This document shows, one piece after another, positions 1-34,139 of a stretch of DNA of 34,139 nucleotides. Under the pieces are notes generated by a model. The model was not told the origin of the DNA, did not search any database, and was given only the letters and a program-made list of their open reading frames with translations. How positions within the stretch are numbered: position 1 is the first letter of the stretch; each line of letters starts with the position of its first letter. This stretch comes from Catenulispora sp. (lineage in GTDB: Bacteria > Actinomycetota > Actinomycetes > Streptomycetales > Catenulisporaceae), in contig JABFWL010000063.1 of the NCBI GenBank assembly GCA_013362315.1, forward strand, positions 1 to 34,139, read 5' to 3'. The translations under genes were made by a program, and so were the position numbers.

Positions 1-321
1 TTCCAGCACCTGGAGCACGCCTCGCACCTGGCCGCGTCGATCCACGACCCGCTCCGCCAGGCCCGCATCCAGCTGGCCACCGGGCACGCCCACCGCAGCC
101 GCCACCACCTCTCCGACGCCTTGAGTTCCTACCAAGCGGCCCTCGCCGAGGCCGACACCGCCGAAGCCCCTCTGGACCAAGCCCACGCACTACGCGCCAT
201 TGCAGAAGTGCTCCAGCTGCGCAACGATCCGGAAGCGACCACGTACGCGCACCGAGCCAACGCCATCTACCAGCAGCTCCAGCACCCCGCCGCCGTGCCC
301 GGCCCTGGACCGAGTCCGTAG
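1..321 (+). CDS. C-terminal end of a TPR-repeat protein (5' truncated by window)
   Basis: The frame is open from the first base and stops with TAG at 319-321, giving about 106 residues of a C-terminus. The residues are helical and alanine-rich. They include two TPR-like helix pairs, one around 'DALSSYQAALAEAD' and the next around 'ALRAIAEVL...EATTYAHRANAIYQQL'. This is the style of TPR tails on actinomycete AfsR/SARP, NB-ARC or XRE-type regulators. The N-terminal domains lie outside the window, so the class of regulator cannot be named. The last residues are a proline-rich tail. TPR character is fairly secure; function is not. Confidence 0.6.
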   Translation, partial: FQHLEHASHLAASIHDPLRQARIQLATGHAHRSRHHLSDALSSYQAALAEADTAEAPLDQAHALRAIAEVLQLRNDPEATTYAHRANAIYQQLQHPAAVPGPGPSP

Positions 322-559
322 GCGCACAGGCGTGCGCAGGCGGCGGATGCATCCGATATCGGCTGTATGGCTCAATTCCAAGCCCCGCGCTAAGGCCGGT
401 GCAAGCTGTCTGCAACCGCCCGCGGCATATCCCCCATACGAGGCGAGATGGGACCCACGCCGACGATCAACCGCCACCCGACGCGGAAGTCCCACCTCGA
501 ACAAGGCGCCGCCGGGCACGCCTCTTGCGGCGCACGGTTGACAACTGGGGGACTGACAC

Positions 560-763
560 ATGGCTCGACTGGATCACCAATGGTTTAAGAGCAGCTACAG
601 CGGCGGCAACGACCCGAACTGTGTCGAGGTTCGGTTCGTCAACGGTTTCGCGTACGTCCGCAACAGCACCGTGCCCGGTGGCGCGGTGCTGGTGTTCAAC
701 CGGAGCGAGTGGGAAGCGTTCGAACTCGGAGTCTTCAACGGCGAGTTCTCAATGCCCGTGTAA
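560..763 (+). CDS. DUF397 domain protein
   Basis: A 67-residue protein that is essentially one DUF397 domain. It begins with the family hallmark 'WFKSSYSGGN', followed by 'NCVEV', a central 'VRNS' strand, and 'VLVFNRSEWEAF...GVFNGEF' near the end. The ATG at 560 has a GGGGGA ribosome-binding site about 6 bases upstream. DUF397 proteins are small actinomycete proteins usually encoded next to an XRE-type regulator and thought to act with it, as in the BldB/WhiJ-type developmental loci. No adjacent XRE partner is visible here; the nearest XRE protein is the NB-ARC regulator at 1443-4016 on the other strand. The family call is firm, the role is inferred. Confidence 0.9.
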   Translation: MARLDHQWFKSSYSGGNDPNCVEVRFVNGFAYVRNSTVPGGAVLVFNRSEWEAFELGVFNGEFSMPV

Positions 764-862
764 ACCTTGAACACACTGGCCAGCTGACCCGCCACGAGCC
801 GCCGCACCCGCGTCACACGCCGGTGCGGCGGCCGTGTCACGCCAGGCCGCGCAACCCGTGTG

Positions 863-892
863 TTGACAGCGGCCATCGGGCCGATGTTAATA
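863..892 (+). promoter_or_regulatory. Sigma-70-type promoter for the small CBM2 gene
   Basis: A perfect TTGACA at 863-868 is followed after 18 bases by TTAATA at 887-892, inside the A/T-rich stretch TTAATAATC that stands out in this GC-rich context. Transcription would start near 899, about 50 bases before the ATG at 948. The GGAGGG ribosome-binding site at about 933-940 fits. Confidence 0.6.
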
Positions 893-947
893 ATCTGCGC
901 CGATTCCGGGTGCCCGCAGGCGGGCCGCAGGGAGTGGAGGGTGCGTC

Positions 948-1358
948 ATGACCGGGGTGTCCGCGCGGCTGTTGCCTGGTCGGAGGTGGTGCGTGGTGGT
1001 CGCGACGGTCTTGGCCTCGACGGCGGTGATCGCTCCGGCACGGGCCGCGTCGAATGTAAGTTGCACCTACCGCCTCCTGGCGGCGTGGCCCGGCGGGTTC
1101 AGCGCCGATGTCAGTATTGCCAACGGTGGGCCGACGATTGACGGCTGGACTGTGCGTTGGACGTTCGCCGATGCGACGACGGTCATCCAGACCTGGAATT
1201 CCGATCTCTCCGAGCTGGACGCGCGAGTGGTCACCGCGACGAACCGCGCCTGGAACCGCTTCATTCCCACGGGCACGGTGACCTCGTTCGGCTGGACGGC
1301 GCAGGCGGTGTCGACGGCTGTGCCGACCGACCTCAGCGTCAATGGCCTCAGGTGCTGA
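948..1358 (+). CDS. Secreted stand-alone CBM2-like (cellulose-binding type) protein
   Basis: A 136-residue protein with an N-terminal signal peptide: an Arg-rich start, a hydrophobic stretch 'VVVATVLASTAVI', and likely cleavage after 'APARA' near residue 33. The mature part is a single CBM2-type fold. It has the family's opening cysteine strand ('SCTYRLLAAWPGGFSADVSI'), the central 'IDGWTVRWTF' tryptophan strand, 'NRAWNRFIPTG', a 'SFGWTAQ' strand and a closing cysteine ('VNGLRC') able to pair with the first. No catalytic domain or linker is attached. CBM2 modules bind cellulose or chitin through exposed tryptophans. The same fold occurs twice in the secreted protein at 4129-5844. Extracellular polysaccharide binding is inferred from the family. 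Confidence 0.82.
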   Translation: MTGVSARLLPGRRWCVVVATVLASTAVIAPARAASNVSCTYRLLAAWPGGFSADVSIANGGPTIDGWTVRWTFADATTVIQTWNSDLSELDARVVTATNRAWNRFIPTGTVTSFGWTAQAVSTAVPTDLSVNGLRC

Positions 1359-1442
1359 AGGCTCTGAATCAGAAGGCGCCGAAGCCGAGGGGGCTGCTGG
1401 CGTGATCACTCAGGTCGTCACGATCGAGTCCGGGACGAGGCC

Positions 1443-4016
1443 TCACTCGCCGAGCGCTGTGCGAACCTGCCGAGCTTCCGGCACGCCCAGGTCCTCGTAG
1501 ATCGTGAGCGCCTTGCGCCAGTTCCGGTGGGCCTGTGCGAGGCGGCCGGCGTCGCCTTCGACCCACGCTATGCCGTCGAGCGCTCTGGCCTGTTCGTAGC
1601 GGTCGCCGGTCCGCTCGGCCAGCGCGAGGGCGTCGTGAAAGTGGCCGAGCGCCGATTCGGCGTCGCCGAGGGCGCGCAGGCAGCGGCCGAGAGCGCCGAG
1701 GGTTTCCGTCTCCAGATTCCGGTCGCCGGTCTCGCGGCTGATGGCCAGCGCCTGACGCAGATGTTCCAGCGCCTCGGGGTAACGCTCCGAGCGCAGCTGC
1801 GTCAGGCCGATCGCGCCCAGTGCGCTGCCCTCGCCACCCCGGTCCTTCGTCGCGCGGCAGTTCATGAGCGCTCTTTCGAGGTGCGCCAGGGCTTCGTCGT
1901 ATCGACCGAGCAGGCTGTACAGCGCCCCCAAGTTGCCGAGTGCGTAGCCTTCGAGCCGGGGCTCGCCGATCTCGGCGAAGAGCATCGCAGCCTGCTGCTG
2001 CGCCTCGGCCGCTTCGGGATAGCGCCCGAGCCGCCGGTGGACGGTGCCGATGTTGACCAGTTGGGCGCCCTCGCTGTAGCGGTCGCCGAGGGTGCGGTAG
2101 AGGGCCAGCGCCTCCCGGAGCCGGGCCAGCGCGGCGTCGTAGGCGCCGAGGCGTTCGTGGACGACACCGAGCCGGGCCAGTGCCCTGGCCTCGCCCTCCG
2201 GGTCACCGGTCACCCGGTGGCCGGCGAGCGATTCCTCGAAGTGGGTCTGAGCCTTGAGGTGATCGCCCAACCACCAGTGGATGTTGCCGAGGTTGGCCAG
2301 GACGCTCGCGAGCCCTTGTCCATGTTCGGCAGCGGCGGCGGCACTCGTATGTACTGCCAAGGCCTCTTGGTAGTGGCCTCCGACCTCGAAAGCGCGCCAC
2401 AGGATCCGTGACAGGTCGACGCTGTGCCGTGGCCAGCCGTGCTTCGCCGTGTGGACGGCGACCGCGACCAGGTTGGGCCGCTCGCGGTCCAGCCACCGTT
2501 CCGCGTCGTCGCGGGCGTCGAGTACCGGAACCGGCGTCTTCGGCGGTGGCACTTCGGGACGGCCCCGGCGCTCATGCGGGAACAGGGTGTTCATCGCAGC
2601 TGCCGCGCAGTACAGGTAGTAGTCGAAGAGCCCTGTCAGAGCCGCATGTCGGTCTGCGGCGGTGACGGCGGAGGTGGCGCGTTCAACGGCGTACGCGCGC
2701 AGCAAGTCGTGCATGGAGTACCGGCCCGGGCCGGGAGTCGCCTGAATCAGATGCGCCCGTGCCAGGTCGTCGAGCGCCATCCGGGCCCGAGCCAGGTCGA
2801 GGTTCGCCAAGGCGGCCGTCGCGTAGAGGTCGGCGTCCGGGCCGGGGTGCAGACCGAGTAGCCCGAACACCCGGGCCCTTTCCGCGCCGAGCCGCCGGTA
2901 GGACCACGAGAACACCGACCGCACCGTCGTACGCTGATCGCCGGTCAGATCGAGCAGATCGAGCAGTTCGAGGCGGCGCCGCTCGTCGTCCACGTCTGCG
3001 AGCAGATCAGCGAGAGCGAGATCCGGTCGAGCGTTGGCGGACTCTGCGACGATCCGCAGAGCCAGCGGCAGCCGCGCACAGCGATCAGTGAGCGCGACGG
3101 CGGCCGGCAGGTCCGCGTCGACACGCGGTCCGATCAGAGTACGGAGAAGCGCGACAGCTTCGGCCGGAGCGAGCAGATCAAGCGCGATCCGGCGCGCACC
3201 ATCGCGCGCCACCAGCCCGGCCAGGGCATCGCGGCTGGTCACCAGCACGAAGCAGGACGGCGTGCCCGGCAACAGCGGCCGCACCTGATCAGCGCCGTAG
3301 GCGTTGTCCAGCACCACCAACACCCGCCGCTCCGCCAGCATCGTGCGATAGCAAGCCGCGCGCTCGTCGAGGTCCGCCGGGATCCGCGCGCCGTCGAGCC
3401 CGAGGTCGCGCAGGAACCGGGACAGCGCGTCGCCGGGCGAGACCGGTTGCTCCGGGTCGTACCCACGCAGGTCGATGTAGAGCTGGCCGTCCGGGAACCG
3501 GTCTGCGGCCCGGTGCGCCCAGCGGACCGCCAGCGCCGTCTTGCCGACTCCCGCGGTGCCGGCCACGGCGGAAATCACTGCCAGCGCCTGGCGTTCGCCT
3601 TGGTCGAGCAGCGCGTCCAGTTCGGCGAGCTGCGCGGTCCGGCCGGTGAATCCGAACACGTCCATCGGGAGTTGGCGCGGGCTTCGTCCGCGTCCAGCGG
3701 TCCTCGGCACCACGGTGCGAGGCCGGTACCCGGCGTCGGATGCGGTGCGCTCGCGCCGCCGGTTTTCCTCGACCCGGTCGCGAGCCGTGGCCAGGGCGCG
3801 CTGCTCGGCGGGCAGGGCGCCGAGCAGCCGGACCAGCGTGTCGAACCGGTCGGTCGGCGGCAGGACCCGGCCGGACAGGTACTCCCCGATGATGCCGTGC
3901 GACCAGCCGGTCTTCGCGGCCAGTTCCCGGTACGTCGGTTCGGCGTCGCCGTGCGTGCGCGCGTACCGGCGGCGCAGTTCGCGGAGCACCCGGGCCAGGT
4001 CGGCCAGGGTTTCCAC
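1443..4016 (-). CDS. XRE-family regulator with NB-ARC ATPase and TPR repeats
   Basis: About 857 residues. An N-terminal XRE-type helix-turn-helix ('TYRELAAKTGWSHGIIGEYL', roughly residues 28-50) precedes an NB-ARC STAND ATPase. The ATPase has the P-loop 'GTAGVGKTALA', a Walker B 'RVLVVLDNA' and the 'LPLALRIVA' GLPL-like motif. The second half is a run of TPRs (for example 'EGEARALARLGVVHERLGAY' and 'LEGYALGNLGALYSLLGRY'), about seven to eight copies. The family acts as nucleotide-gated switches in which the TPRs sense a ligand or partner. The frame stays open upstream to a GTG at 4223, but that would overlap the preceding gene's stop (4129-4131) by 95 bases. GTG 4016 is the only in-frame start after that stop and gives the usual 'VETLADLARVLRELRRR' N-terminus. 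Target genes are unknown. Confidence 0.88.
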   Translation of the reverse strand: METLADLARVLRELRRRYARTHGDAEPTYRELAAKTGWSHGIIGEYLSGRVLPPTDRFDTLVRLLGALPAEQRALATARDRVEENRRRERTASDAGYRPRTVVPRTAGRGRSPRQLPMDVFGFTGRTAQLAELDALLDQGERQALAVISAVAGTAGVGKTALAVRWAHRAADRFPDGQLYIDLRGYDPEQPVSPGDALSRFLRDLGLDGARIPADLDERAACYRTMLAERRVLVVLDNAYGADQVRPLLPGTPSCFVLVTSRDALAGLVARDGARRIALDLLAPAEAVALLRTLIGPRVDADLPAAVALTDRCARLPLALRIVAESANARPDLALADLLADVDDERRRLELLDLLDLTGDQRTTVRSVFSWSYRRLGAERARVFGLLGLHPGPDADLYATAALANLDLARARMALDDLARAHLIQATPGPGRYSMHDLLRAYAVERATSAVTAADRHAALTGLFDYYLYCAAAAMNTLFPHERRGRPEVPPPKTPVPVLDARDDAERWLDRERPNLVAVAVHTAKHGWPRHSVDLSRILWRAFEVGGHYQEALAVHTSAAAAAEHGQGLASVLANLGNIHWWLGDHLKAQTHFEESLAGHRVTGDPEGEARALARLGVVHERLGAYDAALARLREALALYRTLGDRYSEGAQLVNIGTVHRRLGRYPEAAEAQQQAAMLFAEIGEPRLEGYALGNLGALYSLLGRYDEALAHLERALMNCRATKDRGGEGSALGAIGLTQLRSERYPEALEHLRQALAISRETGDRNLETETLGALGRCLRALGDAESALGHFHDALALAERTGDRYEQARALDGIAWVEGDAGRLAQAHRNWRKALTIYEDLGVPEARQVRTALGE

Positions 4017-4128
4017 GTCGATCGCGGAGCGGGATGCCGCAGCGCAGGCCGGTTCGGCCGCCCGGCCGGCTCTGTCGTTTCCGGATGCACGCCTGTCTAT
4101 GAGCCAAAGGCTAGCGGGATGAGGGCCC

Positions 4129-5844
4129 TTATATCGAGGTGCAGGGCCTGCCGTTGAGCGTGAAGGCGCTCGGTGGCGTGAAGGGAAGAGCTGAGCCGGT
4201 GAATCCGGGAGACGTCTGGCCACCGGCTCCGATCACGGTGTTCCACGGTTGCGGGGAGATCGTGCCGATCGTGCCGTTCCGTGTCAGGGCGCCGTTGAAG
4301 GTGGTCGAGACGGTCGCGGTCGTCGGGAGCGTGAACTGGACCGTCCAGCCGCTGAGCGGAGCCGCGGTCGTGTTGACGATGGTCACGGTGGCGGTGAAGC
4401 CCGGGTTGTAGGCCTGCACCTGGACGCGACAGATCGGGTAGGCGGTGTCAGCCTGCGTGGTGACCGTAGCGGGGTCCGACCGGACGGAGGCGTTCCCCTT
4501 GGCATCGAAGGCAATGACGCCGAAGGTGAAGGACGTGGCCGGAGTCAGACCACTGATGGGCTGGAACCGCGCGGCAGCGGCGACCGTGCGGATCGTGGTC
4601 CAGGCTCCGGCCACGAGCTGCTGCACGTAGTACCCGGTGACCTGCACGTTGTCGGTGGACTCGCCCCAAGACAGGTTCGTCGCGGTGGTCGTGGTGTTGC
4701 TGAACAGCGGCGTCGGCGGCTTGGACGGGGGAACGGTGTCCGGACCGGCGAGGGTGGTGAACGACACCGGTGCGGACGGGGCGCTGGCGGTGTAGCCGAG
4801 GCCTTGGACCGGGACCGAGTACACGCGGAAGGTGTAGGTGGTGGCGGGCGTGAGGTTCGTCAGGGCGAGCGAGCCGAAGGCCCCGCCGGCGTACTGCTGC
4901 CACCTGCCGTCAACCTGGCGCTCGACCACGTCGCCCGCGCTCAGGCCGCTGCCCAGCCACGTCAGATCGGCGGTCGTGTCGGCAATGTGGAGGGCTTGAA
5001 GGCCGGTGGGGGTGGGCAGCGGCGTGGGCGCTTGGGCGCTGGTGACATTGCCGTTGTCCAGTTGAGTGGCGAACAGGACGTCCGGCGCGTAGAAGGGACG
5101 ACCGCTCTGCTGCTGCAGCCAGATATATGCAGTCTGATTCGTCGTGTCGGCGTCGCTCGGCGAGGTGAGAGTCAGGACATGCGGTACGTCCCAGTCAGTC
5201 GGCGTGAACGTGAGCTGCGACGGCGCGGCCTGGATCGGCGCCGCGGAACCGGATCCGACGGTGATCACGGTGTTCGCCGTGGGTGCCTGGCTGAGTCTCA
5301 CGGCGACGGTGGACGAGCCGCCTTCGGGAACCGTGGGCTTGTCGGCGCTGACCACGATGTACGGCGACGGCGTATAGGCCGTCGCCTGTCCGTTGAAGAC
5401 GAAACTGGACGGCGGTACGTCGGTGGAAGTCGGATTGGAGAACTGGACTACCAGATGGATTGTGCTCCCGGCGGCGATGGTCCCGTTGAACGGCCGGTTG
5501 GTCAGGGTGACGTGCCGACCGGTCTGCGCCGAGCCGGCATAGGCGGCAAACGTCAGCGTCTGCTGCTCGGCCGCGTCGAACTCGAGCGTCCACTGGGTCA
5601 CCGTGACGCTCGGAGTGATCGACACGTCTGCTTGCAGGCCGTATCCCCAGTTGGTCGTCGTGGTGTAGGTGACGGTCGCCGCCGGAGTGGGTGCCGCTGG
5701 CGCGGTGGCGGCGGCAGTGGCGTCGGCGGTGGCGTTCGCGGCGCCTGGCGCCGCCGCGGCCAGACCACCGGCGCCCACCATCACCCCGATCCACCTCGCG
5801 ACCCGCCTCCATCGCGCGCCGGATCTGCGCGGTGCGAACTTCAT
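4129..5844 (-). CDS. Secreted multi-domain protein: CBM2 - beta sandwich - FN3 - FN3 - CBM2
   Basis: 571 residues starting at ATG 5844 with a GGAGGGAGA ribosome-binding site. The signal peptide has an Arg-rich N-region, a 'WIGVMVGAGGLAAAAPGAANA' core and an Ala/Thr/Pro linker. Visible domains in order are a CBM2-like module (about 57-160, with 'WGYGLQADVSI', 'WTLEFDAA' and 'SSFVFNGQ'), a Calx-beta-like sandwich (about 162-270, 'VPEGGSSTVAVRLSQAP'), two fibronectin type III domains (about 278-365 and 372-463, each with 'LTPATTYTFRV' or 'LTPATSFTFGV'), and a terminal CBM2 (about 470-571) bracketed by cysteines ('CRVQVQAYNPGFTATVTI' to 'LNGRPC'). No glycoside hydrolase or LPMO domain is present, so it is probably an adhesin or scaffold for polysaccharide rather than an enzyme. 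Confidence 0.85.
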   Translation of the reverse strand: MKFAPRRSGARWRRVARWIGVMVGAGGLAAAAPGAANATADATAAATAPAAPTPAATVTYTTTTNWGYGLQADVSITPSVTVTQWTLEFDAAEQQTLTFAAYAGSAQTGRHVTLTNRPFNGTIAAGSTIHLVVQFSNPTSTDVPPSSFVFNGQATAYTPSPYIVVSADKPTVPEGGSSTVAVRLSQAPTANTVITVGSGSAAPIQAAPSQLTFTPTDWDVPHVLTLTSPSDADTTNQTAYIWLQQQSGRPFYAPDVLFATQLDNGNVTSAQAPTPLPTPTGLQALHIADTTADLTWLGSGLSAGDVVERQVDGRWQQYAGGAFGSLALTNLTPATTYTFRVYSVPVQGLGYTASAPSAPVSFTTLAGPDTVPPSKPPTPLFSNTTTTATNLSWGESTDNVQVTGYYVQQLVAGAWTTIRTVAAAARFQPISGLTPATSFTFGVIAFDAKGNASVRSDPATVTTQADTAYPICRVQVQAYNPGFTATVTIVNTTAAPLSGWTVQFTLPTTATVSTTFNGALTRNGTIGTISPQPWNTVIGAGGQTSPGFTGSALPFTPPSAFTLNGRPCTSI

Positions 5845-6009
5845 GGAATCGTCTCCCTCCGCCGGGACCCGCCGTCGGGCCTGCTTCTGTGGGAAATGAT
5901 CCGCGCCCGGCGCTCGATGCCGCGCCGATCCTGGACACCGTCGGTCAGCGTTGGACAGACCGCCGGCATCAGTACGTGACGGAGCGATGGTCTCAGGGCC
6001 GCAGCCTCG

Positions 6010-6780
6010 CTACCCGGCCAGCGGCCGAGCCTTCTCCAGGGCGGCGATCGCCGTCTCCGCGCTGCGAAGCTCGATCTGTCTGGTCGGCTCCAGCGGCCGC
6101 ACCGCGGCGGCCACCGTGGACGTGGCCGTCTCCTGCCCGCACTGGACGAAGCGTGTCTCCACGTTGAAGCGCATCCGGTTCATATCTTCGGTCTCGGCGC
6201 GGTGGGCGGTCAGGCGCATCCGCAGCGGAAGGGGAAAGACCGGTCGGTTGAAGCGGGTGTCCAACTGCGTCAGCAGGAAGGAGAAGGCCTGATCCGACCA
6301 TGGGCGGAGGTATTCCAGCTCGCATATCGCCAGGAACATCTGACGGGCGGCCTCGATCAGCACCATGCCTTGCAGGTGCGGGCCGGACTGGTGGTCCTGA
6401 AGGAGTTCGTTGTCGTTGTGGAGGCGCAGGGAGGCCTCGAAGGTATGTGGGCCGCAGTACTCGAAGTCCGCAAGCAGTACGTTGCGAGGGTCGTGCTTGT
6501 GGACCACGCGCGCCTCGACGGGGATCGGGAGGTCGCGCGGGTCGAGGAGGAGCCGGTCGCCGAGGCCTCGGCGCTCGACGGCCTCGCCGGCGCGGGCGAC
6601 CGCGGCCTCGTCCAGCCCCTGTCCCACGTGGACCTGGACCGGCTCGGGGAGGCCGTCGTAGCCGCCGCGAGCCACGACCTCGGCGAAAGCGGCGGCGCTG
6701 AGCCCGAGGCCGGCGGTGATGAAGGAGTCGAAGCGGCTGCCGACCAGGACGATCGGCGTCGTGACGAGTGGTGGGTTCAT
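6010..6780 (-). CDS. AfsA-like hotdog-fold protein (gamma-butyrolactone-type biosynthesis family)
   Basis: 256 residues. ATG 6780 overlaps the P450 stop as ATGA and has a GAGGAA ribosome-binding site inside the P450 gene. The C-terminal two thirds match the A-factor biosynthesis hotdog family: 'VHKHDPRNVLLADFEY' is like the 'VH+...NVLLtD' opening, and 'DHQSGPHLQGMVLIEAARQM' is the hotdog active-helix signature. AfsA couples a beta-ketoacyl group to dihydroxyacetone phosphate. The N-terminal part ('FDSFITAGLGLSAAAFAEVV') is more divergent than the first hotdog of classical AfsA, and the protein is somewhat shorter than AfsA (about 300). No butyrolactone receptor (ArpA-type TetR) or reductase is adjacent. 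It ends the six-gene operon, so a role in acyl transfer onto the operon's product is as likely as autoregulator synthesis. Confidence 0.78.
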   Translation of the reverse strand: MNPPLVTTPIVLVGSRFDSFITAGLGLSAAAFAEVVARGGYDGLPEPVQVHVGQGLDEAAVARAGEAVERRGLGDRLLLDPRDLPIPVEARVVHKHDPRNVLLADFEYCGPHTFEASLRLHNDNELLQDHQSGPHLQGMVLIEAARQMFLAICELEYLRPWSDQAFSFLLTQLDTRFNRPVFPLPLRMRLTAHRAETEDMNRMRFNVETRFVQCGQETATSTVAAAVRPLEPTRQIELRSAETAIAALEKARPLAG

Positions 6781-8180
6781 GGTTCCTCGCTTCCTCTGTC
6801 TGGGGACCACGGGCAGCCGGACGCCGTCTCGGTGCTTTGCCGGGCCGGCGAATCCGTGCCGAGCCAGCCCTCGCCGTCCCAGCGCACCGGCAGTGCGAGC
6901 GGTCCGCGGATGAACTGGCCCGTGGTCCACTGGACGTGGTCTTCGGGAACGGCCAGCCGCAGAATTGCGAACTCCGCCAGGAGGGCGGTCATCCCAACCT
7001 CCAGCTGCAACCGGGCCATAGGTGCGCCGAGGCAGTAGTGGCGGCCATGGCCGAAGGCGATGTGCGGGTTGTCCTCGCGGCCGGGGTCGAAGCGGTCCGG
7101 GTCGGTGAAGACCGACGCGTCCTGATTCGCGGCGGCGGCCAGCGGCACCACCACCTCCCCGGCCGGCACCAGGACGTCCCCGAGTCGGACGTCTTCCAGT
7201 GCCACATGCGGCGCGCCGCCGGTCGCGATCAGCGAGCTCCAGCGCAGGATCTCTTCCAGCGCGGGCGCCAGCGCGGCAGGCTGCTCACGGAGGCGCGCGG
7301 TCAGTGCCGGGTCGCGCAGCACCATCAGCACCGCCATCGCGAGCTGCCGCGAGGTGGTGTCGAATCCGGCCATCAGCAGCCCGGAGCCGAAGACCGCGAC
7401 CTCCTCGTGGCTGAGGCGGCCGGCTCCCCTGCCGAGGAGCAGCCTGGTGAGCAGGTCGTCGTTCGGGTGGCCCGCGGCGGCCTCGTAGAGGCGCCGGGCG
7501 ACCAGGTCTTCGAAGTATTCGTGCACCTCGGCGTGGGCCGCGGCCACCTCCTCGGAGGTGTGGCTGCCGAACGACATCATCACGGCCATGGCCGGACGCA
7601 GCTTGACCGCGTCGTCATACGGCAGGCCGAGCTGTTCGGTCGCGGTGCGCAGGGCGAACGGGACGGTGAACTCCTCGACCAGGTCCGCGGGCTGCGGGAG
7701 GGTGCGCAGCCGGCTGGCACTGGAAGCGGCGAGGTCTCGCAGCCACGGCGCCGTCTCGCGGGCTTGCCGCGCCGTGAACTCAGCGGCCACGGCCTGCCGC
7801 CGGCGGCTGTGCACCGGCGGGTCGCTCGTGGCCAGCGCCAGCGAGGAGCTGGAGCGCGCGAACATCGGCTTGCCGGTGAACGATGCCCGGCTGAAGCGAT
7901 CGTCGGACAGCACGGCGCGTACCTCGGCGTAGCGGCTGACCAGCAAGGCCGACGCACCGTTGGACAGAACCACCCGCGGCAGTCCCGGCTCGCCGGTCAT
8001 CTCGGCGAACCGCGCAGGCGGCCGTGGGCTGGGCGGGTGAGGGAACGGGAAGGCCGGCGGCTCGTCGGGCAGGCCGAGGACTTCGGGCACGTCAGTCTCG
8101 CGGGTTTCGTCAGGCTCGGTGGTGTGGGCGGGCTTGGCGGGCTCGTCGAGCTCGGTGCTCTTGTCGGGCTCGGCGGTCAT
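6777..8180 (-). CDS. Cytochrome P450
   Basis: 467 residues from ATG 8180, which overlaps the stop of the UbiA gene (ATGA). Key P450 elements are intact: the I-helix oxygen-binding motif 'AGFDTTSRQ', the K-helix ExxR in 'EEILRWSS', and the heme loop 'FGHGRHYCLGAPMAR' with the proximal thiolate at Cys383. It resembles bacterial CYP105/107-type soluble P450s. The first about 45 residues are an acidic, low-complexity leader ('TELDEPAKPAHTTEPDETRE') not needed for the fold. The expected reaction is hydroxylation or another oxidation, with electrons from ferredoxin and ferredoxin reductase encoded elsewhere; neither is in the window. In context the substrate is probably a prenylated or terpenoid intermediate made by the adjacent genes. 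Confidence 0.93.
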   Translation of the reverse strand: MTAEPDKSTELDEPAKPAHTTEPDETRETDVPEVLGLPDEPPAFPFPHPPSPRPPARFAEMTGEPGLPRVVLSNGASALLVSRYAEVRAVLSDDRFSRASFTGKPMFARSSSSLALATSDPPVHSRRRQAVAAEFTARQARETAPWLRDLAASSASRLRTLPQPADLVEEFTVPFALRTATEQLGLPYDDAVKLRPAMAVMMSFGSHTSEEVAAAHAEVHEYFEDLVARRLYEAAAGHPNDDLLTRLLLGRGAGRLSHEEVAVFGSGLLMAGFDTTSRQLAMAVLMVLRDPALTARLREQPAALAPALEEILRWSSLIATGGAPHVALEDVRLGDVLVPAGEVVVPLAAAANQDASVFTDPDRFDPGREDNPHIAFGHGRHYCLGAPMARLQLEVGMTALLAEFAILRLAVPEDHVQWTTGQFIRGPLALPVRWDGEGWLGTDSPARQSTETASGCPWSPDRGSEEP

Positions 8181-9100
8181 GGTGTGTGCCCTTCCAGAAG
8201 ATCGACGACGAGGAACGCGGTGAACGCCGCGAGGACGTAGAACCCTGAATCCGCCGGCGGCCAGCGCTCGGCGCCGCCGCGCCAGAACCGCAGCGCGCCC
8301 CGCACCGGCAGCGCGGCCGGCAGCAGGACGAGCCACCCCGCCTCGGCGCCGGGGCTCCAGGGCCGGGTCAGCAGCAGCGCAAGAATCGTCGCCACGGCGG
8401 CGGCAGCAAGTGCGGCCCTAGCCGTCCCCTCGACACCGAACACGGCCACATAGGTGCGCTCCCCCGGCTCGGGCACGCGGGTGGTCTTGCGCGCGAGTTC
8501 GAGGTGCGTGAAGACGGCCAGCATGGAGGCCAGCGGCAGGAGCGCAGCGGGCCCGGCGGGCCAGTGGGTGTCGTGCAACAGGGTCGCGTAGAGGTAGCCG
8601 CCGAGCAGCAGCTGCACCGGCAGGCTGATCAGGGCACTGACGATGAGCGCGTCCCCGGACGGCCAGTGCACTAGCCGGTCAGCGGCCAGCAACACCGCCA
8701 GATAGAGCAGCGCCGTGGCCGCACCGGCCAAGGCCAGGCCGCGCGGAGCGTTGAGCAGCAGGACGACGACGGTCCCGGCACCGATGATCACGCCGATGTC
8801 GCGGACGGCGACCGCGCCGGAGGCCAGCGGCCGCCGTGGGTTGTGCTCGCGGTCGTAGTCCAGGTCGCGCAGGTCGTCGACGGCGCGGACCACCAGAAGC
8901 AGCACCGTGAACGACGCGAGAGTGGCCAGCGTGGCCCAGCCCGGCCGCCACGCGCTCGCGCCGGGGCCACGCTGGCCGTGCCGGGCGCGCTGTCCGAGGG
9001 CGAACATGGCCGTCCCGCCGAGCGCCCAGGCCAGTGCGTAGGGCAGGTAGACCGCCGGAGGGAAGCTGCCCCGGACATAGCGGCGCAGCCGCACGATCAC
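8177..9100 (-). CDS. UbiA-family membrane prenyltransferase or terpene cyclase
   Basis: 307 residues, GTG start overlapping the previous stop as GTGA. Eight to nine hydrophobic helices are visible. The first aspartate-rich motif is clear ('VRAVDDLRDLDYDREHNPRRPL', about residues 71-92; DDxxDxDxD type) and would bind the Mg-diphosphate of a prenyl donor. At the place of the second motif there is 'HLELARKTTRVPEPGERTY' (about 198-216), which lacks the DxxD expected in classical UbiA, MenA or COQ2 enzymes. UbiA proteins either transfer a prenyl chain to an acceptor or, in some actinomycetes, cyclise it. The divergent second motif leaves both possible. The prenyl donor is likely supplied by the synthase at 13411-14436. 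Confidence 0.86.
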   Translation of the reverse strand: MIVRLRRYVRGSFPPAVYLPYALAWALGGTAMFALGQRARHGQRGPGASAWRPGWATLATLASFTVLLLVVRAVDDLRDLDYDREHNPRRPLASGAVAVRDIGVIIGAGTVVVLLLNAPRGLALAGAATALLYLAVLLAADRLVHWPSGDALIVSALISLPVQLLLGGYLYATLLHDTHWPAGPAALLPLASMLAVFTHLELARKTTRVPEPGERTYVAVFGVEGTARAALAAAAVATILALLLTRPWSPGAEAGWLVLLPAALPVRGALRFWRGGAERWPPADSGFYVLAAFTAFLVVDLLEGHTP

Positions 9101-11841
9101 GGGTCCGCCTCCTCGGCCAGGATCCGCACGGTGCCGGCTGCGCCGTCGAGCTCGATCAGGGCGCCGTCCGGGATCCGGGTGGTGGCGTCCGCGACCGCGA
9201 CCACGGTCGGCACCCCGAGGAGCCGGCCGGTGACGGCGGTGTGCGACAGCAGCGTCCCGCGCTCGACCACCAGCCCGCGGGCCGCGGTCATCAGGAACAG
9301 CCAGCCGGGGTCGGTCTCCCGCGCTATCAGGATGGCGTCGCGGCAGGTGTCGGCGGGCACGTCGGGGTCCAGCACGACGCGGGCCCGCCCCCGGACCACG
9401 CCGGCGCTGGAGGCCAGGCCGCGCAGCACGTTCTCGCCGTCGGCGGCATCAGTGGCGTCGGCGGCGTCGCCATCACCGGAAGCGGCGGTCGCCGGGCGGG
9501 CCACGTCCAGCGGCCGCCCCGCGAGGCTCACCAGTCGCGGCGACGGCGCCGGCAGCGTCTCCCAGCGCTCCCGGTCGGCGCGGCGCAGGGCAGCGAGCGC
9601 ACGCAGATCGCTGCCGGGCAGGGTCCCGTCGAACGCGCCGAGTACCTCCTGCACGGTCAGGTCGAGGACGTCGCGCGGGTCGTCGAGCCGCCCGGCGCCA
9701 GCCAGCAGGACGCCCAGGCGCAGCAGGACGCGCCGCGACAGGCCGAACAGCTCGGTGCGGCAGAACCGGGTGTCCTCGCGGGCCTTGAGGTGGGCACGCA
9801 TCCGGGCGGCGAAGGCTCGGATGATCACGCGTCGCAGTGGGTTGCGACAGTGCTCGCGCAGCTCGCGTTCGCCGTCCGCGCGGACCTTCCGCTCGTCCGC
9901 GCGGCTGGCATCGGCGCCCGTGCCCTGCCGCAGATGCGGGCGCACCATGTCGAGCAGCATGCCGGGCCGCTGGCGCGGGGTGAGCTGTTCGAGCTTCAAG
10001 TCGCCGACGGCCCGGTCGCCATAGACGCGCAACTGGTGCAGGGCCGCGTCGGCGAGTTCGGGCCCGTATATACCGTCGGTGATCTCCTGCCAGACCACGG
10101 CGTCCTCCGCGTCGGTCGCGGCATGCAGAATCCGGTCCCGGGCCTCAGGCTGCGCACAGACCAGATCGGACAACTCCAGAGCACTGCGAAGTCCGGCCAG
10201 CGTGCGGTTCTCCGGTCCGCCCGCCAGCAGTGCGCCGAACAGTGCCCGGTGCCGGGTGCCGGTCCAGCGGCGCAGCAAGCCTTCGTAGACCGCAGCGGGG
10301 AAGATGCCCAGGACCGTGTTGGTCAGTGTGACGCCCCACTGCGCGCCGACGTCCGCCCATAGGCCGCGGTAGAACGCGACCAGGGCCTGCGCGTCGAGGG
10401 ATTCCAGATCACCGGCTTCGGCGGCGGTTCTGTCCCACCACGCGAGGAAGCCGCGCACCCGGCGGAAGTGCCCTGCGCTGCGGAACAGGGTGGCCGGGGC
10501 TGTGCGCAGGGCTCGGCCGCGCCAGCGGGGTGACAGGTCCATCCCCGGCTGGGTCCGCAGGCCCATCGAGTGCTCCCACCAGCCCCGGATGAATTCGAAC
10601 TCTGGCATCAGGCCGTGCAGCGCGTACCAGGCGTCGAGCCGGTAGTACACGCGGCCCTCGCGCAGGCCGACCATGCGCTCCAGATGATGCGCGTTCTGCC
10701 GCAGCCGCGCCTCGGGGATGCCCATGCGGCGGTAGAGATCGGTGAAGGCGGTCTTGTAGAAGTCGCGCGCGAGCGAGTACGTCAGCGCACAAGAGACTCC
10801 GGGATAGCTTTCGGTGATGTTGTGGTTGGTCCATACGACCTGCTCGGGAAGGTCCGCGAGCGGCCGGGACTGCACGATCCAGAGCTCGCCGTCGGCGGAG
10901 AAGGTGCCTTCGATGTCCTGCGGACAACCGAAATACTCCTCGATCCGGCGGGCCGTCTCGACGACCCGGGCCAAGGCGCCGTCATCAAGGACCGGCTGCT
11001 CGGCCAGTTCGGCGGGCACCTCACACTCGGCGGGCTCGTCCGGGCTCCCGACCATGCGGCGCTTGACCACGATCTCCTTGCGCACCGCACCGGTGGCCCG
11101 ATCGGTGAAGTAGTGGTCGACATCGGCGCGCTCCTGGACGACGCCCTCGCCGATGCCGTACGCCGCGGCCACCACCACACGGTCGGCGCCGTCGCGCGGG
11201 TCGCGGGTGAACGCGACGAACGAGCTGACGCCTAGCACCATCCGCTGAACGCCGACCGCTATGCGCACCGCACCGGGATCGGTGCCGCGTCGCAGCCGGT
11301 AGAGGACCCCTTCGGGGTTGTAGGCGGAGGCCCAGCATTCGACGATCCGCCGGAGCAGGTCGGCGCGTGGGACGTACAGGAAGCTGTCGCTGAGCCCGGC
11401 GAAGGGATCGGTCGAGCTGTCCTCGCCGAGTTGGCCCGGACCCGGCACGACGCACGCCCGGACCGCGGCGAGCCCGTCGGGGCCGATGAGGTCGTCGAAT
11501 GCAGTGTGAACGGCGTCGGTGAGTTCCTTGCCGATCTCGAGGGAAAGCACAGCGGCGCGTGCCTTCCCGCTCCAGCTCCGCACGGCCTCAGGTTCCGCAG
11601 CGGCGGGCGGCGCGTCCAGGTCTGCCAACACCGGCGCGACGGCCCGGTCGAAGGCGGCCGCCGGGACGGCGAACAGGTCGGGGACGGCGAATTCCGCGGC
11701 GCGTAGCTCAGCGAGCCGGGAGAACTTGTAGCCGGCGGCTGCCGGATCCAGCAGGGCTTCGCCGTGGAGCAGCGTGGAGGTTGTGTCAGGGTACGGACTC
11801 CGCCATATGGCAGGGCCCTGGGTGTCGATGGCCGCCGTCAC
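9097..11841 (-). CDS. PEP synthase / rifampin-phosphotransferase-like dikinase
   Basis: 914 residues, GTG start overlapping the nitroreductase stop (GTGA). The N-terminal ATP-grasp domain of the PPDK/PEP-synthase superfamily (about 30-320) shows Lys39 in 'GYKFSRLAEL', 'GEDSSTDPFAGLSDSFLY', 'SFVAFTRDP', 'YGIGEGVVQ' and the closing 'ELWIVQSRP'. A long helical middle region (about 340-780) would hold the substrate. The C-terminal swivelling phosphohistidine domain keeps 'GTLLSHTAVTGR' with catalytic His867. The layout matches rifampin phosphotransferase-type enzymes, which pass the beta-phosphate of ATP through His to an alcohol. The usual 'VRSS' arginine strand is replaced by 'VVPGPG' at 131-136. 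The substrate is unlikely to be rifamycin here; an alcohol of the cluster's own pathway is the better guess. Confidence 0.85.
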   Translation of the reverse strand: MTAAIDTQGPAIWRSPYPDTTSTLLHGEALLDPAAAGYKFSRLAELRAAEFAVPDLFAVPAAAFDRAVAPVLADLDAPPAAAEPEAVRSWSGKARAAVLSLEIGKELTDAVHTAFDDLIGPDGLAAVRACVVPGPGQLGEDSSTDPFAGLSDSFLYVPRADLLRRIVECWASAYNPEGVLYRLRRGTDPGAVRIAVGVQRMVLGVSSFVAFTRDPRDGADRVVVAAAYGIGEGVVQERADVDHYFTDRATGAVRKEIVVKRRMVGSPDEPAECEVPAELAEQPVLDDGALARVVETARRIEEYFGCPQDIEGTFSADGELWIVQSRPLADLPEQVVWTNHNITESYPGVSCALTYSLARDFYKTAFTDLYRRMGIPEARLRQNAHHLERMVGLREGRVYYRLDAWYALHGLMPEFEFIRGWWEHSMGLRTQPGMDLSPRWRGRALRTAPATLFRSAGHFRRVRGFLAWWDRTAAEAGDLESLDAQALVAFYRGLWADVGAQWGVTLTNTVLGIFPAAVYEGLLRRWTGTRHRALFGALLAGGPENRTLAGLRSALELSDLVCAQPEARDRILHAATDAEDAVVWQEITDGIYGPELADAALHQLRVYGDRAVGDLKLEQLTPRQRPGMLLDMVRPHLRQGTGADASRADERKVRADGERELREHCRNPLRRVIIRAFAARMRAHLKAREDTRFCRTELFGLSRRVLLRLGVLLAGAGRLDDPRDVLDLTVQEVLGAFDGTLPGSDLRALAALRRADRERWETLPAPSPRLVSLAGRPLDVARPATAASGDGDAADATDAADGENVLRGLASSAGVVRGRARVVLDPDVPADTCRDAILIARETDPGWLFLMTAARGLVVERGTLLSHTAVTGRLLGVPTVVAVADATTRIPDGALIELDGAAGTVRILAEEADP

Positions 11842-12506
11842 CGGCTCGGCTCCTCGGCTGCCCCGGCGTTCTCAGGGTACTGCCAGCCGTCCACGTGCAG
11901 AACCTCCTCCAGCGGGCGCCGCCGACCGGGCCCGAAGGCCGTCCGGAGTGTGTAGGCGGTCGGGATGAGCGGTCCCTGGTGGACGTGCTCGGGCAGGTCC
12001 AGCAGGTCGGCCAGCTCGGCCTCCAAGCCGAGGTGGACCGTGGTGAGCGTGGTCCCCAGCCCGCGGCTGCGCGCGGCGAGCGCGTAGTTCCATACGGCCG
12101 GGAGCAGCGAGGTCCAGACACCGGCCTGATTGCCGGCCGGGAGCGGCTTCGCGGTCTGGAGACAAGCCAGGACCAGTACCGGGACGCGGTGCAGGCGGTC
12201 GGCCAGCTCACCGGCGTCGCGCAGGAGGCGGTTGTCCGCGGGCGGATCGCCGAACCTTGCGTGGAAGGCCTTCCGGTAGATCTCGGCGACCTGCTCGCGG
12301 CGCTTCGGATCGCTGATGAGGATCCAGCGCCAGTCCTGCCGGTTGGCGCCGTTCGGCGCCTGAAGCGCCAGGCGGAGGCAGTCCTCGACGACGGCTCTCG
12401 GGACGGGGCGTTCCAGGTCCAGTGCTCGGCGTACCGAGCGTGTGGTGCTCAGAAGCGTGTCGCAGGCGTCCGCGTCCAGCCCGGGGCCTCCGGTCGGGCG
12501 GCTCAC
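11838..12506 (-). CDS. Nitroreductase-family flavoprotein
   Basis: 222 residues from GTG 12506, which overlaps the ICMT-like stop as GTGA; an open frame continues further upstream but only as a shadow of that gene. The N-terminal FMN-binding signature is clear ('TRSVRRALDLERPVPRAVVE' then 'APNGANRQDWRWILI'). The later 'GLGTTLTTVHL' segment is the conserved second FMN/NAD(P)H loop. The family are FMN-dependent NAD(P)H oxidoreductases, usually dimers. They reduce nitro groups, quinones or enones, and some members act as dehydrogenases in natural-product pathways. Its place inside a fully overlapped operon argues for a dedicated tailoring step. Confidence 0.88.
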   Translation of the reverse strand: MSRPTGGPGLDADACDTLLSTTRSVRRALDLERPVPRAVVEDCLRLALQAPNGANRQDWRWILISDPKRREQVAEIYRKAFHARFGDPPADNRLLRDAGELADRLHRVPVLVLACLQTAKPLPAGNQAGVWTSLLPAVWNYALAARSRGLGTTLTTVHLGLEAELADLLDLPEHVHQGPLIPTAYTLRTAFGPGRRRPLEEVLHVDGWQYPENAGAAEEPSR

Positions 12507-13168
12507 CAGACCCCCGGCAGCAGGCGGGCGTGCTGCGCCGCGTAGGCGCTGTAGGCGGGAAGGACCAGCAGGGTGCGTTCTTCGACCCGGATCCGCCAGG
12601 ACAGGACGCCGGCCAGCCCGGCCAGCAGTATCAGCGCCGGCCAGTTGAAGAAGAACACGATCAGCCCGATGTGCCCGAGGAGCATGCCGGCGTAGGCCGG
12701 GTGCCGGATCAGCCGGTAGGGGCCGGTGGAGACGATCTCGTGTCCGTCGTGGCGGATCACGTGGTGGGAGTAGAAGCGTCCCAGGGTCCTGATAGCCACC
12801 AGGCGCAGGGTGACGCCCGCCGCGAACACCGCGATCGCGGCGGCTTCGCGGACCGGCGTCTCGGCGCCGAGCGGCACGGGGAACAGGGCCGCGGCGACCG
12901 TGGCGAACCGGGTGAGGCCGTAGGCGATCAGCGTGGACACCTCGCGCGGCGGCGTGCCGGGCTTGCCCAGACTGACCGGGGCCTCGGCCAGCAGCCACAG
13001 CAGATTGGCGCCGATGAACACCAGCGCGAAGGCCCGGCCGGGCTCTCCGGGGCGGTCCAGGATGATCGCGAATCCGGCGAGATTCACCACCACGCCGATC
13101 CCGAAGAGCGTGGGCGTGATCGCTTGCCGCCAGTCGAACCGCAGGTCCACGTCGGCCACCGGCGTCAC
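12503..13168 (-). CDS. Isoprenylcysteine carboxyl methyltransferase-like membrane methyltransferase
   Basis: 221 residues, GTG start with a GGGGGAG ribosome-binding site immediately upstream; first gene of the six-gene operon. It has about five membrane helices and the ICMT/PEMT C-terminal signature 'GPYRLIRHPAYAGMLLGHIG' followed by 'IRVEERTLLVLPAYSAYA' (RHPxY...EExxL), which binds S-adenosylmethionine at the membrane face. Eukaryotic ICMT methylates the carboxylate of prenylated cysteine. Bacterial relatives are largely uncharacterised. Co-occurrence with a prenyl synthase and a UbiA enzyme suggests methyl-ester formation on a membrane-embedded isoprenoid. The family is firm; the substrate is inference. 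Confidence 0.85.
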   Translation of the reverse strand: MTPVADVDLRFDWRQAITPTLFGIGVVVNLAGFAIILDRPGEPGRAFALVFIGANLLWLLAEAPVSLGKPGTPPREVSTLIAYGLTRFATVAAALFPVPLGAETPVREAAAIAVFAAGVTLRLVAIRTLGRFYSHHVIRHDGHEIVSTGPYRLIRHPAYAGMLLGHIGLIVFFFNWPALILLAGLAGVLSWRIRVEERTLLVLPAYSAYAAQHARLLPGVW

Positions 13169-13220
13169 CTCCCCCTTGTCGTGCTTGAAGCGCTCGTGGC
13201 GTCTTGCAGCGCTTGTAACG

Positions 13221-13237
13221 GCGGGCCGCTGGCCCGC
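13221..13237. promoter_or_regulatory. Perfect 7-bp inverted repeat in the leader of the isoprenoid operon
   Basis: GCGGGCC-GCT-GGCCCGC, a perfect dyad, lies 53 bases before the start of the ICMT-like gene in the 242-bp divergent region. A second, looser dyad (TGATG ... CATCA, 13237-13257) follows directly. On the minus strand, two imperfect copies of AGCGCTKCAAG lie between the dyad and the start codon. The dyad could be an operator or a leader hairpin; no cognate regulator gene is adjacent. Confidence 0.4.
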
Positions 13238-13320
13238 TGATGCAGGGAGCTTACATCAGCTCATATGAATAGGACGGCCGATTGCATTCATCTCAGTAGA
13301 CGCGCTAGCGTTCGAGCCTA

Positions 13321-13351
13321 TTGATTGACGAACTAGAGAACGCCTTATAAG
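13321..13351 (+). promoter_or_regulatory. Candidate promoter of the polyprenyl-synthase gene
   Basis: TTGATT at 13321-13326 and the overlapping TTGACG at 13325-13330 precede TATAAG at 13346-13351, with spacers of 19 and 15 bases. This is the most A/T-rich part of the divergent intergenic region. Transcription would start about 50 bases before the ATG at 13411. Spacing is not ideal for either -35, so the call is tentative. Confidence 0.4.
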
Positions 13352-13410
13352 GGTCCTGTGGTTCACCGAGGGTGGCCGGTTCCACGACGACCCGGAGGGC
13401 GGAGGGGTAC

Positions 13411-14436
13411 ATGACGGGGGATGCAGCCACTTGGAGTTCGGCCGGCGTGCTACGGCGGTTACAGGAGCTGGGAGCGGAACTGACCGCTTCGACCGGCCCC
13501 GGCAGCGTGGCCGACCACGCGATGGGGGAAGCGCTGACCGGCTTCCTGGACCGGATCGTCGGACGCGGCTCGGGGCCGGCGGTGGACGGCATCGTGAGGC
13601 TGCCGTTCCTGGTGCACGGGATGTACTCCGGCGAGCCGGCGGCCGCCGAGCCGGCCGCCATGGCGCACGTGCTGTGGTGGGTGTCGGCACGCTACCTGGA
13701 CGACCTGTCCGATGCCGGACCGGCGGCCTTCACCGCCTCCGACACCCACACCGACGCCGACCGGGGCATGCTCGCGGCGGTCGGGATCGCCTGCCACCTG
13801 TCCGCCGCCGTTCTGGACCAGGCGTGCCGCGACGATCCAGCACGAGCCCTGATGCTGCGTCAGGAGCTGTCGCGGTGCTGGCACCGGGCGATATCGGGAC
13901 AGCTGATCGACCTCACCACGCCCGCGGTGACGGCCACCGCCGAGGCGGTCCTGGCCGGCTACCGCGGCAAGACCGGCGCACCCTACGCCATGGCCGCGGC
14001 GATGGGGGCGGCGCTGGCCGGCTGCGATCCGGCGCAGGTGGACCTGCTGCGCGACTTCGGGGAGCGGTTCGGAGTCCTGCGGCAGGTGGTCAACGACCAG
14101 CGGGACATCGCATCGCGTCGGTACGAGGACCTGCGCAACGGTACTGCCACGTACATGGTGGTGCGGTATCTGGAATCGCTGTCCGGGCGGGAGCGCGGGG
14201 TGGCGGAGAAGCTGTTTGTGGGGTGCGCGGACTCAGCTGTGGCCCGCGACGAGTTCGCGGCCCGGCTCACGGAGCCGGCGTGGCTGCGGGCGTTCGCGGG
14301 GATCGTCAAGCCCCTCATTGACGGGCTCCACGCGACGGTCGACGGGGTCGGCGGGATGGCTGAGTACGCGGCCGGGCTGCATGGGTTGATCGAGGAAACG
14401 GTGAATCTGTATCCGGAGTTCTTGATGGGCCGGTAG
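13411..14436 (+). CDS. Polyprenyl-synthetase-fold (class 1 isoprenoid) enzyme
   Basis: 341 residues; ATG 13411 has a GGAGGGG ribosome-binding site 5 bases away. All-helical class I isoprenoid fold. The first aspartate-rich motif is 'YLDDLSD' (D97-D101, DDxxD). The chain-binding lysine segment is 'GKTGAPYAMAAAMGAALAG' (about 187-204). In place of the classical second motif (DDxxD) there is 'VVNDQRDIASRRYEDL' (ND at 228-229, D232, ED at 239-240), then 'RNGTATYMVVRYL'. That NDxxD pattern recalls ComQ-like and terpene-synthase-like enzymes more than housekeeping GGPP synthases. It should make or modify a prenyl diphosphate for the divergent UbiA operon. Chain length cannot be read from the sequence. 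Confidence 0.85.
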   Translation: MTGDAATWSSAGVLRRLQELGAELTASTGPGSVADHAMGEALTGFLDRIVGRGSGPAVDGIVRLPFLVHGMYSGEPAAAEPAAMAHVLWWVSARYLDDLSDAGPAAFTASDTHTDADRGMLAAVGIACHLSAAVLDQACRDDPARALMLRQELSRCWHRAISGQLIDLTTPAVTATAEAVLAGYRGKTGAPYAMAAAMGAALAGCDPAQVDLLRDFGERFGVLRQVVNDQRDIASRRYEDLRNGTATYMVVRYLESLSGRERGVAEKLFVGCADSAVARDEFAARLTEPAWLRAFAGIVKPLIDGLHATVDGVGGMAEYAAGLHGLIEETVNLYPEFLMGR

Positions 14437-14550
14437 GCGATCCCCGGTCCGGGCGGCCAGCGGGTCGGCGGCGGCCCCGGCGGGCAGGACCGGCTCCTCT
14501 GGCGAACCCGTACCTGTTACCGTCAGGGCCTGACCGGCGAGAGGAGCACC

Positions 14551-14937
14551 ATGAGCGCCAGCGCGCGGCTGCTGATCTGTGCCCAGGCCTGGCACTGGAT
14601 CGAGCCGGAGATCGCCTGGACCAAGGCGCGGGAGATCGTCGAGCCGGGCGGCACTCTGGCCCTGTGGTGGAACCCGGTGGAGCCGGTGAAAGCCTTCCAA
14701 CGAGACACCGCGGTGCTGCGCGACCATCGCGGGCACGGTCTGGGACGGGCGATGAAGGCCGCGATGATGCGCGGACTGGTCGCCGACCGGCCGGACGTGG
14801 CCTCGGTGGCGACCCAGACCGGCGACGTCGTGAACATGGCCCGCATCAACAACGAGCTCGGTTACCGCACTCTCGCCGAGTACTACGTGCTCGATGCCGA
14901 GGTCGCGGAACTGGAGAAGTACGTCGGCCGGAGCTGA
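14551..14937 (+). CDS. Chimeric ORF: methyltransferase fragment fused to GNAT C-terminus (probable remnant)
   Basis: 128 residues from an ATG with a good GAGAGGAG ribosome-binding site. Residues 6-42 ('LLICAQAWHWIEPEIAW...EPGGTLALWWN') are the post-motif-II part of a class I SAM methyltransferase, lacking the N-terminal GxGxG SAM loop. Residues 55-128 ('VLRDHRGHGLGRAMKAAMM' ... 'VVNMARINNELGYRTLAEYY') are the acetyl-CoA-binding half of a GNAT acetyltransferase, including RGxGLG, and lack the N-terminal half. Neither domain is complete, so neither activity is likely. The simplest reading is two decayed or recombined genes joined in frame. It stops 9 bases before the convergent MFS gene. Confidence 0.6.
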   Translation: MSASARLLICAQAWHWIEPEIAWTKAREIVEPGGTLALWWNPVEPVKAFQRDTAVLRDHRGHGLGRAMKAAMMRGLVADRPDVASVATQTGDVVNMARINNELGYRTLAEYYVLDAEVAELEKYVGRS

Positions 14938-14946
14938 CGGTCGGGC

Positions 14947-16209
14947 TCAGGTAAGGGAGTCCGCCAACGCTTCCGCCGGTTCGGGAGCCCCCGGCGACCC
15001 GGTCCGGCGGAGGCCGAGGGTGACGAGTACCGATGCGGCGGTCAGCGCGACTCCGAACCACATGGCGCTCGTCACCCCGGCGTGGTCGGCGAACAGTCCG
15101 CCGAACAGCGCTCCGAGGGCGATCGAGGTGTTGTATCCCAGAGTGTTGATCGACATCGCCGCTTCGAAGGTCTCCGGGGCGGCGCCGAGCGTCATGTTGA
15201 TCTGGCACAGGTTCACCGCGCCGAAGGACACGCCCCACAGCACCAGGGCGACGACCGCGCCGACCCGGGAGTGTCCGACCGCGAGCAGGGTCAGTAGCGA
15301 GACCAGTAGCCCGGCGCGCGCTGCCAGGTAGCTGCCCCGCAGGTTTCTCGCCACGGCGTAGCCGGCGATGAAGTTCCCCGCCGCGCCGCCGAGGCCGTAG
15401 ACCATCAGCAGTCCGGTGATGAAGGCCGGCGAGGCGCCGGAGTGCTGTTCGACGAAGGGCCGGACGAAGGTGTAGGCGCCGAAGTGGCCCAGGACGAACA
15501 AAACGACCGTGATCATCACCAGCCGCAGCTGTGCGTTCCGCACCGGGAGCCCGAACACCTGCCGGACCGGGACGGCGTTGTCCGACGGCAGCGATGGCAC
15601 GATCGTGGCGACGAGCAGGAACACCGCCGCGCTCAGGACACTCCAGATCAGGAACGTGGTCCGCCAGCTGGTGAGGTTGGCGAGGAAGGTGCCCAGAGGT
15701 ATGCCCACCACGGTCGCGATCGAGATGCCGGACAGCGCGACCGCGGCGGCCCGGTTGGCGTGCCGCCCGGGTACCAGCCGCATCGCCATGCTCACGCCGA
15801 TCGCCCAGAACACGCCGTTGGCGAAGCCCATGGCCAGCCGTGTCGTCAGGACCACGGCGAAGTCCGGCGCGACGCCGGTCACGAAGTTGCCCAGGGCGAG
15901 GACCGCCAGCAGCGCGGACAGCAGCACGCGGCGGTTGACGCGCCGGGTCCAGGCCACGATGAACGGCACTCCGAGTCCGGCGGAGATGCCGTACAGCGTG
16001 ACCATCAGCCCTGCGACGCCGACCGAGATCCGCAGGCTGGCGCTGACGGGAGTCAACAGGCCGACGGGCATGAGTTCGGTGGTGACGAAGGTGAACAGGC
16101 TCGCGGTGATCGCCGCGACCCCGAGCCAGGACCGCACCGGCGAGTGTGGATGTTCGTCTTGAGTGGACATAGCTATCGGACCATCGGTTCTCGGGTGCGT
16201 AGTGCTCAT
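14947..16209 (-). CDS. MFS transporter, 12-TM DHA1-type efflux protein
   Basis: 420 residues with 12 predicted membrane helices. It has DHA1 drug-efflux features: 'FTFVTTELMPVGLLTPV' in the first helix (the AraJ/YdhP-type 'TEf.pvGLLp' motif), 'RRVNRRVLL' between helices 2 and 3, and 'TRLAMGFANGVFWAIG' in helix 4. ATG 16209 is the longest start; an in-frame ATG at 16170 is an alternative, and neither has a strong ribosome-binding site. It is divergent from the MocR regulator at 16256 with only 46 bases between, so regulation by that protein is likely. The substrate is unknown; arabinose, nucleoside or drug export are all seen in relatives. Confidence 0.88.
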   Translation of the reverse strand: MSTTHPRTDGPIAMSTQDEHPHSPVRSWLGVAAITASLFTFVTTELMPVGLLTPVSASLRISVGVAGLMVTLYGISAGLGVPFIVAWTRRVNRRVLLSALLAVLALGNFVTGVAPDFAVVLTTRLAMGFANGVFWAIGVSMAMRLVPGRHANRAAAVALSGISIATVVGIPLGTFLANLTSWRTTFLIWSVLSAAVFLLVATIVPSLPSDNAVPVRQVFGLPVRNAQLRLVMITVVLFVLGHFGAYTFVRPFVEQHSGASPAFITGLLMVYGLGGAAGNFIAGYAVARNLRGSYLAARAGLLVSLLTLLAVGHSRVGAVVALVLWGVSFGAVNLCQINMTLGAAPETFEAAMSINTLGYNTSIALGALFGGLFADHAGVTSAMWFGVALTAASVLVTLGLRRTGSPGAPEPAEALADSLT

Positions 16210-16255
16210 GTGATCACGCTAGAGGCGATCTGGTGCTGTCGTAGGATCCAGAGCT

Positions 16256-17647
16256 GTGACAGATCCGGGTACCAGATCCTCGGCTGCGGAGCTCCTGATC
16301 CGCCTGGACCGGGACGTGGCGACCCCGCTTCGCGTGCAGCTCGAACAGGCGCTGCGGGATCAGATCCGGGCCGGCGTGCTGGCCGCGGACGCCCCGATGC
16401 CGTCCAGCCGCGTGCTCGCCGCCGACCTCGGCGTGTCCCGCCGCCTGGTCGTCGAGGCCTACGAACAGCTCGTCGCCGAGGGCTACCTGACCAGCGCCGA
16501 GCGCTCCGCCACCCGCGTCGGCTCCGTCGCCCCGACCGCCGGGACGGCCGTCGGCGACGAACCCTGGATCCCCCGCTACGACTTGCGTCCCGGCCTTCCG
16601 GCCCTTTCGGAGTTCCCCCGCGCGGCCTGGCTGCGCGCGCTCAGCCACGCCCTGCGTCAGGCTCCTGACTCGGCCTTCGCCCGGCCCGAGCCGCGCGGCT
16701 CGGCAGTGCTGCGCCACGCGGTCGCCGACTACCTGCGCCGAACCCGTGCCGTCGTGGCGCATCCCGACCGCATCGTCATCTGCAACGGCTTCACCCAGGC
16801 CCTGTCGCTGCTGACGCACGCCCTTCCCGGGCCCGGCGGACGCCCCGTGATCGCGCTGGAGAACCCCGGCACCCCCGGCCGCGACCGCACGATCACGCTG
16901 GCCGGCGGTAACTGGATGCCGGTCCCGGTCGACAGCGAGGGCATCCGCACCGACCAGATCCCCGGCGATGCGCACGCGGCGGTCGTCACCCCGGCCCACC
17001 AGTTCCCGCTCGGCGCCGTCCTGTCGCCGCACCGCCGGGCCGCCCTCCGCGACTGGGCCCGCGACGGCCGCCTGGTCGTCGAAGACGACTACGACGCGGA
17101 GTTCCGCTACGACCGCCAGCCGCTCGGCGCCGTCCAGGGCCTCGCCCCGGAACATGTGGCCTACGTCGGCACGATGAGCAAGACCTTGTCCCCGGCCCTG
17201 CGGCTCGGCTGGCTGGTCCTGCCCTGCGCCCTGGTCGAGCCGGTCGCGCGGGCCAAGCGGGCCCAGGACGTCGGCAGCCCCGTCCTCGACCAGCTGGCCC
17301 TGGCGCATTTCATGGACAGCGGAGCCTACGAACGCCACCTGCGCCGCATCCGCAAGCACTACCACCGCAACCGCGACGAACTGGTCGCCGCGCTGCAACG
17401 GCACCTGCCCGACGCCCGGGTCACCGGCATCGCCGCGGGCATCCACCTCGTCCTGCGTCCGTCCGGCGACGTGGACGCGGACCGCCTGGTCGCCGCCGCG
17501 GCCGAGCGCGGCCTCGCCCTCACCAGCCTGACGCGCTACCTGCTCGGCGACGACCGCGACGCCGGCGGCCGCGTCGTCCTCGGCTACGGAAACATCCGAT
17601 CGGGCACGATCGAGCCGGCGGTGCGGACGCTGGCTGAGCTTGTCTAG
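16256..17647 (+). CDS. MocR/PdxR-type GntR regulator with aminotransferase domain
   Basis: 463 residues. The N-terminal GntR winged helix (about 10-85: 'PLRVQLEQALRDQIRAGVL', 'MPSSRVLAADLGVSRRLVVE', 'QLVAEGYLTS') is joined to a fold-type I aminotransferase domain (about 110-463). The PLP lysine is K309 in 'GTMSKTLSPALRLGW', and the Asp that contacts the PLP nitrogen is in 'VVEDDYDAEFRYD'. MocR proteins sense PLP or amine compounds rather than acting as free transaminases; PdxR controls vitamin B6 synthesis. The GTG start has no Shine-Dalgarno, but TAGGAT at 16242-16247 sits just 8 bases upstream, so the mRNA may be leaderless. The divergent MFS gene is the obvious target. No pdxS/pdxT genes are near. 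Confidence 0.9.
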   Translation: MTDPGTRSSAAELLIRLDRDVATPLRVQLEQALRDQIRAGVLAADAPMPSSRVLAADLGVSRRLVVEAYEQLVAEGYLTSAERSATRVGSVAPTAGTAVGDEPWIPRYDLRPGLPALSEFPRAAWLRALSHALRQAPDSAFARPEPRGSAVLRHAVADYLRRTRAVVAHPDRIVICNGFTQALSLLTHALPGPGGRPVIALENPGTPGRDRTITLAGGNWMPVPVDSEGIRTDQIPGDAHAAVVTPAHQFPLGAVLSPHRRAALRDWARDGRLVVEDDYDAEFRYDRQPLGAVQGLAPEHVAYVGTMSKTLSPALRLGWLVLPCALVEPVARAKRAQDVGSPVLDQLALAHFMDSGAYERHLRRIRKHYHRNRDELVAALQRHLPDARVTGIAAGIHLVLRPSGDVDADRLVAAAAERGLALTSLTRYLLGDDRDAGGRVVLGYGNIRSGTIEPAVRTLAELV

Positions 17648-17669
17648 TACGGCCGCCGGGCCTGACTAG

Positions 17670-17873
17670 AATCAGGGTATTGTTTCAGCCGCCGAGGGAC
17701 GCGCAGGGCGAGAGGCGGCACGTGATGACGGAGCACGGGACGCGTACCGTTCCCACACCTCAGACTCCGGTGATAGAGCGGACGACGCCGACACCAAGCG
17801 CTTGTTGGACGCTATGACCCGAGTCGTGGCTTGGGCATCGGGCGACGACTGCCCGATGGGGACCGGCAACTGA
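17670..17873 (+). other. Coding-like open stretch without a clear start (possible gene remnant)
   Basis: In the 256-bp gap after the MocR gene, this frame is open for 67 codons to a TGA at 17871-17873. It ends in plausible protein text ('TKRLLDAMTRVVAWASGDD'). There is no ATG or GTG with a ribosome-binding site at its beginning; the first ATG is at 17814, only 19 codons from the stop. I recognise no family. It may be the 3' end of a decayed gene or chance. A weak inverted repeat (CCTGA-N6-TCAGG, 17661-17676) just upstream could end MocR transcription. Confidence 0.25.
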
Positions 17874-17903
17874 CCCTATGTCAGAGGACTTTGAGGCGGC
17901 ATG

Positions 17904-18848
17904 TCACTCGCGGTGGCCGGCGAGCTCCGAGGCAAGGAAGTCGAGCGTGCGGTCGACCTCCGTGAGGCTGGGGTCGCGGTTGAGGTGACCGTGGGGCATG
18001 CCCGGGGCGAGATACCGGCGTACCGGCACGCCGACCTCTTCGAGTTGCGAGACCAGTAGTTCGCCGGAGGGCCGAAGCTCGTCGTACTCAGAAACCACGA
18101 CGACGGTGGGCGCGAGGCCGGCGAGCCCGGCCGCCCCCGGCATGGCGTCCGGAGGCAGAGCAGTCAGGCGGCCGACGTAGTTACGCACCATGCCCTCGAC
18201 ATTGGCGGCGGAGGACCGCAGGATCGGCGGAAGTCGGAGCATCTCGGCGGTTGTCTCGTCGTCGAGTGCGGGAACCGGGAAGTGGACGAAGGGATAGACC
18301 AGCAGGAGTTTTTCAGGGCCCTGCGAGCCTTGGTCGCGCAGCCGGACCGCCGTGGTGAGGCTGAGGGCGGCTCCGGCGCTGGCGCCGCCGAGGGCGACGC
18401 CGCCCGAAGGCAGCAGCCCGCGGCCCTCGCCCTGGGTGAGCCACAGCCACGCGGCGTGGACATCGTCGGCGGGCACCGGGTAACGGATCTCGGCGGTGGC
18501 GAGTCGATAACCGACGGAGACCACGAGCGCGCCGGCCCGGACGGCGAGTTCAGCGGACACCCGGTGTGCTTCGGGCATGTCGAGGTCACCGGCGGCGAAT
18601 CCGCCGCCGTGCACCCAGACCAGCGTACGGTGTACAGCGCCGCGCGGGCGGTAGACGCGGAGGCTGATGTCGCCGTGCGGGCCCGGGATCGAGAGGTCCT
18701 CCATCGCGACGTCAGGCATCCCCGGCCCTTCCGGGTCGGCGAAGAACTCCTTGAACCTCGCCATGTGCTCTGGGTTCGTATATGCGCTCTCCCACGTGAC
18801 GCCGTCCAGAAGATGCACTTTCGCGGCAAGGAATGGATCAAGCGGCAC
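17904..18848 (-). CDS. Alpha/beta hydrolase, HSL/acetyl-esterase family
   Basis: 314 residues; GTG 18848 follows a GAGGAG ribosome-binding site. It has the hormone-sensitive-lipase oxyanion motif 'VHGGGFAAGD' (H80-G83), the nucleophile elbow 'GASAG' with Ser157, a catalytic acid in 'EYDELRPSGE' and the His in 'GMPHGHLNRD'. The catalytic triad is therefore complete. The family hydrolyses short acyl esters of small molecules in the cytoplasm. It lies 69 bases downstream of the L-2-hydroxyglutarate oxidase gene on the same strand and may be co-transcribed. Nothing in the sequence fixes a substrate. Confidence 0.9.
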   Translation of the reverse strand: MPLDPFLAAKVHLLDGVTWESAYTNPEHMARFKEFFADPEGPGMPDVAMEDLSIPGPHGDISLRVYRPRGAVHRTLVWVHGGGFAAGDLDMPEAHRVSAELAVRAGALVVSVGYRLATAEIRYPVPADDVHAAWLWLTQGEGRGLLPSGGVALGGASAGAALSLTTAVRLRDQGSQGPEKLLLVYPFVHFPVPALDDETTAEMLRLPPILRSSAANVEGMVRNYVGRLTALPPDAMPGAAGLAGLAPTVVVVSEYDELRPSGELLVSQLEEVGVPVRRYLAPGMPHGHLNRDPSLTEVDRTLDFLASELAGHRE

Positions 18849-18917
18849 AGGTACTCCTCGGTGCAGGTCGGGACAGCGTTCCGGTGACGGGGTCTTGATG
18901 ATGGGCGCGACGCGGTG

Positions 18918-20111
18918 TCAGTCAGCTGCCCGGGTCACCCGGTCCGCGATGTGGCGGGCGATCTCCAGCGCGCTCGTCGCGGCGGGCGACGGCGCGTTCA
19001 GGACGTGCACCTGGTCGCGCGCAGTCTCGATGAGGAAGTCGTCGACCAGGGAGCCGTCGCGGCGCATGGCCTGCGCGCGCACGCCCGAGCCGTGGCGCAC
19101 GATGTCGGCCTCGGTGACCGCCGGGACGAGCCGGGCCAGGCTCGCGGCGAACCGCTTCCGCGAGAACGAGCGGCGGACCTCGTCCAGACCCGTCGGGATC
19201 GCGTACCGGCGGGCGAGCCGCCAGGTCCCGGGGAAGGCCGCCACCTCGGCGATGTCCTTCGCGGAGACGTCGGACCACCGGTAGCCCTCGCGGCGCAGCG
19301 CCAGCACGGCGTTCGGGCCGGCGTGCACGCTGCCGTCGAGCATCCGGGTCAGGTGCACGCCCAGGAACGGCAGCGTCGGGTCCGGCACCGGGTAGATCAA
19401 GCCCTTGACCAGGTGGCGGCGTTCGGGCCGGAGCTCGTAGTACTCGCCGCGGAAGGGCACGATCCGCGCCGACGGCGTCAGCCCGGCCAGCCGCGCCACC
19501 CGGTCGGAGTGCAGGCCGGCGCAGTTGACCAGGGCGTCGGCGCGGACGACGCCGGCCGCGGTGGCGACCTCGACGCCGCCGAGCCGCCCGGCCCGGATCC
19601 CCCGCACGGCGCTGTTCAGCCGCAGGTCCGCTCCGGCCTCGCCGAGCAGCCGGACCAGCGCGGCGCAGACGCCGGGGTAGTCGATGATCCCCGTGGACTC
19701 GACCCGCAGCGCGGCGACGCACGAGACCTCGGGCTCGTACTCCCGGGCCTCGGCCGCGCTGATCCGCTTCGCCGGCACCCCGTTGGCCGCGGCCCGCTCG
19801 GCCAGCACGTCGAGCGCCGGGATCTCGTCGTCGCCGGTCGCGACGACGAGCTTGCCGCAGACCTCGACGGGAACGCCGTGCTGCCGGGCGAAGTCCACGA
19901 TGGACCGGTTGCCGGCGACGGACATGCGGGCCTTGAACGAGCCGGGCTTGTAGTAGAGGCCGGCGTGGACGACGTTCGAGTTGTGACCGGTCTGGTGCGC
20001 GGCCCAGCCCGTCTCCTTCTCCAGCACGGTGACGTCCAGCCCGCGCCCGGTCAGCTCCCAGGCCACGGCCAGACCGACGATCCCGCCTCCGACGACTACG
20101 ACACTGCGCAT
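18918..20111 (-). CDS. lhgO: L-2-hydroxyglutarate oxidase (FAD-dependent)
   Basis: 397 residues, the normal length for LhgO. It opens with the FAD Rossmann motif 'VVGGGIVGLAVAWEL' and Glu31 in 'VTVLEKE'. Next come the LhgO-specific 'QTGHNSNVVHAGLYYKPGS', 'VPFRGEYYEL', 'YPVPDPTLPFLGVHLTRM' and 'HAGPNAVLALRREGY', and finally 'GSGVRAQAM' and 'LNAPSPAATSALEIARHI'. These are the signature blocks of the LhgO/L2HGDH branch of the DAO family. The enzyme oxidises L-2-hydroxyglutarate to 2-oxoglutarate, clearing a side product of malate dehydrogenase and taking part in lysine/glutarate breakdown. No CsiD/glaH glutarate hydroxylase is visible nearby, so a repair role is more likely. Confidence 0.92.
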   Translation of the reverse strand: MRSVVVVGGGIVGLAVAWELTGRGLDVTVLEKETGWAAHQTGHNSNVVHAGLYYKPGSFKARMSVAGNRSIVDFARQHGVPVEVCGKLVVATGDDEIPALDVLAERAAANGVPAKRISAAEAREYEPEVSCVAALRVESTGIIDYPGVCAALVRLLGEAGADLRLNSAVRGIRAGRLGGVEVATAAGVVRADALVNCAGLHSDRVARLAGLTPSARIVPFRGEYYELRPERRHLVKGLIYPVPDPTLPFLGVHLTRMLDGSVHAGPNAVLALRREGYRWSDVSAKDIAEVAAFPGTWRLARRYAIPTGLDEVRRSFSRKRFAASLARLVPAVTEADIVRHGSGVRAQAMRRDGSLVDDFLIETARDQVHVLNAPSPAATSALEIARHIADRVTRAAD

Positions 20112-20156
20112 GATCGGTCAGGGTACGCGACTCGGTATCGGTCGCCTAGAGTAGTT

Positions 20157-20193
20157 CGCCGGCCGTGCGGGTGCCGCGCCCGCGCGGCCGGCG
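20157..20193 (-). terminator. Strong GC-rich hairpin after the fuconate dehydratase gene
   Basis: CGCCGGCCG and CGGCCGGCG form a 9-bp perfect stem, extended inward by CGGG/CCCG after a small internal mismatch, with a 7-base loop. It starts 5 bases after the stop of the minus-strand dehydratase gene and lies before the start of lhgO. No U-tract follows, which is usual for actinomycete terminators. Confidence 0.55.
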
Positions 20194-20197
20194 AGCA

Positions 20198-21505
20198 TCA
20201 ATCCTCCCCGCGGTCGGCGCGCCAGAAAGCGCCGCCGGGATACGCGTAGGCGGCGATCGATTCCGCCAGCATCTCGGCGGAGAAGCCGGGCGCCGTCGGG
20301 GCGGCGTAGCGGCCGTCGGTGATGCGCACCGGGTCGGTGAAGTGCTCGTGCAGGTGGTCGACGAACTCGATGACGCGGTCGGTGGTGGTACCGGTCAACG
20401 CGACGTAGTCGAACATCGACAGGTGCTGCACCAGCTCGCACAGGCCGACGCCACCGGCGTGCGGGCACACCGGCACCCCGAACTTGGCCGCCAGCAGCAG
20501 GATCGCCAGGTTCTCGTTGACGCCGCCGACCCGCGCCGCGTCCAGCTGCAACACGTCAATCGCTTGGGCCTGCAGCAGCTGCTTGAAGACCACCCGGTTC
20601 TGGACATGCTCCCCGGTCGCCACCTTCACCGGCGCCACGGCCTGGCGGATCGTCGCGTGGCCGAGCACATCGTCCGGTGAGGTCGGCTCCTCGATCCAGT
20701 ACGGGTCGAACTCCGCCAAAGCCTGCACCCACTCGATCGCCTCCGGCACGCTCCAGCGCTGGTTGGCGTCGATCGCGATGCGCAGCTCGCGGCCCACCGC
20801 CGCCCGCGCGGCCTTGAACCGGCGCACGTCGTCGGCCAGGTCCGCGCCGACCTTCAGCTTGATCTGCGTGAACCCGGCGGCCACCGCCTCGTTGGCCAGC
20901 CGGGTCAGCTTCTCGTCGGAGTAGCCGAGCCAGCCGGGAGAGGTGGTGTAAGCCGGATACCCCCGCTCGATCAGCAGTGCCTCCCGCCCCTCCTTGTCCT
21001 GCTGCCCGCTCCGCAGCAGCTCGACGGCCTCCTCGCGGGTCAACACGTCGGAGATGTAGCGGTAGTCGACCTGGTCGGCCAGCCACTCGGGGTCGGCGTC
21101 GGCCAGCAGCTTCCACAGCGGCACCCCGGCGCGTTTGGCGGCCAGGTCCCAGACCGCGTTGAGGACCGCCCCGATCGCCATGTGCATGACGCCCTTCTCC
21201 GGACCGAGCCACCGCAGCTGGCTGTCGCCGATCAGGGCCCGGCTCACCGAGCCCGGATCGGAGCAGACCTCGGCCACGTCGCGGCCCACCACATGGCCCC
21301 GCAGCGCCTCGATGGCCGCCACCTGCACGTCGTTGCCGCGGCCGATGGTGAAGGTGAAGCCGTGGCCGGACAGGCCGGGGTCGTCGGTACGCAGGACCAG
21401 GTACGCCGCCGAGTAGTCGGGGTCGGGGTTCATCGCGTCCGACCCGTCCAACTCCCGGGACGTCGGGAACCGGACATCAAACGTGTCCAGCGAGGTGATC
21501 CGCAT
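20198..21505 (-). CDS. L-fuconate dehydratase-like enolase-superfamily enzyme
   Basis: 435 residues, the full length of FucD/ENOSF1-type enzymes. Catalytic layout of the mandelate-racemase subgroup is complete: K216 and K218 in 'IKLKVG', metal ligands D246 ('DANQRW'), E272 ('[10 protein letters not shown]') and E299 ('ATGEHVQNR'), and the His of the His-Asp dyad in '[12 protein letters not shown]' (H349). '[20 protein letters not shown]' and '[15 protein letters not shown]' are strongly like L-fuconate dehydratase. The reaction removes water from L-fuconate to give 2-keto-3-deoxy-L-fuconate; related aldonic acids are possible. It is divergent from a ribose-type ABC transporter and shares a FadR-type operator region with it. 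The ATG at 21505 is preceded by TAAGGGT rather than a strong ribosome-binding site. Confidence 0.88.
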
Positions 21506-21551
21506 CGGTAAGGGTGCCTTTCTCGCCGCATGTGAGGGTCGTACGAAAGCG

Positions 21552-21581
21552 ACTCTAGAGATACATCCGATCTATCGTCAA
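21552..21581 (-). promoter_or_regulatory. Promoter of the fuconate dehydratase gene with a 17-bp operator in its spacer
   Basis: On the minus strand TTGACG (21581-21576) and TAGAGT (21557-21552) are separated by exactly 18 bases. The palindrome GATACATCCGATCTATC (21560-21576, 8 paired positions with one mismatch around a central C) fills the spacer. A repressor bound there would block RNA polymerase. The FadR-type regulator at 26655-27338 is the likely binder (inference). Confidence 0.65.
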
Positions 21582-21675
21582 CGCAGTGGGCGCGCCTCGG
21601 CCTCCAGCAAGGCCCATATCTGGACTTTCAGCAGTTAGACACGCGAGCGGCCGGTTACGAAAGAGCTACGAACTC

Positions 21676-21713
21676 TTTACAGACCTCCGATGTCCCAGCT
21701 ATACATCGGATGT
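21676..21713 (+). promoter_or_regulatory. Promoter of the sugar ABC transporter operon with overlapping operator
   Basis: TTTACA (21676-21681) and TATACA (21700-21705) are 18 bases apart. The perfect dyad ACATC-G-GATGT (21703-21713) overlaps the -10, and a second half-site TCCGATGT (21686-21693) forms an 8-bp inverted repeat with ACATCGGA (21703-21710). The core matches the operator on the divergent promoter, so one regulator probably controls both directions. The leader to the ATG at 21778 is about 65 bases, with GAGGAC as ribosome-binding site. Confidence 0.6.
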
Positions 21714-21777
21714 CGACAGCGGGACGTGATCCCGAGCACACACCTCACCCATCACCTCTCCCAGCGAGGACGGACCC

Positions 21778-22839
21778 ATGAGGCTCCACCGCACCACCAC
21801 CGCAGTACTGGCGCTGGCCACCGTGGTCGCGCTGAGCGCCAGCGCATGCGGACGCTCCGGCAAGTCCGGCAGCTCGTCCTCCGGCTCCGGCGGTTCAGGC
21901 GGATCCACCGGCAAGATCGGCATCGACTTCCCGCGCAGCGACTCCGATTTCTGGAACAGCTACGCCAAGTACGTCAACGACGACGTCAAGTCCGGGAACA
22001 TCAATGCCCTGACGCCGACCAACTCCAGCAACAAGATCGACAACCTGGTCGCCAACGTCCAGAGCCTGCAGGGGCAGGGTGCCAAGGCGGTCATCATGGC
22101 GCCGCAGGACACCGGCGCCATCGCCAACACGCTGGAGGACCTGGCGGGCAAGAAGATCCCGGTGGTCAGCGTGGACACCCGCCCCGACAAGGGGAACGTC
22201 TACATGGTCGTGCGCGCCGACAACAAGGCGTACGGCGAGAAGGCCTGCAAGTTCCTCGGCGACAAGCTGGGCGGCAAGGGCACGGTCGTGGAGTTCGAGG
22301 GCGACCTGACCTCGATCAACGGCCGCGACCGCTCCGAGGCGTTCGGCGACTGCATGAGCAAGAGCTACCCCGGCGTCAAGGTGCTGGCCGAGCCCACCGA
22401 GTGGAAGGGCGACGTCGCCGCCGCCAAGCTGCAGGACGCCCTGAACCAGGGCACCGTCAACGGCATCTACATGCAGGCCGGCGGCGTGTTCCTGGCCCCG
22501 ACGATCTCGCTGCTGCAGCAGAAGAACCTGCTGGTGCCGCCGACCGACCCCAAGCACATCTTCATCGTCAGCAACGACGGCATCCCGGACGAGTTCAAGG
22601 CGATCAAGGCCGGGCAGATCGACGCCACGGTGTCGCAGCCGGCGGACCTGTACGCCAAGTACGCCCTCTTCTACGCCCAGGCCGCGTTGCAGGGCAAGAC
22701 CTTCCAGCCCGGCCCGACGGACCACCAGTCGACGATCATCTCGCTGCCGAACGGGCTGGAGGACCAGCTGCCCGCGCCGCTGGTGACCTCGGACAACGTC
22801 AGCGACCCGAGCCTGTGGGGCAACCAGGTCGGAAAGTAG
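21778..22839 (+). CDS. Sugar ABC transporter substrate-binding lipoprotein (periplasmic-binding-protein type 1, RbsB-like)
   Basis: 353 residues. The signal peptide 'AVLALATVVALSASAC' ends in a lipobox, followed by a Ser/Gly linker typical of surface-anchored actinomycete binding proteins. The body is a RbsB-type two-lobed domain: 'KIGIDFPRSDSDFWNSYAKY' opens lobe 1, 'QGAKAVIMAPQDTGAIANTL' and 'IPVVSVDTRPDKGNVYMVV' are the standard sugar-contact segments, and 'IVSNDGIPDEFKAIKAGQID' marks lobe 2. It delivers the sugar or sugar acid to the permease encoded two genes on. Given the divergent dehydratase, L-fucose, L-fuconate or a related deoxysugar is a reasonable substrate, but this is inference. 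Confidence 0.92.
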   Translation: MRLHRTTTAVLALATVVALSASACGRSGKSGSSSSGSGGSGGSTGKIGIDFPRSDSDFWNSYAKYVNDDVKSGNINALTPTNSSNKIDNLVANVQSLQGQGAKAVIMAPQDTGAIANTLEDLAGKKIPVVSVDTRPDKGNVYMVVRADNKAYGEKACKFLGDKLGGKGTVVEFEGDLTSINGRDRSEAFGDCMSKSYPGVKVLAEPTEWKGDVAAAKLQDALNQGTVNGIYMQAGGVFLAPTISLLQQKNLLVPPTDPKHIFIVSNDGIPDEFKAIKAGQIDATVSQPADLYAKYALFYAQAALQGKTFQPGPTDHQSTIISLPNGLEDQLPAPLVTSDNVSDPSLWGNQVGK

Positions 22840-22866
22840 CCGGCCCGAGTAAGGACACGCAGAACC

Positions 22867-24489
22867 ATGGAGCACTCCCCCGCCGAGGCGGTGGGGACCG
22901 GGGCGGTCGGCAGCGGCCGCCCCGTCGCCGCCGCGACCGGCGTATCCAAGAGCTTCGGGGCCACCAAAGCCCTGATCGACGCGCACATAGCCATCCGCCC
23001 CGGCGAGGCGCACGCGCTCGTCGGCCGCAACGGCGCCGGCAAGTCCACGCTGGTGTCGCTGCTGACCGGACTGAACAAGCCGGACACCGGGCAGATCACC
23101 TTCGACGACGTGCCCGCGCCGCCGCTGTCGGACCGGGCCCGCTGGCAGAGCAAGGTGGCGTGTGTCTATCAGAAGTCGACGATCATTCCGTCGCTGTCGG
23201 TCGTCGAGAACTTCTACCTGAACCGTCAGGGCCGCGGCGTGCGGCCGATCGGCTGGAGGCACCTGGCGGCGCAGGCCGCCGACGTGCTCGCCGAGTACGA
23301 CATCGCCGTCGATCCGACCGCACCGGCCTCGGCGCTGGCGGTGGACGAACGGCAGATGCTGGAGATCGCCCGGGCGCTGTCGTTCGGCGCGAAGTTCATC
23401 ATCCTCGACGAGCCGACCGCGCAGCTGGACGGCGCCAAGATCACCCGGCTGTTCGACCGGCTGCGGCGGCTGCAGCGGTCCGGCGTCGCGCTGCTGTTCA
23501 TCTCGCATCACCTGTCCGAGGTCTACGAGATCTGCGACCGGGTGACGGTGTACCGGGACGCCCGGCACATCCTCACCGCTCCGGTCGCCGGCTTGGACAA
23601 GGACGAGCTGATCGAGGCGATGACCGGTGAGGACCGGGCCGCCAGGTCCGTCCTGACGGCGTCGAGCTTCCTGGCCGGTGACGCCGGCCGGGCTCCGGCA
23701 CTGCGGATCAGCGGTCTGTCCCTCCAGGACGTCTTCACGGGTTTCGACGTCTCCGTGCGGGCCGGCGAGATCGTCGGTCTGGCGGGCGCCGGCGGGTCCG
23801 GAGTCGTCACCGTCGGCGAGACCGCGGCCGGACTGCACAAGCCGAGCTCCGGCTCGATCGAAGTCGCCGGCCGCGCGGTCAAGACCGGCGACGTCACCGC
23901 GGCGCTGCGGGCCGGCATCGGGTTCGTCCCCGAGGACCGGCACGCCCAGGGCGTCATTCCGTTGCGCCCCATCGCCGAGAACATCACGCTGACCGCCACG
24001 GACCGGCTCGGTAGGCGCGGCTTCTTCACCACCGGCCAGATGAACACCGCCGGCGCCAAGCTGATGCGGCGCCTGGACGTCAAGGCCGAGGGTCCGCAGC
24101 AGCCGGTCAGCGCGCTGTCCGGCGGCAACCAGCAGAAGGTCGTCATGGGTCGCGCGCTGGCGAACTCGCCCAAGGCGCTCGTCCTTATCCGGCCGACCGC
24201 CGGCGTCGATGTGAAGTCGAAGGAATCACTGCTCGGGACGGTGCAGCAGGCGGCCGAGGACGGCTGCGGCGCGCTGCTGGTCTCCGACGAGCTGGACGAC
24301 CTGCGGATCGCCCACCGCGTGCTCGTCATGTTCAAGGGCCGTGTCGTCTGCGAACTCCCGAGCGGCTGGGACGACAACGAGCTCATCGCCGCGATCGAGG
24401 GCCTTGACCACATCGAGGACCCCGACCACATCGAGGACCTCCGTCGAGTCGAGGGCCTGAACCACCTGGAGGGAACCGGCCATGAGTGA
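22867..24489 (+). CDS. Sugar ABC transporter ATP-binding protein (RbsA-type, two NBDs)
   Basis: 540 residues, two nucleotide-binding domains. NBD1 is complete: Walker A 'GRNGAGKST' (53-61), Q-loop in 'CVYQKSTIIPSLSVVENF', a divergent signature ('ALAVDERQMLEIARAL') and Walker B 'FIILDEPTAQLD', with the switch His in 'LLFISHHLSE'. NBD2 keeps the signature 'LSGGNQQKVVMGRAL', but its P-loop is degenerate ('GLAGAGGSGVVTVGE') and the Walker B acidic pair is replaced ('LVLIRPTAGVDV' instead of DEPT). ATP would be hydrolysed mainly at one composite site. The C-terminus carries a short HIED repeat from an 18-bp DNA duplication (24406-24438). The stop overlaps the permease start by 8 bases. Confidence 0.92.
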   Translation: MEHSPAEAVGTGAVGSGRPVAAATGVSKSFGATKALIDAHIAIRPGEAHALVGRNGAGKSTLVSLLTGLNKPDTGQITFDDVPAPPLSDRARWQSKVACVYQKSTIIPSLSVVENFYLNRQGRGVRPIGWRHLAAQAADVLAEYDIAVDPTAPASALAVDERQMLEIARALSFGAKFIILDEPTAQLDGAKITRLFDRLRRLQRSGVALLFISHHLSEVYEICDRVTVYRDARHILTAPVAGLDKDELIEAMTGEDRAARSVLTASSFLAGDAGRAPALRISGLSLQDVFTGFDVSVRAGEIVGLAGAGGSGVVTVGETAAGLHKPSSGSIEVAGRAVKTGDVTAALRAGIGFVPEDRHAQGVIPLRPIAENITLTATDRLGRRGFFTTGQMNTAGAKLMRRLDVKAEGPQQPVSALSGGNQQKVVMGRALANSPKALVLIRPTAGVDVKSKESLLGTVQQAAEDGCGALLVSDELDDLRIAHRVLVMFKGRVVCELPSGWDDNELIAAIEGLDHIEDPDHIEDLRRVEGLNHLEGTGHE

Positions 24490-25519
24490 GGCCACGACGA
24501 TGTCCGAGGCGGCCGGTACCGGAACGGCGACCGCCGCAGTGCGCGGCGGATGGTCCCGTACCCGCTGGCTGCGCGAGTTCTCGCTGATCCCGGCGATGGC
24601 GCTGCTGGTCCTGATCGGCTTCATCGAGTCGCCGGACTTCCTGACCGGCGACAACTTCCTGGCGATGCTCCAGCAGTCCACCGAACTCAGCGTCCTGGTC
24701 CTGGCCGAAGCCGTGATCCTGATCGGCGGCCGGATGGACCTGTCGCTGGAGTCGACGGTGACGCTGGCCCCGGTGGTGGCGCTGTGGCTGGTGCTGCCGA
24801 CGTCCGGGAGCCGGTTCAACGGCCTGGGCTTCGGCGCCGAATGGCTGGCGATCCCGATCTGCCTGCTGGTCGGCGCCGCCGTCGGGGCCGTGAACGGCTT
24901 CCTGATCCTGAAGATGAACCTCAACGGGTTCGTCGTCACCCTCGGGATGCTGACCATGCTGCACGGCCTGGTCATCGTGATCGACGGCGGGCAGACCATC
25001 TTCACCCTCCCGTCTTCCTTCGCCTACCTCGGCCGGCATGACTGGCTCGGACTGCCGGTGTCAGTCTGGGTGTGCGGGCTGCTGTTCGCCGTCGGGATCG
25101 CGGCGCTGGGCTGGTACCGGCACGGCCGCGCGCTGTACGCGATCGGCGGCAACCCGGCCGCGGCCAAGGCCGCCGGGATCCGGGTGGAGCGCACCATCTG
25201 GATCGTGCTGATCATCGGCTCGGTGCTCGCCGCGTTCGCCGGGATGCTCTACACCGGCCGCCTCGGCTCGGCCTCGGCCAGCTCCGGCACCGGGAAGATC
25301 TTCGAGGTGTTCGCCGCCACGGTCATCGGCGGGGTGAGCATGAACGGTGGCCGCGGGTCGCTGTTCGGGGCGCTGACCGGCGTGCTGACGTTGAAGCTGA
25401 TCGAGAACGTGCTGACCTTCGGGCACGTTTCGGCGGACAAGATCGAGTTCTTCAACGGAGTGGTGATTCTGGTCGCGCTGATCGTTTCCCGGTACACATC
25501 CGGGGCCGCACAAGATTAG
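24482..25519 (+). CDS. Sugar ABC transporter permease (RbsC-like)
   Basis: 345 residues with eight to ten hydrophobic helices. Typical RbsC/branched-chain permease blocks are 'LAEAVILIGGRMDLSLESTV', 'NGFLILKMNLNGFVVTLGML' and 'YAIGGNPAAAKAAGIRVERT' (the cytoplasmic coupling loop), plus 'FEVFAATVIGGVSMNGGRGS' near the end. The start lies inside the end of the ATPase gene (8-base overlap), so the two are translationally coupled. Together with the genes at 21778 and 22867 it makes a full importer, with the permease acting as a homodimer. The stop codon falls inside the first unit of the 19-bp tandem repeat described separately. Confidence 0.93.
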   Translation: MSEATTMSEAAGTGTATAAVRGGWSRTRWLREFSLIPAMALLVLIGFIESPDFLTGDNFLAMLQQSTELSVLVLAEAVILIGGRMDLSLESTVTLAPVVALWLVLPTSGSRFNGLGFGAEWLAIPICLLVGAAVGAVNGFLILKMNLNGFVVTLGMLTMLHGLVIVIDGGQTIFTLPSSFAYLGRHDWLGLPVSVWVCGLLFAVGIAALGWYRHGRALYAIGGNPAAAKAAGIRVERTIWIVLIIGSVLAAFAGMLYTGRLGSASASSGTGKIFEVFAATVIGGVSMNGGRGSLFGALTGVLTLKLIENVLTFGHVSADKIEFFNGVVILVALIVSRYTSGAAQD

Positions 25520-25585
25520 TTCTATGACCAAGATTAAGTTCCGAGCCCAAGATTAAGTTCCGAGCCCAAGACCACGTTCTAAGAC
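25511..25585. repeat. 19-bp tandem repeat, four units, at the end of the permease gene
   Basis: Two perfect units CAAGATTAAGTTCCGAGCC (25529-25547 and 25548-25566) are flanked by two diverged ones: 25511-25528, which includes the permease stop codon, and 25567-25585. The array fills the gap between the convergent permease and lipoprotein genes. It forms no hairpin. It is probably a replication-slippage array; a role in transcript ends is possible. Confidence 0.75.
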
Positions 25586-25590
25586 ACAGC

Positions 25591-26595
25591 CTAGCTGGAC
25601 ATCGGCAGCGGCATACCGGCCGGCCCGAGCACGACGCGGCCGGCCAACGGTGCCGTCAAGCTGATGGTCACGGTCCGCTCCTGGGCGATCGCCGGGCAGA
25701 CCCCGGCGGCGACGCCGGGGTGTTTGGTCGTCACGGTCACGACCGCGACGACGTGCGCCGCCTCGAACACGTGCCCTGCGACATCGCTGCCACAGGGTCC
25801 CGGGGTGTCCGGGGAGCTTTCGAACGTGACGGTCAGGGTCCGCTGATCGGCGGAGACGGTGGCCTTCTGGTCGGGATTGAAGGCCCCGTTGACGCCTTGC
25901 GGGGCGTCGGGTGCCAGCACGGACGCCGTCGGCGCGACCGCCGGGTAGGCGAGCTTGGTGGCGTAGCCGGTGAGGCTGAAGATCCAAGCCGGCACCTGGA
26001 CCGACCCGCGGGACGACATCATGCTGATGGTGCCGAGTTCCGCCCCGGTGACTTCAAGGGGCGCTCCGGTGCAGTCGTCGCAGGACTTGCCCAGGGGCTG
26101 CTGCAGGCCGTGCAGCGCATCGGCCGCCGAGATCACCGGCACCGCCGCGGTGCCGCCTCCCGGCCAGGCGATGGTCGCGGCCGGGGGCGATGCCGCGGAC
26201 AACGGCTGACGCGCGGTGAACCGCCCCGCGATCCAGTCGGCCTTGAAGCGCAGATCCATGTCGGAGCCCGTTCCGGAGGCGGACTGGACGACCTGTGACG
26301 GCTCGCCGGTCTTCAGCAGGAACGGCGCCCCGGCCCGCGCGCTGAGAACCGGCTCCCACGCCGCGAGCGCCGCCTTCGCCTGCTGGTCGAGGGCGGCCAC
26401 GTCCGTGGTGCCGCCGATCGCCTGGCTGGAGTCTTTGTCGCTGGAGTCTTTGTCGCTGGAACCTGTGCCACTGGAACCTGTGGCGCTGGAACGCCTGTCG
26501 CTCGAGGCGGTGGTGGCGCATCCGGCGGCCAGTGTGATCAGCAGCAGCGTCGTCCCGAGCGCGATTCGCCGATTCCCCATGCGGCTCTGACGCAC
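25591..26595 (-). CDS. Putative secreted lipoprotein of unknown function
   Basis: 334 residues from GTG 26595 (an in-frame ATG at 26580 is equally good). The signal peptide 'ALGTTLLLITLAAGC' has a clear lipobox. Next is a low-complexity serine linker made of five 5-residue units (about residues 33-57). The remaining about 270 residues are a mixed alpha/beta secreted domain with four cysteines, two of them in 'KSCDDCTGAPLEV'. They also contain 'GTISMMSSRGSVQVPAWIFSLTGYA', which resembles actinomycete lipoproteins of unknown function. I assign no activity. It lies between the sugar transporter and the FadR-type regulator but points toward the transporter, so it is probably not part of the sugar module. 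Confidence 0.75.
   Translation of the reverse strand: MRQSRMGNRRIALGTTLLLITLAAGCATTASSDRRSSATGSSGTGSSDKDSSDKDSSQAIGGTTDVAALDQQAKAALAAWEPVLSARAGAPFLLKTGEPSQVVQSASGTGSDMDLRFKADWIAGRFTARQPLSAASPPAATIAWPGGGTAAVPVISAADALHGLQQPLGKSCDDCTGAPLEVTGAELGTISMMSSRGSVQVPAWIFSLTGYATKLAYPAVAPTASVLAPDAPQGVNGAFNPDQKATVSADQRTLTVTFESSPDTPGPCGSDVAGHVFEAAHVVAVVTVTTKHPGVAAGVCPAIAQERTVTISLTAPLAGRVVLGPAGMPLPMSS
26426..26500. repeat. 15-bp in-frame tandem repeat in the lipoprotein linker
   Basis: Five 15-bp units beginning CTGGA (26426, 26441, 26456, 26471, 26486). The first two units are identical and so nearly are the next two. Because 15 is a multiple of three, they encode five-residue units (DRRSS, ATGSS, GTGSS, DKDSS, DKDSS on the coding strand) and copy-number change would keep the frame. 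Confidence 0.8.
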
Positions 26596-26654
26596 GGCGT
26601 GGCCTGCCGGTTCCCGAGTTCGGTCCCTCAGTCTGCTTCAGGCCCCAGTCGCTT

Positions 26655-27338
26655 TCAGGCCTGGTCGCTCAACGTCCTGCGCAGCCACTGCTCGATGCTG
26701 ACGATGTGGATCGTCGCCCAGGCCCGCGCGCCCTCGGTGTCGTGGGCGGCCAAGGCGTCGAGAATGGCCTGATGCTCGGACATCGTGCGGGTGAGTGCGC
26801 CTTCCTGGGTGAGTCCGCGCCAGACGCGGGCGCGCGTCGTCGGTCCGGACATGCTGTCCAGGAGCGAGGCCAGCACGGTGTTGCCGCTGCTCGTGCCGAC
26901 CCGGCGATGGAACTCCAGGTCGTTCTTGACCAGTTCCTCGACGGTCGGCGCGGGTCCCAGGGCGGCGAGGTGCGCGCGCAGATCGGCGACTTCCTCGTCG
27001 GTGATGTGCTGGGCGGCCATCGCGGTGGCGGCCGGCTCCAGGATCCGGCGCACCTCCAGGAACTCCAGCACCGTGTCGTCGCGGTGGAAGTCCACCACGA
27101 AGCTCATCGCCTCCAACAACCGGCCGGGCTCCAGGCTGGTGACGTAGGTGCCGTCGCCCTGCCGCACGTCCAGGACGTGGATCAGCGACAGCGCCCGCAC
27201 CGCCTCGCGCAGCGAACTCCGCGACAAGCCGAGTTCGGCGGCCAGGTCGACCTCCTTGGGCAGCCGGTCCCCGGGGCGCAGCCGACCCTCCGTGATCATG
27301 CCCTTGATCTTGTCGATCGCCTCATCGGTGACTGCCAT
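26655..27338 (-). CDS. FadR-type GntR transcriptional regulator
   Basis: 227 residues from ATG 27338, chosen because 'MAVTDEAIDKIKGMITEGRL' is the family's usual beginning; in-frame ATGs at 27347 and 27350 are alternatives. The N-terminal winged helix reads 'PGDRLPKEVDLAAELGLSRS' then 'SLREAVRALSLIHVLDVRQG'. The C-terminal all-helical FCD domain shows its metal/ligand residues in 'EVRRILEPAATAMAA', 'NDLEFHRRVG' and 'SEHQAILDAL' (Asp-His-His). FCD regulators of this type bind sugar acids and repress uptake and catabolic genes. It is best placed to act on the ACATCSGATGT sites between the dehydratase and the transporter. Its own upstream DNA carries two different palindromes. Confidence 0.9.
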   Translation of the reverse strand: MAVTDEAIDKIKGMITEGRLRPGDRLPKEVDLAAELGLSRSSLREAVRALSLIHVLDVRQGDGTYVTSLEPGRLLEAMSFVVDFHRDDTVLEFLEVRRILEPAATAMAAQHITDEEVADLRAHLAALGPAPTVEELVKNDLEFHRRVGTSSGNTVLASLLDSMSGPTTRARVWRGLTQEGALTRTMSEHQAILDALAAHDTEGARAWATIHIVSIEQWLRRTLSDQA

Positions 27339-27392
27339 GACCAACATCATCGCACTCGCCGGAATGACTCGAGGCGAGAAACGATTACACAT

Positions 27393-27419
27393 ATCGAATC
27401 TTCGATTACGTAACGTAAT
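27393..27419. promoter_or_regulatory. Two abutting perfect palindromes upstream of the FadR-type gene
   Basis: ATCGAATCTTCGAT (27393-27406) and ATTACGTAACGTAAT (27405-27419) are both perfect and share two bases. They form an A/T-rich island 55-80 bases before the regulator's start. Likely operators, for autoregulation or for a second regulator. They do not resemble the ACATCSGATGT sites. Confidence 0.5.
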
Positions 27420-27494
27420 GAGCGCGCGGCGCCCAGCCCGGCCATTCGGGCGACAATTCCCTTGAGCGCCAGGTGAAACGCTTCCTGCCAGCTC

Positions 27495-27524
27495 TTTACA
27501 AAGTCTTGACCCATGGGATATACA
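27495..27524 (+). promoter_or_regulatory. Promoter of the DUF5999 gene
   Basis: TTTACA (27495-27500) and TATACA (27519-27524) are 18 bases apart, followed by TC. The element and its preceding CTC are the same as in the sugar-transporter promoter at 21676-21705, though the second operator half-site is missing. Transcription would start near 27531, about 38 bases before the ATG at 27569. Confidence 0.55.
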
Positions 27525-27568
27525 TCTGAGGAATAACTGTTTCAGAGCGCCCCCAAGTGGTGAGCACT

Positions 27569-27799
27569 ATGGTTTTCAGCCCGATCCAGTCCGACTCCGC
27601 ACGAGCGGTGCGACAGCATTGTCAGCATCAGCCCGCCTGCCCCGACGCCGACGCGCCCGACAGGGAGGCCGCCTGCTGCGTGGCGAGTCACCCGGAGCAA
27701 GGCTGGAGTCTGCTCTGCAACGGCATCGTGTGCTTCGAGGACACCGGGGAACTACTGCCTGACGGCCGGTCGATTCCGCCGCATCGCCCGACGCCTTAG
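27569..27799 (+). CDS. DUF5999 family protein
   Basis: 76 residues from ATG 27569 (GGTGAG ribosome-binding site; in-frame GTGs at 27557 and 27560 are alternatives). From 'CQHQPACPDADAPDREAACC' through 'VASHPEQGWSLLCNGIVCFE' to 'DTGELLPDGRSIPPHRP' it matches the DUF5999 family found across Streptomyces and relatives. Members normally begin at MCQHQP; here about 19 extra residues precede that point. The cysteine/histidine cluster could bind metal. Function is unknown. It has its own promoter and stands alone. Confidence 0.85.
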   Translation: MVFSPIQSDSARAVRQHCQHQPACPDADAPDREAACCVASHPEQGWSLLCNGIVCFEDTGELLPDGRSIPPHRPTP

Positions 27800-27945
27800 G
27801 CCGAACAGGCCGAACTCGAGCACCCGGCCGACCCGGCGGATGGTCCCGGCTCGGCAACAGGTTTCCGGATCATGCAACCTCGCTGATGGCTGAGGCGTCG
27901 TGGTGGGCAAAGGGAAAAACCTGTTACTCGGGGAGTTTGCGTCTC

Positions 27946-29238
27946 ATGCGGACATTGGCAGCGGTACGACTCAACGGTGGAAAGCGGCCTCTGACAGGGG
28001 CGATACGGCTTGCGGCCTCGGCCACGATCGTCACGGTGCTGGCCACCGCCTGTACCAGCGGCACGAAGTCCGCGGCCGGTACGAGCGGCGGCGGCGCCCC
28101 TGTGGCGCAAGGCTCCTCCACGTCCGCCACGCCCTCCGGCGGCTCGGGTGACACGCCGCCGCCGACCGCGCCCAGTTCGGCCTCGCCGCCGGTCGTGACG
28201 ATCACGCCGGCGGCGGACGCGGCCGACATCGACCCCGACTCGCAGGTCCAGGTCAGTGTGGCGAACGGCAAGCTGGACTCCGTGACCGCGACGCTGACCG
28301 GCGGATCGGCGATCCAGGGCCAGATGGACGCGACGGCGACGTCGTGGACGTCGTCCGGAGCCCTGGGGACGAACAAGACCTACAGCGTCTCGGTCGTGGC
28401 CGAGAACGCCGACGGGGCGAAGTCGACGACCACGTCGAAGTTCACCACCTCGAAGCCCTCCGCGATCTACCGGGGCACCTACACGCCCGACCCGGGCGCG
28501 GTGGTGGGCGTCGCGCAGCCGATATCGATCAACTTCAGCAAGGCGATCACCGACAAGGCGGCCGTCGAGCGGGGGCTCAGCGTCGAGGCGACTCCCGCGG
28601 TGAAGGGCTCCTGGTACTGGTACGGCAACCAGCGGGTGGACTACCGCCCGCAGGATTTCTGGACGCCGGGCACCAAGGTGACGCTGCACATGCACCTCGA
28701 CGGCGTGAAGTCGGGCAACGCCTACGGCGACCAGAACCGTGACGTCGCCTTCTCGATCTCGCCGCACGCCATCGTCGCGACCGCCGACGTCGCCGCCAAG
28801 ACGATGACCGTCACACAGGACGGTGTGGTGCTGAAGAAGCTCCTCATCAGCGCCGGCAAGCCCGGGTTCGACACCTGGAACGGCACGATGGTGGTGCAGC
28901 GCAAGGTCGACGACATCACGATGGACTCCAAGACCGTCGGCATCTTCGGCACGGACGGCTACCTCGTCAAGGACGTCCGCTACGCGGTCCAGCTCACGGA
29001 CTCGGGCACCTACGTCCACGCCGCGCCGTGGAACGAGGGCAAGTTCGGCCGGGTCAACGGCAGCCACGGCTGCATCGGGCTGAGCCTGTCGGACGCCGCA
29101 TGGTTCTACAAGACCGTGGGCCTCGGCGACCCGGTGATCGTCAAGAACTCCGACGAGAAGGTCGTGCGTTCCAACAACGGCTTCGCCGACTGGAACATCA
29201 GCTGGTCGGCCTGGACCGCGGGCAGCGCGCTGCACTAG
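27946..29238 (+). CDS. Lipoprotein L,D-transpeptidase (YkuD catalytic domain, LdtMt2-like)
   Basis: 430 residues from ATG 27946, which has GGGGAG upstream; an ATG at 27886 in frame has none. The lipobox 'VLATAC' puts the lipid anchor at Cys36, followed by a Ser/Pro/Gly linker. Two immunoglobulin-like domains follow (about 75-170 and 175-265, with 'YTPDPGAVVGVAQPISINFS'), then the YkuD domain (about 265-400) with the active site 'VNGSHGCIGLSL' (nucleophile Cys376; upstream His in 'TYVHAAPWNEGKFG'), and a short C-terminal tail with 'WNISWSAW' as in mycobacterial Ldts. It forms 3-3 crosslinks in peptidoglycan outside the membrane. It stands alone, transcribed from the region after 27799. Confidence 0.93.
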   Translation: MRTLAAVRLNGGKRPLTGAIRLAASATIVTVLATACTSGTKSAAGTSGGGAPVAQGSSTSATPSGGSGDTPPPTAPSSASPPVVTITPAADAADIDPDSQVQVSVANGKLDSVTATLTGGSAIQGQMDATATSWTSSGALGTNKTYSVSVVAENADGAKSTTTSKFTTSKPSAIYRGTYTPDPGAVVGVAQPISINFSKAITDKAAVERGLSVEATPAVKGSWYWYGNQRVDYRPQDFWTPGTKVTLHMHLDGVKSGNAYGDQNRDVAFSISPHAIVATADVAAKTMTVTQDGVVLKKLLISAGKPGFDTWNGTMVVQRKVDDITMDSKTVGIFGTDGYLVKDVRYAVQLTDSGTYVHAAPWNEGKFGRVNGSHGCIGLSLSDAAWFYKTVGLGDPVIVKNSDEKVVRSNNGFADWNISWSAWTAGSALH

Positions 29239-29257
29239 ATCCCGCACTAGCCCCGTT

Positions 29258-29827
29258 CTAGGGCCGGTCCGGCTCCGAACGAGGTGCCCTGAGCAACGAC
29301 TCGACGAGCCCGCGCGCCTGCCGCGCGGGCCCGTCGGCGCCGTGCGACTGCACCGACGCGTAGACGCCTTCCATGACCAGGAATATCTGGTCCGCGAGAA
29401 TGTCCGACTGGGTCAACTCGCCGAACTGTTCGCGGACCCATGCCTTGGTTTCGACGGCCAGCGCGTGCGCCTTCATCGACGCGTCCGGCAACTCGGCCAT
29501 CGCCATCAGGAACGGGCAGCCTCGACAATGTTCGGGGTGCACCTGCTCGATGAGGGCGTCGAACAGTGACAGGATCCTGTCAGCGGGTTCGCCTTCGGCC
29601 GTCGCGTCGAGGAACCACTGTTTGTAGAGCCCGCTGGCGCGCTCTATATATGCCGCGACGAGCTCGTCCTTTGACGCGAACAGCCGGTAGAGCGTCGTCG
29701 GCGCCACCTCGGCCGCTGCCGCGATGGTGTCGACTCCGGTGCCCTTGATGCTGTGCCAGTAAAAGAGGTCGTGCGCCACCACCAGGATGTGTTCTCGTGT
29801 TTCCTTGGCACTGCGCCTCATGGTCAC
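29258..29827 (-). CDS. TetR-family transcriptional regulator
   Basis: 189 residues; GTG 29827 with an in-frame ATG at 29821. The N-terminal helix-turn-helix is standard ('TREHILVVAHDLFYWHSIKG', 'VDTIAAAAEVAPTTLYRLFA', 'SKDELVAAY'). The ligand domain has the 'HCRGCPFLMAMAEL' cysteine pair seen in one TetR branch. It is divergent from the NmrA-like reductase at 29874, with 46 bases between the starts. That gap is filled by a 22-bp near-perfect palindrome, so it very likely represses the reductase/metallo-beta-lactamase pair and itself. Confidence 0.9.
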   Translation of the reverse strand: MTMRRSAKETREHILVVAHDLFYWHSIKGTGVDTIAAAAEVAPTTLYRLFASKDELVAAYIERASGLYKQWFLDATAEGEPADRILSLFDALIEQVHPEHCRGCPFLMAMAELPDASMKAHALAVETKAWVREQFGELTQSDILADQIFLVMEGVYASVQSHGADGPARQARGLVESLLRAPRSEPDRP

Positions 29828-29838
29828 GTAGCCTACCT

Positions 29839-29860
29839 TGTCAGGGAACGATCCCTAACA
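29839..29860. promoter_or_regulatory. 22-bp TetR operator
   Basis: The dyad TGT-N-AGGGA-N4-TCCCT-N-ACA pairs at all but two symmetric positions. It lies midway between the divergent TetR and NmrA-like genes. The position and length fit a TetR dimer site. Confidence 0.65.
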
Positions 29861-29873
29861 TTCAGGGGTGGAC

Positions 29874-30695
29874 ATGATCGTTGTGGCCGGGGCGACCGGA
29901 AATGTCGGGCGGGAAGTGGCCCGCCTGCTGGTCGAAGCAGGTCAGCAGGTAAGGGCTCTGACAAGGGACCCGGCGAAGGCGACGGTGCCGACCGGTGCGG
30001 AGGCGGTCGGCGGGGATCTGAACGATCCTTCGTCGCTGGCGCCGGCACTGGCCGGCGCCGAGGCGTTGTTCATGCTCAGCGGCTACCCGCCGGAGATCTT
30101 CGCCGAAGCGGAGCGGGCCGGCGTGCGCCGCGTCGTGCTGATGTCCGGCGGGTCGGCCGAGAGCGGCGACCGGTCCAACGCCGTCGCCCGCTACATGATC
30201 GACAGCGAGGACGCGCTGCGCGCCTCCGGACTCGCGTGGACCATGGTGCGCCCACGGATGTTCATGACGAACACGCTCGAGTGGCTGCCGCAGATCACCG
30301 CCGGCGTGGTGCGGGCGCCGTGGCCGGACGTCCCCGCCGCCGTCATCGACCCGGCCGACATCGCCGCCGTCGTCGCGAAAGCACTGGTCTGGGCGGAGCA
30401 CGAGGGGCGCGAATACCCGGTGACCGGCCCTGAGGGACTGCGTCCGGGAGACCGGGTCCGGATCCTCAGCGAGGTCCTCGGCCGCGAGATCCGCTACGAG
30501 GCCCAGCCGGACGACGAGGCTCGCGCAGAGATGCTCGCCAAGATGCCCGAGCGGTACGTCAACGCGTTCTTCAGCTTCTACTCCGAGGGAAAACTGGACG
30601 AGGGAACAGTGTTCCCCACTGTCGAGGAAGTCACCGGCCGTCCGCCCCGCACCTTCGCGGCCTGGGTCCGGGCCAACGCGGAGCGATTCCAGTGA
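29874..30695 (+). CDS. NmrA-like NAD(P)-binding reductase (atypical SDR)
   Basis: 273 residues from ATG 29874 (AGGGG 5 bases upstream; GTG 29868 is an alternative). The N-terminal nucleotide-binding loop is 'VAGATGNVGREVARLL', with Arg in 'ALTRDPAKA' indicating NADPH preference. 'VVLMSGGSAE' and 'WTMVRPRMFMTNTLEW' are the conserved NmrA/azoreductase-type segments. It lacks the YxxxK catalytic pair of classical SDRs, as is usual for the family, whose members are quinone or azo reductases or redox sensors. The stop overlaps the next start (GTGA), so it is coupled to the metallo-beta-lactamase-fold gene. Likely repressed by the divergent TetR protein. Confidence 0.88.
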   Translation: MIVVAGATGNVGREVARLLVEAGQQVRALTRDPAKATVPTGAEAVGGDLNDPSSLAPALAGAEALFMLSGYPPEIFAEAERAGVRRVVLMSGGSAESGDRSNAVARYMIDSEDALRASGLAWTMVRPRMFMTNTLEWLPQITAGVVRAPWPDVPAAVIDPADIAAVVAKALVWAEHEGREYPVTGPEGLRPGDRVRILSEVLGREIRYEAQPDDEARAEMLAKMPERYVNAFFSFYSEGKLDEGTVFPTVEEVTGRPPRTFAAWVRANAERFQ

Positions 30696-31666
30696 TCAGG
30701 GTCATGAGAAGGCTTGTCCTCGCCCTCCTGCTGTTGGTCCTGACCGCCGCGCCTGCCTCCGCGCGACAGGTCGACACCGGCCGGCAGCACCACGTCGGCC
30801 GACAGCTCGACGTCGGCCGCTACGCGTCGCCGAATCCCGGCTCGGTCAACGTCCTGTGGATCTCCGCGCCGCGCGGCCTCGTCGTGATCGACTCCGGCCG
30901 CACCCTCTCCGAGGCCCACAAGACCGTCGCCGCGATCCGCGCCACCGGGCGCCCGGTGGCCGCGATCCTCATCACCCACGCACATCCCGACCACGTGGGC
31001 GGACTGGGCGTGCTGCACGAGGCGTTCCCCGCCGCGCCGATGTACGCGTCGGCCGCGACGGCCGAGGAGATCCGGACCGACTCAAAAGGCTTCTACGCCC
31101 TGACCCGCCAGATCGACGGCGCCGACTATCCGGCCGTGATGACGGTGCCGGATCACGTGATCCGGCCGGACCAGCCGCTGTCCGTCGGGGGCCTGCGCCT
31201 GGAGACCGCCGAGTTCGGCCCGGGCGAGACCGAGGCCGAAACAGCGTTCTACGTGCCCTCGACCCGCCAGCTCTTCCCGGGCGACATCGTGGCGAACCAC
31301 ATGACGCCGGCGCTGCTGGAGGGACACACCTGCGGCTGGCTGACCGACCTGGACCGGCTGCACGACCGCTTTCCCCACGCGGCCAAGCTGTATCCCGGAC
31401 ACGGCGCGCCCGGCCCACGGAGGCTGATCCCTCAGCAAACGCGCTACATCAACGACTTCCGCGCGTTCGTCGCTCCGGCGGCCGCACCCTCCTCGCCCGG
31501 CGGCACCACGGTCACACCGGAGGAACTGGCGACGATCAAGGCCGAGGTGGAGGCGAAGTACCCGAACTACCCCAACGTGGCGTCGCTGCCCACCTTGATG
31601 GACGTCAACATCACCGCGGTCGCTCAAGAAATCGCCACGGAAGGCGCGTGCCACCCGGGCACTTGA
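30692..31666 (+). CDS. Secreted metallo-beta-lactamase-fold hydrolase
   Basis: 324 residues; GTG 30692 overlaps the previous stop (ATG 30704 also in frame). The signal peptide is 'RRLVLALLLLVLTAAPASA'. Just after it lie three 6-residue imperfect repeats (RQVDTG, RQHHVG, RQLDVG; 30764-30817). The MBL core has the zinc motif 'THAHPDHVGG', a later Asp in 'LFPGDIVAN' and a final His in 'LYPGHGAPG'. One expected metal ligand, the His usually found between the first motif and the Asp, appears as 'EFGPGETEAETAF' (Glu-rich rather than His-rich). The C-terminal about 80 residues ('TPEELATIKAEVEAKYPNYP') are as in QuorumQuenching/PNGM-type subfamilies. Substrate unknown. Confidence 0.85.
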   Translation: MIRVMRRLVLALLLLVLTAAPASARQVDTGRQHHVGRQLDVGRYASPNPGSVNVLWISAPRGLVVIDSGRTLSEAHKTVAAIRATGRPVAAILITHAHPDHVGGLGVLHEAFPAAPMYASAATAEEIRTDSKGFYALTRQIDGADYPAVMTVPDHVIRPDQPLSVGGLRLETAEFGPGETEAETAFYVPSTRQLFPGDIVANHMTPALLEGHTCGWLTDLDRLHDRFPHAAKLYPGHGAPGPRRLIPQQTRYINDFRAFVAPAAAPSSPGGTTVTPEELATIKAEVEAKYPNYPNVASLPTLMDVNITAVAQEIATEGACHPGT

Positions 31667-31691
31667 TCAGGAAGGCCCGAAGCTGGACCAG

Positions 31692-31730
31692 GCCCGCCTG
31701 CGCCGAGCGTCAATGCCGGCTCAGGCGGGC
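31692..31730. terminator. Long-stem inverted repeat between convergent genes
   Basis: GCCCGCCTG (31692-31700) and CAGGCGGGC (31722-31730) are a perfect 9-bp inverted repeat with a 21-base loop. The right arm contains the MarR stop codon. It sits between the convergent MBL-fold and MarR genes and could terminate both. No U-tract is present. Confidence 0.45.
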
Positions 31731-32182
31731 GTGACCGCCTCGCGGACCTTGCCCAGCAGCGCGCGCAGTTGCTCCCGCTCTTGAGCGCTGAGCGCGTCCG
31801 TGGCGTCGGCGAGTGCTTGGGTGTCCACGGCCTCCGCCCGTTCATAGTGGGCGCGACCGGCCTCGGTCAGGGTGATCAGGAACGCGCGGCGGTCGTCGCG
31901 ATGCCGCACCCGCTCCACCAGGCCGTCCTGTTCCAGGCTGTCGACGACCGTGGTGGTGGTCCGCGCCGCGACGCCCAGCATCTCGCTCAGGTCGCGCATG
32001 CGCAGCGGCGCGCCCTCGCGGGCGAGCATGCGCAGCGCGCGGAGGCGGGCCACCGAGGAACCCATCGGGCGCAGCCTGCTCTCCACGAAGGAACGCAACA
32101 CCACCGTGGTGTCGAAGAGTTCGTCCACCAGGGCATCGCTGCTCCCATGATGTTGCCGCGCCATCGGTGCACCACTCCTCAT
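31721..32182 (-). CDS. MarR-family transcriptional regulator
   Basis: 153 residues from ATG 32182, with ATG 32164 in frame as an alternative that would use GAGGAG as ribosome-binding site. The winged helix is typical ('PLRMRDLSEMLGVAARTTTT' then 'VVDSLEQDGLVERVRHRDDR', with 'RAFLITLTEAGR' as the wing). N- and C-terminal helices form the dimer. It is divergent from the 14-TM exporter at 32222. The 39-base gap between starts is largely palindromic, so it is very probably the local repressor of that exporter and itself. Confidence 0.92.
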   Translation of the reverse strand: MRSGAPMARQHHGSSDALVDELFDTTVVLRSFVESRLRPMGSSVARLRALRMLAREGAPLRMRDLSEMLGVAARTTTTVVDSLEQDGLVERVRHRDDRRAFLITLTEAGRAHYERAEAVDTQALADATDALSAQEREQLRALLGKVREAVTPA

Positions 32183-32195
32183 CTATCCTGAGCGC

Positions 32196-32215
32196 ACTCA
32201 TAGTGAGTATACTCA
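32196..32215. promoter_or_regulatory. Overlapping MarR operators and shared -10 element
   Basis: ACTCA-TAG-TGAGT (32196-32208) and TGAGTATACTCA (32204-32215, perfect) overlap and share one TGAGT arm, so three alternating half-sites lie in 20 bases. TATACT within the second dyad (32208-32213) could be the -10 of the exporter, and the same box read on the other strand could serve the MarR gene. Confidence 0.6.
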
Positions 32216-32221
32216 GCAACT

Positions 32222-33691
32222 ATGTCCGTCAGTGACGCCTTGCCCCGCCACAGGCCGAATCCGTTACGCAACCAGCGCGTCATCGTACCGATCATGTCTG
32301 TCTTCACCGTCTTCATGGTGATCGTCGACGGCTCGATCACCACGGTGGCGCTTCCGTCGCTGGCCCGCCAGTTCCACCTGTCCCCCGGCGGGCTGGACGG
32401 CGTCGTCGTGATCTACCCCGTCTGTCTGGCCATGGTGATCCCCGCCTCCGCCTGGCTGCTCGAACGCCACGACGGGCGCCATGTGATGCTCTGCGCTCTG
32501 GCTCTGTTCACCCTGGCCTCCGGCTTCTGCGGGGCCGCCGCGAACCTGCCCCAGCTGGTCGTCTTCCGCGCCCTGCAAGGCCTGGCCGCCGGAGCCCTGA
32601 TGCCGGTCTCGCAAGGGCTGATGTTCAGGACTTTCACACCGGACGAACAGATGCGCGTCTCCCGCGTCACGATCATCCCCCAGCAACTGGCACCGGCGAT
32701 CGCACCCCTGATCGGCGGCTCTCTGGTCGTGACCCTCAGCTGGCGCTGGGTCTTCTACGTCAACGTGCCGGTCGGCCTCGCCGCCGTCACCTTCGGCCTG
32801 TTCTTCCTCGGCGAGCACCGCGAACACCACACCGCCCGCCTGGATCTGACCGGCCTACTGCTCAGCGCCGCCGCTATGGGCTCCCTGATGTACGGGGTCT
32901 GCGCCGGCCCAGACCAAGGCTGGGCCACACCCGCGGTCCTCACCGCGCTGCTAACCGGCGCGGCCCTACTGGGCCTGGCCATACGCCACCATCTGCGCGT
33001 AGACCAGCCCGCACTACGGCTGCGCCTGTTCGCCGACCGGTATTTCCGCAAGGCATCCCTGGTCAGCTTCGCCGGACTGATCCCCACCATGGGCACCATG
33101 TTCCTGGTCCCCCTGTTCATCCAGCAGGCGCAGGGCCGCGACGCCCTCGCCTCCGGCAGCACCACCTTCACCGAGGCCTTCGGCGTACTGCTGACCATGC
33201 AACTGGTCGGACTCCTCTACCAGCGCGTCGGCCCCGGACCCATCGTCGGCGGCGGCCTGCTCGGCGTGGCCGCCGTCGAGCTACTGCTCGCAACCTGTGA
33301 CACACACACCAGCCTGTGGACACTGCGCCTCTACATGTTCCTCCTCGGCGTCATGATGGGCGCCTTCTTCATCCCAGTCACCATCGCCTCGGTCACCACC
33401 CTCAACCGCTCCGACTCGGCCCAAGCCGCAACCCTGGGCACAGTCGTCCGCCAGTTCGGCATGGCCCTGGCACCAACAGTCGTCACCGCCACCCTCGTCC
33501 TCAACTCCAGCCACGGCCACCTAACCGCCGACACGTCCCCCTCAGTAGCGGGCTACCAAACAGCGTTCCTCGTCCTAGCCGGCACCGCCCTGCTCGCCGG
33601 GCTCTACGCATTCAGCCTGGGCCGCCGCCGGATACCAGAGGCGGAGCCCGGCGCCACGGCCACGATGGCAGCCGCATTCACGACAGACTGA
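32222..33691 (+). CDS. MFS multidrug exporter, DHA2 (EmrB/QacA) family
   Basis: 489 residues with about 14 hydrophobic helices. DHA2 markers are 'VFMVIVDGSITTVALPSLAR' in helix 1 (motif D1, with the membrane Asp), 'RALQGLAAGALMPVSQGLM' in helix 4, and 'QLAPAIAPLIGGSLVVTLSW' then 'RWVFYVNVPVGL' in motif C. It uses the proton gradient to expel drugs or natural products. ATG 32222 lacks a ribosome-binding site and lies 8 bases after a TATACT box, so the transcript may be leaderless. Control by the divergent MarR protein is likely. Confidence 0.93.
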   Translation: MSVSDALPRHRPNPLRNQRVIVPIMSVFTVFMVIVDGSITTVALPSLARQFHLSPGGLDGVVVIYPVCLAMVIPASAWLLERHDGRHVMLCALALFTLASGFCGAAANLPQLVVFRALQGLAAGALMPVSQGLMFRTFTPDEQMRVSRVTIIPQQLAPAIAPLIGGSLVVTLSWRWVFYVNVPVGLAAVTFGLFFLGEHREHHTARLDLTGLLLSAAAMGSLMYGVCAGPDQGWATPAVLTALLTGAALLGLAIRHHLRVDQPALRLRLFADRYFRKASLVSFAGLIPTMGTMFLVPLFIQQAQGRDALASGSTTFTEAFGVLLTMQLVGLLYQRVGPGPIVGGGLLGVAAVELLLATCDTHTSLWTLRLYMFLLGVMMGAFFIPVTIASVTTLNRSDSAQAATLGTVVRQFGMALAPTVVTATLVLNSSHGHLTADTSPSVAGYQTAFLVLAGTALLAGLYAFSLGRRRIPEAEPGATATMAAAFTTD

Positions 33692-33768
33692 GCCTTACAG
33701 TGCGAGCGGTCCTGCCACGCTGGAATAGTGGTGCCCGAGTTCGATGACGGCTAGGGGGAGAATCGGCA

Positions 33769-34134
33769 ATGACACAGTTCGTGATCTCTGCACAGGGAAC
33801 GGACCAAGCCACGGACAACGAAGACCTGTTCCAGTGGCTCAGGAACGAGCCAGACCTCCGGACAGCCGTCAGCCTCAGCGAGCCCCAACCGACTGCCGAG
33901 GAACTGGGCGCGATCGCTGAGGTGGCAATCGCCGCAGTCAGCGGCGGCGGCACCATCACCGTGCTCGCCAGCTCACTCAAGACCTTCCTCACGCAGCCCC
34001 GCGGCCTCCACATCGTGCTGAAGGTGACCAGACCGGACTCCTCCACAGTCGACCTGGACGTCGAGCGAGTACGCGACATGACGGTCCACGACCTGGCCGA
34101 GCTGATCAAGGCCGCCACCAGCGACAAGCAGTAG
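33769..34134 (+). CDS. EACC1-like protein (effector-associated constant component)
   Basis: 121 residues; AGGGGGAG ribosome-binding site 6 bases before the ATG. The sequence follows the EACC1 pattern: 'EDLFQWLRNEPDLRTAVSL' (DLxxWLRxExxLR), then 'TAEELGAIAEVAIAAVSGGG', then a hydrophobic strand 'TITVLASSLKTFLTQPRG', then beta-strands 'HIVLKVTRPDSSTVDLDVER' and a terminal helix. In actinomycetes EACC1 is the constant partner of variable effectors (caspase-like, CHAT, trypsin-like, STAND/TPR proteins) in conflict or programmed-death systems. It is normally encoded immediately upstream of them. The window ends 5 bases after the stop, so the effector is not visible. The family call is moderately strong. 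Confidence 0.72.
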   Translation: MTQFVISAQGTDQATDNEDLFQWLRNEPDLRTAVSLSEPQPTAEELGAIAEVAIAAVSGGGTITVLASSLKTFLTQPRGLHIVLKVTRPDSSTVDLDVERVRDMTVHDLAELIKAATSDKQ

Positions 34135-34139
34135 CGCCC

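Follow-up and report, generated by a model that had tools for sequence, protein, structure and literature searches.

The window, a stretch of 34,139 nucleotides from Catenulispora sp., carries between positions 6010 and 14436 a cluster of seven genes, six on the minus strand facing a single divergent gene on the plus strand, and the coordinates of this arrangement were confirmed. The minus-strand set encodes an ICMT-like membrane O-methyltransferase (12503..13168), a nitroreductase-family flavoprotein (11838..12506), a dikinase with the architecture of rifampin phosphotransferase (RPH; 9097..11841), a predicted UbiA-fold integral membrane transferase (8177..9100), a cytochrome P450 (6777..8180) and an AfsA-type hotdog protein of 256 amino acids (6010..6780), and the plus-strand gene (13411..14436) encodes a trans-isoprenyl-diphosphate-synthase-like protein. 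The refined starts of the nitroreductase (12506), dikinase (11841), UbiA (9100), P450 (8180) and AfsA (6780) genes each overlap the preceding stop by four bases (GTGA or ATGA; ATGA at the P450/UbiA overlap). Judged by these five overlaps, the six minus-strand genes appear to form a single operon with coupled translation, which bears out their grouping in the preliminary description. The divergent synthase gene most likely starts at ATG 13411 rather than GTG 13372, as favoured by comparison with its homologue in a same-genus genome (L022) and by a GGAGG-like site. The intergenic region 13169..13410, defined only by its position between the divergent genes, is presumed to hold both promoters.

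All seven genes are present in two same-genus genomes, L021 and L022, at 74.5-90.1% identity (tblastn), neither of which holds a family member of the neighbouring window ORFs at 1443-5844 and 14551-17647. Catenulispora rubra DSM 44948 (L035) likewise carries all seven. Since the cluster genes are kept while the flanking ORFs differ, the unit was delimited as 6010-14436. A further window ORF (17904-18848) grouped with a far longer ORF of both genomes, which was taken as a chance join. The dikinase was found at E <= 1e-60 in three of ten same-genus genomes, some of the ten being incomplete drafts, and the cluster is thus accessory within the genus.

The seven gene families read in the preliminary description were confirmed by Pfam, with UbiA below its cut-off and assigned by its predicted fold. 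The dikinase matches PPDK_N (PF01326, 175.1 bits) and PEP-utilizers (PF00391, 66.3 bits) and consists of an ATP-grasp domain, a helical centre and a C-terminal phosphohistidine domain with the catalytic His; across 31 sequences K39, R128, E311, Q324, R326 and H867, the ATP-grasp residues and the His, are invariant. Its earlier likening to rifampin phosphotransferase holds, in that RPH is the nearest solved structure both by sequence and by fold. The RPH of Listeria shares the three-domain architecture including the C-terminal His domain, but the window dikinase is about 20% identical to it over the whole chain and is embedded in a biosynthetic operon. A dedicated role in rifampin resistance was rejected on account of this context and because the NCBIfam RPH equivalog cut-off is missed (245.6 of 999 bits), and a true PEP synthase because Pfam gives PPDK_N and PEP-utilizers only, with no PEP-binding barrel.

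The UbiA gene scores 30.7 bits against PF01040, under the gathering cut-off of 34.2. At the level of the predicted structure the UbiA fold is confirmed: the AlphaFold model has a pLDDT of 95.5, and its 15 best solved matches all belong to the UbiA superfamily, eight of them at E <= 0.001 (e.g. 4od4, 6m31, 4tq4, 8j8j, 8djk). UbiA prenyltransferases are defined by two Asp-rich motifs. Nine residues are invariant among 54 homologues (R72, D75, D79, Y82, D83, R90, E201, K205 and Y217); the first motif is retained as D75-D79-D83, and E201xxxK205 lies at the expected place of the second, a place which the sequence alignment to solved UbiA stops short of. The second motif may be replaced by ExxxK. 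A UbiA-type terpene cyclase, though conceivable, was set aside as the default reading, since it leaves AfsA unexplained.

The AfsA-type protein matches the hotdog family PF03756 with 61.8 bits against a cut-off of 24, and the ExxRQ motif is present in nine of nine rows of its family alignment (one genome counted twice). It thereby shares its domain with the AfsA/ScbA proteins of A-factor type gamma-butyrolactone synthesis, but misses the ScbA/BarX equivalog (NF041195, 36.2 of 200 bits), and a sequence search gave no PDB relative at E <= 1. From its family it is predicted to catalyse condensation between a beta-ketoacyl thioester and a C3 phosphate, for instance DHAP. The dikinase, UbiA and ICMT are not known to take part in the classical A-factor route. 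In relatives of the cluster the AfsA domain is fused to a KS (L106) or closes a polyketide synthase of the order ligase-ACP-KS-AT-DH-ACP-TE-AfsA (L078, L086). This resembles gladiofungin biosynthesis, for which AfsA is described as a PKS release domain forming a butenolide from a C3 unit; unlike the window cluster, the gladiofungin system is presented in the available part of that account with no mention of a dikinase or UbiA (PMC7756420).

Among the remaining proteins, the P450 (PF00067, 112.4 bits) carries the heme Cys motif FGHGRHYCLG. The nitroreductase (PF00881, 71.1 bits) has homologues of 57-62% identity in five Streptomyces loci (L030-L034) that resemble the salinipostin (spt) locus, and is a candidate butenolide reductase. 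The ICMT-like protein belongs to PF04140 (62.3 bits) but misses the protein-ICMT equivalog NF040696 (51.4 of 160 bits), for which reason protein prenyl-cysteine methylation was rejected. The synthase scores 41 bits against PF00348 (polyprenyl_synt) and has DDxxD and NDxxD, the latter with Asn in place of its first Asp, in all 16 aligned rows, which represent 15 distinct loci.

The preliminary description had named recurrence across genera as a check, and this was found. The set examined comprised 81 loci, the window and 80 named loci retrieved by the dikinase alone, from actinomycetes, Burkholderia, Pseudomonas, myxobacteria and others. By profile HMMs built from the window proteins and their matches in the same loci, which makes the positives partly circular, UbiA lies beside the dikinase in 71, the AfsA-type protein in 63 and ICMT in 61 of the 81 loci, and all three together in 54. 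Control loci were left out of profile building, and around 20 paralogous dikinases (stretches of about 11 to 19.5 kb) UbiA, ICMT and AfsA were each found in none, as against 19, 9 and 19, respectively, in 20 cluster stretches scanned alongside. These controls replaced an earlier set of 27 paralogue loci with 1.5-kb flanks, which was weak because many stretches ended inside the dikinase gene. The linkage of the dikinase with UbiA, AfsA and ICMT far exceeds chance. UbiA is missing in ten loci, four of which are full stretches of about 22.5 kb (L037, L050, L056, L059), and AfsA in 18, among them the full stretches L112 and L114 as well as several 16-17 kb long whose dikinases are distant. The prenyl synthase was within the fetched stretch in 14 of the 81 loci, compared with 63 for AfsA, and prenyl supply is therefore an optional module. 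A minimal natural version, in which an oxidoreductase gene follows those for AfsA, ICMT, dikinase and UbiA, is found on a Streptomyces clavuligerus megaplasmid (L186). Nitroreductases occur in 16 and SDR/NmrA reductases in 37 of the 81 loci, never together, as if both did the same reduction, although this exclusion is confounded by phylogeny; in L030-L034, outside the 81-locus count, a nitroreductase and another SDR are both present.

The salinipostin pathway (spt) is a butyrolactone phosphotriester pathway, the product of this type being a bicyclic enol phosphotriester, on which Kudo 2020 and Creamer 2021 are reportedly the primary papers. An operon with dikinase, UbiA and AfsA homologues (L130/L139) was identified in this analysis as the probable spt operon of Salinispora tropica CNB-440 because it ends with the genome's only AfsA gene (PF03756, E <= 0.001) and spans about 11.1 kb, with the dikinase start chosen for this analysis, in agreement with the entry 'butyrolactone, Salinipostin, RS20900-RS20940, 11.1 kb' with nine locus tags in a table of the published source (PMC7888443). 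Eight of the nine spt genes were identified in it, and Creamer 2021 is cited in PMC12114271. As in the window, a homologous dikinase, a UbiA-fold protein and AfsA lie within one operon, and the spt-like Streptomyces loci L030-L034 have the nitroreductase in common with the window. In contrast, the window has an additional ICMT, P450, nitroreductase and prenyl synthase, whereas spt has AMP-ligase, NTP_transf_2-like, NAD_binding_4 SDR, NDK-like and luciferase-like genes that the window lacks, and the spt AfsA has two recognisable PF03756 stretches as opposed to one. Since no ICMT, nitroreductase or P450 was detected by profile in the spt stretches fetched, these three steps are unreadable from spt. 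The phosphate-handling genes around the dikinase/UbiA/AfsA core vary by locus: weakly NTP_transf_2-like and NDK-like genes occur in spt and L030-L034, and a pair of weakly NTP_transf_2-like and thymidylate-kinase-like genes in three of the ten named loci that lack UbiA and on a Streptomyces durmitorensis plasmid, which has no UbiA either.

In a quick, midpoint-rooted tree of the dikinase, the window falls in a clade of 76 rows, mostly ICMT-bearing loci, and spt in one of nine rows, each with a support of 100, which suggests that the window cluster belongs to a mostly ICMT-bearing sister branch of the spt type. For this branch, spread over several phyla, no known product was found in the literature searched. 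Among the matches listed from open-licence papers none describes the cluster, judged by title and abstract opening, and no open-licence PMC paper uses the whole word 'AfsA' together with the whole word 'UbiA'. The view that the genes form no described pathway thus stands in part: dikinase, UbiA and AfsA also make up the core of the operon assigned to spt, while the window dikinase lies in a separate clade. Because of this shared core, the centre of the pathway moves from the terpenoid originally proposed to an AfsA-type butyrolactone.

The reading we favour, to which we give an even chance, is that the cluster makes an AfsA-derived lipid of the butenolide or butyrolactone type with decoration at phosphate, in a branch that is sister to the spt type; the product would probably be a small lipid-like signal or inhibitor. 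The AfsA-type protein would join a C3 phosphate such as DHAP to a beta-ketoacyl thioester, which presumably comes from fatty-acid synthesis because the unit contains neither a KS nor a PKS gene, and the ring would close to a butenolide. The nitroreductase may then reduce the ring double bond and the P450 hydroxylate, and the dikinase would carry the beta-phosphate of ATP via His867 to a product oxygen, perhaps an enol oxygen by analogy to PEP synthase, which makes an enol phosphate. The divergent synthase, with its motifs in place, would supply a prenyl diphosphate, the UbiA-fold protein could use it to prenylate the phosphate or the nucleophilic lactone carbon, and the ICMT-like enzyme might methylate the remaining acid oxygen of a phosphate or carboxylate, yielding a membrane-seeking signal or a serine-hydrolase inhibitor. 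For the AfsA chemistry there is precedent in the literature; the phosphoester steps we infer.

The same genes could instead build a meroterpenoid without a phosphoester, UbiA C-prenylating the acyl-butenolide or another acceptor, the P450 and nitroreductase tailoring it, ICMT methylating a carboxylate and the dikinase adding a phosphate only for a time, so that an alcohol is activated or protected. UbiA enzymes classically prenylate by an electrophilic mechanism, and the confirmed fold, the first Asp-rich motif and the co-located synthase in 14 of 81 loci agree with such a route, yet 67 loci lack the synthase in the fetched stretch while 71 have UbiA, the second Asp-rich motif may be replaced by ExxxK, and a UbiA homologue sits in the spt operon, whose product is not known to carry a C-prenyl group. 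We consider this route possible but doubtful.

It is unlikely that the cluster is a terpenoid or prenyl lipid pathway, as first described, with the role of AfsA limited to attaching an acyl unit and an isoprenoid alcohol as the substrate of the dikinase. Synthase, UbiA and ICMT-like protein do share one unit, and the synthase is also present in six Mycobacterium-type loci, in the one of which that was scanned (L063) an MMPL-family transporter lies nearby; transporters of this type often accompany lipid pathways. However, AfsA is the steadier partner (63 versus 14 of 81), and the sole relative with a published product is, according to the table entry, a butyrolactone pathway. Improbable, too, is a dikinase acting as a ligase that activates a carbonyl or acid via phosphate and forges a C-C or C-O bond, like PigC and RedH, which are prodigiosin ligases belonging to its superfamily: the RedH and PigC models match with 219.2 and 188.6 bits, but PRK06241.2 (508.9) and RPH (245.6) score higher, and RPH is the closest solved structure.

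Returning to the phosphate-decorated butyrolactone, we tentatively extend it, with more doubt than confidence, to AfsA, ICMT, dikinase and UbiA as an old four-enzyme module for phosphoester butyrolactone lipids, common to actinomycetes, proteobacteria, myxobacteria and relatives, in which the dikinase would phosphorylate the lactone at an enol or alcohol, the UbiA-fold enzyme would alkylate the phosphate (with prenyl if a synthase is present) and the ICMT-like enzyme would methylate it. The dikinase offers a way into a biosynthetic module that recurs in several phyla, including an ICMT-bearing branch without a known product in the searches made. Through the link to spt it becomes possible to test where the rare phosphotriester group originates, namely which enzyme adds the phosphate and which alkylates it, and as minimal natural versions exist, such as that of the S. 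clavuligerus megaplasmid, it could be feasible to reconstruct the core reaction in a laboratory host. If true, the phosphoester four-enzyme module would put three enzyme families to a new use and would be related, across phyla, to the salinipostin and cyclophostin-like inhibitors.

The cluster's gene families were assigned with Pfam and NCBIfam. Its six minus-strand genes, encoding the ICMT-like protein, nitroreductase, dikinase, UbiA, P450 and AfsA-type protein, overlap by four bases at all five junctions, and a prenyl-diphosphate-synthase-like gene on the plus strand points away from this run. All seven genes recur in two further same-genus genomes (identity 74.5-90.1%), to which the called ORFs flanking the cluster in the window are not common, and the dikinase occurs in three of the ten same-genus genomes listed. 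The draft genome (8 Mb) comprises 770 contigs, of which the window is one; in a dikinase scan of named genomes (best 80 of 465 relatives), Catenulispora rubra comes nearest at this locus. A short plus-strand ORF (14551-14937) resembles, by eye, the end of a SAM methyltransferase at its start and an acetyltransferase at its end; a Pfam scan gave no match for it, and it may be a remnant.

The preliminary description proposed checking whether the dikinase, UbiA and ICMT-like genes recur together across genera, and such recurrence was seen in loci gathered by dikinase search only, the partner genes not serving as bait. In the order, a dikinase homologue is found in 16 of 293 genomes (E <= 1e-60), and around 14 of these, UbiA (by tblastn) is present in 14/14 loci and ICMT in 8/14. 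The named-genome scan, run with a dikinase alignment, gave 81 loci (best 80 of 465 relatives plus the window), in which profile HMMs on six-frame ORFs detected UbiA in 71, AfsA-type genes in 63, ICMT in 61, P450 in 39, nitroreductase in 16 and the synthase in 14. UbiA, ICMT and AfsA all lie beside the dikinase in 54 of the 81, compared with none of the three in any of 20 control stretches that contain dikinase paralogues from the same order (dikinase profile 129-389 bits); 20 cluster stretches set against these controls contain UbiA in 19, AfsA in 19 and ICMT in nine. The 54 loci include Streptomyces, Kitasatospora, Streptosporangium, Planobispora, Actinomadura, Dactylosporangium, Mycobacterium and Mycolicibacterium, and also Burkholderia, Pseudomonas, Corallococcus, Gammaproteobacteria, Bacteriovoracaceae and a Syntrophomonadaceae MAG. 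The full stretch length of about 22.5 kb is reached by four of the ten UbiA-less loci, and two of the 18 AfsA-less loci are likewise full stretches, the rest being shorter.

The known system nearest to this arrangement was reached through the family of Micromonospora chaiyaphumensis, where 13 of 200 genomes encode the dikinase (E <= 1e-45). One of these dikinases, on a single 5,183,331-bp contig, opens an eight-gene operon of about 11.1 kb with the Pfam order dikinase, AMP-ligase, weakly NTP_transf_2-like, NAD_binding_4 SDR, NDK-like, UbiA, luciferase-like and AfsA, the last being the only AfsA gene found in its genome. Since this span and the single AfsA gene fit the entry in Table 1 of PMC7888443 (spt, butyrolactone, Salinipostin, RS20900-RS20940, 11.1 kb), we conclude that it is the salinipostin operon spt. 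PMC6681047 describes salinipostins, cyclipostins and cyclophostin as bicyclic enol phosphates with a presumed relationship to A-factor. In contrast to the window cluster, the fetched spt stretches lack ICMT, nitroreductase, P450 and synthase by profile, and therefore these steps have no direct spt precedent. A wide distribution of AfsA clusters was in itself already known, since a citing paper states that butyrolactone-cluster homologues occur in 12 phyla (PMC12114271). No paper combining AfsA and UbiA was found in the open-licence literature, and clusters like the window's may already be drawn in figures of subscription-journal papers or of the papers on spt.

A quick maximum-likelihood tree (95 dikinases, midpoint root) places the window dikinase in a clade of 76 rows (support 100), most of them from ICMT-bearing loci, and groups the spt dikinase with five Streptomyces and three further Micromonosporaceae loci in a clade of nine rows (support 100). 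Seven MAG rows lie between them, and the deep branching order of these sequences is unsure because rooting is by midpoint only and long branches meet. The next larger set around the window comprises 13 rows (support 99), among them Catenulispora, Streptosporangium, Dactylosporangium, Kitasatospora and Actinomadura. Adjoining the spt-clade dikinase of two Micromonosporaceae loci (L131, L132), the AfsA profile matches ORFs called at 689 and 706 aa, part of whose N-terminal length may be false.

The composition around the dikinase varies. A Streptomyces durmitorensis plasmid (L185:4669-14991) carries a UbiA-less version with AfsA, ICMT, nitroreductase, dikinase, P450, SnoaL-like, nucleotidyltransferase-like, thymidylate-kinase-like and two KAS III genes, and a Streptomyces clavuligerus megaplasmid (L186:9159-15837) a minimal one with AfsA, ICMT, dikinase, an oxidoreductase and a UbiA annotated 'hypothetical protein' (UbiA profile 340 bits). 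Loci of Mycobacterium, Mycolicibacterium and Mycolicibacter (L063, L064, L066, L067, L068, L074) have P450, UbiA, ICMT, AfsA and synthase together with a SnoaL-like family, and an MMPL-family transporter at L063, the one scanned. AfsA domains occur as single genes, as a 960-aa KS-AfsA fusion in a deltaproteobacterial form of the cluster (L106:3249-6128; related ORFs in L072, L075, L076 and L079), or at the ends of very long frames of about 2,550 aa directly upstream of ICMT and dikinase. A Pfam scan shows two of these (L078:602-8272, L086:734-8290) to be polyketide synthases that carry AMP-ligase, ACP, KS, AT, DH, thioesterase and terminal AfsA, thioesterase and AfsA lying in one protein; L083:247-8097, L089:620-8299 and L091:744-8312 were recognized by profile match, the domain scan covering L078 and L086. 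For gladiofungin, an AfsA domain is described as terminating the assembly line by forming a butenolide (PMC7756420).

Rifampin phosphotransferase is the closest solved protein to the window dikinase by both sequence and fold, with the same build of ATP-grasp, helical centre and C-terminal His domain. At the positions where the ATP-binding residues and the His would be expected, the alignment is invariant. The predicted UbiA model (pLDDT 95.5) matches solved UbiA-superfamily structures, which confirms that fold; the first metal motif is kept and an invariant ExxxK stands at the expected place of the second Asp motif. Both Asp motifs are conserved in the synthase. Counted to a distance of 8 kb from the dikinase, 16 of the 81 loci have nitroreductase and 37 have SDR/NmrA but none has both (Fisher p = 2.5e-5, phylogeny not corrected for), as expected if the two reduce the same bond; however, five spt-like Streptomyces loci outside this set (L030-L034) have nitroreductase plus another SDR. 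In what order the steps follow, what receives the prenyl group and which acid the ICMT-like enzyme would methylate are matters we infer. NTP_transf_2-like and NDK-like genes accompany spt and its Streptomyces relatives, and an NTP_transf_2-like and thymidylate-kinase-like pair is found in L037, L050, L059 and the S. durmitorensis plasmid, all four lacking UbiA. Such varied phosphate-handling genes around the core suggest that the theme common to these clusters is a phosphate on an AfsA-derived lactone.
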